47,382 nt of DNA from Nitrospiraceae bacterium (GTDB lineage Bacteria > Nitrospirota > Thermodesulfovibrionia > UBA6902): contig QZJG01000021.1 of the NCBI GenBank assembly GCA_003599275.1, positions 1-47,382 on the forward strand, in the 5' to 3' direction. A program made the position numbers and the translations under genes. Each line of letters opens with the position of its first letter. Positions within the stretch are counted from its first letter, which is position 1. The notes beneath the pieces are model-generated. The model made no database searches, was not told where the DNA came from, and saw only the letters and a list, made by a program, of their open reading frames with translations. Below are positions 1-47,382 of this stretch, in pieces.

Positions 1-128
1 GGGCTCCATACTTCCCCTGCAAGCCAGTTTTTAATCCATGTAAGCCTGTTTCCGGGATTGGTTAAGTTTTCAAGTATTGGAAGTGTCAGATTTTCCAATT
101 TATCTCCCTGAGATTGCTTCGTCGGCAT
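1..128 (-). CDS. Partial ORF running off the left edge, unrecognised
   Basis: An open frame starts at an ATG at 128-126 preceded by a strong AGGAGG ribosome-binding site and stays open to the window edge (about 42 codons). The visible protein begins MPTKQSQGDKLENL and continues with Leu/Asn-rich sequence and a Trp-rich stretch (RLTWIKNWLAGEVW). I do not recognise a family. The start codon and ribosome-binding site lie inside a dispersed repeat (111-193), so the repeat may have supplied translation signals to a truncated gene. It follows the 204-671 open region on the same strand. It could be non-coding; confidence is low because only the N-terminus is visible. Confidence 0.35.
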   Translation of the reverse strand, partial: MPTKQSQGDKLENLTLPILENLTNPGNRLTWIKNWLAGEVWS

Positions 129-193
129 CCTGCCTCCTCGCAATGACGACGGAAGCTCCTGTTTGTGTCATTGCGAGCGAAGCGAAGCAATCT
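111..193. repeat. Dispersed inverted repeat (CATTGCGAG...GAAGCAATCT type)
   Basis: The left arm 111-146 (AGATTGCTTCGTCGGC...CGCAATGAC) and right arm 167-193 (GTCATTGCGAGCGAAGCG...CAATCT) are imperfect inverted copies able to form a long hairpin. Repeats of this consensus are common between genes in many environmental bacterial genomes. Here one arm carries an AGGAGG and an ATG that open the partial ORF to its left. Confidence 0.7.
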
Positions 194-203
194 TTCTTTT
201 TCA

Positions 204-671
204 TCAACTTTTCCTGTTCACTTCAAGTGTTATGTCGACAGAATAATCTGCGCCCGAAATTGAAGGGAGGGATTCAATCTGCTGCTCCACTTGTGATTTT
301 GTGAACCTGCCCGTCTTCGTTATAGAGATTTCGGCGGTTACATCTCCCTGTCCGCCCAGGTTTCCCCTGAGTGAAGCGAGAAGTGTGCTCAAGTCTCCGA
401 TATTCTCCTGCTGATAGAATATCTTGTAGCTCACTTTTATTATCTCTGCGTTCTCGTACTGCTGCAACTTGACGGCAGTCTCCTCTCTAAGGCTTCCCAA
501 ACTCGTTTTTGGCGGGACTCTCAAAGAGATTGTTTCCTTTTTGGTACATATGCATGGCTCCTGCCCGCATAATGAACATCCAGAAGGCTCCGGCTTCCCG
601 GGAATGGGTACCGGCTGCTCAGGTTTTTCGGGTTTCCCCGGAACAGGTTCGGGTACACATGCTGACCCACT
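204..671 (-). pseudogene. Start-less Pro/Cys-rich open region, possibly the C-terminal remnant of an ATPase
   Basis: A 155-codon open stretch ends at a TGA at 206-204. It has a Pro/Glu/Lys-rich segment (VPEPVPGKPEKPEQPVPIPG), a cysteine motif (CSLCGQEPCIC), then a folded-looking domain (ETISLRVPPKTS ... SVDITLEVNRKS). No ATG or GTG lies in frame; the first usable start is a TTG at 524, which would remove the Cys motif. It is in the same frame as the secreted protein upstream (675-1190), separated only by tandem stops TAG TGA (677-672). The last domain vaguely resembles C-terminal tails of DUF499 ATPases, a weak impression only. It may be a gene remnant, a frameshifted gene (a GTG overlaps the TAG in another frame) or a short protein from the TTG. 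Confidence 0.45.
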
Positions 672-674
672 TCA

Positions 675-1190
675 CTACTTCTCCCCCATCTCCTTCAGCA
701 CGCGTTCATATTCCCGCGCCTTTTCTTCAGACACCCTGCCGCTGATTAAAAGGAGGATATTGCCTTTCCTGAATATCCGCCAGGCAGGGGGGCCGGGGTC
801 TTTATTCATGGAAGAATAATATCCGGCAGATTCATCGAGTTTGTCCTCTGAGTCGTAAGCGGACACCACGCCGCCGATATCGCTGCCGTATGAGGGCAGC
901 AAAAATATTACGCTCTCTTTTGCTGCGACCGCGCCTATCGTAAGCCCGGGAGTTACTTCCACAACCTCCAGTCCTTTTTCCTTAAATGCCTCTATCACTG
1001 CCCTGCTTCCCAATCTGTAAAAATATGTTTGCCGTGAATCCTGAGGCATGGGAGGAGGCGTCATTAATGGAGGATGAACGTGTTGGACGACCCTTGAAAA
1101 GGCTGGATTACCGTACGACGACATGGCAGCGATAATAAAAAAGCAGGCAATCCATTTGAATGGTTTTTGTCCGTCCATTATCAAATTCAT
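675..1190 (-). CDS. Secreted hypothetical protein
   Basis: A 171-residue protein. The N-terminus is a signal peptide: a charged start (MNLIMDGQKPFKW), hydrophobic core (IACFFIIAAMSS) and a likely cleavage site near residues 26-32. The mature part has a short proline-rich linker (HPPLMTPPPMP) and an alpha/beta domain of about 120 residues ending in a Glu/Lys-rich helix, with no cysteine and no catalytic motif I recognise. The start overlaps the stop of the small Cys protein upstream by 4 bp (ATGA), so the two are probably translationally coupled. A second ATG four codons downstream could also start it. Function unknown; an envelope location is the only supported inference. Confidence 0.75.
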   Translation of the reverse strand: MNLIMDGQKPFKWIACFFIIAAMSSYGNPAFSRVVQHVHPPLMTPPPMPQDSRQTYFYRLGSRAVIEAFKEKGLEVVEVTPGLTIGAVAAKESVIFLLPSYGSDIGGVVSAYDSEDKLDESAGYYSSMNKDPGPPAWRIFRKGNILLLISGRVSEEKAREYERVLKEMGEK

Positions 1191-1369
1191 GACGGTTTAC
1201 GTTTTTTAAGTTTAAATTTCAGACACTGCGTGCCGGATGATTCGTAAACGACAGCGGAGGGCATTTCCTTTGATTTAAAACCCATGGCCTTGCAGCCACG
1301 GGGGAATTTCTCATTCCAGGTTATGTAGAAGTAGCCGCATTTAAAGCAATTGATCGTATCTTCTTTCAT
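1187..1369 (-). CDS. Small four-Cys protein, putative zinc-binding
   Basis: A 60-residue protein with CFKCGYFYITW near the N-terminus, a third Cys in FPRGCKAMGFK and a fourth in GTQCLKF, a spacing that suits one metal site. Short proteins of this layout occur in anaerobic delta-type bacteria and are sometimes mislabelled as uracil-DNA glycosylase fragments; I see no glycosylase domain. The gene lies 21 bp after moaC on the same strand and overlaps the next gene by 4 bp, so it belongs to the moaC transcription unit. Its role is unknown; metal binding is inferred from the Cys pattern. Confidence 0.75.
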   Translation of the reverse strand: MKEDTINCFKCGYFYITWNEKFPRGCKAMGFKSKEMPSAVVYESSGTQCLKFKLKKRKPS

Positions 1370-1390
1370 ATACGATAGACGACGGACTGC

Positions 1391-1864
1391 CTACCTCTTC
1401 CATTCGCCGCTTTTACCCCCCCGTTTCTCCATAAGCATAATATCGGAAATAATCATCCCCTTGTCAACGGCCTTGCACATATCATATATTGTGAGCGCCG
1501 CCGCCGAAACAGCCGTCAGGGCCTCCATCTCAACACCTGTCTGCCCCGTGCATTTTGCCTTGGCCTCTATATCGACCTTATGCTTTTTCCCGTCAACAGT
1601 AAAATCAACTGAAACTTTATCAAGGTTCAGTTGATGACACAGGGGTATAAGCTCGCAGGTCTTTTTTGCTGCCATGATGCCTGCAAGCCTCGCAGTCTCA
1701 AAGACGTTGCCCTTTGCTATCTTACTGTCTGTAATAAGGTCCAGCGTCTCCTTTCTCATGAAGACCGTTCCCCTGGCTACCGCCTCTCTGCGGGTTGCAG
1801 GTTTATTCCCGACATCAACCATTGTTGCCTTGCCTTCCTTGTCGATATGAGTAAGTTTTTTCAT
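1391..1864 (-). CDS. moaC: Cyclic pyranopterin monophosphate synthase MoaC
   Basis: MoaC converts the 3',8-cyclo-GTP made by MoaA into cyclic pyranopterin monophosphate, the first committed intermediate of molybdenum cofactor synthesis in the cytoplasm. The 157-residue product matches the usual family length and shows the hallmarks LTHIDKEGKATMVDV near the start, the core KKTCELIPLCHQL and KCTGQTGVEMEAL. I chose the ATG at 1864 rather than more upstream in-frame codons because family members begin with this Leu-Thr-His motif and because it overlaps the stop of the upstream selenoprotein candidate by 4 bp (ATGA). Molybdenum cofactor fits an anaerobe with formate dehydrogenase-like or sulfur oxidoreductases, though none lies in this window. 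Confidence 0.96.
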   Translation of the reverse strand: MKKLTHIDKEGKATMVDVGNKPATRREAVARGTVFMRKETLDLITDSKIAKGNVFETARLAGIMAAKKTCELIPLCHQLNLDKVSVDFTVDGKKHKVDIEAKAKCTGQTGVEMEALTAVSAAALTIYDMCKAVDKGMIISDIMLMEKRGGKSGEWKR

Positions 1865-2292
1865 GACATTCCCTCCAGTATCTCTGCTGCGTCCCGAATA
1901 TATTTTGGACATAGATCGAAAATCACCCTGCTCTCGTCAGAGAGTATCTTTTTGCGGGTGTATACATCAAAGCCCATAAGGTCCCTGCATCTGAGAGCAG
2001 CGTTGCGGGACCTGAACTCCTTTAAAAATTTTCTCCCGCACTCATAAACCCTCGCATTGGCCTCTTTATCAGCGGCGTCAGCTGTCCCGTATTTTAACCC
2101 GATAATCATCAATGCGCCGGTCACTGCGCCGCAGGTTTCACCCGTCTTTCCAAGCCCTCCCCCGAAGGGATTTGCAAGCTTCAATGCCAGTTCACGATTA
2201 ATTCCAAGCTTACCCCCGTAAGCAGCAAGCAGCGACTGCGTTCAGTTGAAGCCTTTACTGAAAAGGAATTCCGCATCATCAATTTCAGACAT
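1861..2292 (-). CDS. C_GCAxxG_C_C family protein, candidate selenoprotein (UGA = Sec)
   Basis: Without recoding only a 107-residue fragment from a TTG at 2184 would be made, missing the family's N-terminal motif. Reading the in-frame TGA at 2244-2242 as selenocysteine gives a 143-residue protein from an ATG at 2292: MSEIDDAEFLFSKGFNU then TQSLLAAYGGKLGINREL. The family consensus here is GYNCAQ(A/S)V, so the UGA sits exactly at the conserved first Cys. Further family Cys residues follow in KTGETCGAVTGA, VYECGRK, LRCRDLMG and FDLCPKY. A GAGGG ribosome-binding site lies upstream of the ATG, and a perfect hairpin follows the UGA (separate entry). The family (C_GCAxxG_C_C, related to split-Soret cytochromes) is presumed redox-active. 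SelD in this window shows the organism makes selenophosphate. It is coupled to moaC by a 4-bp overlap. Confidence 0.85.
2208..2244 (-). promoter_or_regulatory. Candidate bacterial SECIS element downstream of UGA
   Basis: On the minus strand the UGA (2244-2242) is followed by a perfect 6-bp hairpin, GCTTAC (2223-2218), loop GGGG (2217-2214), GTAAGC (2213-2208). The apical loop lies about 25 nt after the UGA, within the distance expected for a bacterial SECIS bound by SelB. The hairpin is read through as part of the coding sequence (LAAYGGKL). Confidence 0.65.
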
Positions 2293-2339
2293 GCAAGTAT
2301 ATTACCCTCTGCGGGAAAAATTTTCTATACGGAACAATG

Positions 2340-2366
2340 GCAGGGCCGGGTCAAACCCGCCCCTGC
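2340..2366. repeat. Dispersed palindrome (GCAGGGGCGGGTTT...CCCGCCCCTGC type)
   Basis: GCAGGGCCGGGT (2340-2351) and ACCCGCCCCTGC (2355-2366) form an inverted repeat with one mismatch around CAA. The same palindrome family occurs inside the mod gene at 23989-24017. Here it lies between two divergent genes. Confidence 0.7.
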
Positions 2367-2389
2367 GTCATATGCTAATATATTCTTCA

Positions 2390-3712
2390 ATGAGAAGGGT
2401 TGTAATTACAGGCATCGGGGCTGTGACGCCCCTTGGCAATGATATAGAAACCACATGGGACAATTCAATAAAAGGCCTTTCCGGTATCGGCTGCATAACA
2501 AAATTCGGTCCCTCCGGACTCCACAGCAAAATTGCCGGTGAAGTAAAGGATTTTTCCCCTGAAAAATTTCTTCCCCGAAAAGATATTCAGAGACTCGATC
2601 CGTTTATACACTATGCAGTTGCAGCAGCGACAATGGCAGCGGAGGATGCGAAGCTCGTAAGTCAAGAGTCAATAGTCATGAGTCATGAGCCAAATCACCC
2701 CTCACCCCCCTTTGCTGAATGGGGAAACAACACTAACCTCTTAACTCTTAACTCCAAACTCTTAAACTCCGCAGGCGTTGTAATCGGTTCAAGCAGGGGG
2801 GGAATATCCAGCCTGAGCAGGGCCATGGAAAAACACCTTCTGAACGGTAAACCCTTTTCCGCCTACCTGATGTCGGCAAGCACAATAAACATGGCATCTT
2901 CCTGTATCTCCATGAAGTTCGGCATAAAAGGACCGGCCCTCGGCATTTCCACAGCATGCGCCTCGGGGACGAACGCAATAGGCGAAGGTTTCAGAATGAT
3001 CAGGCATGGCGAAATCGATGTTGCGCTTGCAGGCGGGGCCGATGCCCCCGTGTGCCGGTTGGCTGTTGGAGGCTACGGCGCTTCAGGCTCACTCTCGAAG
3101 AGGAACCGCGAGCCGCAAAAGGCAAGCAGGCCTTTCGATATGGACAGGGACGGCTTTGTCATTGCCGAAGGCGCCGGGGTCATTGTGCTTGAAGCCCTTG
3201 AGCATGCACTTAAGAGAGGCGCGAGGATATATGCGGAACTTGCCGGATACGGCGTCTCATCAGACGCATTTCACCAGACAAGGCCCGACAGCGATGGCGA
3301 GGCGATTGCAATCGGCAAGGCATTAAAAGACGCAAAGGTTTCTACAGAAGAAGTTGACTACATAAACGCCCATGCCACATCAACCCCGTCCGGAGACATT
3401 GCAGAGACCGGGGCAATCAAAAAAGTCTTCGGCAGGAAAGCGGATGATATTCATGTAAGTTCCTGCAAATCCATGCTGGGCCACATGTTGGGCGCTGCCG
3501 GCGCGGTGGAGGCGGCTATAACGGCTGTTTCCATCGACAGGGGAATAATTATTCCGACGATCAATCTCGACAACCCCGACCCCGGCTGCGACCTCAAGCA
3601 TGTGACGTCGGTAATCAGGCAGGAAATAAACGTTGCGGTTACAAACTCCTTCGGCTTCGGCGGAGTGAATGCGGTGCTGGTGTTGAGGAAGTTTACGGGA
3701 CAACATCGCTAA
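2390..3712 (+). CDS. fabF: Beta-ketoacyl-[acyl-carrier-protein] synthase (KAS II-like), with an in-frame repeat insertion
   Basis: Condenses acyl groups with malonyl-ACP in fatty-acid elongation. The KAS triad is present: Cys190 in STACASGTNA, His328 in NAHATSTP and His365 in KSMLGHMLGAAG (with Lys360). The 440-residue product is longer than the usual 410-415 because about 35 residues of low-complexity sequence (starting SQESIVMSHEPNHPS, ending LLTLNSKLLN) sit between helix AAEDAKLV and strand AGVVIGS, where other family members have a short loop. That segment is a dispersed non-coding repeat translated in frame. I start at ATG 2390 (MRRVVITGIGAVTPLG), the usual family start. No other fatty-acid genes lie nearby, so it could serve another condensing pathway; the symbol is by similarity only. 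Confidence 0.88.
   Translation: MRRVVITGIGAVTPLGNDIETTWDNSIKGLSGIGCITKFGPSGLHSKIAGEVKDFSPEKFLPRKDIQRLDPFIHYAVAAATMAAEDAKLVSQESIVMSHEPNHPSPPFAEWGNNTNLLTLNSKLLNSAGVVIGSSRGGISSLSRAMEKHLLNGKPFSAYLMSASTINMASSCISMKFGIKGPALGISTACASGTNAIGEGFRMIRHGEIDVALAGGADAPVCRLAVGGYGASGSLSKRNREPQKASRPFDMDRDGFVIAEGAGVIVLEALEHALKRGARIYAELAGYGVSSDAFHQTRPDSDGEAIAIGKALKDAKVSTEEVDYINAHATSTPSGDIAETGAIKKVFGRKADDIHVSSCKSMLGHMLGAAGAVEAAITAVSIDRGIIIPTINLDNPDPGCDLKHVTSVIRQEINVAVTNSFGFGGVNAVLVLRKFTGQHR
2659..2770. repeat. Low-complexity dispersed repeat translated inside fabF
   Basis: Contains iterated AGTCA/AGTCATGAG units (about 2659-2689), a CACCCCTCACCCCCCTTTG tract (about 2696-2714) and iterated CTTAACTC/CCAAACTC units (about 2739-2769). 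Similar iterated units occur in addB. The open frame is maintained and both flanks are normal ketoacyl synthase sequence, so this is an insertion that did not break the gene. Confidence 0.75.
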
Positions 3713-3734
3713 AAAAATTGCTGAAAAATATCTC

Positions 3735-3762
3735 TTGCATTCACAATATTTAATGTTATAAT
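3735..3762 (+). promoter_or_regulatory. Sigma-70-type promoter of scpA, extended -10
   Basis: TTGCAT (3735-3740), a 16-nt spacer ending in TGT, then TATAAT (3757-3762). Transcription would begin around 3768-3770, at the scpA ATG (3770), implying a leaderless or nearly leaderless mRNA. Confidence 0.7.
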
Positions 3763-3769
3763 ATCGCTG

Positions 3770-4615
3770 ATGCCGGAGGTATTAGAGACCCATTTATCTC
3801 AGGAAAAACTGCAAGACCGGGGTGAATCGACCGTTGATGTCGATACCTCGTCCCTGACGAGTTTTCATTTCAAGCTGCCCGTCTTTGAAGGCCCCCTTGA
3901 CCTGCTCCTTCACCTGATAAAAGAAAACAAGATCGATATCTACGATATTCCCATAATCGATATCACAAACCAGTACATCGGATATCTCGATCTGATGAAA
4001 GAGCTCAACCTCGAGATCGCCGGTGAGTTCCTTGTGATGGCGGCAACTCTCATACACATCAAATCTAAAATGCTCCTTCCGCCGGATGAGGAAGGTAAAG
4101 AAGAGCCTGCCGAAGACCCGAGGTCGGAGCTCGTCCAAAGACTTCTTGAGTACCAGGCCTACAAAGAGTCCTCTTTCTTTCTCAGAAAACGGGAAGACAT
4201 GTGGAAGAACATCTTCCAGCGGAGCGCTCCCTGCGAAGACGATCTTACATTTGAGCCTGAGCAGATGCTCTTTGAGGCGAACGTCTTTGATCTTATCGCC
4301 GCTTTCAAAAAGATGCTGGAGAAGGCCCCGGCACAGGCGGTCGAAATAACGAGGGAGACGCTTACGGTAACGGACAGGATAAATTTCATCATGGAACGCA
4401 TCGAAAAAGAAGACGGAATAAGATTTGAGGATTTATTTGAAGAAGGGTTTACAAAGGTCACCGTCATTGTGACATTTCTGGCCCTTCTTGAGATAATCAG
4501 GCTCGGTCTTGCAAAGATATATCAGGAAAAGGCCTTTGGGGCCATCTGGCTTATAAACCCTCAGCAGCAGGCCGATGCGGCCCCATCCGGGGAAGCCCTG
4601 GGAATGTTAATTTAA
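3770..4615 (+). CDS. scpA: Segregation and condensation protein A (kleisin of SMC-ScpAB)
   Basis: ScpA bridges SMC heads with ScpB in the bacterial condensin that compacts and separates chromosomes. The 281-residue product has the N-terminal kleisin core FKLPVFEGPLDLLLHLI at about residues 34-50, the motif IAGEFLVMAATLIHIKSKML, a middle acidic linker and a C-terminal winged-helix region (VTVIVTFLALLEIIRLGL). The first 30 residues are a less conserved Glu/Thr-rich extension. ATG 3770 is the only start in range and lies right behind a strong -10 box, with no ribosome-binding site upstream, so initiation is probably leaderless. scpB is not adjacent. The 3' end overlaps the convergent HEAT gene by 4 bp. 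Confidence 0.95.
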   Translation: MPEVLETHLSQEKLQDRGESTVDVDTSSLTSFHFKLPVFEGPLDLLLHLIKENKIDIYDIPIIDITNQYIGYLDLMKELNLEIAGEFLVMAATLIHIKSKMLLPPDEEGKEEPAEDPRSELVQRLLEYQAYKESSFFLRKREDMWKNIFQRSAPCEDDLTFEPEQMLFEANVFDLIAAFKKMLEKAPAQAVEITRETLTVTDRINFIMERIEKEDGIRFEDLFEEGFTKVTVIVTFLALLEIIRLGLAKIYQEKAFGAIWLINPQQQADAAPSGEALGMLI

Positions 4616-4995
4616 ACAAGATTTCCGCCCTTTATCGCTTCCACTGATTCAATACAGGCCTCCCTCACCATTTCATGCTTATCATTTAATGCCTCCAGCA
4701 AAAAAGGCAGGGCATCTTTGTGCCCGATAATGCCGAGAAGATATGCAGCGTCACCCCGGATGGTTGGATTCGGGTTTTTCAGGGCGGCTGCGATAACGGG
4801 GACCACCTGCAGGACATTATCTGAATTCTCCGGCATCAGCGTCTCTACGAGCGCGACCGCGCCGAGCCTGACCCTGCTCCTCTCATCCTCGATCATGGCC
4901 CCGATCAGCGGATAAAGGCTTGCATCATGTCTGAACATGTCGACTATATTGTCGAGAAAGCCGTTTTCCATGTAATCGGATATCAGTTTCTTCAT
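4612..4995 (-). CDS. HEAT-repeat protein
   Basis: A 127-residue all-helical protein from ATG 4995 (MKKLISDYMENGFLD). At least three HEAT-like helix pairs are visible: around SRVRLGAVALVETL, NPTIRGDAAYLLGIIG and HEMVREACIESVEAI, the last two with the spacing of PBS-lyase HEAT repeats (hydrophobic heptads, Gly-Asp-Ala turn). Such proteins are protein-binding scaffolds; no enzymatic motif is seen. A more upstream TTG would add 14 residues encoded by the adjacent dispersed repeat, so I prefer 4995. It is convergent with scpA (4-bp overlap), and there is no indication of a functional link. Confidence 0.75.
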   Translation of the reverse strand: MKKLISDYMENGFLDNIVDMFRHDASLYPLIGAMIEDERSRVRLGAVALVETLMPENSDNVLQVVPVIAAALKNPNPTIRGDAAYLLGIIGHKDALPFLLEALNDKHEMVREACIESVEAIKGGNLV

Positions 4996-5010
4996 CCTAA
5001 TAAAACCATT

Positions 5011-5220
5011 TATCCACAGATTAACGCAGATTGGCACAGAGTTATTAACCTAAAAACGGCAATTAACCACAGAGTACACCGGGAACACAGAGATAAAAGA
5101 ATTTATATTCAAAAATTTATTCACAATAGTTGCATCTGTTTTGCTCTCACCTGAAAGCTGGAATGACTTGATGCATTTATATATTGTCTTCTAAGCCTTT
5201 CTCTGTGAAATCTGTGGATA
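5011..5220. repeat. Dispersed repeat region (TATCCACAGATT...AATCTGTGGATA)
   Basis: The gap between the HEAT gene and selD holds TATCCACAGATT (5011-5022) and its perfect inverse AATCTGTGGATA (5209-5220), plus CACAGAG-type units between (5034-5110). This is the familiar intergenic 'ccacagag' repeat class; I see no gene in the interval. Confidence 0.65.
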
Positions 5221-5251
5221 TAACTGTCGTTCTTACGTTAATATGTTTTTA

Positions 5252-6280
5252 TTACTTTATGATGATTCTGCCTTTGCCCTTTATTGCTTCCCCGATGACC
5301 CAGTAGGACATTTTTTCTCTCTCTGCGATACGCTCGAATCGCTTCATCCCCTTTGCCGGAAGGGCAATGAGCAGGCCGCCTGACGTCTGGGGATCGGACA
5401 GCACCAGCTGGTCCTCTTTTGACATGTTTGTGGGAAAGGCAACATCCCGGCAGCAGAATTCGAGATTCCTCTGTGCCCCCTTCGGCACTGTACCCGAAGC
5501 GGCGAATTTTTTAACGCCGTTCATCAGAGGGACCCTGTCATTAACAATCACGAGATCGACCTTCGAGCTTTTTGCCATATTCAGTCCGTGTCCCAGCAGG
5601 CCGAATCCGGTTACATCGGTGGCCGCATGGGAACCTGAGAGCACAGCGGCCTTCGATGCCGCTTTATTAAGCTGAAGCATGGAGGCGACAACTCTCTTTA
5701 AGGCTGCGCCTTTCACCTTCCCGCGCTTGAACGCGGAAGTGAGGATACCGGTCCCGACAGGTTTCGTGAGAATGAGTATATCTCCGGGCAACACCCCATC
5801 TACTTTCAGGATCGTTTTTTCATCGACTACGCCGGTAATGGCAAGGCCGAACTTGAATTCCCTGTCCTCAATGCTGTGACCGCCGATCAGACATGCGCCC
5901 GACTCCCCGAGTTTTTCGATAGCGCCTTTCAAAAGACGTCTTATTACAGGCGGGCCGAAATCGCAGGATGAGAAGCCGAGAAAGGCAAGGGCCGAAAGTG
6001 GCGTGCCGCCCATTGCATAGACATCGCTCACCGCATTCGCAGCGCATATGGCGCCGAATGTATAAGGGTCATCAACAATGGGCGTGATGACGTCTATGGT
6101 CTCAACAAGCAGGTTCCCCTTTTTGAGACGCAATACGCCCGCGTCATCTCCGGGGCCGACTACGACCCTCTGATGTTTACACTTGTGCAGGTCTGCAAGG
6201 ATTTCCGAAAGGTCCGCCGGACCTAACTTTGCAGCTCAACCGCCCGCTGTTACATTCTGTGTAAGTCTGATCTTTTTCAT
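5252..6280 (-). CDS. selD: Selenide, water dikinase SelD, selenocysteine-containing
   Basis: SelD makes selenophosphate from selenide and ATP, the selenium donor for tRNA-Sec and selenouridine. The full protein starts at ATG 6280 and reads MKKIRLTQNVTAGG, then UGA at 6238-6236 (residue 15, Sec), then AAKLGPADLSEIL, matching the glycine-rich active-site loop of SelD in which Sec or Cys is essential, followed by Lys. Downstream are VVVGPGDDAGV, the ATP-binding core and GGQTSGP-like DPQTSGGLLIALP near the C-terminus. With Sec the length is 342, as in the family; ignoring the UGA would give a protein lacking its catalytic loop. A sigma-70 promoter lies immediately upstream with almost no leader. 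selA, selB and selC are not in the window. Confidence 0.95.
6210..6238 (-). promoter_or_regulatory. Candidate SECIS element in selD
   Basis: After the UGA (6238-6236) the minus strand carries AGGTCC (6224-6219), loop GGC, GGACCT (6215-6210), a perfect 6-bp stem lying 12-26 nt downstream. The placement matches bacterial SECIS elements and resembles the hairpin behind the UGA at 2244. Confidence 0.65.
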
Positions 6281-6292
6281 AACGTGACTATA

Positions 6293-6321
6293 ATGATACT
6301 GGAATTTTTTTCATGTGTCAA
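6293..6321 (-). promoter_or_regulatory. Sigma-70 promoter of selD
   Basis: On the minus strand TTGACA (6321-6316), a 17-nt spacer and TATCAT (6298-6293, one mismatch to consensus). The predicted transcript start near 6286 leaves only about six bases before the selD ATG, and no ribosome-binding site is present. Confidence 0.65.
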
Positions 6322-6395
6322 AATACGCGGGGCTGCAGTGTTGCCGGACCGTCCCGATTTACTTTTTTACCCGCTCTCTGCAAAAATATACGTCC

Positions 6396-6728
6396 ATGCA
6401 GGAACTTCACCGGACAGAAGAAATAGTGGTCTTTATTACGGCGCCGCATGAGGACCTGGCCGCCTCGATAGCCCGTGCGCTTGTGGAATCAAGGCTTGCG
6501 GCGTGTGCGAATATCATAAAGGGAATCCGCTCCATATACGCCTGGCAGGGCAAGATCGAAGACGATTCGGAAGTCCTCATGATCGTGAAAACAAGGCGTG
6601 AGCTTTTTGATGCATTGTCGGCAAAAGTAAAGGAGCTTCACAGCTACGAAGTACCTGAAATTATTGCTCTCCCTGTCACAGCCGGTTCAGAGGATTATCT
6701 GAAATGGCTGAGGGAGTCAACAGAGTGA
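6396..6728 (+). CDS. cutA: Divalent-cation tolerance protein CutA
   Basis: CutA1 is a small cytoplasmic trimeric protein, structurally PII-like, linked to copper and divalent cation tolerance; its exact biochemical role is unsettled. The 110-residue product shows the family signature ARALVESRLAACANII, followed by SIYAWQGKIEDDSEVLMIVKT and SYEVPEIIALPV. I choose ATG 6396 (MQELHRTEE) because homologues begin just before the first strand (IVVFITAP); an upstream extension would be unrelated sequence. It is divergent from selD and 26 bp before the OsmC-like gene, probably co-transcribed with it. Confidence 0.93.
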   Translation: MQELHRTEEIVVFITAPHEDLAASIARALVESRLAACANIIKGIRSIYAWQGKIEDDSEVLMIVKTRRELFDALSAKVKELHSYEVPEIIALPVTAGSEDYLKWLRESTE

Positions 6729-6754
6729 ATACTAACGGAGGTAATTGAGCAACC

Positions 6755-7219
6755 ATGGATGAAAAACACGTAGAAGACCTGGAAGAATCTCTTGAGGGAT
6801 ATAAAAAAAAGATACTGGAAGTAAACAAGGGCTTTCTGGAATGGGACAAAGACCTCATATTCAGGGTAAGAACGCAAATGGGTTATGAAATTGATTACGA
6901 CGCAAATTTACAGTGGGGCTGCGCCCCTACCGAAACGCTTTTAACAAGCGTTGCAGGATGCATGGCCATTGATGTGTTCTATTTTCTGAAAAAAATGAAG
7001 GCGGACATCAAGGATTTCAGGATCAATTTTACAGGTGTAAGAAAGTCCGAGCCGCCACAGTATTACAAATCCATTGATCTGGTTATTAATGTTTCGGGAA
7101 GCGGGATTACCCCGAAAAAACTGGACCGGGCAATATCCCTTTCACAGGACAAATACTGCTCTGTTTACAATGCCCTGCGCAAGGACATCGAGGTCAACGT
7201 AAGCTACAATATAAAGTGA
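6755..7219 (+). CDS. OsmC family (peroxiredoxin-like) protein
   Basis: OsmC/Ohr proteins reduce peroxides or handle reactive thiol species through two Cys residues. The 154-residue product carries both: the helix TSVAGCMAIDVFYFL and the later QDKYCSVYNAL, at the usual OsmC spacing. Its N-terminal 25 residues (MDEKHVEDLEESLEGYKKK) are charged and less conserved. The YhfA/OsmC type with GC(M)A in the helix is common in sulfur anaerobes, where it may act on sulfur or selenium species; that is inference. A GGAGG lies 13 bases before the ATG, a rather long spacing. It follows cutA in one transcription unit and ends in a strong terminator. Confidence 0.9.
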   Translation: MDEKHVEDLEESLEGYKKKILEVNKGFLEWDKDLIFRVRTQMGYEIDYDANLQWGCAPTETLLTSVAGCMAIDVFYFLKKMKADIKDFRINFTGVRKSEPPQYYKSIDLVINVSGSGITPKKLDRAISLSQDKYCSVYNALRKDIEVNVSYNIK

Positions 7220-7243
7220 GCTGATACGAGTGTCTAAATAATT

Positions 7244-7290
7244 ATGCCGTCCGTCCTCTCTGCAGCAAGAGGACGGACGGCATTTTTTAT
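7244..7290 (+). terminator. Rho-independent terminator
   Basis: A perfect 16-bp stem, ATGCCGTCCGTCCTCT (7244-7259) and AGAGGACGGACGGCAT (7268-7283), with an 8-base loop, followed by a run of Ts (7282-7288). It lies between the convergent OsmC and cytochrome genes and probably ends the plus-strand unit; the weaker A/T run on the other side may let it act in both directions. Confidence 0.9.
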
Positions 7291-7307
7291 GACACCTTAT
7301 AGAAGGA

Positions 7308-8084
7308 CTATTTCGGCGCTGTTGGAATATTCGAGCCGTGGCAGTCTGTGCAGTTTTGCTGCCCGGTGATACCGACGCTCTTTGCGGCCACCCATCCTAC
7401 GGTTTCTTTATATTTTCCATCCTTCCATGCATTCAGGTCTTCAACAAGTTTATAGGCAGTGCTTGCAGCCACCCTTGCGCACCGGTCTTTCCTCTCGGGA
7501 CTCCCAAGTGGTTTATTGGCTGCCTCCATCCATCTGCCGACAGAGATATGACACAGAGGCGAGCTGCTGGCAGTTCTGACTATTTTCTCCTTATTTGCCT
7601 TTGGATTTTTCGGGACATACACGGGCAGGTCTGTTTCCGAATACCATTTCATTATATTGGACCCTATCGTGTGCCCGTGCTCGCACTCAGGACCGGCTAT
7701 CCTCGGCCCTATGATAAGATTGGATGCGATATTGGCTCCGGCAGCCGAACCGCATATCGTTCCCCATCCTGCCATGCCCCCTTCAAGCACGATGAACGGA
7801 TCTACCGGGAATGATTTGTACGGTTCTCCTATCTTTTCAGCAAGCTGGCTGAATATACTGCTTATGACAGCCGCTCCGCAGAATACCCTGTACCACTCAT
7901 TGTAAGCCAGCTCCGCGGTCTTTGCAGGATCAAGCTTTTCATACGGCCAGGGCCATTTCCCGGTTTCTACTTTTGCTTCTGCATTTGATACGATTCCCCC
8001 GCCTACCTGCGCGAGCACAGCTCCTATTGCCGCTGCTCCGGTTGCTGTAATAAGCTCCCTTCGTGAAAAAGTGTTGTGAGACAT
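7308..8084 (-). CDS. Tat-exported C_GCAxxG_C_C / split-Soret-type cytochrome c
   Basis: A 258-residue protein with a Tat signal (SRRELITATGAAAIGAVL) followed by mature sequence, so it is folded before export to the periplasm. The central segment carries the C_GCAxxG_C_C signature (WYRVFCGAAVISSIF, GGMAGWGTICGSAAGA, GPECEHGH), and the C-terminus has one classical heme site, NCTDCH. A second Cys-His pair (PLCHISVGRWMEAA) is also visible. This layout matches split-Soret cytochrome c of sulfate reducers, a periplasmic electron carrier of uncertain partner. A GGAGG lies five bases before the ATG. It is the second member of this superfamily in the window, the other being the selenoprotein candidate at 1861-2292. 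Confidence 0.85.
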   Translation of the reverse strand: MSHNTFSRRELITATGAAAIGAVLAQVGGGIVSNAEAKVETGKWPWPYEKLDPAKTAELAYNEWYRVFCGAAVISSIFSQLAEKIGEPYKSFPVDPFIVLEGGMAGWGTICGSAAGANIASNLIIGPRIAGPECEHGHTIGSNIMKWYSETDLPVYVPKNPKANKEKIVRTASSSPLCHISVGRWMEAANKPLGSPERKDRCARVAASTAYKLVEDLNAWKDGKYKETVGWVAAKSVGITGQQNCTDCHGSNIPTAPK

Positions 8085-8175
8085 GAAACCTCCTTTGATT
8101 TGAAATATGATATCTCCCCGTTAAACAGGAATGTGTTACAGTGTTATTGGAAAAATCTGTCGTAATGCCGAGAAT

Positions 8176-8249
8176 CGTCATACCCGTGAATGCAGGTATC
8201 CATGTTATTACTGGGAGGTGGATTCCCGATTACTGCCTCGGGAATGACG
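8176..8249. repeat. Dispersed inverted repeat (CGTCATTCCCG type)
   Basis: CGTCATACCCG (8176-8186) and CGGGAATGACG (8239-8249) are inverse copies with one mismatch, enclosing GTGAATGCAGGTATCC and GGTGGATTCCCG. This class is common between bacterial genes. The rest of the 8085-8308 interval shows no gene. Confidence 0.7.
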
Positions 8250-8308
8250 ATATTATTGTATGTTCGGGTCAATGACAAAAACATATAACTATGGTATTCA
8301 GTAATCTG

Positions 8309-9409
8309 TTAGTCATTCATGGGCTTAATGAACTTGAAATACACCATCGTCCAGTTGCCGAGAATTATGGCCATCGTGGACACTATGCTGGAAATTGCCA
8401 ATGTTGAAAAACCCGTAACGCCGTGCCCAAGATTACATCCGCCTGCAATCACAGCTCCTATGCCCATGATGATGCTCCCGAATAAGACCGTAAGGAATTC
8501 CTTTGCCGGCGGGATCTTCCACTTAAACTCCCTTAACCCTATGGCGCTTAAAAGAGCCCCAAACGGAACGGCAAGGATGAAGAACACGCCCCATGTGCCT
8601 CTGAACATACCGAGGAAACTGAATTCAGGGAAAATCGAATGGGAGCTTTTGTAAAGAAGGACATTGAAGAACTCCCTTATGGGTGTTGTAATAGCAAGTC
8701 CCCTGGGAACGCCTCCGAAATAGGATGATATCAACCATGAAGCTATTGTTAGTATCCCTATCAACAGGCCTGTCAGTCCCCACGAGTATGTCTTTGAATT
8801 TTTGCCGAAAGAGGGCTTGCCTTTCATGACAAAGACAAGCGCCGCGAGGGTGAATACTCCTATTGTGGCCCATTTGGTTACTGCGCCGCCTCCGAACAAG
8901 TCCCACAGCGCAGGGTTTGTCTTTCCAAAGACTTCAACCTTAAAACTCTTCAGATACTGATGGACCGGGCTCAGCAGGCCCTCCGTAGTCATGACAACAC
9001 CGAAGAAAAAACCCATAACCGCGCCCACCATGGATATCTGTCCCTCTCCTACTCTGAAAACCATGCCGCTGGCGCAGCCTCCCGCAAGCACTATGCCTAT
9101 GCCGAACAGAAATCCTCCCAGAATATTTGCAAGAGGGACGAAACCCTGTCTCATCAAATGGATCTGCTGGAGGGCCCCTGTCTCAGGATCAACTGCCCGT
9201 AACAGCCCGAAGTCATCAAGAAGGTTTGAGCCTACAACCGCTACAGCTACGCTCAGGAGATACGCCCTGAAGAGTTCCATGTCCTTCATGAATATTATGT
9301 CCCTGAATGCGGAATTCAGACAAAAGCGTCCCCTTTGCAAAATGAATCCCAGTGCCAGCCCCATGCCGACCGCCGTTATTGCCGTAATAAAGAGATTACC
9401 TTGCAGCAT
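8309..9409 (-). CDS. YeeE/YedE family membrane transporter (thiosulfate/sulfur or selenium)
   Basis: A polytopic inner-membrane protein of 366 residues with about nine or ten hydrophobic segments in two homologous halves. It carries the family cysteines in RGRFCLNSAFRD near the N-terminus, GGCASGMVFRVGEG in the first half and GGCNLGHGVTG in the second. Family members import thiosulfate (YeeE/TsuA) or are proposed to carry sulfur or selenium species (YedE). I use ATG 9409 (MLQGNLF), which has GGAGG eight bases upstream and overlaps the preceding usp gene by 14 bp. It is the last gene of the sigma-54-driven usp operon. Substrate is inferred; nearby selD and the dsr genes make both selenium and sulfur plausible. 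Confidence 0.88.
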   Translation of the reverse strand: MLQGNLFITAITAVGMGLALGFILQRGRFCLNSAFRDIIFMKDMELFRAYLLSVAVAVVGSNLLDDFGLLRAVDPETGALQQIHLMRQGFVPLANILGGFLFGIGIVLAGGCASGMVFRVGEGQISMVGAVMGFFFGVVMTTEGLLSPVHQYLKSFKVEVFGKTNPALWDLFGGGAVTKWATIGVFTLAALVFVMKGKPSFGKNSKTYSWGLTGLLIGILTIASWLISSYFGGVPRGLAITTPIREFFNVLLYKSSHSIFPEFSFLGMFRGTWGVFFILAVPFGALLSAIGLREFKWKIPPAKEFLTVLFGSIIMGIGAVIAGGCNLGHGVTGFSTLAISSIVSTMAIILGNWTMVYFKFIKPMND

Positions 9410-9908
9410 ATGCTTCCTCCAGTACAAAATCAGATTTCTCGCACCCAAGTGCTTTTGCTATGAGAACAGGGACCTTTGCCATTTTCTCTACATCCTTTGC
9501 CACACAGCCTGCAACCAGCTTCTGATACCACTTTCTGCCGTTGCAGCCGAGCACAAGCATGTCAACGTCTTCCTCGTCCGCAACCTTGAGGATCTCATCT
9601 ACAGGGTTTCCGGTCCTGATAAAAGTTTTAATATTGTCCTGGCCGCTGCTCTCAAGCTCGGTTTTGTAGTATGCAAGGATTTTCTCCGCCTTCGTATTCA
9701 TCGTCTCCATAAGCTCCGTGCCTTGCAGTGATTCCCTCAAAGCCGACATCTCCGGCTCGCCAAGCATGGCCGTCATCAATGTTCTGCCTTCGGGCTGCGC
9801 TACATGGAGAAGGATTATTTCCTCGGCATGCCCTATTACATTCCTGAATGAAGCAAGTACCCTCTTTGAGCCTTTTGTTTCGTCTACATTTAGCAATACC
9901 TTTTTCAT
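9396..9908 (-). CDS. Universal stress protein (UspA family), third of three tandem copies
   Basis: 170 residues, one Usp domain starting MKKVLLNVDETKGSKRVL, with the nucleotide-binding region LVLGCNGRKWYQKLVAGCVA followed by KVPVLIAK. The glycine motif is altered relative to the ATP-binding consensus G-2x-G-9x-G(S/T), since Cys follows the last Gly. A C-terminal tail of about 15 residues (CEKSDFVLEEAYAAR) is unique to this copy. It overlaps yedE by 14 bp and lies 27 bp after the second copy. UspA-family proteins are cytoplasmic stress or signalling proteins that often bind ATP; its role is presumably tied to the co-transcribed transporter. Confidence 0.9.
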   Translation of the reverse strand: MKKVLLNVDETKGSKRVLASFRNVIGHAEEIILLHVAQPEGRTLMTAMLGEPEMSALRESLQGTELMETMNTKAEKILAYYKTELESSGQDNIKTFIRTGNPVDEILKVADEEDVDMLVLGCNGRKWYQKLVAGCVAKDVEKMAKVPVLIAKALGCEKSDFVLEEAYAAR

Positions 9909-9935
9909 TTCTTCCTCCTTTTATGTTTATTAACG

Positions 9936-10463
9936 TCAGTAACTTTCCCTTAATTTCAATCCTGCGGGTGTCTTCCCTACGCCGCGTTTTCCCCTGACAG
10001 CCTTGTTTTTCGCTATGAGCACAGGGACCTTGGCGCTTCTTTCCACGGTCCTGCTCACACGACCCGTGATAAGTCTGTCCAGGGTTTTCTTTTCATTGCC
10101 GCCTGTGATGATGAGCTCGACGCCTTCTTCCTCTGCCACCCTGAGGATCTCATCCACAGGGTTCCCCTCTCTGACAATGGTCTTAATGCTGATCAGACCT
10201 CCATGCTCAAGCTCTTTTTTGTAGAATGCAAGGATTTCATCCGCCTTTCTGTCCAGCGCCTCCTTATGCTCTGTACCTTTGAGTGCTTCCTTCAAAGTTG
10301 ACAGCTCCGCGTCCCCTAACATGGCAGTCATCAGGGATTTGCCCTCAAGCTGCTCAACATGAAGCAGGATTACCTCATCCGGCGGTTTTACCATGTTATC
10401 GAAGACAGACAGCACCGACTTGGACCCTTTTGTTTCGTCTACGGCGATCAATACTTTTTTCAT
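9936..10463 (-). CDS. Universal stress protein (UspA family), second of three tandem copies
   Basis: 175 residues, a single Usp domain (MKKVLIAVDETKGSKSVL ... ITGGNEKKTLDRLITGRVSR ... KVPVLIAKN), ending in a basic tail (RGKRGVGKTPAGLKLRESY). The stretch EGKSLMTAMLGDAELSTLKE is shared exactly with the first copy, so the two arose by recent tandem duplication. It sits 21 bp after the first copy on the same transcript. The nucleotide-binding glycines are partly retained (GG in ITGGNE, G in ITGR). Confidence 0.9.
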   Translation of the reverse strand: MKKVLIAVDETKGSKSVLSVFDNMVKPPDEVILLHVEQLEGKSLMTAMLGDAELSTLKEALKGTEHKEALDRKADEILAFYKKELEHGGLISIKTIVREGNPVDEILRVAEEEGVELIITGGNEKKTLDRLITGRVSRTVERSAKVPVLIAKNKAVRGKRGVGKTPAGLKLRESY

Positions 10464-10484
10464 ATTCCCTCCTTCAGATTAAAT

Positions 10485-11069
10485 TTAATGAAAGAATGTA
10501 CCGTCCCGGGCAACAAGTCCCAGGAGGAACAAACCAAGAAAAACTATCGTAAAAACCACAAAAGCCAGATAGGCGTCCTTCCAGTTGTAAGGCGCTTCGC
10601 ATGAAGGAAATATCCGCGGTATCAAAACGGGCACCTTCGCAGCTTTCTCCACATCCCTGCTCACGCTCCCTGTAAACAGTCTGCTCAAAAAGGTCTTCCG
10701 GCTTTCGCCGAGGATTATAGCTTCAGCGCTTTCCTCATCCGCCACTTTGAGAATCTCATCCACGGGATTTCCATCCCTGACCATTATCTTTATATTTGTT
10801 TGGCCGCCGGCTTCAATCCCCTTTTTACAGGACGCAAGAATTCCCTCCGCCTTTATGTCCAAAGCCTCTTTGTGCTCTGAGCCCTTGAGTGCTTCCTTCA
10901 ATGTTGACAATTCCGCGTCGCCTAACATGGCAGTCATCAGGGATTTGCCTTCAAGCCTCTCGACATGAAGCAGGACCACCTCTCCGGCCTGCCTTATTTC
11001 ATTGCTGAAGGCTGATAAAGCAGCCCTTGAGCCTTTTGTTTCGTCTATTGCAATCAGTATTTTTTTCAT
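10485..11069 (-). CDS. Universal stress protein with a C-terminal membrane anchor, first of three tandem copies
   Basis: 194 residues. Residues 1-150 are a Usp domain (MKKILIAIDETKGSRAAL ... ILGESRKTFLSRLFTGSVSR ... KVPVLIPRI). The last 30 or so form one hydrophobic helix (AYLAFVVFTIVFLGLFLLGL) and a short tail (VARDGTFFH), so this copy is probably tethered to the inner membrane with the Usp domain in the cytoplasm. Membrane-anchored Usp proteins are uncommon. It retains the best ATP-binding motif of the three (GSVSR). It is the promoter-proximal gene of usp-usp-usp-yedE, with a sigma-54 promoter about 35-50 bp upstream. Tethering near the co-expressed transporter suggests a regulatory partnership, which is inference. 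Confidence 0.9.
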   Translation of the reverse strand: MKKILIAIDETKGSRAALSAFSNEIRQAGEVVLLHVERLEGKSLMTAMLGDAELSTLKEALKGSEHKEALDIKAEGILASCKKGIEAGGQTNIKIMVRDGNPVDEILKVADEESAEAIILGESRKTFLSRLFTGSVSRDVEKAAKVPVLIPRIFPSCEAPYNWKDAYLAFVVFTIVFLGLFLLGLVARDGTFFH

Positions 11070-11102
11070 CTTAACGCCTCATCTTTTCTGAAGTTAAGAA
11101 AA

Positions 11103-11117
11103 GCAATTACCATGCCA
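11103..11117 (-). promoter_or_regulatory. Sigma-54 (RpoN) promoter of the usp-yedE operon
   Basis: The minus strand reads TGGCATG-GTAA-TTGC (11117 to 11103), a match to the -24/-12 consensus TGGCACG-N4-TTGC with the required GG to GC spacing. Transcription would start near 11091, giving about a 20-base leader before the first usp ATG (11069). Confidence 0.85.
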
Positions 11118-11177
11118 TGTGTTAATTTCTTATTAATAGGGCACTTGATAATTTAAACTTGACAATCCGGCGTTAAT

Positions 11178-11221
11178 CTGTTAATTTGAGCTTAAGTTAA
11201 CTTAACAATTACAATTAACAG
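11178..11221. promoter_or_regulatory. Candidate enhancer / operator palindromes between regulator and usp operon
   Basis: A perfect 14-bp palindrome, TTAAGTTAACTTAA (11192-11205), is nested inside a 9-bp inverted repeat, CTGTTAATT (11178-11186) and AATTAACAG (11213-11221). It lies 60-105 bp upstream of the sigma-54 promoter, a usual place for activator binding sites, and immediately before the activator's own gene (11230), so it may mediate both activation and autoregulation. Confidence 0.6.
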
Positions 11222-11229
11222 GTGCTCCA

Positions 11230-12582
11230 GTGTTAAGCAGATTAACAAAAGAACCAGGGTTTCTCATAAATGTCTTTGAGACCATGAGAGAGGGGCTCAT
11301 GATAGTAGATTTAGAGGGACGCATCCTGTTATTCAACAGGGCCGCTGAAGACATAACCGGATATCGCAGAGAAGAAGTTATCGGAAAGCAATGCGATATA
11401 CTTGATACCGACACGTGCAGTCTTTTTGCTGAATCAGGCAAAGAAAGGAAGTGTAACCTGTTTGAAAAGGGCGCTGTGTTTAACAGAAAATGCCGGATAA
11501 CGAATAAAGATAAAAAGCATGTTTATCTCTTAAAAAATGCCGTGCTCCTGAAGGACGACAACGGTGAGCCTGTGGCAGGGATCGAGTCCATCACGGACAT
11601 TACTTCATTATATATGAAAGAGCTGGAGCTGGAAGAGTTGAAGAAGGGCCTGAGAGATGAATACTGGTTCATGGGTTTGCTGGGGAAAAGCCCCCTGATG
11701 CAGAGGCTGTATGACCAAATCAGAAATGCCGCCATGAGTGAGGCCCCGGTTCTGATATGCGGCGAGAGCGGCACAGGGAAAAATCTCATCGCTAATGCGA
11801 TACATAAATTAAGCAGGCGCAAGGACGGCCCGTTCACACATGTGAATTGCGCGTCTTTTAACGATTCTCTCCTTGAAAGCGAGCTCTTCGGCCATAAGAG
11901 GGGTTCTTTTACAGGTGCCGTGTGCGACAGGATCGGGAGGTTTGAGGCCGCGAACAGGGGGAGCATCTTTCTTGACGAAATTGGTGATATGCCGCATTTA
12001 ATGCAGGCAAAATTACTGCGGGTCCTTGAGGAAAAAGTAATGGAACGGGTCGGCGACAATAAACCGATTCATGTCGATATAAGACTGGTTTCAGCCACAA
12101 ACAAAGATTTAAATGAACTTGTTCAGGCAAATAAATTCAGGGAGGACCTCCTTTACAGGATAAATTCCATCCTTATAAGGACGCCGTCTTTAAGAGAGCG
12201 GGTTGAAGACATCCCGGTCCTTGCCTTCCACTATATGAAAAAAATCTCTGGAACAAATAATAAAGACGTTAAGAGGATAAGCCCCTCTGCCATGGAGATG
12301 ATGGGAAACTATTCCTGGCCGGGAAACGTGAGACAACTTATTAACGCCCTTGAACACAGCGTAATTACATGTAAAGGCGACACAATTGAAGTCCCTGACT
12401 TGCCTGAATACGTCTTTTATAATAAAAGGGTAAACAGAAATGAAGACAATATTAACCGTGAAAAGATACACTCGGCCCTTGCGCTTTATAAAGGCAACAG
12501 GACCCTTGCCGCGAAACACCTCGGGATAAGCAGAGTCACCTTATGGAAAAAACTCAAGGAATTCAGTATGGATCAAACTTAA
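11230..12582 (+). CDS. Sigma-54-dependent transcriptional activator (PAS-AAA+-Fis HTH)
   Basis: 450 residues. PAS domain at about 10-125, unusually Cys-rich (GKQCDILDTDTCSLF, ERKCNLFEKG, NRKCRI), which may bind a metal or redox ligand. AAA+ domain about 150-375 with Walker A GESGTGKN (about 178), the sigma-54 contact loop GSFTGA (about 226, variant of GAFTGA), Walker B GSIFLDEIGD and R-finger region LLYRINSI. A Fis-type helix-turn-helix is at the C-terminus (GNRTLAAKHLGISRVTLWKK). It couples ATP hydrolysis to opening of RpoN promoters. It is divergent from the usp-yedE operon, whose promoter is of sigma-54 type, so that operon is the obvious target. No receiver domain, so it senses directly through PAS. 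Confidence 0.95.
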   Translation: MLSRLTKEPGFLINVFETMREGLMIVDLEGRILLFNRAAEDITGYRREEVIGKQCDILDTDTCSLFAESGKERKCNLFEKGAVFNRKCRITNKDKKHVYLLKNAVLLKDDNGEPVAGIESITDITSLYMKELELEELKKGLRDEYWFMGLLGKSPLMQRLYDQIRNAAMSEAPVLICGESGTGKNLIANAIHKLSRRKDGPFTHVNCASFNDSLLESELFGHKRGSFTGAVCDRIGRFEAANRGSIFLDEIGDMPHLMQAKLLRVLEEKVMERVGDNKPIHVDIRLVSATNKDLNELVQANKFREDLLYRINSILIRTPSLRERVEDIPVLAFHYMKKISGTNNKDVKRISPSAMEMMGNYSWPGNVRQLINALEHSVITCKGDTIEVPDLPEYVFYNKRVNRNEDNINREKIHSALALYKGNRTLAAKHLGISRVTLWKKLKEFSMDQT

Positions 12583-12616
12583 AGAAAACAGGACGGGGCT
12601 TTTAGCTGTTTTAACA

Positions 12617-12625
12617 TGTTATAAT
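12617..12625 (+). promoter_or_regulatory. Extended -10 promoter of the MerR-type gene
   Basis: TGTTATAAT (TGn plus TATAAT) with no good -35. The -10 box ends five bases before the ATG at 12631, so the transcript should start at or next to the start codon. Confidence 0.55.
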
Positions 12626-12630
12626 TTCGC

Positions 12631-13104
12631 ATGAAATCAACCGGAAGAAAGAAAATATCAGAAGAAAAACTCTCGGAAGCAGGGAGAGAAAACCTTCCGC
12701 TTTATCCGATAGGTATTGTTGCCGAGCTCGCCGGCATTACTGACCAGACCCTCAGGCTGTATGAAAAGCATGGATTAATCAAACCCGCCAGAAGAGGTAA
12801 AGACAGATACTATTCTGAGAATGACATTAAATGGCTGAAATGCCTGAGAGACCTTATTCATGTAAAAAAGATCAGCATTGAAGGGATCAAGAAACTCCTT
12901 GATTACGCGCCCTGTTGGGAGATAAATGAATGTCCGAAGGAAACAAGAGAAAAGTGTCTGGCCTTTATAGAGAAAAGCAAACCATGCTGGGAGTTGAACA
13001 GACGAATATGTGAACAAAGCTCAGGGAAATTATGCAAAGACTGCATTGTCTATCTTTCAAGAGGCAAAAAGGGGAACCTTGCTTCCAGGTTACGCGCCGG
13101 TTAA
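12631..13104 (+). CDS. MerR-family regulator with C-terminal two-CW Cys domain
   Basis: 157 residues. After a basic N-terminal tail, residues about 25-95 form a MerR winged helix (YPIGIVAELAGITDQTLRLY, EKHGLIKPARR, YYSENDIKWLKCL). The C-terminal part holds a duplicated Cys-Trp motif: PCWEINECP...REKC, then KPCWELNRRIC...KLCKDC. This 'two-CW' pattern is a putative metal or Fe-S binding module, here replacing the usual coiled-coil effector domain. HspR-like MerR proteins also have the 'LRLYEKHGLIKPAR' helix. It likely represses or activates in response to redox state or metal; targets unknown. It follows the sigma-54 activator by 48 bp but has its own promoter. Confidence 0.85.
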   Translation: MKSTGRKKISEEKLSEAGRENLPLYPIGIVAELAGITDQTLRLYEKHGLIKPARRGKDRYYSENDIKWLKCLRDLIHVKKISIEGIKKLLDYAPCWEINECPKETREKCLAFIEKSKPCWELNRRICEQSSGKLCKDCIVYLSRGKKGNLASRLRAG

Positions 13105-13136
13105 AAGTGTAATCTTTTTTCAGCAGCCTGTCAGAG

Positions 13137-13490
13137 TCAGGAAATCCCGAATTCTTTTTTCAGCCAGCCTTCGAGTTTTTCGGAAAGCGGGTACATCCCG
13201 CCGATGCATTCCGATGTAGCGCACTGCATGGACTCTTTCAACAAGTCCTCCGGGACATCAAATACATACCCGACGGTTTTGCTTATGATAGGCTTTAATT
13301 CCATAATGACCAGGGCCGGTCTTTCCTCAAAGAGGTCAACATACAGCATAAAGCCATAGGTGAGGTCTACAACTTCACCTGAAGCCGACCTGGAATTCAG
13401 GGAAATCCTCGGGGTAACACCCCATCTGATATTCTCAACAACCTGTTTGATTTTTTTCAGTTTTTCAATGGTGATCTCTTCCATGGGCAT
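13137..13490 (-). CDS. Conserved hypothetical protein
   Basis: A 117-residue protein from ATG 13490 (MPMEEITIEKLKKIKQ). It has an N-terminal helix, a beta-rich middle (VVDLTYGFMLYVDLFEERP, ALVIMELKP) and a C-terminal helical section (PEDLLKESMQCAT, EGWLKKEF) with two Cys (QCATSECIGG). No known domain is recognised. A longer reading to 13721 would overlap the HIT gene on the other strand and adds sequence that mirrors it, so I reject that start. It is divergent from the HIT gene across about 95 bp and convergent with the MerR gene. Confidence 0.65.
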   Translation of the reverse strand: MPMEEITIEKLKKIKQVVENIRWGVTPRISLNSRSASGEVVDLTYGFMLYVDLFEERPALVIMELKPIISKTVGYVFDVPEDLLKESMQCATSECIGGMYPLSEKLEGWLKKEFGIS

Positions 13491-13586
13491 TATTATATAA
13501 AAAATTGTCTTATTTTGTTTAGAATAAACGGGACCCGGAAATGGAGCTATGAAGTCAGGAAGTGATGAAGAGGAGAAGGAGGCGCA

Positions 13587-13928
13587 ATGGACTGTCTGTT
13601 CTGCAAGATCATCGAGAGAAAGATCCCTGCAAAAATAGTTTATGAAGACGAACATGTTCTCGCGTTCGAGGATGTCAATCCGCAGGCCCCGGTACATATA
13701 CTCGTTATACCCAAAAAACATATTTCAACCTCGCTTGAAATAACAAGTGATGACAATGAGCTCCTCGGCCTCATGTATCAGGCTGCCAATAAAATCGCGA
13801 GGGACAGGAATGTGGCCGAAAGAGGGTTCAGGCTCGTGATGAACTGCAACCGGGAAGCGGGGCAGACGGTTTTTCATATTCACCTCCATCTGCTTGGTGG
13901 AAGGATACTGCACTGGCCGCCAGGGTAA
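13587..13928 (+). CDS. HIT (histidine triad) family nucleotide hydrolase
   Basis: HIT proteins of the HinT branch hydrolyse purine nucleotide phosphoramidates. The 113-residue product has the full branch pattern: N-terminal CLFCKIIERKIPAKIVYED with a CxxC, a middle VHILVIPKKHIST, and the catalytic triad HIHLHLLGGR followed by the C-terminal WPPG. A GGAGG stands six bases before ATG 13587. It is monocistronic and followed by a repeat cluster. Confidence 0.95.
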   Translation: MDCLFCKIIERKIPAKIVYEDEHVLAFEDVNPQAPVHILVIPKKHISTSLEITSDDNELLGLMYQAANKIARDRNVAERGFRLVMNCNREAGQTVFHIHLHLLGGRILHWPPG

Positions 13929-13992
13929 AGGCAGGGATTAGGGATTAAGGATTAGTGAACAGACTTCGGTTGTCATTCCCGCTTGTTGGGCT

Positions 13993-14084
13993 CGTCATTC
14001 CGACTTGTTCGGAATCTTTCTTGAAAAAATTCTGGACAAGCCAGAATGACAGAAACAGACAGATTGCGGACAAGCCGCAATGAC
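13993..14084. repeat. Cluster of three short hairpin repeats (GGACAAGCC core)
   Basis: Three adjacent hairpins: one around TCATTCCGACTTGTTCGGAAT (about 13995-14015), ATTCT-GGACAAGCC-AGAAT (14029-14047) and ATTGC-GGACAAGCC-GCAAT (14063-14081). They share the ACAAG/CTTGT loop core. Iterated GATTAGGGATTAAGGATTAG precedes them (13935-13954). They lie between the HIT and endonuclease genes, and an apparent N-terminal extension of the latter would be encoded by them. Confidence 0.65.
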
Positions 14085-14096
14085 GGAAATGGGCGT

Positions 14097-14756
14097 ATGG
14101 GGAAAAAAAGACAAACAGATAACAGAAAGATCCTGCTCGACATCTACCGCGCCCTCTTCAAATCCTTCGGGCCGCAGCACTGGTGGCCGGGGGAGACGCC
14201 TTTTGAAGTGGCTGTGGGGGCGATCATTACGCAGAATACGAACTGGGGGAATGTCGAGAAGGCCATTAATAATTTGAAGGAGCAAAAGGTGTTGAACGCA
14301 AAACTCCTCTTTGAGATGCCGCCTGAAAAGCTCGCTTCGCTTATAAGACCCGCCGGTTACTTTAATGTAAAAACAAAGAGGCTGAAAGAATTTCTCTCGT
14401 TCCTGTTAACTCGATACAGGGGCAGCATGGAGAGGATGAAAAAGGGAGACACCTCCACATTGAGGCACGAGCTTCTGAATGTAAAGGGCATCGGGCCGGA
14501 GACAGCGGATTCCATCCTGCTCTATGCCCTGGAGAAGCCGGTATTCGTAATTGACGCTTACACGAAGAGGGTCCTTTCAAGACATAAAATTGTTTCGGAA
14601 GATGTGACTTATCATGAGCTGCAGGGACTTTTTCACAAGGACCTTCCAACTGATGTACAATTGTTCAACGAATATCACGCACTCTTTGTAATGGCCGGCA
14701 AGCATTTCTGCAAGCCAAAGCCGCGATGTGAAGAGTGCCCGTTGAAGGGTATGTGA
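14097..14756 (+). CDS. Endonuclease III-like HhH-GPD DNA glycosylase
   Basis: 219 residues from ATG 14097 (MGKKRQTDNRK). This HhH-GPD family excises damaged bases. Visible are PFEVAVGAIITQNTNWGNVEKAI, the helix-hairpin-helix LLNVKGIGPETADSILLYAL, and the catalytic Asp in FVIDAYTKRVLSRH. In place of the Lys of AP-lyase members, the position before VKGIGPETA appears non-lysine, so it may be monofunctional. The C-terminal Fe-S loop has only three of four Cys (FCKPKPRCEECPLKGM); the codon where the fourth Cys is expected is the TGA stop. The extension upstream of 14097 lies in repeats. Confidence 0.88.
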   Translation: MGKKRQTDNRKILLDIYRALFKSFGPQHWWPGETPFEVAVGAIITQNTNWGNVEKAINNLKEQKVLNAKLLFEMPPEKLASLIRPAGYFNVKTKRLKEFLSFLLTRYRGSMERMKKGDTSTLRHELLNVKGIGPETADSILLYALEKPVFVIDAYTKRVLSRHKIVSEDVTYHELQGLFHKDLPTDVQLFNEYHALFVMAGKHFCKPKPRCEECPLKGM

Positions 14757-14877
14757 ATGTTTATCACTAAGCATGTTAACAATGTCTTTTTAAAAAAAGG
14801 GGACCAGCAGAGAATTCATTATGTGCATTTTTTGCATATTCCTTTTTTTGATACGTCGGGAGGTATTATAACGAGAC

Positions 14878-15633
14878 ATGATTATAGAAATTAACGATCT
14901 CTTACGACAAATAGATTCCATCAAAGCTACTCTCGACAGCCATCGTCCTTTCTCCGACCATGTTGTCAGGCAACTCAGGGACTATTACCGCATTGGCCTG
15001 ACCTATTCCTCTAATGCAATAGAAGGGAACACTCTTACCGAATCGGAAACAAAGGTCGTTATTGAGGATGGTCTGACTATCGGGGGAAAATCATTAAGGG
15101 AACATTATGAGGCTATCGGTCATGCAAAGGCGTATGACCATATTTATTCTTTATTGGCTGAAGAGATAACAGAAAAAGATGTTTTACATTTCCATAAGCT
15201 TTTCTTTCAGCAAATAGACCCTGAAAGCGCCGGCAGTTACAGACGGAGGAACGTGATCATTACGGGGACCGATTACATTCCTCCGGATTATAGCGAAGTT
15301 CATGCATCGATGATAAAACTTATTAAGGACCTGAACAGTGATACACAGGACAGGCATCCTCTTGAACGGGCAAGTGATCTCCATGCAGCATTTGAAGCAA
15401 TACATCCTTTCATAGACGGCAACGGCAGAATCGGGAGGCTTTTATTGAGTATTCTTACCATGAAAAAAGGATACTGCCCGGTAATCATTCCTCCCGTAAA
15501 AAGGGCAGAATATATAGATGCGTTACAAAAGACCAATAAAGGGGATTTGCAGACATTGCGGGTCCTTATAGTGAGTGCTGTTTATGAAGAGATGAAGTCA
15601 CTGAAAAAACTCGTGGAGAGCCTTGTTCGATAA
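14878..15633 (+). CDS. Fic family protein (AMPylase-type)
   Basis: Fic domains transfer AMP or other phosphate-containing groups to target hydroxyls. The 251-residue product has the active-site motif IHPFIDGNGRIGRLL (about residues 175-188; catalytic His in HPF) and the autoinhibitory motif SSNAIEGN (about 43-50), whose Glu blocks ATP in the class II arrangement. It ends with a short helical tail, and no DNA-binding domain is evident. The start is ATG 14878; a GGGAGG lies 17 bases upstream, an atypical distance. No adjacent antitoxin is seen, as expected when inhibition is internal. Stand-alone Fic proteins of this length are common and their targets unknown. Confidence 0.92.
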   Translation: MIIEINDLLRQIDSIKATLDSHRPFSDHVVRQLRDYYRIGLTYSSNAIEGNTLTESETKVVIEDGLTIGGKSLREHYEAIGHAKAYDHIYSLLAEEITEKDVLHFHKLFFQQIDPESAGSYRRRNVIITGTDYIPPDYSEVHASMIKLIKDLNSDTQDRHPLERASDLHAAFEAIHPFIDGNGRIGRLLLSILTMKKGYCPVIIPPVKRAEYIDALQKTNKGDLQTLRVLIVSAVYEEMKSLKKLVESLVR

Positions 15634-15654
15634 AATCTTCCGGTTTCCTACGTT

Positions 15655-15707
15655 GGGGCAGCCCTATGTGGTTGCCCTTGTTTTGGGCAGACACACAGTC
15701 CTGCCCC
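15655..15707. repeat. Dispersed inverted repeat (GGGGCAG...CTGCCCC)
   Basis: GGGGCAG (15655-15661) and CTGCCCC (15701-15707), with inner GGTTGCCC and GGGCAGAC units. It occupies most of the gap between the Fic and addB genes; no gene is seen there. Confidence 0.55.
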
Positions 15708-15736
15708 TGCAAAAAGGAAGGCACCTGTAATTTTAT

Positions 15737-18568
15737 ATGAAACACACTACCCTTCTCATCGCGCCCCTTGGCGCAAAGAATAAAAAGGAAGCGATCTTCA
15801 ATGAGATTGTCTCTCTTTGTCCCGGAAACGATTTCTCGCGGGTATTATATCTCGCGCCCAACACCACTGTTCTCACAGAGGCGAAGGCGCGGTTTTTCTC
15901 CTGTCTGAAAAAAGAGCGCGGGAAGTCCGCATACATCCCGTTTCAGACCTTTACCATTAAGCAGCTTGCAAGGCATCTTCATGAAACAAATCCTCCTCTA
16001 AACTCTAAACTCCAAACTCCAAACTCTGTTATCTCCGACCGCATGAGAACACTTACTCTCTGCGGTATGCTGAAAGAAAAAAACATCGGCTACGCAAGCC
16101 TCCTGTCCGACCTCTTCAGAAAAATCAGGCATTACACCCCGGACAAAGATTTGCCCCGGCTGACGGATGAAATCCGGCAGCTTATATTTGAGGACAAGAC
16201 AAAGGACAGGGCGGTCAGGGCGATGGAGCTTCTTCAGGAGTATGAGAGGTTTTTAGAGGAAAAGAAGCTCATCGATCCTGATGATATGATAAGGAATTGC
16301 GTCTCCTTGCCCCATGCCCTATGCCCCATGCCCCTGACCCTTGTCGTGGACGGTTTCCTTGATCCCACTCCACTTGAATTAGAGATTATAAAGACCCTGT
16401 TTGAAAGCGCGGATAAGGCCGTTATTCTCGCGGAAGAAAACACAGAGCTGTTGCGCTATTTCCTTTCACTCAAGGAAGGGATGACTGTGAAAAAGCTTGA
16501 AAGTTCCCTGCGCAGGGAAACGACAGGCTATTACTCATACAATTCAATGGAAGAGGAAGTAGAAGGGATTGCGAGGAATGTCAAAAAACTTGTCCTCGAA
16601 GGAGTAAGACCGTGGGAAGTAACCGTGTGCTTCCCGTCTCTTTCACAGTACCTTCCCATGCTCCGGAGGGTATTTGCAAAACACGCAATCCCGGCCGATA
16701 TCGGTGAGCGCAGTTTGTCGGCGACAGGGCCGTTTGTCGTGCTGGAAGAAATGATTGCCTGCATGGAGGACGACTATCCGAGGAACGAATTTCTGTCCCT
16801 TCTCACATCTCCGTGCTTTCCGGCAATCGATGATGAGGTAAAAAAGCGGGCCGTGACGCTTTCCTACCGGGCGGGGATTATCAAAGGGAAAGAGGTGTGG
16901 CTTTCAATCGAAGACATTCTTATAAGTTCAAATGACATCTCAGATGAAGAAAAAACAAGGATAAGGGAATTTCAGAAGGGGATTATGCCGGTCATCGCCG
17001 CGCTGGAAGAAATAAAAAATTCCGGAGGAATAACCGCCTATATCGACGCGTTTGAATCCGCATTGGACAAACTCGGTTTTTTTGATTATTTAAAAAATCC
17101 CCCCCTAACCCCATCCCCTCTTGAGAGGGGTGCAGGGGTGTGTGATAGAGGGGAATTTATTCCCCCTTTGAAAAAGGGGGATGAAGGGGGATTTTTTGAT
17201 CATATCCTCCATTCAATTACAAACCTGTTCTCTGATCTGAGACAATTCGCCGGATGGCAGGGAACAGCTTTGAAGGCGCGGGACGCGGGATTTTATCTAA
17301 GGTATCTCCTGCAGGACCTGTCAGCACCGGACGAAAACATCGACGGCGTCAGGGTCATCCCCTTTGAATTAGCGGCGGCGGTCGGGTCAAAGGCCCTGTT
17401 TTTCGGCGGCGTGACTGAAGGCAGCTTCCCGTCGCGTCCCGGCATTGACCCTGTATTACCGGAGAAGGTCAAGAAGACCCTCGGCCTTCCCGACCTCGAA
17501 TACTACCTCGAAAGACAGAGGGCGTACTTCATGAGACTGCTGAATGTCTCAGCGTTCGACCCCTACATCTCCTGCCCGTCTGCAGACGGCGATAAGATAT
17601 TCCTTCCATCGCCGTATCTCGACTGGGAAAAGGCGATATGCCCCCCGGACCTCAATATTTTCACAGAAGAAGACGTCCTTGTACGGGAAGGTCCCGGCTT
17701 AAGGCCCGGCAATGAAAAGGCATACTTCGATGCAAAGGCTACCGGCATGTTGCGCGGACGGATTAACGCCATGTCAAAAAAATATTTCAGGGTGACGGAC
17801 CTTGATTATTACAGGAAATGTCCCTTCAGATTTTATATTGAAAAAGTATTGGGACTCGAAATGGGAAAGCCGCCGAGATTCGAGGTGGAATACAGGCAAT
17901 GGGGCAACATCGCGCACAGGACCATGGAGAATTTATTCAAAGGCGGAGACTGGGGACTGGATGAATTCGAAGAGAGACTTTTCAGCGCCCTCAATAAGAG
18001 CCTGAAGGAACTCCCGCTCGGCCCGTTCTGGGCCTCTGTGACAGGAGAAATATTCCGCAATCTCCTGCCCATGCTGAAAAAACAGGAGGCGGAAATCAGG
18101 ATGGAGGGATTCAGCCCATGGCTGATTGAGGAAAAAATAGAGGCGGAGATTGACGGGATAAAATTAAGAGGGAAGATTGATAGGATTGATAAAGAAAAGT
18201 CAGAAGTCAGAAGTCAGAAGTCAGAAGTAAAACAACAACGGACGACGGACGACGGACAACGAAGGTCGGTCATTCTTCTCGACTATAAGACCGGCTCGAT
18301 TGACAGGAAGAGCCTTCAATTGCCGCTTTATGCCCGGATGTGGCAGGAAAGCCGCTCTGAGCAAGTGTTGAAGACCGGCTATTATTCTCTGAAAGAAGGC
18401 AGGGTGAGCTGGTATCCGTCAAAAAATAAAAGCTTGGAGGAAATTATCCGGGAAGCCCTGCAGGAAGCAACGGCATTAATTGAGCAGATGAAGAAAGGCC
18501 TGTTCCCGGCAGAACCGGACAATAATGAATGCAGGAATTGCGGGCATGACGGGCTGTGTGAAAAATAA
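15737..18568 (+). CDS. addB: ATP-dependent nuclease subunit B (AddB-like), carrying in-frame repeats
   Basis: AddB pairs with AddA in the helicase-nuclease that resects double-strand breaks for RecA. The 943-residue product has an inactivated helicase-like N-terminus and a C-terminal PD-(D/E)XK nuclease with its Fe-S cluster: KCPFRFYIEK near residue 692, AHRTMENLF, GKIDRID near 812, LLDYKTGS near 848, and CRNCGHDGLC at the very C-terminus. At least four stretches are low-complexity dispersed repeats translated in frame (near residues 87-97, 191-200, 452-487 and 820-842), absent from ordinary AddB. The frame is unbroken. The gene precedes addA by 80 bp, the usual order. Confidence 0.9.
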   Translation: MKHTTLLIAPLGAKNKKEAIFNEIVSLCPGNDFSRVLYLAPNTTVLTEAKARFFSCLKKERGKSAYIPFQTFTIKQLARHLHETNPPLNSKLQTPNSVISDRMRTLTLCGMLKEKNIGYASLLSDLFRKIRHYTPDKDLPRLTDEIRQLIFEDKTKDRAVRAMELLQEYERFLEEKKLIDPDDMIRNCVSLPHALCPMPLTLVVDGFLDPTPLELEIIKTLFESADKAVILAEENTELLRYFLSLKEGMTVKKLESSLRRETTGYYSYNSMEEEVEGIARNVKKLVLEGVRPWEVTVCFPSLSQYLPMLRRVFAKHAIPADIGERSLSATGPFVVLEEMIACMEDDYPRNEFLSLLTSPCFPAIDDEVKKRAVTLSYRAGIIKGKEVWLSIEDILISSNDISDEEKTRIREFQKGIMPVIAALEEIKNSGGITAYIDAFESALDKLGFFDYLKNPPLTPSPLERGAGVCDRGEFIPPLKKGDEGGFFDHILHSITNLFSDLRQFAGWQGTALKARDAGFYLRYLLQDLSAPDENIDGVRVIPFELAAAVGSKALFFGGVTEGSFPSRPGIDPVLPEKVKKTLGLPDLEYYLERQRAYFMRLLNVSAFDPYISCPSADGDKIFLPSPYLDWEKAICPPDLNIFTEEDVLVREGPGLRPGNEKAYFDAKATGMLRGRINAMSKKYFRVTDLDYYRKCPFRFYIEKVLGLEMGKPPRFEVEYRQWGNIAHRTMENLFKGGDWGLDEFEERLFSALNKSLKELPLGPFWASVTGEIFRNLLPMLKKQEAEIRMEGFSPWLIEEKIEAEIDGIKLRGKIDRIDKEKSEVRSQKSEVKQQRTTDDGQRRSVILLDYKTGSIDRKSLQLPLYARMWQESRSEQVLKTGYYSLKEGRVSWYPSKNKSLEEIIREALQEATALIEQMKKGLFPAEPDNNECRNCGHDGLCEK
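15996..16026. repeat. Iterated AAACTCC units inside addB
   Basis: Tandem CTAAACTC/CCAAACTC units read in frame as NSKLQTPNS. The same units occur in the fabF insertion. Confidence 0.65.
16309..16336. repeat. Iterated CCCATGCCC units inside addB
   Basis: TGCCCCATGCCCTATGCCCC-type tandem units read in frame as PHALCPMPL within AddB. Confidence 0.6.
17092..17197. repeat. 106-bp inverted-repeat-bounded insertion inside addB
   Basis: Begins AAAAAATCCCCCC (17092-17104) and ends GGGGGATTTTTT (17186-17197), with internal hairpins CCCCTCTTGAGAGGGG and CCCCCTTTGAAAAAGGGGG. It is translated as a Pro/Gly-rich stretch (PPLTPSPLERGAGV, then PPLKKGDEGGFF). The ends are mutually inverted, as in a small mobile element. 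Confidence 0.75.
18196..18262. repeat. Iterated AGTCAGA / ACGACGG units inside addB
   Basis: Four copies of AGTCAGA followed by three GGACGAC units, translated as KSEVRSQKSEVKQQRTTDDG inside the AddB nuclease domain, between GKIDRID and LLDYKTG. Confidence 0.75.
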
Positions 18569-18648
18569 AGGGAACTAAGAACCAAGATCATAGAACACAG
18601 ACTTTTAAATCTTTGCTCTTTGCTCTTTGCTCTTTGTTCTGGAAAATT

Positions 18649-21600
18649 ATGAGTTACCTCGATACAAACAAAAGCATAATGATCTCCTCGCCTGCGGGCT
18701 CCGGCAAGACCGAGAAGCTTGCCCGGCGTTACATTGCCCTTCTGCAGGACGGGGTGGATGTCGAGAGGATACTTGCCATTACTTTTACGGAAAAGGCCTC
18801 AGCGGAGATGAAGCAGAGGATACTGAGGATTCTTAAAGCTGAAGATGAGAAGTTGTTCCGTTATCTTATCGACAGGATACCTCTTATGCGTGTCTCCACG
18901 ATCCATTCTTTCTGCGGGACCCTGCTCAGACGCTTTTCTTTTGACGCCGGTATCGACCCGAATTACGGCATCGCCGACGACAGCGATTCAGCCATGGAAT
19001 GGGACGAGGTCCTGCACGATGTGTTGATGGACGTAGGGGCACGGCGTACCCCCCTTTTAATTCCCCCCTTGGCAAGGGGGGACTCAGAGGGGTCAAATAA
19101 TACCGACTTCATCCTGCAGACCCTCAGCGAGAAGGGATTCAGGGGACTGGATTATCTCAGGGGCACAATGGATTACCTTTTTCAGAAAGGGCCTTTTTCG
19201 CTCGAAGCGGGACCCTTTTCCCATGTCTCGTCGGTTTCCGGTGAGCTGACAGAGGAATTGCGGTCGTGGGAAGGAGCAGCGGATGCCGTAGACAATTACG
19301 AAAAGATTTTTACAGAAGGTACGCAAAAAGAAATAGTCTCTATTGAAGACTGTTTTTTGACGAAAGATGGAACGCCCCGTAAAAAGACGCCTGCCGGGTT
19401 AAAGGGTATCAGAGGTTATCAGGAATGGGCGGTAAAAATGCACCACTACTGGAAGGACGTCATGCTTGAGGAATTTGCAAAGCGGAGCGGACGGATATGG
19501 AAAATATTCAACACCTGTCTGGTCAAATACATGGCCAGGAAAAAGGCAAAGGGGGTCCTCGATTTCAGCGACCTTGAATATCTTGCATACAGGATGCTGA
19601 CTGACAACCCTGAATGGTCGAACATCCTGTATGCCTTTGACGAAAAGACCGACCATATCCTCGTTGATGAATTTCAGGACACCAATAATTTTCAGTGGGA
19701 GGTCATTAACAAGCTCACCGAGGAATGGCGCTCCGGAATGGGAGCAAAGAGGGAGGAAGGGACCAGGCCGACGATATTTTTTGTGGGAGACGAAAAGCAG
19801 TCGATATATTTTTTCAGGGGTGCCAACGTGGAGATTTTCCGCAGGGCAAAGCAGCAGATGGAGACCTGGCTCGGGGACGAATTTCTATATGAAGAGGCAA
19901 AGGAGAATTACCGCAGCCGCCCGGCAATTATTGAATTCACAAACCAGGTCTTCTCAAAGATCATGCGCCAGCCGGAGAGATATCCGTGGATAACCCGTTA
20001 CACCCCTTTTAACGCCCGGAGGCCCGGCCTTCCGCATCCGGGGCGGGTCGAGCTGGTCCTGCTTCAGCCGGATGAAGACTCGGGGATGGATGAGCGGAAA
20101 CAGAAAGAGGCCGGAGTCATCGCACGAAGAATAAAGTCCCTTGCCGGTAACTTTGAGATCGCGGACCGGGGCAGTGAACAGAAGAGGTCATGCAGGTATT
20201 CCGACATAGCGATCCTGCTGAAAAAAAGGACTCATCTCGCGCCGTATGAAGAGGCCTTGCGGAAATACAATATCCCCTTTGTCGCCGTTAAGGGGATCGG
20301 GTTTTACCAGGAGACCGAAATCGCTATGCTCAGGGCGCTCATATTTTTCCTGTCGGACCCGCATGACGATTACAGCCTGTACACGCTCCTGAAAAGCCCC
20401 CTGTTCAATATCGCCGAAAGCGAAATTCTTGAGTTGGCCGGCATTGAAGGAGAGAGTCTGTTTGAGAAGATGCAGGCAGGGGAGGACACACCCCTTAATC
20501 CCCTCTTGATAGAGGGGAAAACTCCACCCTTGACCCTTCTTCAAAATTGGCTTGCACAGTCGGCGTACTTACCGATTGCGGAATTGATCGAACACGTCCT
20601 TGTAAGCACAAAGGCGTGGCGATATTTTCACGAAGAACAGAAAAGGGCGAACATTAAAAAATTTATACGCATTGTCGAAGACCTCGAGGCCAAAGGCAAA
20701 TCGCTTATCAGAGTAAGAGATTATCTTGAAAGGACGGCGGACGAGCAGGAGGCAAAGGCGAACGTGAATACCGAGGGCATGGACGCCGTGAAGATAATGA
20801 CCATTCATGCCGCCAAGGGGCTTGAGTTTCCGGTGGTCTTTGTGCCGGGGATTGAGGAACGGTTCACTCCCAAAACCGGCGACAACCTTATATATGAATC
20901 ACCTTCTCCTTCCCCCTCCTCTTTTTGTTTCAAATCCATCCCGGAGGCATCCATCCGCAAGCAGGATGATGACTACCTGGTCCATGAAGCAAAGGAGATG
21001 GAAGAACAGAAGAGGCTCTTCTATGTCGCCGTTACAAGGGCGGAAGAGGCGCTCATTCTCACCGGACACCAGGGCGGCGGGGACAACAGCTTTTTAGGGT
21101 TTCTCACGGAAGGACTGGGACTTCAGGAGCGGGATGGGACAATCGTTACAGACTCCGATCTAAAGGGACTGGCAATGCTTACGGAAGAAGACATTGAAAT
21201 GCTTTATGACTATGCCGATAAAAAGGAGGCAGCCCCTGCTGACCGCCGCAGGGTCGAGATCGTCCCCGTTTCTATGCCGAAGCGCTCTCCCTGGAAATCC
21301 GTAACCGAAGCCGTTGAGGTCCGAAGGAGACACGGCGAGGGATGGATGGTCCTCGGGGACGTAATGCACAGGATTTTTGAAGGCATATCGAAGGGGGGTT
21401 TGAAAGAGCAGGATATAAAAGCGTATGCGGAAAGACTGCTTGAGTCAAAAGGAATCCATGGAAAAGAAATAGACGAAAAGACCGCGATAATCGAAAAAGA
21501 TGTAGAAACCCTCAAGGGAAAAGGCGTCTGGCAGGAAATCATGATGCCGGCTGAAAATTCATTCGCCGAGCTTCCGTTCATACTCGAAGCCGGAGACAAT

Positions 21601-21822
21601 GTCTATAACGGAAGGATCGACAGGGTCATCAAAGAGAATGATATATACAAAATTTATGACTACAAGACCTTTCCGGTCAAAGAAGATGAAGTCGGGTATC
21701 TTCTGAAGGAATACTCGTTTCAGATGAATATGTACAAGAAGGCCGTGAAAGAATTATTCAACACAAACTCCGTGAAGTCGTTTATCGTGTTCACTCACAC
21801 GGGGGAGATATATGAGGTGTAA
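18649..21822 (+). CDS. addA: ATP-dependent helicase/nuclease subunit A (AddA-like)
   Basis: UvrD-type 3'-5' helicase fused to a nuclease; with AddB it processes DNA breaks and degrades foreign linear DNA. From ATG 18649 (MSYLDTNKS) the 1057-residue protein has Walker A SPAGSGKTEKL (about 14-24), motif Ia AITFTEKASAEMKQR, Walker B VDEFQDTNNFQ (about 340), GDEKQSIYFFRG, motif IV NYRSRP, motif V TIHAAKGLEFPVVF and motif VI YVAVTRAEEAL (about 790), and a C-terminal nuclease GDVMHRIFEG ... GRIDRV ... YDYKTF. Earlier in-frame TTG codons lie in a TTTGCTC tandem repeat, so I reject them. At least two insertions of dispersed repeat (about residues 129-149 and 613-628) are translated in frame. Confidence 0.93.
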   Translation: MSYLDTNKSIMISSPAGSGKTEKLARRYIALLQDGVDVERILAITFTEKASAEMKQRILRILKAEDEKLFRYLIDRIPLMRVSTIHSFCGTLLRRFSFDAGIDPNYGIADDSDSAMEWDEVLHDVLMDVGARRTPLLIPPLARGDSEGSNNTDFILQTLSEKGFRGLDYLRGTMDYLFQKGPFSLEAGPFSHVSSVSGELTEELRSWEGAADAVDNYEKIFTEGTQKEIVSIEDCFLTKDGTPRKKTPAGLKGIRGYQEWAVKMHHYWKDVMLEEFAKRSGRIWKIFNTCLVKYMARKKAKGVLDFSDLEYLAYRMLTDNPEWSNILYAFDEKTDHILVDEFQDTNNFQWEVINKLTEEWRSGMGAKREEGTRPTIFFVGDEKQSIYFFRGANVEIFRRAKQQMETWLGDEFLYEEAKENYRSRPAIIEFTNQVFSKIMRQPERYPWITRYTPFNARRPGLPHPGRVELVLLQPDEDSGMDERKQKEAGVIARRIKSLAGNFEIADRGSEQKRSCRYSDIAILLKKRTHLAPYEEALRKYNIPFVAVKGIGFYQETEIAMLRALIFFLSDPHDDYSLYTLLKSPLFNIAESEILELAGIEGESLFEKMQAGEDTPLNPLLIEGKTPPLTLLQNWLAQSAYLPIAELIEHVLVSTKAWRYFHEEQKRANIKKFIRIVEDLEAKGKSLIRVRDYLERTADEQEAKANVNTEGMDAVKIMTIHAAKGLEFPVVFVPGIEERFTPKTGDNLIYESPSPSPSSFCFKSIPEASIRKQDDDYLVHEAKEMEEQKRLFYVAVTRAEEALILTGHQGGGDNSFLGFLTEGLGLQERDGTIVTDSDLKGLAMLTEEDIEMLYDYADKKEAAPADRRRVEIVPVSMPKRSPWKSVTEAVEVRRRHGEGWMVLGDVMHRIFEGISKGGLKEQDIKAYAERLLESKGIHGKEIDEKTAIIEKDVETLKGKGVWQEIMMPAENSFAELPFILEAGDNVYNGRIDRVIKENDIYKIYDYKTFPVKEDEVGYLLKEYSFQMNMYKKAVKELFNTNSVKSFIVFTHTGEIYEV
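19035..19094. repeat. GC-rich hairpin repeat inside addA
   Basis: Contains CCCCCCTTGGCAAGGGGGG-type inverted arms, translated as a Pro/Arg/Gly-rich loop (RTPLLIPPLARGDSEGS). It belongs to the same class as the repeat in addB at 17092. Confidence 0.65.
20487..20531. repeat. Repeat ACACCCCTTAATCCCCTCTT inside addA
   Basis: Followed by GATAGAGGGGAAA, giving the translated peptide TPLNPLLIEGK. A nearly identical repeat is translated in the same frame inside the res gene (27516), encoding TPLNPLLIEGN. Confidence 0.8.
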
Positions 21823-21924
21823 GGGTATTCCTTCGTGGTTGCCCGGGTATACTTTTCTTTCTTGCTCAATAAGTTGTCTTACATGTAAAATGGAGCATTC
21901 CAAATTCGATACTATGAAGGATTA

Positions 21925-24225
21925 ATGGACGGAGAGTCACTCGACATAAAACAGGCAAGGATGCAAAAGCTGAAAGAGCAGTTTCCCGACCTCTTCGTTG
22001 AGGACCAATTAGACTGGGAAAAGCTGAAGGCCGCTTTTGGCGATGATATCAACTTTGCCAATGAGCGCTATGTATTGAATTGGGCCGGTAAGAGCGATGC
22101 CTTTAGAGTTCTGCAGCAACCTACCACCGCCACTTTGAAACCCTCGCCGGAAGAATCCGTCAACTTCGAGACAACTGAAAACCTTTTCATTGAAGGTGAA
22201 AATCTGGAAGTGCTGAAGGTTTTGCAGAAAGCATATTACGGTAAAGTCAAAGTAGTTTGCATAGACCCGCCATACAATACAGGAAGTGACAGCTTTATTT
22301 ACCCCGACAGATTCAGCGAGAAGAAAGAAGATTATCTGAAGCGCATCGGCGACAAGGACGAAGAAGGCTTCTTGATGAAAGAAGGTCTGTTCCGTAAGAA
22401 CAGCAAAGACAGCGGACACTATCACAGCAACTGGCTCAGCATGATGTACCCCCGTCTGTTTCTTGCCAAAAACCTGCTGCGCGATGACGGAGTAATCTTC
22501 GTTCACATTGACGATAACGAGGTTCATAACCTGCGGATGGTAATGAATGAGATTTTTGGTGAAGAGAATTTTATAGCAAGTTTTATCTGGAAAAGAAGAC
22601 AAAATGTAGATAGTCGCTCCAAAAATGGTGCATCAGTAGATCATGAATATCTTCTATGTTATCGGAAGACAGATAAAGGCTTGATAAGAGGGGCTGAAAA
22701 AGATTTAACCAAGTATTCCAATCCCGATAATAATCCACGTGGTGATTGGATGAGCGCAGATATGACCGGGTTGGCAACCCCCGACCAACGGCCAAACTTG
22801 CATTATGACATTGAAGATCCTAAAACGGGAATAGTTTACAAATGTCCGTCTACAGGATGGCGGTATGAACCAAAGCGCATGAAGGAATTAATACAAAATA
22901 ACGAGGTTATATTCCCTCCCAAGCCAGATGGAAGACCGCGTAGAAAGAAATTCTTAAATGACTTAAAAAGTGATTTCACTGGTTTTTCAACTATCCTTGA
23001 AACAGTATTTAATACTCAAGGAACGAGAGAACTACGAGCGTTATTTGAAGAAAAAGAATATTTTGATTTTCCTAAACCCAAAGAACTTTTGCAGCAAGTA
23101 TTAGAACAAGGATCATCAATTAATCAACACGATATAATTCTTGACTTCTTTGGAGGCTCAGCCACCACAGCCCAAGCCGTTATGGAACTCAACAAAGAAG
23201 ACGGCGGCAACCGCAAGTTTATTTTAGTGCAAATGCCTGAGCAATGCGATGAAAACAGTGAGGCTTATAAAGCAGGCTACAAAACTATTGCCGATATTGC
23301 CAAAGAACGCATCCGCAGGGTGATTCAGAAACAAACCTCACCCCCGGCCCCTCTCCTTAAAGAGAGGGGAGAGGAAGCCTCTTATGCGCAAGAATTATTT
23401 AGAGGGGCAGGGCCTGCTCTGTTTTTGAACGCACGTGGCATGAGGAAAGAAAAAACAGAAGCAGAAGATAAGTTGTGGCAGGCGCTAAGAAATAAACGGA
23501 TAGAGAATTGCAAGTTCAGAAGGCAACATCCTATTGGTAATTTCATTGCTGATTTTTACTGCCATGAAAAGAAATTGGTAATAGAAGTTGACGGGGGCTA
23601 TCACGACGAAAAGGAACAACAGGAGTATGATAAGGCAAGAACACAAATCATTAACGAATCTGGAGTAAAAGTAATAAGATTTCTTAACGAAGAGATTTTG
23701 AATAACTTAACAGAAGCATTGAAGAAGATTTCCGAAGCTTTGGTTTCCCCCTCGCCTTCAGGAGAGGGAGCAGGGGGTGAGGTAGGCTTCAAGGTATTTA
23801 AGCTGTCATCATCCAATTTCAAAATCTGGCGAGGCGCTGATATAGACAGCGAAGAAAAGCTGCTTGAGCAGCTTAATGCCTTCACTGACCCCATCAAGCC
23901 CGGAGCTGAAAAGCAGAATATGCTTTACGAGCTTATGCTCAAGGCAGGTTATGGACTAACCAGTAAGGTGGAATATATAACATCTCCAGTAGGGGCGGGT
24001 TTGAAACCCGCCCCTACAAAACATAAGGCTGGCTTTTACAGCATCAACAATAACGATCTCATCATTGCCCTCGATGCAATGAATGAAAAATTGATAGACC
24101 AAATCATCGCCGCCAAACCACAAAAGGTGATCACCCTTGATAGTCTGTTCACCGGAAATGACCAGTTGAAGACAAACACCGTATTGCAGATGCGGGATGC
24201 GGGGGTGGATTTAAAAACCGTATGA
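21925..24225 (+). CDS. mod: Type III restriction-modification methyltransferase (Mod), interrupted in frame by a DUF559 nuclease
   Basis: Mod recognises the target site and methylates adenine, and is required by Res for cleavage. Motif IV DPPYNTG is at about residue 114 and the SAM motif FFGGSATTAQA at about 408 (beta-class order). The C-terminus matches Mod (GFKVFKLSSSNFKIW, then the end TNTVLQMRDAGVDLKTV). Between KERIRRVIQK (about 468) and GFKVFK (about 621) a 149-codon segment encodes a separate DUF559 endonuclease (own entry), and another 29-bp palindrome is translated near residue 690. The frame is open throughout, so a fused 766-residue Mod-DUF559 protein could be made, though folding and activity are unproven. 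Res is 3 kb downstream rather than adjacent. Confidence 0.9.
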   Translation: MDGESLDIKQARMQKLKEQFPDLFVEDQLDWEKLKAAFGDDINFANERYVLNWAGKSDAFRVLQQPTTATLKPSPEESVNFETTENLFIEGENLEVLKVLQKAYYGKVKVVCIDPPYNTGSDSFIYPDRFSEKKEDYLKRIGDKDEEGFLMKEGLFRKNSKDSGHYHSNWLSMMYPRLFLAKNLLRDDGVIFVHIDDNEVHNLRMVMNEIFGEENFIASFIWKRRQNVDSRSKNGASVDHEYLLCYRKTDKGLIRGAEKDLTKYSNPDNNPRGDWMSADMTGLATPDQRPNLHYDIEDPKTGIVYKCPSTGWRYEPKRMKELIQNNEVIFPPKPDGRPRRKKFLNDLKSDFTGFSTILETVFNTQGTRELRALFEEKEYFDFPKPKELLQQVLEQGSSINQHDIILDFFGGSATTAQAVMELNKEDGGNRKFILVQMPEQCDENSEAYKAGYKTIADIAKERIRRVIQKQTSPPAPLLKERGEEASYAQELFRGAGPALFLNARGMRKEKTEAEDKLWQALRNKRIENCKFRRQHPIGNFIADFYCHEKKLVIEVDGGYHDEKEQQEYDKARTQIINESGVKVIRFLNEEILNNLTEALKKISEALVSPSPSGEGAGGEVGFKVFKLSSSNFKIWRGADIDSEEKLLEQLNAFTDPIKPGAEKQNMLYELMLKAGYGLTSKVEYITSPVGAGLKPAPTKHKAGFYSINNNDLIIALDAMNEKLIDQIIAAKPQKVITLDSLFTGNDQLKTNTVLQMRDAGVDLKTV
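23336..23782 (+). mobile_element. DUF559 endonuclease mini-element with terminal inverted repeats, inside mod
   Basis: Exactly 447 bp (149 codons). The left end reads CCTCACCCCCGGCCCCTCTCC (23336-23356); the right end GGAGAGGGAGCAGGGGGTGAGG (23761-23782) is its imperfect inverse. Next to each end is an inner hairpin (CCCCTCTCC...GAGAGGGGAG on the left). The body encodes a complete DUF559/Vsr-like PD-(D/E)XK domain: EAEDKLWQALRNKRIENCKF, HPIGNFIADFYC, KLVIEVDGGYH and VKVIRFLNEEIL, starting after RGMRKEK. No clear target duplication is seen (AAA on the left, TAG on the right). DUF559 genes next to such GC-rich repeats recur in environmental genomes, so this may be a home-made or repeat-mobilised nuclease. 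Confidence 0.75.
23989..24017. repeat. Palindrome GTAGGGGCGGGTT...AACCCGCCCCTAC inside mod
   Basis: A perfect 13-bp inverted repeat around TGA (three-base loop), 29 bp in total, read in frame as VGAGLKPAPT. The same palindrome class lies between genes at 2340-2366. Confidence 0.8.
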
Positions 24226-24374
24226 GCCAGATTATTGAACCTTCCTATCGGTTTGCCGGCGTCGGCAAACCGATCGAGGGGGGTAAGGGTCATGAATTCA
24301 GCTCTGGCCGCCGCAAGATCACCGTCAAGGTCGTGGACATATTCGGGAATGATACGATGAAGATTATGGAGTGA
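24222..24374 (+). pseudogene. 50-codon remnant after mod, possibly a helicase/Res C-terminus
   Basis: Starts with ATG overlapping the mod stop by 4 bp (ATGA) and ends at a TGA at 24372. The first half (MSQIIEPSYRFAGVGKPIEG) spans a perfect palindrome; the second half (RRKITVKVVDIFGNDTMKIME) looks like the extreme C-terminus of Res-like helicases. This chimeric look, the tiny size and the coupled start suggest the scar of a deleted downstream res gene that keeps its original start context. Family assignment is from memory and tentative. Confidence 0.5.
24247..24274. repeat. Palindrome around GCCGGCGTCGGC, first of two copies
   Basis: ATCGGTTTGCCG (24247-24258) and CGGCAAACCGAT (24263-24274) are perfect inverse arms around GCGT. 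They encode YRFAGVGKPI. A second copy with different arms but the same core lies at 25338-25367. Confidence 0.7.
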
Positions 24375-24390
24375 ATGTTGGGGGTAAATA

Positions 24391-25212
24391 ATGGGTAAAA
24401 TCAAAGTATTGAATAAGGAGATCACTGTATATACGCGGAACGAGGAAGATTATATCTGCATCACCGATATCGCAAGATATAAGAACCCGGATAGAACAGA
24501 TGATTTAATCAGAAACTGGCTTAGAAACCGGAATACTATCGAGTTTCTTGGAATCTGGGAGCATCTTAACAATCCTGATTTTAAACCCGTCGAATTCGAC
24601 GGGTTTAAAAAACAGGCAGGACTTAACAGTTTTACATTGACCCCCGGTCAGTGGATTGAAAAAACGCACGCTATCGGTATCGTTTCAAGACCGGGTCGTT
24701 ATGGCGGCACGTATGCGCACAAAGATATTGCCTTTGAATTTGCTTCCTGGATTTCCGTTGAATTCAAGCTTTACCTCATCAAGGAATTCCAGCGGCTCAA
24801 AGATGAGGAAAAGAAACAACTCGGATGGGATATAAGGCGTAATCTTACCAAGATAAACTACCGGATACATACAGATGCGATCAGAGAGAAGTTGATTCCT
24901 GCTGAACTCACCAAAAATCAGATCAACAACATCTATGCATCCGAAGCCGATGTGCTGAATATGGCGCTTTTTGGTAAAACTGCCAAGGATTGGCGTGATG
25001 AGAATCCTGACAAAAGAGGAAACATCCGCGATTATGCAGATATTTCGCAACTGGTCTGTCTCTCAAATCTTGAAAATCTTAATGCTCATTTTATCAATGA
25101 CGGCTTATCACAGGAAGCAAGGCTGCTTAAATTGAATAAAATCGCTATTCAGCAGATGAAACTGTTGACTGAAGATACCAAGATCAGGAAATTAGAGACA
25201 CGTGGCAAATAA
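24391..25212 (+). CDS. KilA-N domain protein
   Basis: 273 residues. An N-terminal KilA-N DNA-binding domain of phage/Bro type: CITDIARYKNPDRTDDLIRN, then FLGIWEHLNNPDFKP, TPGQWIEKTHAIGIVSRPGR, the signature GGTYAHKDIAFEFASWISVEF (about 108-130) and FKLYLIKEFQRLKDEE. The C-terminal half is helical and coiled (LTKINYRIHTDAIREKL, DVLNMALFGKTAKDWR). Such genes are often found with restriction systems and prophages, where they are probably nucleic-acid binding accessory or regulatory factors. It sits between mod and the GmrSD-type gene. Its stop overlaps the next ORF's ATG by one base. Role within the defence cluster unknown. Confidence 0.85.
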   Translation: MGKIKVLNKEITVYTRNEEDYICITDIARYKNPDRTDDLIRNWLRNRNTIEFLGIWEHLNNPDFKPVEFDGFKKQAGLNSFTLTPGQWIEKTHAIGIVSRPGRYGGTYAHKDIAFEFASWISVEFKLYLIKEFQRLKDEEKKQLGWDIRRNLTKINYRIHTDAIREKLIPAELTKNQINNIYASEADVLNMALFGKTAKDWRDENPDKRGNIRDYADISQLVCLSNLENLNAHFINDGLSQEARLLKLNKIAIQQMKLLTEDTKIRKLETRGK

Positions 25213-25463
25213 TGGCTATACATCCATCATTTCCTCAGTCGCCATATGAATTATTGCACCCTGATTACCGTTGGTTTCCAGCGGACGATGCGCTTCGCGA
25301 ATCCAGCTATGAAAAGCAGGAGATATTGAAGCTAAACAATCATTTTGCCGGCGCCGGCAAAATGATTGAGGGTGGCAAGAGTGCAGTGCAAACGGTTAAT
25401 GACTATCATCTGTCACGTTTTGCCTGCTATTTATTTTCAGGGGTGGTTTTTAAGATAATATGA
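25212..25463 (+). pseudogene. Chimeric remnant: Res-type N-terminus fused to a DinD-like fragment
   Basis: 83 codons. The first 35 residues (MAIHPSFPQSPYELLHPDYR, then WFPADDALRESSYEK) match the opening of type III restriction/helicase subunits, and after EILKLNNHF the sequence switches to HFAGAGKMIEGGKSAVQTV NDYHLSRFACYLF, as in DinD/BRO-type damage-inducible proteins, then stops after 12 more residues. The junction coincides with a 30-bp perfect palindrome. Neither half is complete, so I regard it as a deletion/recombination product; it is translated in phase with the KilA-N gene by TAATG overlap and might still make a small peptide. Confidence 0.6.
25338..25367. repeat. 30-bp perfect palindrome around GCCGGCGCCGGC, second copy
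   Basis: AATCATTTTGCCGGC (25338-25352) and its perfect inverse GCCGGCAAAATGATT (25353-25367), with no loop. It encodes NHFAGAGKMI at the point where the remnant changes from Res-like to DinD-like sequence. Compare with 24247-24274. Confidence 0.75.
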
Positions 25464-25486
25464 GTTTGTGAGAATATAGTAAAATC

Positions 25487-25511
25487 AACTATTCGAGAAA
25501 TTCGAATAGTT
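25487..25511. promoter_or_regulatory. 25-bp palindrome upstream of the GmrSD-type gene
   Basis: AACTATTCGA (25487-25496), spacer GAAAT, TCGAATAGTT (25502-25511): perfect 10-bp inverted arms in an AT-rich segment, ending one base before the AAAAGGAG ribosome-binding site. Either an operator (as for a controller protein) or a hairpin that can occlude the ribosome site. A controller gene is not adjacent; the KilA-N protein is a candidate binder. Confidence 0.65.
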
Positions 25512-25528
25512 CAAAAGGAGCAAACACT

Positions 25529-27205
25529 ATGAAAGGCATAAGAGATACTTCAAGTGAAACGTATCGCCAGTTAATGGGCAATGGATTGCAATATGAAATC
25601 CCTAAATTCCAAAGAGACTATTCATGGGAATCTGAGCATTGGGATGATTTGTGGCAGGACATACGCTCACTGAATTTTGAGGAGTCAGAGCATTATATGG
25701 GCTATCTTGTCCTGCAAAGTTCTGATAATAGAAACTTTCAGGTAATTGACGGTCAGCAAAGGCTCACGACTTTAAGCCTGCTTATCCTTTCAGTTTTAAA
25801 GTGCTTGCAGGAGTTGGCGGATAAAGGGATTGATGCCGACCAGAATATTAGGCGTAAGGAAACATTGATGAATAGCTACATCGGCTATTTGGACCCTGTA
25901 ACGCTTCTATCGAAAAACAAGCTAAAACTGAATCGTAACAATGATGATTACTTCAGAAACTACCTTGTGCCGCTGCAAAGCTTGCCGATCAGAAAAATCA
26001 ACGTTTCGGAAAAACAGATGAGGAGTTGTTTTCTGTGGTTCTATGAAAGGATTAAGAAAGATTATGTCACAGGGGAATCACTGGCTGGATATATAGACAG
26101 CATCGTTGATAAACTTTTTTTTACAGTAATCAAAGTCTCCGATGAGTTAAACGCCTTCAAGGTTTTTGAAACACTGAATGCAAGAGGCGTGAAGTTGTCA
26201 TCATCAGATTTGCTGAAAAATTACTTGTTCTCAGTAGTAGACGCCACTAATCCGCATAAATCTGAACTGGACGAAATGGAACATCTCTGGAGCAAGGTAA
26301 TAGACAAACTCGGGAGTGAAAAATTCCCTGAATTCCTGAGATGCTACCGGAACAGCTTGAATAAAACCGTCAGGAAGAATGATCTCTTTAAAGCAATCCG
26401 TAAAGATATTAAGACAAAAGGCGATGCGTTTTTACTGATTCGTGAATTAAATAACAATGCCGATGTATATATGGCTCTGCAAAATCCTGATGATGATCTC
26501 TGGAAAGGAAAATCTGATATTTCAGGTTATCTGAAGGAGTTGAAACTGTTCCAGGTAAAACAGCCTTTTTCACTTTTGCTGGCTGCTTATAACTCATTGG
26601 CAGAACCCGAGTTTAAACGCGCACTGAAGGCCTGCTCTTTCATCTCATTCCGGTATAATGTCATTGGCGGTCTGAATCCAAACGAACAGGAAATCGTTTA
26701 CAATGCGGTAGCATTGAGCATCCGCAAAACCAGACAGTTTAATATCACTGATTTACGTGATATTTATCCTGAAGATGATCGGTTTGAAACCGAATTTGCG
26801 AGCAAGACATTTAAAAGCACTCCCAGAAACCACAGGATTGCTAAATACATTTTCGCCGAAATTGAAAGGTACAAGTATCATACAGATATAGATCAAACGA
26901 GCGATCTTTACACCATTGAGCATATTTTACCTGAAAGCGCAGGAGACGAGTGGAACTATCTTGAAGATGATGTCGTTGAAAAATGCGTTTATCGTTTGGG
27001 GAACTTAACACTTTTAGAAAAAAACCTGAATAAGGATAGCGGAACAACTAGTTTTGAAAACAAGAAAGCTGTTTACGCCAAAAGCAGCATTCAGTTAACC
27101 CGGACAATAGCTGAAAATTACATTGGATGGACTGAAGAAACAATATCTCAAAGACAAGCCCGGTTAGCTGTTGAAGCGAAATCCATATGGCGCTTGCCGC
27201 TCTGA
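25529..27205 (+). CDS. GmrSD-type DUF262/DUF1524 nuclease
   Basis: 558 residues. The N-terminal DUF262 (GmrS-like) domain has YEIPKFQRDYSWE and the nucleotide-binding motif VIDGQQRLTTL at about residue 74, plus FKVFETLNARGVKLSSSDLLKNYL. The C-terminal DUF1524 (GmrD-like HNH) domain has TIEHILPES at about 462 and RLGNLTLLEKNLNKDSG. GmrSD is a type IV modification-dependent restriction enzyme that cuts glucosylated hydroxymethylcytosine DNA; this protein fuses both parts, so it is most likely an anti-phage nuclease, perhaps for modified DNA. An AAAAGGAG lies before ATG 25529 and a 25-bp palindrome before that. It lies between mod and res of the type III system. Confidence 0.9.
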   Translation: MKGIRDTSSETYRQLMGNGLQYEIPKFQRDYSWESEHWDDLWQDIRSLNFEESEHYMGYLVLQSSDNRNFQVIDGQQRLTTLSLLILSVLKCLQELADKGIDADQNIRRKETLMNSYIGYLDPVTLLSKNKLKLNRNNDDYFRNYLVPLQSLPIRKINVSEKQMRSCFLWFYERIKKDYVTGESLAGYIDSIVDKLFFTVIKVSDELNAFKVFETLNARGVKLSSSDLLKNYLFSVVDATNPHKSELDEMEHLWSKVIDKLGSEKFPEFLRCYRNSLNKTVRKNDLFKAIRKDIKTKGDAFLLIRELNNNADVYMALQNPDDDLWKGKSDISGYLKELKLFQVKQPFSLLLAAYNSLAEPEFKRALKACSFISFRYNVIGGLNPNEQEIVYNAVALSIRKTRQFNITDLRDIYPEDDRFETEFASKTFKSTPRNHRIAKYIFAEIERYKYHTDIDQTSDLYTIEHILPESAGDEWNYLEDDVVEKCVYRLGNLTLLEKNLNKDSGTTSFENKKAVYAKSSIQLTRTIAENYIGWTEETISQRQARLAVEAKSIWRLPL

Positions 27206-27272
27206 TATATGAAACTTAATCTCAATATCAGTGAGACCTCCGAACATTAGCTGACGCACTATAATGTCAGCT
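27202..27272. promoter_or_regulatory. Two short inverted repeats upstream of res
   Basis: CTGATAT (27202-27208) with ATATCAG (27225-27231), and AGCTGAC (27249-27255) with GTCAGCT (27266-27272). The first overlaps the stop of the DUF262 gene. Either could be an operator or hairpin before res; neither has a T run, so they are not typical terminators. Confidence 0.4.
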
Positions 27273-27295
27273 CTTAACAATACTTGAAAAAAATT

Positions 27296-29995
27296 ATGAA
27301 ACTCCACTTCGACAGTAATCAGGAATACCAGATTGAGGCCATTAGGGTCGTTACCGATATATTTGAAGGGCAGCCTTTGAGCGGCGGGGACTTTGAATTC
27401 TCTTTGACCGAAACAGGCGCATTACTTTCTGAAAATGGTGTCGGCAACAGGCTGACATTGACTGAAGAACAGATTTGGGAGAATGTAAAAAGCATCCAGC
27501 AACGCAACGAAATTAACACACCCCTTAATCCCCTCTTAATAGAGGGGAATTCAAAAAGAGATTATCCTCTTGATAGAGGGGATCACATAGCATTGCAGGG
27601 AATGAATTTCTCTATAGAAATGGAGACAGGCACTGGCAAGACCTATGTGTATCTGCGGACCATCTATGAATTGAACAAACTCTACGGATTCAAAAAGTTT
27701 GTAATTGTTGTCCCTTCAGTTGCCATTCGCGAGGGGGTTTTAAAAAATCTTCAAATCACCCACGAACACTTTCAAACCCTTTATGATAAGGCGCAAATCA
27801 ATTATGACGTGTATGACAGCAAGAAGGTCTCACATCTAAGAGGCTTTGCTGCCGGCAATGCCATTCAGATACTTGTTATAAATATTGATGCCTTTGCCAA
27901 AGACGAAAATATCATTAACAAGCCTAATGACAAACTAACCGGCAAAAAGCCGATTGAATTCATTCAGAGCATCAACCCGATTGTGATTGTGGATGAACCG
28001 CAGAATATGGAGACGGACATTCGTAAGAAGGCGATTGCAAATCTAAATCCGCTTTGCACGCTTCGCTATTCTGCCACCCACACAAACCTTTACAATCTGA
28101 TGTATTCCCTTAATCCGGTAAAGGCGTATGATCTGGGGCTTGTGAAGCAGATAGAGGTTGACTCTGTAATAAGCGAGAATGCCATGAATGAGGCATTCAT
28201 TCAGTTAGAGAAGATAAATGCAGCCAAAACAAAAATTACGGCAAAAATCAAGATTGATTGCAATACGGATAAAGGAGTGGTCAAGAAATCTGTCAGCATT
28301 AAGGCTGGTGACGATATTTATAAGCTCAGCAAAGAAAGGGAGATTTACAAAGAAGGTTTTATTATTGACGAAATAGACGCAGGCAACGGCACAATCACTC
28401 TCACTAATGGTTCCATGCTTTCAGTAGGCGAAACGCAAGGCGGAATGAATGATGACGTAATGAAATATATGATTCGTAAAACCGTTGAGGAACATCTCAA
28501 AAAGGAGCGAGCTTACAAAGGCAAAGGCATTAAAGTGCTGTCTCTGTTTTTCATCGACAAGGTCAGGAACTACCGGGAATACGACGCGAACGGAAATCCT
28601 GTAAAAGGAAAGTTTGCCGGGTGGTTTGAAGAGATATACCGGCAGGAGATTGCCAAACCTGCTTTCAAAAGTTTGCCGCACTATCCCGCTGATGTGCTTC
28701 ACAACGGTTATTTCTCACAGGACAGCAAAGGCAGAGTAAAGGACACTGGGGGCGAAAGTCAGTCAGATGATGACACTTATAGATTGATAATGCAGGACAA
28801 AGAAAAACTCCTTGACCCTGCTACGCCGCTTCGCTTTATATTCAGCCATTCCGCATTGCGTGAGGGTTGGGACAACCCGAATGTGTTTCAGATATGCACG
28901 TTGAACGAGACCAAATCGGAAATTAAGAAGCGGCAGGAAATAGGGAGGGGGCTGCGGCTATCTGTAAATCAGGACGGACAACGGATATTTGACCGCAACA
29001 TGAACAAGCTGACGGTAGTGGCCAATGAACGCTACGAAGATTTTGCCAAGGCCTTGCAAAATGAAATACAGGAAGATTGCGGGGTGGATTTCACTGGAAG
29101 GCTAAAGAACAGAGGCGACAGGCAAAAAATCAGTTTGCGTAAAGGTTTTCAGGCAGATCCTAAATTCCTGCAGATTTGGGAAAAGATAAAATTCCACACT
29201 CGATACAGCGTTGATTACAAAACAGATGAATTGATTGTCATGTCTGCTAAAGCAGTGAAGATCATGTCTGAAACGAAAAAGCCGACCATCAAGTCAACCA
29301 AGAAAAGAGTTTTAATAACTGAGGAAGGAGTCGGCGGGCTGCTGGTGAGTGACGGCATAAATGACGATTATGGACTCGGATTTGAAATACCGGACATGCT
29401 GGCTTATGTCCAGTCAAAGACCGAACTGACCCGGCACACAATTTTAGAAATTCTTAAACGGTCCGGAAGATTAAATGAGCTGCTGCTCAACCCGCAACTT
29501 TTTATGGATAATGCGGTATCTGCCATTAAATCGGTGCTATATGAATTAATGGTGGACGGCATCAAGTATGAAAAGATCGGCAATAAGATTTTTGAAATGA
29601 CATTGTTTGAAGACAATGAACTGGAAATATACCTTGACCGGTTCTCATTCATGGTAAACAACACGGACAAAACCATTTATGACAATTATATTCCGCTTGA
29701 TTCATCTGTTGAAAATCAGTTTGCCAGAGATTGTGAGAGCAGTGAGAACATCGAGTTCTTTTTCAAACTCCCTTTCTGGTTCAGGATAAATACCCCCATA
29801 GGCACTTATAATCCGGATTGGGCGATAGTCTTCAAGGGCGAAAAGACAATCTATTTCGTGGCGGAAACAAAAAGCGCAGATCAGGAACTGAGAACGAGCG
29901 AACAAATGAAGATTAACTGCGGTAAAGCGCACTTTAACCAGTTTGATGATGTAACATTTAAAGGGCCGATTTCGTCGGTTTCGGAATTGACCTAA
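27296..29995 (+). CDS. res: Type III restriction enzyme subunit Res
   Basis: The ATP-dependent helicase-nuclease that, with Mod, translocates and cleaves DNA. From ATG 27296 (MKLHFDSNQEYQ) the 899-residue protein has Walker A METGTGKTYVYL (about 108), VVPSVAIREGVLKNL, Walker B with the type III signature VDEPQ (about 232), motif LREGWDNPNVFQICTLNE (about 522), KRQEIGRGLRLS, and a C-terminal PD-(D/E)XK nuclease, GTYNPDWAIV ... FVAETKS (about 840-860). A translated repeat (27516-27591) sits near the N-terminus, between NEIN and the strand before Walker A. The TAA is directly followed by the ksgA ATG. Confidence 0.95.
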   Translation: MKLHFDSNQEYQIEAIRVVTDIFEGQPLSGGDFEFSLTETGALLSENGVGNRLTLTEEQIWENVKSIQQRNEINTPLNPLLIEGNSKRDYPLDRGDHIALQGMNFSIEMETGTGKTYVYLRTIYELNKLYGFKKFVIVVPSVAIREGVLKNLQITHEHFQTLYDKAQINYDVYDSKKVSHLRGFAAGNAIQILVINIDAFAKDENIINKPNDKLTGKKPIEFIQSINPIVIVDEPQNMETDIRKKAIANLNPLCTLRYSATHTNLYNLMYSLNPVKAYDLGLVKQIEVDSVISENAMNEAFIQLEKINAAKTKITAKIKIDCNTDKGVVKKSVSIKAGDDIYKLSKEREIYKEGFIIDEIDAGNGTITLTNGSMLSVGETQGGMNDDVMKYMIRKTVEEHLKKERAYKGKGIKVLSLFFIDKVRNYREYDANGNPVKGKFAGWFEEIYRQEIAKPAFKSLPHYPADVLHNGYFSQDSKGRVKDTGGESQSDDDTYRLIMQDKEKLLDPATPLRFIFSHSALREGWDNPNVFQICTLNETKSEIKKRQEIGRGLRLSVNQDGQRIFDRNMNKLTVVANERYEDFAKALQNEIQEDCGVDFTGRLKNRGDRQKISLRKGFQADPKFLQIWEKIKFHTRYSVDYKTDELIVMSAKAVKIMSETKKPTIKSTKKRVLITEEGVGGLLVSDGINDDYGLGFEIPDMLAYVQSKTELTRHTILEILKRSGRLNELLLNPQLFMDNAVSAIKSVLYELMVDGIKYEKIGNKIFEMTLFEDNELEIYLDRFSFMVNNTDKTIYDNYIPLDSSVENQFARDCESSENIEFFFKLPFWFRINTPIGTYNPDWAIVFKGEKTIYFVAETKSADQELRTSEQMKINCGKAHFNQFDDVTFKGPISSVSELT
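27516..27591. repeat. Repeat ACACCCCTTAATCCCCTCTT inside res
   Basis: Two tandem half-copies of an ATAGAGGGGA hairpin unit, translated as TPLNPLLIEGN then SKRDYPLDRGD. The first matches the repeat in addA at 20487 almost base for base and in the same frame. Confidence 0.8.
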
Positions 29996-30763
29996 ATGAA
30001 ACGCCCATTCGGACAGCATTTCCTGTTTGACCCTAACATCCTTAAGAAGATTATTAAATGCGGCGGCGTGACGCGCGAAGACACGGTTGTTGAGATCGGG
30101 CCGGGGCTGGGGACGCTGACGAAATTTCTTGCCCTGAGCGCGAAGAAAGTCATTGCGATAGAGATCGACAAGAGATTGGTTGAGAAACTCAGAGAGATAG
30201 TTTCAATGCACGACAATATTGAAATAATACAGGCCGATGCCATGAAATTTCCGTTCGATTCAATCGAAGGCAAGTTCAGGGTCGTCGCCAATATCCCTTA
30301 TTACATAACCACGCCCCTTTTGTTCAGACTGCTTGAATTCCGTGAAAAGATCCAGAGCATGACTCTCCTGATGCAGAAAGAGGTCGCAAAGAGGATCACG
30401 GCCCCGCACGGCAGCAAGGAATACGGGGTACTCTCTATCTCTGTGCAAATGCAGACAAAGCCTGAATTGATATTTCCCGTCTCGAGAAAGGCCTTTTTGC
30501 CGCCACCGGATGTGGATTCTGCGGTCGTCCATTTTGAGGTCTGCCCTTCCCTGTCTTTTAAAGTCGCCAACTATGCGTTTTTCTTCAGGGTCGTCAGGAC
30601 AGCTTTTTCTCAAAAAAGAAAGACCATTGCAAACAGCCTTAAAATATTTAAAGGCGTTAAAGATGCATTAGCGGAAACGGGCATTGACCCCGGGCTCCGT
30701 CCTGAAAAACTGAGCATTAGTGATTACATACGGCTGGCAGAGGCCCTCAGCCGATACGCATGA
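29996..30763 (+). CDS. ksgA: 16S rRNA (adenine-N6,N6)-dimethyltransferase KsgA/RsmA
   Basis: Dimethylates two adjacent adenines near the 3' end of 16S rRNA, a late ribosome assembly checkpoint. The 255-residue product has KRPFGQHFLFDPNILKKI at the start, the SAM motif VVEIGPGLGTLTKFL, the substrate motif NIPYYITTPLLFRL, and FLPPPDVDSAVV ... RTAFSQKRKTIANSL. The ATG follows the res stop directly with no gap, so it is co-transcribed with the restriction system. This is an unusual partner for a housekeeping gene. Confidence 0.97.
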   Translation: MKRPFGQHFLFDPNILKKIIKCGGVTREDTVVEIGPGLGTLTKFLALSAKKVIAIEIDKRLVEKLREIVSMHDNIEIIQADAMKFPFDSIEGKFRVVANIPYYITTPLLFRLLEFREKIQSMTLLMQKEVAKRITAPHGSKEYGVLSISVQMQTKPELIFPVSRKAFLPPPDVDSAVVHFEVCPSLSFKVANYAFFFRVVRTAFSQKRKTIANSLKIFKGVKDALAETGIDPGLRPEKLSISDYIRLAEALSRYA

Positions 30764-30791
30764 CCGTTTAATCCCTCCGTACAAAAGGAAA

Positions 30792-30875
30792 GTCTGTCCA
30801 GCAGGAAACACATTGACGGGTTCGGCTTTGAGCGAATGCCCGAGAATGAGACGAAAAGACAGACCCGTCAGTGTG
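30792..30875 (+). ncRNA. Candidate pseudoknotted leader RNA upstream of the subtilase
   Basis: GTCTGTC (30792-30798) pairs with GACAGAC (30858-30864), and CACATTGACGG (30809-30819) pairs with CCGTCAGTGTG (30865-30875; 11 bp with one G-U). The order A-B-A'-B' forms an H-type pseudoknot. Within it TCGGC...GCCCGA (about 30822-30843) forms a small hairpin. A further hairpin CCTGTT...GACAGG follows (about 30907-30931) near the ribosome site. The subtilase ATG is 66 bases after B'. I could not match it to a known riboswitch, RNase P or SRP RNA; it may be a regulatory leader or chance pairing. Confidence 0.45.
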
Positions 30876-30941
30876 GTTTGTGAATAATCAGGGCTAAAGA
30901 TAACCCCCTGTTCTACCGAAATATAGACAGGCGGGTTTGGA

Positions 30942-33116
30942 ATGTATATAAAAAGGTACCTGATATATTTCTGTGTAACGGCTATCCTTGCGCTTTACTT
31001 TGGCGCGACCTGCAAAGACGCAAAGGCTGAGCATGTCCCAGGGGAAGTCCTGGTCAAATTCAAAGAAGGCTCGGCCTCCGCAGCAATAAACCACCTCCAC
31101 AAAGAAATCGGCTCTGTAAAAAAAAGGGATTTTAAAAATGTAAGACTGCAACACGTTAAGCTCTCCAACAATGTGAACGTCGAGGAAGCTGTCGAGTATT
31201 ACAGGAAGGACCCTGATGTGGAGTATGCGGAACCGAATTATATCGTACGCTCCTTTGTCTCTCCCGATGACACATCTTACAGTCAGCTCTGGGCGCTCCA
31301 AAATACGGGGCAGACCGGCGGGACCCCGGGCGCAGATATAAGCGCCCCTGATGCATGGGACATGACGACCGGTTCGTCCGATGTCATTATAGCCGTAGTC
31401 GATACGGGCGTTGCATACAATCACCCCGACCTTGCGGGAAATATCTGGACGAATACAGGAGAGACAAGCTGTTCGGACGGCGTAGACAACGACGGCAACG
31501 GCTATGTTGATGACTGCTACGGATGGGATTTCGTGGCAAATGACAATGACCCGACGGATTATAACGGACACGGTACACACGTAGCCGGAACAATAGCGGC
31601 AGTCGGTAACAACAGTTCCGGGACCACCGGCGTCATGTGGCAGGCAAAGATCATGCCCTTGAGATTCCTCGGCATAAACGGCAGCGGCACAACCTCGGAC
31701 GCGGTCGCCGCCATCCTCTATGCAAACAGCAAAGGCGCCCATGTGATAAACAACAGTTGGGGAGGAAGCGGCTACAGCCAGTCGCTCAAGGACGCAATCG
31801 ACGCTTCCAGCGCGGTGGTCGTTTGCGCAGCCGGAAACAGCGCCTCCAACAGCGACAGCGTGCCGACCTATCCGGCGAGTTACACAAGCTCCAATATAAT
31901 ATCCGTTGCAGCTTCCGACCATAACGACAACCTCGCGTCCTTTTCAAATTACGGGACGACTTCCGTAGACCTTGCAGCGCCGGGTGTAAGCATCTACAGC
32001 ACAATCCCTCAATTGGGCTACGGTACGACCGTGACTGTTTACAGCCAGGATTTCGATGACTCATCCGGCGACCTCCCGCTGTCGGGATGGAGCCGGGGCG
32101 GTGTTAATTCTACGTGGGCCGTTACAACCGGGACCGGAGCAGACGGGACCAACGGTCTTGAGGACAGCCCCGGAGGCGATTATTCCATCAGCACCCTGTC
32201 CTGGGCAGGCTATATGACGCCCGTTCAATCCGTTAAAGACAACGTCTATACACTCACTTTCAAGTGGAAAGGCGACCTCGAGAGCGGCTTTGATTATCTG
32301 GACATCAACTACTCCACAAACGGCTCGTCATGGGACTGGATTGATTACAGGACCGGCTCTACGGGCAGCAGTTTTGTTTCATACTCAACGGATGAATTTA
32401 CCGATATAGCAGAGAACTATGACAGTTTTTATTTCGGCTTCGGATTGACAACCGACAATTCAATAAACGGTGACGGCGTTTATCTGGACGAAGTGGCGCT
32501 TACAAGAAGACCTCTTATAATAAGCGCCTACAGTTATTCCAATTACAACGGGACCTCGATGGCAACGCCTCATGTAGCTGGAGTCGCGGGCCTGATAAAG
32601 GCACTGAAGCCGGAACTGTCAAACACCGAGATCAAGGACGCTATATTAAGTAACGTCGATGAAAAAAGTTCTTTGACCGGCAAGGTCCTGACCGGCGGAA
32701 GGTTAAATGCATATAAAGCGCTGGATTTTGCATTGACCGAGATCGCCTCCTCCCCTGCCGATTCCGGTTCGGTGTCCGGTTCGGGCGGCGGAGGTGGTGG
32801 CGGCGGGGGAGGCGGTTGTTTCATCGCTACCGCTGCGTACGGGAGCATCCTGCACCCTTATGTTAAGGCGCTTAGAGAGTTCAGGGACAGGCATCTTTTG
32901 ACTAATATCCCCGGCAGGTTTTTTGTCGCCTTCTATTACAAATACTCTCCACCGATAGCTGATGTAATAGCGGAAAGCGGGTCCTTAAGATTTGTCACGA
33001 GAATTATGTTGGCCCCGGTGGTCATGATTGTCGTTTTCCCTCTTGCGTCATCAGCAGTATCTATTACGCTGATTGCTGCCTTGATTGCACTGAAAAGGAT
33101 CAGGGCCTCTCTCTGA
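30942..33116 (+). CDS. Subtilisin-family serine protease with an inserted domain and [10 protein letters not shown]-type C-terminus
   Basis: 724 residues. A signal peptide (about 1-27) is followed by an I9-like propeptide ([12 protein letters not shown] ... YAEPNYIV). The catalytic triad is Asp154 ([13 protein letters not shown]), His210 (GHGTHVAGT) and Ser539 ([12 protein letters not shown]). About 175 residues of beta-rich, Gly/Asp/Ser-rich sequence (about 356-530) are inserted between the usual STIP loop and the Ser motif; this looks like an added jelly-roll or MAM-like domain. After a Gly-only tract comes [10 protein letters not shown] (Cys626) and a C-terminal hydrophobic helix ending in basic residues, a cell-surface anchoring layout. 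It is probably exported and anchored. Convergent with the MFS gene (17-bp overlap). Confidence 0.9.
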
Positions 33117-34302
33117 CCCCTAACACAAAAACTGGCAGCGCCGCCAACAATATGCCGGCCATGATCCAGAATGAATACAGATAATCAAACCGTGCTATCA
33201 AAATCCCGGCAAGTATGGGCCCGGAAGCGTGTCCGATATCGAATATCGTCCCGAACGTCCCCATGGCCGTACCGAAATGTTTCTCCTTGCATATATCGGC
33301 CACGAGCGCAGCGGAGGACGAAGTAACAAAGGCCTCTCCGAAGCCGAAGAATACGGCAGCAAACATGAGGAGATAGAAACTCTTCAAAAGGGGTATCAAA
33401 CCGAAAGACACCGCACATAATATCATCCCTGCTACGATTAACGGTTTCCTGCCATATCGGTCCGATGTCTTGCCCATGATGGGCTTGGACAGTATTGTTA
33501 TAAGCACCTGTATTCCCCAAAGCAACCCTGCCTGAAATTCATTAAGCCCCGCAACCGTTACTGCGTAGATCGGGAGAAACGCCTCTAATGCGCCGACAGT
33601 CATATTCTGTAACCCCTCCATATTTGAAGTAATCACAATCCTCTTGTCGCTTATCACTTCTTTTATCCCTGAAACAAATCTCAGTGACGCCTCTTTCAGT
33701 CCCATCCCTTTTCCTGCCTGTTTGTCCCCCCTTAACACTGAAAGCGCCATGATGAGTGAAAGTATCCCGGCGATGCCGCTTGCAAGATATGCATAGTGGA
33801 ATTCAGCAATGGACGGTGCGGCAGCGCCCGGTGCACCGTGCAATATTAAGCCGCCTAATGGGGCGCCTAACAGATTGCCTATGATTGTTATGGAGGAAAA
33901 CCACGAGAGCATCTCACCCTTTTTCGCGCCTGCAATGTCAGCCACTACTGCCATTGAAACAGGCCCGTAGACAGCGGTCGCAAGGCCGTGTATAAACCTG
34001 ATGATGATTAACAGTGTATAGTCTTTTATCAGTAAATACGTGAACGGTATGAAGGCGAAAAAGAGAAGCCCGATCAGCATGGTCCTTTTTCTGCCTATCA
34101 CGTCGGACAAGGCGCCTGACGGCAGTTTAAAGAATATGCCTGTTACGGTTGATATCCCGACAGCGAACCCGATTGCCTCCGGCCCTGCTCCAAGATGAAG
34201 TGCAAACAACGGAAGCACGGGGCTTCTCGCAAGGGCATAGGAGAGCCTCGCGAAGAAGCCCACCGAGCAGAGAGCTGTGAAGGGAGAGAGAAGATTATTC
34301 AT
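33100..34302 (-). CDS. Major facilitator superfamily transporter
   Basis: A 400-residue inner-membrane transporter with about 12 hydrophobic segments. MFS signatures: [16 protein letters not shown] between helices 2 and 3, and [17 protein letters not shown] in the second half, indicating drug:H+ antiporter-like ancestry. The substrate cannot be told from sequence. It lies downstream of the chrB-like gene and its small partner on the same strand, so chromate or other oxyanion efflux is a contextual guess. Its 3' end overlaps the subtilase gene by 17 bp in the opposite orientation. Confidence 0.9.
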
Positions 34303-34316
34303 GGCCGCTTTTCATT

Positions 34317-34353
34317 TCTCCTCCCCCTTGACGGGGGAAGGGCAGGGTGGGGG
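34317..34353. repeat. GC-rich dispersed repeat between genes
   Basis: TCTCCTCCCCCTTGACGGGG-type sequence with arms CCCCCTTGACGGGGG and a run GGGCAGGGTGGGGG. It is the same class as the repeats inside addA, addB and res, here in its ordinary intergenic position. Confidence 0.6.
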
Positions 34354-34357
34354 TGCA

Positions 34358-34609
34358 TTACTTGACCCCGAAATACGCAAGCGTATCCGCTGTCCTTTTT
34401 TTGATGTCATCATGGATGTGTTGAATGAATTCGCGAACACCATCCTCGCCCCATTTAAGCTCCACTTCCTTTGCATTTTCATGGATCCGCGTAATGTCAT
34501 GGCGTTCGACCTTCTTTGCCTCGTCCTTGTCTATCCACTCATGAACATCTTTATAGTCCTTCCCTGTCCTTTCGATACTTGTTTTTACATGTACGTCAAT
34601 TGATGGCAT
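34358..34609 (-). CDS. Small conserved hypothetical protein downstream of chrB
   Basis: 83 residues from ATG 34609 (MPSIDVHVKTSIER), with a strong AAGGAGG five bases upstream. The protein is helical and charged: TGKDYKDVHEWIDKDEAKK, VERHDITRIHENAKEVEL, ending DDIKKRTADTLAYFGVK, with several His. I do not recognise a family. It lies 13 bp after the chrB-like gene on the same strand and is presumably co-transcribed. An upstream start would overlap chrB and has no ribosome-binding site. Confidence 0.75.
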   Translation of the reverse strand: MPSIDVHVKTSIERTGKDYKDVHEWIDKDEAKKVERHDITRIHENAKEVELKWGEDGVREFIQHIHDDIKKRTADTLAYFGVK

Positions 34610-34622
34610 GTTGCCTCCTTTC

Positions 34623-35606
34623 TCATGTCTTCGATGCATACAGCATCTCAAAGACTGCCATTCCTTTTTCAAGGATTTCCGCATCATTTTTGGCAGTCGT
34701 TTTTATTCCGGTAAGTATATCTTCTATACCTGATGCCCCGGTGTTCTTAAACTTTTCATCCTTCATATCAAGCTCATGGACAATCTCTGCGATCTTTTTG
34801 ACAGCCCTGTCTTTTATCCCGAAGGCCCTGACAAGCGCCTCAAAAGTGCAAAAGTCCCCGACATGAGTAAATGCCCCCCCTCTGATATCAAAGGCAACGG
34901 TATTTTCATCCAGAGTTTCCAAGTCACTTTCGTCTATAAATTTGAAGACCGCCTCTTTATCTATAAACCTTTTAATGAACCAGCCGGAGGCCATCCTGTC
35001 AACAAAAGGTCTTCTTCTTGTCGCCCATGTCCTGCCCTGATACTCTTCAATACGGCATGACACTACTTCAGAAAACTTTTTAACTTCGGTCGCCGACAAC
35101 CCCTTTATTTCTCTTTGCAGGGCCTCGATCTTCTTCTGTAATGCCGTTCCTGCCTTCGAACTAAAATAGTCCGTCTTTCGTACGTCTTCGAACGCCCTCA
35201 GGTTCTTATTGAGCTGCTCCAGCAGCTTGTTACCGCTTTGGCCCCCTGACCCTTTTCTTATGCTGCCTGCCTTTCTCTCAAGCTCCTCTATCTTCTCAGC
35301 AATTGTGCGGTATTCCCTCTCCACACGGCCGTTGAAGAGATCGACTATTTCCTGGTCTTTCATCGTCTCTATTTTGTCCACACTGACAAAAGCCCCTTCC
35401 CCTTTCATTGATGCAACTTCCGATACGAGCCACTGACACAGTTCGTAATTTTCTTCATTGTTCGGAAGGACATAAACGGCGCTTTTAAGCTGCACCGCGC
35501 CGGCCTTTGCAAGCTTCCTCCAGATCTTCATCCTTGCATTGACCGGCCTCGATGGGACCGTATAAAAAAATAACAGCCACTTACCTCTGTCCGACATACG
35601 TAGCAT
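34623..35606 (-). CDS. chrB: ChrB-type chromate resistance protein (fused N- and C-domains)
   Basis: 327 residues. The N-terminal part (KWLLFFYTVPSRPVNARMKI, RKLAKAGAVQLKSAVYVLP) is the ChrB winged-helix regulator domain, the middle is a coiled coil (REYRTIAEKIEELERKAG), and the C-terminal ChrB domain is clear from WATRRRPFVDRMASGWFIKR, FIDKEAVFKF, FDIRGGAFTHVGDFCTFE and DEKFKNTGASGIEDIL. ChrB proteins respond to chromate and regulate efflux genes; the C-terminal domain may be enzymatic. ATG 35606 has GGAG five bases upstream. No chrA is visible; the MFS transporter downstream could serve instead. An operator-like set of repeats lies just upstream. Confidence 0.88.
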   Translation of the reverse strand: MLRMSDRGKWLLFFYTVPSRPVNARMKIWRKLAKAGAVQLKSAVYVLPNNEENYELCQWLVSEVASMKGEGAFVSVDKIETMKDQEIVDLFNGRVEREYRTIAEKIEELERKAGSIRKGSGGQSGNKLLEQLNKNLRAFEDVRKTDYFSSKAGTALQKKIEALQREIKGLSATEVKKFSEVVSCRIEEYQGRTWATRRRPFVDRMASGWFIKRFIDKEAVFKFIDESDLETLDENTVAFDIRGGAFTHVGDFCTFEALVRAFGIKDRAVKKIAEIVHELDMKDEKFKNTGASGIEDILTGIKTTAKNDAEILEKGMAVFEMLYASKT

Positions 35607-35618
35607 TCGCTCTCCTTC

Positions 35619-35644
35619 AATGTATCTATTGATACTAATGTATC
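35619..35644. promoter_or_regulatory. Operator-like repeats upstream of chrB
   Basis: GTATC-TATT-GATAC (35622-35635) is a perfect inverted repeat, and AATGTATC occurs twice, 18 bp apart (35619-35626 and 35637-35644). It lies 13 bp before the chrB ATG, spanning the expected promoter, so autoregulation by ChrB is plausible. Confidence 0.45.
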
Positions 35645-35705
35645 ACTTGTTACATATGCTGTCAACGCCTCATTTTGCAAGCGCCTTCGTAAAGGCCGGC
35701 ACCGC

Positions 35706-35954
35706 TTGTTGACAACTGCTTCCACTCTCGACGAAAATAGAAGGGCAAAAATGACTCCACCCATCAACAGCGGACCCGGCAGGGGCTCAACTTTTAAGAT
35801 ATATCTTCCGATAATTAAAGCAGACCTGACGGAAATACATCCGGAAGAGCTCCCGGAACCGGCAGGGGCGCCGCCGACCATTCTTTTATCAGAAGATGAT
35901 CCGGCAGACAAAACAGATTCTCGAAGAGCATTGAAGAAAGCATTGGGGAAATGA
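35706..35954 (+). pseudogene. Remnant of a hybrid histidine kinase
   Basis: The fragment reads GPGRGSTFKIYLPIIKADLT (the ATPase-domain end, parallel to the GSGTTFKIYIPAIKSEAD of the kinase at 37904), a linker, then [12 protein letters not shown], the first strand of a receiver domain, and jumps straight to [10 protein letters not shown], the receiver's last helix. The HisKA part and receiver middle are missing, so it is an internally deleted relic, probably of a paralogue of the 37904 kinase. The last codons overlap the next gene by 4 bp (ATGA), which suggests that the original operon order was kinase then HD-GYP regulator. Confidence 0.75.
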
Positions 35955-37024
35955 ATAAAGGAAATGGGGCAAAGCTTCTTGTAGTTGATGACGACTACAT
36001 GGTCCTCGGTTCTCTTTCCGGGCTATTAAGGGAATTCGGATATTCCGTGACCGCGTGCAGGAATGCGGGAGAGGCATTAGAGAGATTTTGCAGAAATAAT
36101 ATCGATATTGTCCTGACGGACATCAAAATGCCCCATGTTTCGGGAATAGAGCTTCTCGAAAAAATACATGCGATCAAAAGGGAAACGCCCGTAATCCTTA
36201 TGACTGCTCATGCGCATATGGACATGGCCGTCGCAGGCATAAAGCATGGGGCCTTTGATTTCATAATCAAACCGTATAACCCGGAACATCTTGTTCATTC
36301 GATAGAAAAAGCCCTCGACCACAACAGGCTCTTGCAGCTTGACAGGGATTACAAACGCACTCTCGAGATCACTGTCAAACAAAAGACGCGCGAGCTGGCC
36401 GATGCCATGACGCTGCTGAGGAACACGAGCAAGGAGATAATACAGCGGCTTACGGTCATGGCCGAATTCAGGGACACCGATACCGGCGGACACATCTCCC
36501 GCATCGGGCTGTATTCAAACAAGATCGCCGAGGCCCTGAATATGCCCCTGGATTTTATCGATACTATAACGTTTGCAAGCCAGATGCATGACATCGGGAA
36601 GATAGGGATACCCGACAGCATTCTGCTGAAGCAGGCGCCTCTCACTCATGAGGAATTTGAAATAATGAAGACCCATACCATTATCGGAGAAAAGGTCCTT
36701 GCGGGTTCAGCTTATGCAAACATCCAAATGGCGGCCTCCATCGCCTTAAACCATCACGAAAGATGGGACGGTACCGGATATCCGGGAGGACTGAAGGGGG
36801 AGGCAGCGCCGCTTGAAGGCAGGATAGTAATGCTCTGCGATCAATATGACGCTTTAAGGAGCAAGAGGCCTTACAAGCCGTCACTGGACCACCAGGAGGT
36901 TTTCAGGATAATTACGGAAGGAGACGGAAGGACCAGACCCGAACACTTTGACCCTGACGTATTGAAGGCTTTTTTAGAAGTGGCTTCCGTATTTGACGAG
37001 ATATATAACCTTTATTCGAATTGA
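35951..37024 (+). CDS. Response regulator with HD-GYP domain (RpfG-like c-di-GMP phosphodiesterase)
   Basis: 357 residues. The receiver is at about 8-125: acidic pair VVDDDY, phospho-acceptor Asp57 in LTDIKMP, Thr in MTAHAH, Lys in IKPYNP. A helical linker ([17 protein letters not shown]) leads to the HD-GYP domain at about 160-350: MHDIGKIG with the HD pair near 215, and [22 protein letters not shown] proteins hydrolyse cyclic di-GMP. It lies in a tract with a PstS-like binding protein and a hybrid kinase; the kinase at 37904 is its likely partner. ATG 35951 overlaps the upstream remnant by 4 bp. Confidence 0.95.
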
Positions 37025-37030
37025 ACGATC

Positions 37031-37870
37031 ATGAAAACAAAATTAATTTTCTTTTCCGGATTGTCACTTGTCTTCCTCTCGATATTCTTCCTGAACATTC
37101 CCCCGGCAGTTCCGGAGACCCTTACGGGAAGCGGCTGTTCAGTAAGCAATATGGGCTATCTTTCTGAGCTCGTTCAAGACTACGAGAAAATCACCGGGGT
37201 GAAGATATATGTCCGGGGTGGCGGCAGTCTCGTGGGCATTGAAGATCTGCGGAGCGGCAACGTTGACTTTGCGGCATCCTGCAGGCACAAAATGCATGGA
37301 GACCCAGAGAATGTAGAGTTTATACAGGTTGCATGGGATGCGCTGGTATTTATTGTCAATAAATCAAATCCGGTCGATAACATATCTCTTGAGGAGGCAA
37401 GGGCGATATATTCGGGTAAAGTGAACAACTGGGGCCAGATAAAAGGCGGCGATGCCCCGATAAACGTCTTCATATCGAGGTCGCAGAAAACAAACGGCCT
37501 CAGCGGAGTGGAGAGCTCCACAAAAGAAATGGTCCTCGATGGAAAAGATCCTGTCGAGACCCCAAATACCGTATTCCTTGCCTCTACCGCAATAGTTGAG
37601 CAGATGGTAGAGAAAACCTCCGGAGGCTTTGCGGCAACCGGTTTTTCGAGCGCGCGTAAACGGGACGTCAAGATGCTGAAGCTTAACGGCGTATATCCGG
37701 ACAAGAAAAATATATCGAGCAACAGCTATCCGCTGAAAAGACCCCTCTACCTGTTGGTCCCCAAAGAGGCTGGCGCGGAGACAAAAAATTTTATTGACTT
37801 TGTATTGAGCAAGAAAGGGCAGAAGCTTATCAGCTCTTATGGCGCAATATCCCTTCTGGACATCAAATGA
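37031..37870 (+). CDS. Periplasmic PstS-like substrate-binding protein
   Basis: 279 residues with a signal peptide (MKTKLIFFSGLSLVFLSIFF...; cleavage near 30) and a type II periplasmic-binding fold of the PstS family: TGSGCSVSNMGYLSELVQDY, VYVRGGGS-like IYVRGGGSLVGIEDL, SGNVDFAASCRHK, and LEEARAIYSGKVNNWGQIKGG. The serine/Gly-rich loops fit an oxyanion, usually phosphate, but the ligand is not proven. No ABC permease or ATPase lies nearby; orphan PstS-like proteins next to sensor kinases often act as ligand-sensing partners, which the order HD-GYP, binding protein, kinase suggests here. It starts 6 bp after the HD-GYP stop. Confidence 0.88.
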   Translation: MKTKLIFFSGLSLVFLSIFFLNIPPAVPETLTGSGCSVSNMGYLSELVQDYEKITGVKIYVRGGGSLVGIEDLRSGNVDFAASCRHKMHGDPENVEFIQVAWDALVFIVNKSNPVDNISLEEARAIYSGKVNNWGQIKGGDAPINVFISRSQKTNGLSGVESSTKEMVLDGKDPVETPNTVFLASTAIVEQMVEKTSGGFAATGFSSARKRDVKMLKLNGVYPDKKNISSNSYPLKRPLYLLVPKEAGAETKNFIDFVLSKKGQKLISSYGAISLLDIK

Positions 37871-37903
37871 TATATTGCTGTAAAAACCGTCATTGAGGTT
37901 TCG

Positions 37904-40183
37904 GTGAAGCTGTCCTTAAAAATAAAGGCGTCAATCTCTGTTGCAGTCATAATTATTCTTGTCACCGCGGCCGGGACCTGGTTTTTTTTAACCGCCTCCC
38001 ATCGCGGCCTGGAAAAAAGGCTGATTGCAAGGGGCGAGGCCTTAAGCCATTCCCTTGCGAGGGCCGCAGAAGAAGGGCTCGTTTCGGAAAGTCTGGACCT
38101 TATCAAAAAGGCGGAATATATTGTGCACGCGGAAGACGCTATGCTGGTGCAGATATACTCAACCATATGGGACGCCGTCGATGCCTACCCGTTCGAAAGA
38201 TTAAAAGACCCTCCGGCCCCCGAGGCGATTGAACACTTTAAAAATACAAACGGACTTTTCTATCAAAAAATCGACGGTGGATATGATTTTTATGCCCCGG
38301 CCCTCTTTAAATCACATGCTGACGCCCCTGAAATAGTCATCGGCTTTGTCAGGCTGACACTCTCATCCTCCGCCATGCAGGAAGAAATTCAAGAAGCCCT
38401 TGTCGGCAATCTCGTCACTGCCGCAATTCTTACGCTTATCATTATCGTGATCTTAAACATGGTCATTAACAGTCTTGTTATCGACCCACTCACAAGACTC
38501 CAGAAGTCCATTATGACATTTAAAAGCGGCGCCCTTCCCCCCGTCGTTCCTGTCCGTTCCAGGGATGAAATCGGCGAATTGATATCCGCATTCAACCAAA
38601 TGGCTGAAACCATCAACAAAGACTCTGCCGATCTCAGGGCCGCGGAGAAAAAGATTTTTGAAGCAATGGACGACTGGAAAAGCACATTTAATGCCATCAC
38701 GGATGTAATTACGATCCATGACATGGACTTCAATATAATACATGCCAATAAGGCCGCTGAAAAGGTCCTCGGTCTCCCGGCACTGGACGGAGCTCCGGTA
38801 AAATGCTATCTCTATTATCATGGGCGTAGGCTTTCCGACAAGGGATGCCCTGTTGCCGAATCTCTGAAAAAAGGAAAACCCTTCACTGCCGAAGTATATG
38901 AACCTCACCTGAACATGTTTGTTGAAATAAGGGCCATCCCCCGCTTTGATGCCAATGGAAATATCGCAGGATCAATCCATGTTGTAAGGGACATTACCGA
39001 GCATAAAAAGCTTGAGGACCAGTTGCGGCAGGCGCAGAAGATGGAGGCCATAGGACAGCTTGCCGGAGGCATAGCACATGACTTCAACAACATCCTTACG
39101 GCAATAATAGGATATGCAAATATTTTGAAGATGAAAGTGGGGAAAGACGATCCCCTTATCCTCAATATTGAGCCGATAATCGCTTCATCCCAGAGAGGCG
39201 CAAATCTGACCCAAAGCCTCCTTGCCTTCAGCAGGCAGCAGATAAGCAACCCGGAGAAAATAAACGTTAACGATATTATAACGAGCATGGAAAAGCTCCT
39301 GGTACGTGTGATAAGCGAAGACATTGAGTTGAAGACTATACTGAACTCCCCCTTTGACAGAGAGGGGCGGATTACCGAGCCGGTCATTATGGCGGACCGG
39401 GGGCAGATAGACCAGGTGCTGATGAACCTGTGCACCAACGCGAGGGATGCGATGCCTGAAGGAGGAACGCTGATCATCGAAACCGATCTTCTGAACCTTG
39501 ACAGGGAATTCACAACGGCCCACGGTTACGGCAAGCCCGGAAGTTATGCGGTCATATCGGTTTCGGATACCGGAACGGGAATCAGCGAAAAAGTCAGGGG
39601 TAAGATATTCGATCCCTTCTTCACGACAAAAGAGGTAGGTAAAGGCACGGGGCTCGGTCTTTCCATTGTATACGGGATAGTAAAACAGCACAACGGCTAT
39701 ATCACCTGTTACAGCGAACCCGGCAGTGGCACGACGTTTAAAATATATATCCCGGCGATTAAATCAGAAGCTGATAAAGAAACAACCTCAGTGGAAACAC
39801 CCGAGTTTACGCAGGCAACTGAGACGGTGCTTCTGGCAGAAGATGAAGCGGAGGTCAGAAAGCTTACAAAACAGATACTCGACGATACCGGATATAAAGT
39901 CATAGAAGCAGTTAATGGTGAAGACGCGGTGGACAGGTTTATCGAAAATAAAGATGCGATAGAGCTTCTGATAATGGATGTGATAATGCCGAAGATGAAC
40001 GGTAAAGAGGCCTATGACAGGATAAAGAAGATACGCCCCAATATAAGAGTGCTTTTTATAAGCGGTTATCCCGCCCATTTTATAAATAAAAACGGAATGA
40101 TCGATAAGGGCCTGGATATTATAGCTAAGCCCGTCTCGCCTGTGGCCCTCCTGAAAAAGGTGAAAGAAGTCCTGGGGAAATAG
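37904..40183 (+). CDS. Hybrid sensor histidine kinase (TM sensor-HAMP-PAS-HisKA-HATPase-REC)
   Basis: 759 residues from GTG 37904 (the start may be a little different). Two membrane segments, about 8-30 and 165-190, flank a periplasmic sensor domain, followed by HAMP (about 190-245), PAS (about 258-365), the phospho-acceptor His in GGIAHDFNNILTAIIG (about 391), ATPase boxes DQVLMNLCTNARDAMPEGG, SVSDTGTGI, KGTGLGLSIVYG and SGTTFKIYIP, then a receiver (LLAEDEAEVRKL; phospho-Asp in LIMDVIMP, about 690). It probably phosphorylates the HD-GYP regulator. It follows the PstS-like binding protein by 33 bp, which may present the ligand. The truncated relic at 35706 matches its C-terminal part. Confidence 0.95.
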   Translation: MKLSLKIKASISVAVIIILVTAAGTWFFLTASHRGLEKRLIARGEALSHSLARAAEEGLVSESLDLIKKAEYIVHAEDAMLVQIYSTIWDAVDAYPFERLKDPPAPEAIEHFKNTNGLFYQKIDGGYDFYAPALFKSHADAPEIVIGFVRLTLSSSAMQEEIQEALVGNLVTAAILTLIIIVILNMVINSLVIDPLTRLQKSIMTFKSGALPPVVPVRSRDEIGELISAFNQMAETINKDSADLRAAEKKIFEAMDDWKSTFNAITDVITIHDMDFNIIHANKAAEKVLGLPALDGAPVKCYLYYHGRRLSDKGCPVAESLKKGKPFTAEVYEPHLNMFVEIRAIPRFDANGNIAGSIHVVRDITEHKKLEDQLRQAQKMEAIGQLAGGIAHDFNNILTAIIGYANILKMKVGKDDPLILNIEPIIASSQRGANLTQSLLAFSRQQISNPEKINVNDIITSMEKLLVRVISEDIELKTILNSPFDREGRITEPVIMADRGQIDQVLMNLCTNARDAMPEGGTLIIETDLLNLDREFTTAHGYGKPGSYAVISVSDTGTGISEKVRGKIFDPFFTTKEVGKGTGLGLSIVYGIVKQHNGYITCYSEPGSGTTFKIYIPAIKSEADKETTSVETPEFTQATETVLLAEDEAEVRKLTKQILDDTGYKVIEAVNGEDAVDRFIENKDAIELLIMDVIMPKMNGKEAYDRIKKIRPNIRVLFISGYPAHFINKNGMIDKGLDIIAKPVSPVALLKKVKEVLGK

Positions 40184-40206
40184 GGTCCGATTCTAAAGAA
40201 GAAAAA

Positions 40207-40283
<77 letters not shown>

Positions 40284-40293
40284 AGCCAAAAAA

Positions 40294-40377
40294 GTTGTTA
40301 GGGAGTAGGGGTCAGGGATTAGTAAAATAAACGGCAAAGTTGTTTTAGTTTTTGCTAATCCCTAACCCCTAACAACT
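40294..40377. repeat. Inverted repeat between two tRNA genes
   Basis: GTTGTTAGGG...TCAGGGATTAG on the left and CTAATCCCTAACCCCTAACAAC on the right form a long imperfect hairpin. The GGGATTAG unit recurs at 13935 and is a common short dispersed repeat class. Confidence 0.6.
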
Positions 40378-40390
40378 AATCCTGATTTCA

Positions 40391-40465
40391 TGGTAGGCGG
40401 AACAGGGCTCGAACCTGTGACCCTCGCCTTGTAAGGGCGATGCTCTCCCAACTGAGCTACCCGCC
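40391..40465 (-). tRNA. tRNA-Val (TAC), CCA encoded
   Basis: On the minus strand, GGCGGGT begins the acceptor, anticodon loop CTTACAA gives TAC, stem TCGCC/GGCGA and T-arm ACAGG-TTCGAGC-CCTGT are intact, with encoded CCA. 75 bases. Confidence 0.96.
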
Positions 40466-40559
40466 CGATAGCTTTATACTTCAGGCTAAATAATATAACA
40501 GATAAGCATGATAAATTAAAAGACCGTGTTATAATTCTTTATCGATAAGGTCTAACGCA

Positions 40560-41141
40560 TTGATAAAATACAGCGGCATCAACCACATCGCTCTGGCAAC
40601 AAAGGACATGGACACCACCATCCGTTTCTGGAGAGATCTCCTTGGAATGAGATTAATATCAGGAATCGGAAAAAAAGGAAACAGGCAATATTTTTTTGAG
40701 CTATCCAGTGAGGTCCTGATAGCATTTTTTGAATGGCCGGAGGCTGATCCGGCGCCTGACAAAGACCCCGGCAGGCCTGCAAAAGGCCCGATCGTCTTTG
40801 ACCATGTGTGTATTGAAATGACGGACGGAGAACAATTCTGGGCGCTCAAAGACAGGTTGAACGCTGCAGACGTCTGGGTCACGGAGGCAATTGATAACGG
40901 TTTTATTCATTCCATTTTTACAACCGACCCTAACGGAATCCAGATTGAGTTCTGCTACAGAATTGATAAATTCGATGTCCGCAATAAATTCAGGATGAAA
41001 GACCCAATGCCGTCAAATGTAACAAAGGAAGGTCCGGGGCCATTCCCTGAAAAATGGCCGTCTGTTGAAAATCCAGAGCCGGCAGATAAGCGGAAGGTTT
41101 ACCCTGGGGAGTTAAAGAAGCTTTTTGAAGGAGAGGATTAA
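40560..41141 (+). CDS. VOC (glyoxalase) family protein
   Basis: 193 residues from a TTG at 40560. A vicinal-oxygen-chelate fold, likely metal-dependent: NHIALATKDMDTTIRFWRDLLGM (first metal ligand His), FFEWPEADP, then GPIVFDHVCIEM (second His) and TTDPNGIQIEFCYR (Glu ligand). The C-terminal 50 residues (MPSNVTKEGPGPFPEKWPS) form an extended tail. Substrate is unknown; the family includes glyoxalases, dioxygenases and epimerases. An extended -10 TGTTATAAT (40527-40535) lies upstream. It overlaps the convergent RlmL-like gene by 4 bp. Confidence 0.85.
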   Translation: MIKYSGINHIALATKDMDTTIRFWRDLLGMRLISGIGKKGNRQYFFELSSEVLIAFFEWPEADPAPDKDPGRPAKGPIVFDHVCIEMTDGEQFWALKDRLNAADVWVTEAIDNGFIHSIFTTDPNGIQIEFCYRIDKFDVRNKFRMKDPMPSNVTKEGPGPFPEKWPSVENPEPADKRKVYPGELKKLFEGED

Positions 41142-42277
41142 AACAGTTCATACTTTACCAGTCTCCCGTCAAGGCCGCCGCTTTTCAACGGCTTTTTCCA
41201 CGCCGGTTTCAGCCCGATCTTTTTGATGAATTCCCGGTCGCCAAGATAGATATAAGCTGTAGACCCTTTACACTTCTGCTTCAGAAAATCTCCAAGAGAT
41301 TTGTAAAAGAGGTCAAGCTCCTGCTTTTCCCCCATACGTATGCCGTAAGGAGGATTTGTGATGATAACTCCATTCTTCAGGCCCTCGCTCTGCCTGAAAT
41401 CCAGCGTCTCAAGTTTGATTTTTTCTCCATGAGGCAAACTCATTATGTTCGTCTTTGATGTTGCAACTGCGCTCGCGGATATATCGCTTCCGGAGATACG
41501 GCCTTCCGGCAATTCCCGGATTTGCAGGTCAATGCCTTTCTTTACTTTTGTCCATAGCGCTTCATCGTAGTCCGGAAGGAACTCAAATCCAAAGTGTTCA
41601 CGAAAAATACCGGAGGGAATTTTACAATAATGCATCAGCGCTTCACAGAGTAACGTGCCGGAACCGCACATCGGATCATAAAGCGGGACTTCGCCGTTCC
41701 ATTCCGTATACCGGACAATCGCAGCGGCAACAGTCTCCTGCATTGGAGCGGATATGGAATCCTTCCTGTATCCCCGCCGGTGAAGAGACCCACCGGATGT
41801 GTCCAGGCTTATGACCGCCCTGTCATGTCTTATGTGGAGGTTCAGCCATATATCCGGATTTCTTGAGTCGATATCGGGCCTCTTCCCGGATATTTCCCGG
41901 AATGAATCGACAATCCCGTCTTTCAAACGGAGGGACGCATAATGCGAATTGGTTATCCCGCTGTTTGATACATTACTGAAAACAGCAAATGTGTTTTCCG
42001 TTGACATAAAATCCGTCCAGGTTGTCACCTTTGCCTTTTCGTATAATTGATCGGCAGTGCGGCAATCAAACGACACCAGAGGCGCAAGTATCCTTGTAAC
42101 AAGTCTTGTGGAATAATTAATCCGGTAAAGGGCTTCTTTGCCGGCACTGAAATAGATTCCGCTATATTCAGGGCTGACATTGTGCGCACCAAGCTCTGAC
42201 AACTCCCGTGCCCCTAATTCTTTTGTCCCCTCTGCAATCTGCGCAAAAAATTGATTATTGTTCTGATATTCGTACAT
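41138..42277 (-). CDS. rlmL: THUMP-domain 23S rRNA guanine-N2 methyltransferase (RlmL-like)
   Basis: 379 residues. The N-terminal 160 form a ferredoxin-like/THUMP RNA-binding part (EGTKELGARELSELG). The class I methyltransferase domain has LYDPMCGSGTLLCEALMHY (SAM motif), GSDISASAVATSKTNI, and the N2-guanine signature ITNPPYGIRMG. This matches the N-terminal (RlmL) half of E. coli RlmKL, or the archaeal Trm14 type. The last Lys-rich segment (WKKPLKSGGLDGRLVKYELF) is typical. It is convergent with the VOC gene and separated from dsrP by a terminator. Confidence 0.92.
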   Translation of the reverse strand: MYEYQNNNQFFAQIAEGTKELGARELSELGAHNVSPEYSGIYFSAGKEALYRINYSTRLVTRILAPLVSFDCRTADQLYEKAKVTTWTDFMSTENTFAVFSNVSNSGITNSHYASLRLKDGIVDSFREISGKRPDIDSRNPDIWLNLHIRHDRAVISLDTSGGSLHRRGYRKDSISAPMQETVAAAIVRYTEWNGEVPLYDPMCGSGTLLCEALMHYCKIPSGIFREHFGFEFLPDYDEALWTKVKKGIDLQIRELPEGRISGSDISASAVATSKTNIMSLPHGEKIKLETLDFRQSEGLKNGVIITNPPYGIRMGEKQELDLFYKSLGDFLKQKCKGSTAYIYLGDREFIKKIGLKPAWKKPLKSGGLDGRLVKYELF

Positions 42278-42297
42278 AAGGGCAGCCTCTACAAAAG

Positions 42298-42332
42298 AAA
42301 AACCCCGTCAGAAACTTTTATTCCTGACGGGG
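42298..42332 (-). terminator. Rho-independent terminator of the dsr operon
   Basis: Read on the minus strand, CCCCGTCAG (42332-42324) and CTGACGGGG (42311-42303) form a 9-bp stem with a 12-base loop, followed by TTTTTCTTTT (42302 downward). It lies 17 bp after the dsrP stop and ends the transcript from dsrM to dsrP. Confidence 0.93.
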
Positions 42333-42348
42333 TCACGTTTTGATTAAA

Positions 42349-43527
42349 TTAATGAAGCTCAGGCCAGGAAGCTGTACGCTCCCTTACGGCAATCGCTACT
42401 TTGTAAAGAACGGTCAGCACCAGGAAGCCTATGGACCATATGCCGAGAGCAATCAATATCTCCGGAAGTGAAGGCCAGTACTCCGTTACCCTCTCAAACG
42501 GGTTCGGCACAAATCCTCCGACAACCAGCCCAAAGCCCTTGTCTATCCAGAGTGAGATAAAAACTGCTACACATGCAAAGGCGAGTTGACCCTCATTTTT
42601 ACGGATGTTCGGAAACACCAGCATAACGAGCGATATCAGCGCAAGAATGGTTGATATCCACATCAACGGTACAAGCTTATCGTGCCCTTCTATTCCAACA
42701 TAAAGATATTGAAATGCATGCATGTGTCCGGGTATCTGGCTGTAAAATGCTGTAAAGAATTCAAGTCCCAACAGAAACACGTTCGCAAACATCGCATAGG
42801 TCACTATCTTGCCGAGGGTCTGAATTGCTTCTTTGCCCGGATCAAACTTGCTGACTTTTCTCACAATCAGGCAAAGGAGAATGAGCATCGCCGGTCCTCC
42901 TGCAAAGGCCGATGCGAGAAAACGGGCTGCCATAACTGCCGTCAGCCAGAAATGCCTTCCCGGAAGACCCGCATAGAGGAATGCCGTTACGGTGTGAATA
43001 CTGACTGCCCACGGCACCGAGAGATAGATAAACGGTTTGACCCAGGCAGGAGGCGGGGTCCCTTTCCGGTCCGCCGTCAGTGTTGTCCAGCCCACTATCA
43101 GATTAATGAAAAGATAGCCGTTCAGGACCGTGGCGTCCCAGAAAAGTATCGAGTTCGGTGTAGGATGCAGTATTACGTTCATGACCCTCATCGGCTGTCC
43201 GAGATCAACAAAGATAAACAGGATGCACATGGTAACGGCTGCTATCGCGAGGAATTCTCCAAGTATAACTATCTTGCCGAATTTCTTGTAATCATGTAGG
43301 TAATACGGGATGACGAGCATTACCGCCGAGGCTGCAACCCCGACGAGGAAGGTAAATTGCGAGATGTAAAATCCCCATGAAACATCCCTGCTCATGCCCG
43401 TGACCCCCAATCCGTAATCAAACTGATGGAGGTAAGAGAGTACTCCTGCCCCTATGACAATAAGTAAAAAGGATATCCAAGTCCAGTATCTTTTACTTCC
43501 CGTAAGCGCCATCTCAAGCATGTTCAT
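42349..43527 (-). CDS. dsrP: DsrP, NrfD-like quinone-interacting membrane subunit
   Basis: Integral membrane subunit of the DsrMKJOP complex, with about ten transmembrane helices (392 residues). It belongs to the NrfD/PsrC family that exchanges electrons with (mena)quinone. It begins [15 protein letters not shown] and has [34 protein letters not shown] and the conserved region [18 protein letters not shown]. It overlaps dsrO by 14 bp; dsrP is the last gene before the terminator. Electrons pass through DsrO to DsrP or the reverse. Confidence 0.95.
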
Positions 43528-44308
43528 TGCCTCCTATTACATAGTAAACACTGGGACCCGTGCCGACCTCAGGTTTGCGTCTGAGCGTATATTTTGTGCT
43601 GAGCACTTTCCTTACCTCCGAGCCTGGGTCTTCCAGGTCCCCGAACACTATAGCTCCATTGGAGGCCTCAACACATGCGGGTTTCAGTCCCCGTGCGAGC
43701 CTTTCCGAACAGAAAGTGCATTTCTCCACCACACCCTTCATCCTGGTCGGGAACTCCTTGTTCTCTTCTTTAATAAACGGTCTCGGATCTCTCCAGTTAA
43801 AGCTCCGCGCTCCGTACGGGCAGGCCGCCATGCAGAAACGGCACCCGATGCAGCGGTGGTAATCCATGGCTACAATACCGTCAGGTCTCTTGAATGTGGC
43901 CTTTGTGGGACAGACCCTTACGCAGGCCGGTTTTGCGCAGTGATTGCAGAGGAGCAGGAAGGGTTTATGTTCTATGCTTTCCGGCACAAATTCATCGGAC
44001 ACGCCGGGGAATGAGTGCTCATAGTCTTCCTCCCATATCCACTTGACTTCGTCTTTTTTGTTGCCTATGTCCGGAACATTGTGAATGCTGTGGCAGGCAT
44101 GTATTATTTTTTTATAATCTTCCTCTGTCCCTATTTTATTGACGTCAATTACCATGGCCCATCTCTTTGCCTTGAGGGCATTGGGGCCCGGCAAGACAGC
44201 GGCTTCGGCATTTGTCTTGAGTATTTCCTCAACAGCCGGTACGCCTGCCAGTCCGAATAAAGTGGAAGCGCCGGCAATCCTTAAGAAGTCTCTCCTGTTT
44301 ATACTCAT
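43514..44308 (-). CDS. dsrO: DsrO, periplasmic four-cluster ferredoxin-like subunit
   Basis: 264 residues with a Tat signal ([20 protein letters not shown]). Cysteine motifs typical of iron-sulfur subunits: [17 protein letters not shown], then [18 protein letters not shown], and [19 protein letters not shown]. It is folded in the cytoplasm, exported with its clusters and docks on DsrP. The start overlaps dsrJ by 4 bp (ATGA) and the end overlaps dsrP. Confidence 0.96.
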
Positions 44309-44703
44309 ATCTCATTCTCCTTTGGCGCGATATGGCAAGTCCAGCAGTAAGGTTTGACATTTGCGTAGCTGTGGCAACTGTCACAGAACTGTTTCTTGTT
44401 GGAATGACAGTGCATGCAATTGTTCTGAAGACTCATTATATATTTTTTCCCGCCCGTGCTTTCATATACCAGATTGCCGTCGCGCAGGACCGAATCTCTC
44501 CAACTGTCCAGCAATTGCATGTGATTGGCTTTCATCCATTCTTTTGACTCCACACATTCTTTCTTTTCCATCTGGTTGATTACAGGGGTGTCAAGACTCG
44601 GTTTGGGCACATCAGCCGTCTTTCCCGTGTTGTAGAAAATAGGAAATGCAAACAAACCGACAAATATAACAAGCCCTAAAATTATCTTTCCTCCGTTATA
44701 CAT
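44305..44703 (-). CDS. dsrJ: DsrJ, triheme cytochrome c
   Basis: 132 residues. An N-terminal membrane anchor (GKIILGLVIFVGLFAFPIF) is followed by three CxxCH sites at about residues 96 (CMHCH), 107 (CDSCH) and 120 (CWTCH), each a heme attachment site. Cys50 (KKECVESKEWMKANH) lies in the place of the unusual His/Cys ligation described for DsrJ. It is periplasmic. The ATG overlaps the dsrK stop by one base (TAATG). Confidence 0.96.
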   Translation of the reverse strand: MYNGGKIILGLVIFVGLFAFPIFYNTGKTADVPKPSLDTPVINQMEKKECVESKEWMKANHMQLLDSWRDSVLRDGNLVYESTGGKKYIMSLQNNCMHCHSNKKQFCDSCHSYANVKPYCWTCHIAPKENEI

Positions 44704-46313
44704 TATTCCTGTCCCTCCGTTCCGGGAAGAGGTTCGCCCCGCAAATCGGTCGTCCTCTCTTTTTCACCCTTCATAATCAATGCGTTTGCCACGAGCTCAT
44801 GGACCCCCGTAACTTTTACACCGGGGACCCAGTAATCCATTGAGGCCGTCAGCACCGCCCTGTCTATCGCGCAGATATTTGCGAGCATATTGACGCCGTA
44901 TTTTTCAGCGACGTCTTTTACAGCGTTGGCCCTCGGCAGCCCGCCCCTCATCCTTATTTCCATGTTCTCACCCGCGTTCAGACCGGAACCGCTGCCGCAG
45001 CAGAAGGTCTTCTCCCTGGTCGTGAGCTCGTCCATTTCGTAGAAGTTATTGCATACGTTGTTGATGATATAACGGGGCTCTTCAAAAATCCCCATGCCTC
45101 TTGCCGTATTGCAGGAATCATGGAAAGTCACCTTCAGGTTGTCATTGCGTTTCGGGTCCAGCTTGAGTTTCTTGTTCTTTATAAGGTCCGCAGTAAATTC
45201 GGCAATGTGGACCATTTTGGTGGATCTTGTATTTTCAAATACCGTCCCGGTTATCGGAGACTTCGGCACTTCAAGGAAATCGGCAGGGCCGTTCCATGTA
45301 TCCATGTACTGGTTGAGGACCCTCCACATATGGCCGCATTCCCCGCCTAATATCCACTTTACCCCGAGCCTCTTTGCCTCGTTGTATATCTTGGAGTTCA
45401 GCCGTTTTGCCAGTTCATTGGTAGTAAAGAACCCGAAGTTCCCGCCTTCCGAGGCATATGTGCTCCATGTGTAATCAAGTCCCAATTCATGGAAGAGCAT
45501 GAGGTACCCCATGCAGGTATATGTGCCGGGGTCCGCGAAGAGGTCGCCCGAAGGTGTCACAAAAAGTATTTCGGCGCCTTTCCTGTTGAATGTAGGTTTA
45601 ATTTTGATACCTGTTACAGTTTCTATATCATCCAGCATGTATTCAAGATTGCCGACAATCGTGTGGGGTTCAAGACCTAAATGATTGCCCTTCATGTAAC
45701 AGTTTGCGGCAGGACCTGAGATCCAGTCGGTATTTAATCCGAGAAGATTGAGCAGCTCCCTGCCCATCATGGTAATCTCGGCTGTATCGATCCCGTAAGG
45801 ACAGAATACCGAACAGCGGCGGCACTCGGTACACTGGAAAAAGTAGTACCACCACTCTTTAAGCACTGCCAGTGTAAGCGGTCTTGCTCCGGCAATTTTT
45901 CCGAGTATCTTGCCTGCTGTTGTAAAATTGCCCCTGTAGACTGAACGGAGAAGCTCGGCCCTCAGGACGGGCATGTTCTTCGGGTCTCCGGAGCCGATAA
46001 AGAAGTGGCACTTGTCAGCACAGGCACCGCATCTTACACAGATATCCATGAAGACCCTGAAGGAGCGATACTTGTCAAGCCTCTCCTTCATCCCCTTCAG
46101 GATTATTTCCTGCCAGTTTTCAGGCAGCTTCCAGTCCTCGTCCTGCACCCTCCAGTCTCTGGGATTCGGGAAGTGAAGCGTTTCAAGGTTCTTCGCCTTT
46201 GCCCCATAACACCAGTTGCCTTCCTTCAGTTCGGCAGGGTTGTCCATCCAGGCTTTTTGAGGCGGTGTGTAATTTATTTTGCTCAGCTCATCTGGTTTCG
46301 GCGTCTTTGCCAT
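44703..46313 (-). CDS. dsrK: DsrK, HdrD-like iron-sulfur subunit
   Basis: The cytoplasmic catalytic-type subunit of DsrMKJOP, proposed to handle the DsrC trisulfide/heterodisulfide. 536 residues. Two CxxCxxC-type clusters near the N-terminus (CVRCGACADKCHFF, CTECRRCSVFCPYG) and the HdrD-like CCG region (DSCNTARGMGI, FCCGSGSGLN) for a noncubane cluster. The start is 2 bp after the dsrM stop. Confidence 0.97.
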   Translation of the reverse strand: MAKTPKPDELSKINYTPPQKAWMDNPAELKEGNWCYGAKAKNLETLHFPNPRDWRVQDEDWKLPENWQEIILKGMKERLDKYRSFRVFMDICVRCGACADKCHFFIGSGDPKNMPVLRAELLRSVYRGNFTTAGKILGKIAGARPLTLAVLKEWWYYFFQCTECRRCSVFCPYGIDTAEITMMGRELLNLLGLNTDWISGPAANCYMKGNHLGLEPHTIVGNLEYMLDDIETVTGIKIKPTFNRKGAEILFVTPSGDLFADPGTYTCMGYLMLFHELGLDYTWSTYASEGGNFGFFTTNELAKRLNSKIYNEAKRLGVKWILGGECGHMWRVLNQYMDTWNGPADFLEVPKSPITGTVFENTRSTKMVHIAEFTADLIKNKKLKLDPKRNDNLKVTFHDSCNTARGMGIFEEPRYIINNVCNNFYEMDELTTREKTFCCGSGSGLNAGENMEIRMRGGLPRANAVKDVAEKYGVNMLANICAIDRAVLTASMDYWVPGVKVTGVHELVANALIMKGEKERTTDLRGEPLPGTEGQE

Positions 46314-46315
46314 AA

Positions 46316-47308
46316 TTACTCCTTCTCAACTGGTATTCCAGCATTTTTCATTTTGTCCCTGAATTCATCCTCATATTCCTGATATGTATGGACCTCTACC
46401 GGATAATTCCAGGGATTAATGTGTCTGACCATGCGGCTGTTATTCGCAAGATTCCTTGTCGGGCTGAGGAAGACCCCCCCGAGATGCATTATCTTGCTGA
46501 ACGGGATGTACGCAAACAACGTGCTGACAAGGAATAAATGAATATAAAAAATTACACTGAGCCCTTCCGGTATGCTGGGACTAAAACTGACCAGCCCCAT
46601 TGTCAATCTTTTAATGCTGACAATATCCGCCCTCACAAAATACCTCATAAGGATGCCGGTAAGGGCAACGCTCATTATGAGGAAAAGAGGGAAATAATCA
46701 GCGGCAAGGGAGATATAGCGGACATTAGGTATAAAAACTCTTCTGAGGAAAAGGTAGGTTGCAGCGGCAAGAAGGACCACCCCGCTTATCAGGACCCCCG
46801 GTATTCCCACCTGTAAAAAACCGTCGAGGGCCTCAATGCCGTTCAGAAAACCCGGCACAGGAGACGTAAATAGCCTCAGGTGTCTCACCAGTACAACAAA
46901 AAACGTCCAATGAAACGCCAACCCACCCAGCCAGAGCCACTTTGCAGAACTGTAAGCGACCTTGGGTCCCTCCTTCAGTTCAAATTTTGTATTGCTGAAA
47001 AGTGAACGGAACAGAAACACCTCAAGAATCATTCTCATGATCACACCCCCGCCCGTAGACGGGTTATCAAATTTTGCCTGCTTGATCCATGGAAGCGTCT
47101 GCTGCTGGCCGCAAGTTGTCGGTATGCGGAACGGCACAGGAGTGCGTCCCCATTTTACGACGCGGGAAATTACTCCTAACAAAAACAACGCCATTGCCGC
47201 ATAAGGGACAACGATCCCGAAGAAGAACTGAAGGCCTGCCGCATTGACTCCTATATAAGCGATCAGGGCAAGACCTATAACAGCAATAAGAGAAAGAATG
47301 GCATTCAT
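46316..47308 (-). CDS. dsrM: DsrM, NarI-like membrane b-type cytochrome subunit
   Basis: 330 residues with about six transmembrane segments. It is a NarI-like b-type heme protein with conserved His in AFHWTFFVVLVRHLRLF and YIHLFLVSTLFAYIPFSKIMH, linking quinone on the membrane to DsrK. It starts MNAILSLIAVIG and overlaps the preceding gene's stop by 4 bp (ATGA), so it is translationally coupled to it. Confidence 0.96.
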   Translation of the reverse strand: MNAILSLIAVIGLALIAYIGVNAAGLQFFFGIVVPYAAMALFLLGVISRVVKWGRTPVPFRIPTTCGQQQTLPWIKQAKFDNPSTGGGVIMRMILEVFLFRSLFSNTKFELKEGPKVAYSSAKWLWLGGLAFHWTFFVVLVRHLRLFTSPVPGFLNGIEALDGFLQVGIPGVLISGVVLLAAATYLFLRRVFIPNVRYISLAADYFPLFLIMSVALTGILMRYFVRADIVSIKRLTMGLVSFSPSIPEGLSVIFYIHLFLVSTLFAYIPFSKIMHLGGVFLSPTRNLANNSRMVRHINPWNYPVEVHTYQEYEDEFRDKMKNAGIPVEKE

Positions 47309-47382
47309 TTGGCTACCTCTTTTCTTTCAAATTCTATGACTTCATTATGGATGTCTTTATAGACACATTCCTCTTTGTATAT
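47305..47382 (-). CDS. 3' end of a gene coupled to dsrM, possibly DsrT
   Basis: Only the last 25 codons are visible, ending ...IYKEECVYKDIHNE...FERKEVAK, then a TGA overlapping the dsrM ATG by 4 bp. The residues are charged with one Cys. dsrT, a small gene of unknown function, directly precedes dsrM in green sulfur bacteria; the position fits but the sequence is too short to assign. Confidence 0.7.
   Translation of the reverse strand: MYKEECVYKDIHNEVIEFERKEVAK

Follow-up and report, generated by a model that had tools for sequence, protein, structure and literature searches.

How a complete nuclease domain has come to lie in frame inside the methyltransferase gene of a type III restriction-modification system, between two inverted repeats, is the question raised by a stretch of 47,382 bp (the window) from a Nitrospiraceae bacterium of the order UBA6902. 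An initial annotation of the window, made by a model from the letters and their open reading frames, had proposed a minimal nuclease-coding mobile element bounded by terminal inverted repeats and tolerated as an intragenic, translated domain. The features that bear on this proposal are the following.

17115-17142, minus strand: solo head-hairpin repeat, in frame in an AddB-like gene (15737-18568)
20486-20521, plus strand: solo head-hairpin repeat, in frame in an AddA-like helicase gene
21925-24225, plus strand: type III mod (DNA methyltransferase) gene of 766 aa with an in-frame interruption (Pfam, PADLOC)
23336-23782, plus strand: element of 447 bp, repeat - DUF559 - repeat, very probably inserted (sequence; alleles without the element)
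23336-23374, plus strand: left end, C-rich head CCTCACCCCC followed by hairpin CCCCTCTCCTTAAAGAGAGGGG
23425-23742, plus strand: DUF559 nuclease domain, PD-(D/E)XK / Vsr-like, mod residues 501-606 (Pfam, fold)
23747-23782, minus strand: right end, inverted head-hairpin repeat with its head pointing outward
23989-24017, no strand assigned: second, unrelated in-frame palindrome of mod, GTAGGGGCGGGTTTGAAACCCGCCCCTAC (by eye; not seen in the mod protein of genome G029)
27284-29995, plus strand: type III res gene, partner of mod, with an in-frame solo repeat at 27516-27549 (PADLOC)

The block begins with CCTCACCCCC at 23336 and finishes with GGGGGTGAGG at 23782, its 447 bp make exactly 149 codons, and the mod frame is open on either side of it, all as first described; the first base of the element is the second of its codon. 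Pfam places N6_N4_Mtase at residues 108-437 of the mod protein and DUF559 (PF04480) at residues 501-606, the latter with an E-value of 3.7e-36 over positions 5-108 of a 109-position profile, which agrees with the earlier view that the nuclease domain is complete. The ends are inverted and imperfect as reported, but the length of 21-22 bp given for them was too short: they align with each other over 33-35 bases, and each combines the C-rich head CCTCACCCCC with a separate hairpin, which is CCCCTCTCCTTAAAGAGAGGGG at the left end and the imperfect CCCTCTCCTGAAGGCGAGGG at the right end. They are thus matched REP-like hairpin repeats and not the simple terminal inverted repeats of a transposon. According to PADLOC, the host encodes a type III methyltransferase, and 27284-29995 encodes the type III restriction enzyme. 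The two are separated by a KilA-N gene and one of GmrSD type. Structure prediction of the full Mod-DUF559 protein gave a mean pLDDT of 53.7, with better values for DUF559 and parts of the C terminus, and this model was kept out of the evidence.

Relatives of the mod gene reveal what the locus looks like without the domain. The closest mod in 47 genomes of the order, that of G029, is 92% identical to the window mod over residues 1-470 and 81% over residues 619-766; nothing in it matches the DUF559 domain at that linker, which holds a different in-frame palindromic insert. The mods of G040 and G046 have a short plain linker and no element. DNA identity between the window mod and the element-free mods reaches to a few bases from either element end. 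The junction differs from that of a clean insertion in that most of the G040/G046-type linker is gone from the window mod, and no target site duplication is visible there, though the linker is replaced. Because related mods have other linker contents and no domain at that place, the block at 23336-23782 can be regarded with good confidence as an inserted, palindrome-bounded mobile unit. A domain carried by all mod homologues, or a lack of other copies with similar ends, had been named as speaking against such a unit; neither is the case, since mod alleles that are empty of it exist (G029, G040, and G046) and many other DUF559 copies have matched inverted ends.

The window copy is closer to one from a distant host than to the copies aligned from its own order. 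Its domain is 34-47% identical to 20 other aligned domains of the order, and its nearest relative among the loci compared (including the best 80 of 555) is L106 from a Bacteroidetes record, which is 63% identical and sits at the same mod linker. The L106 mod is without its catalytic part, yet DUF559 has been kept. The window mod itself matches the G029 mod at 83% and 88% (C- and N-terminal parts) and the L106 mod at only 72% and 58%. The heads of the window element face outward, which is the Bacteroidota type: with lineage groups typed by hand from record titles, in-frame copies of Bacteroidota were called out in 22 cases, in in none, and mixed in three (seven without a call), and copies of all classes in the order were called in in 35, out in three, and not called in five. 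A strict window-type end pattern, which misses the imperfect ends of the window element itself, matched nothing in the same genome or in six further genomes of the order. Of 12 genomes from elsewhere, five had between 1 and 3 matches, and in G047 and G058, two of the five, the match coincides with the end of a DUF559 element. Other copies with similar ends, for which the initial annotation had suggested a search, exist as copies with matched inverted ends elsewhere and, by the strict pattern, not as window-type ends in the same genome and the six others. Most likely, the window copy came from Bacteroidota-type DNA.

Hairpin repeats are common beside DUF559 genes; the initial annotation had held that such genes recur next to GC-rich repeats in environmental genomes. 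C-rich hairpins occur on both sides in 88 of 123 loci, on one side in 23, and on neither in 12 (L004, a Vsr-like partial match, the partial or broken L063, L101, and L103-L105, and duplicates are excluded). Control flanks 700-920 bp away, available for 83 loci after 40 were dropped as too short, have them on both sides in none, on one side in 10, and on neither side in 73. The two ends of an element also match each other. For 44 loci of the order (one place is included twice, L044 being L099), the median left/right inverted match was 39.5 vs 21.0 for mismatched pairs, with 21 loci above the 95th percentile of the latter; for 78 of the 80 named loci (two are without flank), drawn from the best 80 of 555, the medians were 36.0 and 19.0, and 37 exceeded that percentile. 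In comparisons within 18 multi-copy genomes, 44 of 55 elements matched their own right end best, with one tie and 18 expected. End sequences differ from element to element, and their similarity is weakly correlated with that of the DUF559 proteins (overall rho 0.234, a value reached in 0 of 300 Mantel permutations), the same correlation for flanks 600-760 bp away being 0.066 overall and 0.04-0.14 by subset. Repeat orientation was considered as a sign of in-frame insertion and dropped, as it tracks lineage. By class, stand-alone copies were in/in in 29 cases and out/out in one, and in-frame copies out/out in 18 and in/in in five; by the same hand-typed lineages, stand-alone copies were in in two, out in one, and without a call in nine for Bacteroidota, and in in 33, out in one, and without a call in three for the order, and in-frame copies of Proteobacteria were in in 10, out in none, and without a call in three.

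The window is one of many cases of in-frame DUF559. Stops were present in 4 of the 123 loci, and 50 of the 119 stop-free copies lie within long frames (>150 aa upstream or >120 aa downstream of DUF559), which is not a population frequency because the named loci are the best 80 of 555 relatives, picked by similarity to four domains with search patterns that included the active site. A Pfam scan of 40 of the 50 found another host family in 39, and host domains flank DUF559 on both sides in 28 (counted by hand). The hosts include tRNA synthetases of the Leu, Ile, and Val types; RecG, UvrA, Mfd, HrpA-type and Lhr-type helicases, HsdS, and several methyltransferases; and MetH, methylmalonyl-CoA mutase, MazG, poly(A) polymerase, GH31, GHMP kinase, and IspF (fused in front). 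One LeuRS (L158) has two DUF559 domains in a single protein, and the domains of L170 and L185, 83% identical, occupy two different positions in an HrpA-type helicase. Weak PF04480 matches (E 1e-8 to 1e-4) in long frames of the order lie outside the locus set. No intein family was detected in the 40 in-frame proteins scanned (E limit 1 for the window Mod and 1e-5 for the others). Since the frame is open and no intein domain is present, the fusion protein is presumably made with DUF559 left unspliced in it, in line with the earlier idea of a translated, non-splicing intragenic domain. With no splicing device found, new insertions are expected to last only at positions where the protein can accommodate a folded domain.

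The initial annotation had also offered a fused nuclease-methyltransferase, which would be a selected, new single-chain restriction-modification architecture. All three in-frame copies among 43 loci of the order are in restriction-modification genes (mod, another methyltransferase, and hsdS), and several named copies are in methyltransferases (L111, L123 of Methylococcus capsulatus, L139, L147, L156, and L174), as this idea would predict. Most other scanned in-frame hosts, however, are unrelated housekeeping genes; near mod relatives do without the domain, and L106 retains it in a mod that has no catalytic part. Given that the same domain also occurs in tRNA synthetases, RecG, MetH, and others, an origin as a functional fusion lacks support, and we consider it very improbable.

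The domain itself retains features of a nuclease. Its predicted fold (pLDDT 80.8) was matched by Foldseek to the homing endonuclease I-Bth0305I (3r3p; E 2.4e-4, TM 0.70), and the same predicted structure also matched NGO0050 (3hrl) and, weakly, Vsr (E 0.075). The window copy keeps D42, E53, D55, and H59 (domain numbered from 23428). All 50 in-frame copies have these residues, as do 67 of the 69 stand-alone ones; the counts are partly ascertainment for E53-H59, as the search patterns bias them. Of 30 overlapping pairs tried, 23 gave a dN/dS ratio, which was below 0.22 for 22 of them.

Copies at the same site of the same host gene tend to belong together. When 26 in-frame copies were sorted into eight groups by host gene and site, mean identity within groups was 0.674 vs 0.525 (0 of 2000 permutations), and 20 of the 26 had their nearest neighbour in their own group; the groups were set by hand after the hosts were known, taxonomy is confounded with host gene, and six members (L124, L135, L144, L151, L176, and L184) were placed by frame size and flank similarity instead of Pfam. 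One group, I/ValRS-A, does not cluster (0 of 4). A closer view is provided by a site upstream of ispF, intergenic or N-terminal and outside any gene interior, in the genus of a Prevotella record (G051, locus L125), where 198 of 200 genomes match the ispF region. In 70 genomes that were read (the 30 best matches, 11 with a match extending further into the site, and 29 in list order), 13 have the full element, eight a solo repeat, and 49 neither; the calls had been ten solo and 47 empty, two of the solo calls (L267 and L280) were set aside by eye, and three of the 49 are without right flank. The nearest relative of the reference genome, G257, with a left flank 88% identical, has the left repeat alone at the same place. 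DUF559 presence requires 10 changes on a flank tree of 67, compared with a mean of 12.0 and a minimum of 8 in 500 shuffles, and so appears barely to follow host descent.

At this site, 12 domains from other species share 55-76% identity with the G051 domain, at least 62% in 11 cases, and five other copies in the G051 genome share 45-58% with it, a sixth, very weak match being excluded; 11 of the 12 same-site copies are therefore above the whole own-genome range, the exception being L234 at 55%. Among the 13 same-site copies, DUF559 identity correlates weakly with flank identity (rho 0.226, a value reached in 222 of 2000 permutations). The flanks of L221 and L225 are sisters at 0.83 identity, but their domains reach just 0.65; in L219/L223 and L226/L228, flanks and domains agree, as expected under vertical descent. 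Own ends have no clear advantage over other ends at this site (median 50.5 vs 44).

The predicted fold, the kept catalytic residues, the low dN/dS, and the patchy, site-specific presence together favour homing. Judged from sequence comparisons, the element is probably a palindrome-bounded, non-splicing, homing-like nuclease element, a reading to which we assign a probability of roughly 0.58. In its proposed form, a DUF559 (Vsr/EDxHD-like) nuclease gene between two inverted REP-like hairpins would constitute a small selfish element, which would have entered the Mod linker in frame and would be translated as an extra domain that is never spliced out. The nuclease would cut the unoccupied allele at or near its own site, and recombinational repair would copy the element in. 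Occasional jumps to new genes may use dispersed palindromes as landing pads, and an insertion would persist only if it fell in a loop able to take up a folded domain, joined by flexible linkers that the repeats encode. As for the palindromes, they may serve for recognition or as landing pads, or may simply hitchhike. From the first proposal of a minimal mobile element, an inserted nuclease unit is retained; a minimal cut-and-paste transposon gives way to a homing-like element, with L106 at the same mod linker.

Solo repeats raise the possibility that the nuclease acts on the palindromes themselves. The repeat family at 20486-20521 forms the ends of another DUF559 element of the same genome (C3:84588). 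A loose head-and-hairpin pattern has 90 matches in this genome (29 + 61, overlapping sub-matches counted; 47 places when counted by hand), and the reversed pattern has none. Both L001 and L003, elements of the same genome, have solo copies of their end types, and L003-type repeats occur in 27 of the 47 genomes of the order. By analogy with REPtrons, DUF559 would nick or cut head-hairpin repeats, move solos and doublets, and ride between two of them, in the way proposed for RAYT proteins and REP sequences. The matching of ends within an element, the dispersal of L001 and L003 end types, and the correlation of DUF559 with end similarity would fit this. Five repeat-bearing genomes have a DUF559 close to that of L003 (G038 with 121 repeat matches, G011 with 38, G039 with 26, G000 with 18, and G012 with 10), and those richest in the repeats, G038 and G011, are among them. 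However, no close DUF559 was present among the fetched loci of the other 22 genomes with L003-type repeats (1-30 matches), and some genomes in which DUF559 had no match still show an excess of a generic hairpin pattern over its control (269 against 88 in G022, for example), so the repeats may owe their spread to other machinery. Of 24 DUF559-bearing genomes searched, four gave no match to RAYT (PF01797), which suits the analogy and led us to reject RAYT as a requirement for the element; the presence of a Y1 transposase in 20 of the 24 counts against the analogy. In the window's own genome the sole Y1 match is on another contig, and the gene between the window repeats is DUF559. As same-site nuclease lineages suit homing better than free transposition, and many G011 palindrome pairs lie inside IS-like MITEs, a REPtron-like mode of movement is unlikely. 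Some L003-like DUF559 copies of G011 and G012 are broken or cut.

In G011, DUF559 copies share the outer ends GGTTCTTTCTCAT...ATGAGAAAGAACC, and palindrome pairs occur inside IS-like MITEs with GTAACCGTTCAC ends, some with 8-bp direct repeats (by eye). This multicopy family had suggested a cut-and-paste transposon with autonomous and MITE forms, which was then rejected because the G011 copies sit in IS-like MITEs with other terminal repeats. The same copies are what would be expected if DUF559 were a passenger, with RAYT, IS-derived MITEs, or repeat recombination spreading palindromes and cargo, and the nuclease retained because it serves the host, for instance in Vsr-like repair or in restriction. 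The available part of one report links the DUF559 protein VsrA of Caulobacter to a solitary methyltransferase (PMC12907096), which would agree with such a function. A passenger, however, would leave the site-specific lineage with its patchy presence unexplained, as well as the catalytic residues kept in all 50 in-frame copies in unrelated hosts (partly ascertainment), and we regard this explanation as quite unlikely.

The preferred homing-like element has parallels in several known systems. The closest characterized homing-type fold, as far as the predicted structure indicates, is that of the EDxHD / Vsr-like homing endonucleases such as I-Bth0305I, whose family name and intron context are given in the accessible part of one paper (PMC3943268), and the patchy occurrence at fixed sites is shared. 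Unlike I-Bth0305I, the DUF559 element is bounded by palindromes, read inside the host protein, and had no intron or intein found around it, and its nuclease is a single domain of ~105 aa without the extended DNA-binding region. A DUF559-containing gene of Thermosynechococcus has been assigned to the EDxHD homing family and is treated among intein-containing genes in the portion of that study consulted (PMC9403480), whereas no intein family was found here. REPtrons, from the available text of one report (PMC3733652), also place an enzyme gene between two tagged palindromes and have further repeats elsewhere, as solos or doublets, but with a HUH tyrosine transposase and a GTAG/CGTC tag in place of the PD-(D/E)XK-type DUF559 and C-rich head; REPtron-type solo copies are present for L001 and L003, with none for the window end type by the strict pattern that misses its own ends. 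Rickettsia palindromic elements likewise insert palindromic DNA in frame in many unrelated genes, but are described in the accessible part of the source (PMC10969869) as ~150-bp elements, whereas a complete nuclease domain is carried here. Escherichia coli YcjD, Neisseria gonorrhoeae NGO0050, and Caulobacter VsrA are DUF559 members or the closest fold, but stand-alone genes, and the available parts of the reports on them (PMC12907096, PMC1189080) mention neither flanking palindromes nor in-frame copies.

No report of repeat-bounded or in-frame DUF559 elements was found in the literature that was accessible in part, which is not proof of absence since subscription journals and bioRxiv were mostly outside the scope. 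The components (homing nucleases, REPtrons, and in-frame palindromes) are known; their combination looks new. Relatives of the element lie in many bacterial genes, including essential ones, as if it were copying from gene to gene without excision from the protein. More speculatively, and with considerable doubt on our part, these copies could form a widespread class in which a palindrome-bounded homing nuclease of ~105 aa invades essential genes in frame as a harmless translated domain and also acts on C-rich palindromes as the missing mobilizer of REP-like repeats. The family PF04480 is poorly described and is still named a protein of unknown function, and for annotators DUF559 inside LeuRS, RecG, or a methyltransferase need not mean a functional fusion. 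E. coli ycjD was also considered as a clean empty/full site and rejected. Most of the ycjD region is present in 3362 of 5426 genomes, and in three records without it that were read, efflux genes adjoin sapF instead; the efflux genes beside sapF are eefRABCD according to the available part of one report (PMC12817139).

A second repeat also lies within the type III mod gene, 3' of the DUF559 block (the 447-bp repeat-bounded nuclease element). It is a 29-bp perfect palindrome (23989-24017) that starts with GTAG and is in frame, and the matching residues are absent from the mod protein of G029, the genome with the closest mod relative. Another palindromic repeat of 44 bp is present in two copies that are 80% alike, one directly past mod (24247-24290) and the other ahead of a GmrSD-type gene (25339-25382). 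Within 24391-29995, a KilA-N gene and this GmrSD-type gene (PADLOC HEC-06/Orf5 models) separate mod from its restriction partner res. Several distinct palindromic repeats, all in frame, are also found within the AddB-like and AddA-like genes at 15737-21822; the corresponding loops of AddA in related genomes contain other repeats or none. Elsewhere in the window, three diverged 300-bp direct repeats spaced by about 0.6 kb (9545-11005) are probably paralogous genes in tandem.

DUF559 domains also occur in tRNA synthetases with more than one inserted domain. A class I tRNA synthetase frame (L178, 1577-5299) has two domains inserted in frame, one DUF559 and the other a GNAT acetyltransferase, and one LeuRS frame (L158, 317-2836) contains two divergent DUF559 domains in separate loops. 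Among stand-alone genes, the DUF559 gene ycjD of Escherichia coli has a hairpin repeat, rich in C, on its 3' side, and a C-rich repeat similar to it flanks the Neisseria gonorrhoeae homologue on both sides in the same orientation (loci L252, 1481-1834, and L247).

Genomes G011 and G012 contain a MITE family with GTAACCGTTCAC ends and an internal pair of head-hairpins, the C-rich head and hairpin repeat that bounds DUF559 elements (loci L303-L315, L320, and L321). Some copies have 8-bp direct repeats, as judged by eye. In the same two genomes, ends of the GGTTCTTTCTCAT type adjoin the DUF559 copies L316-L319.
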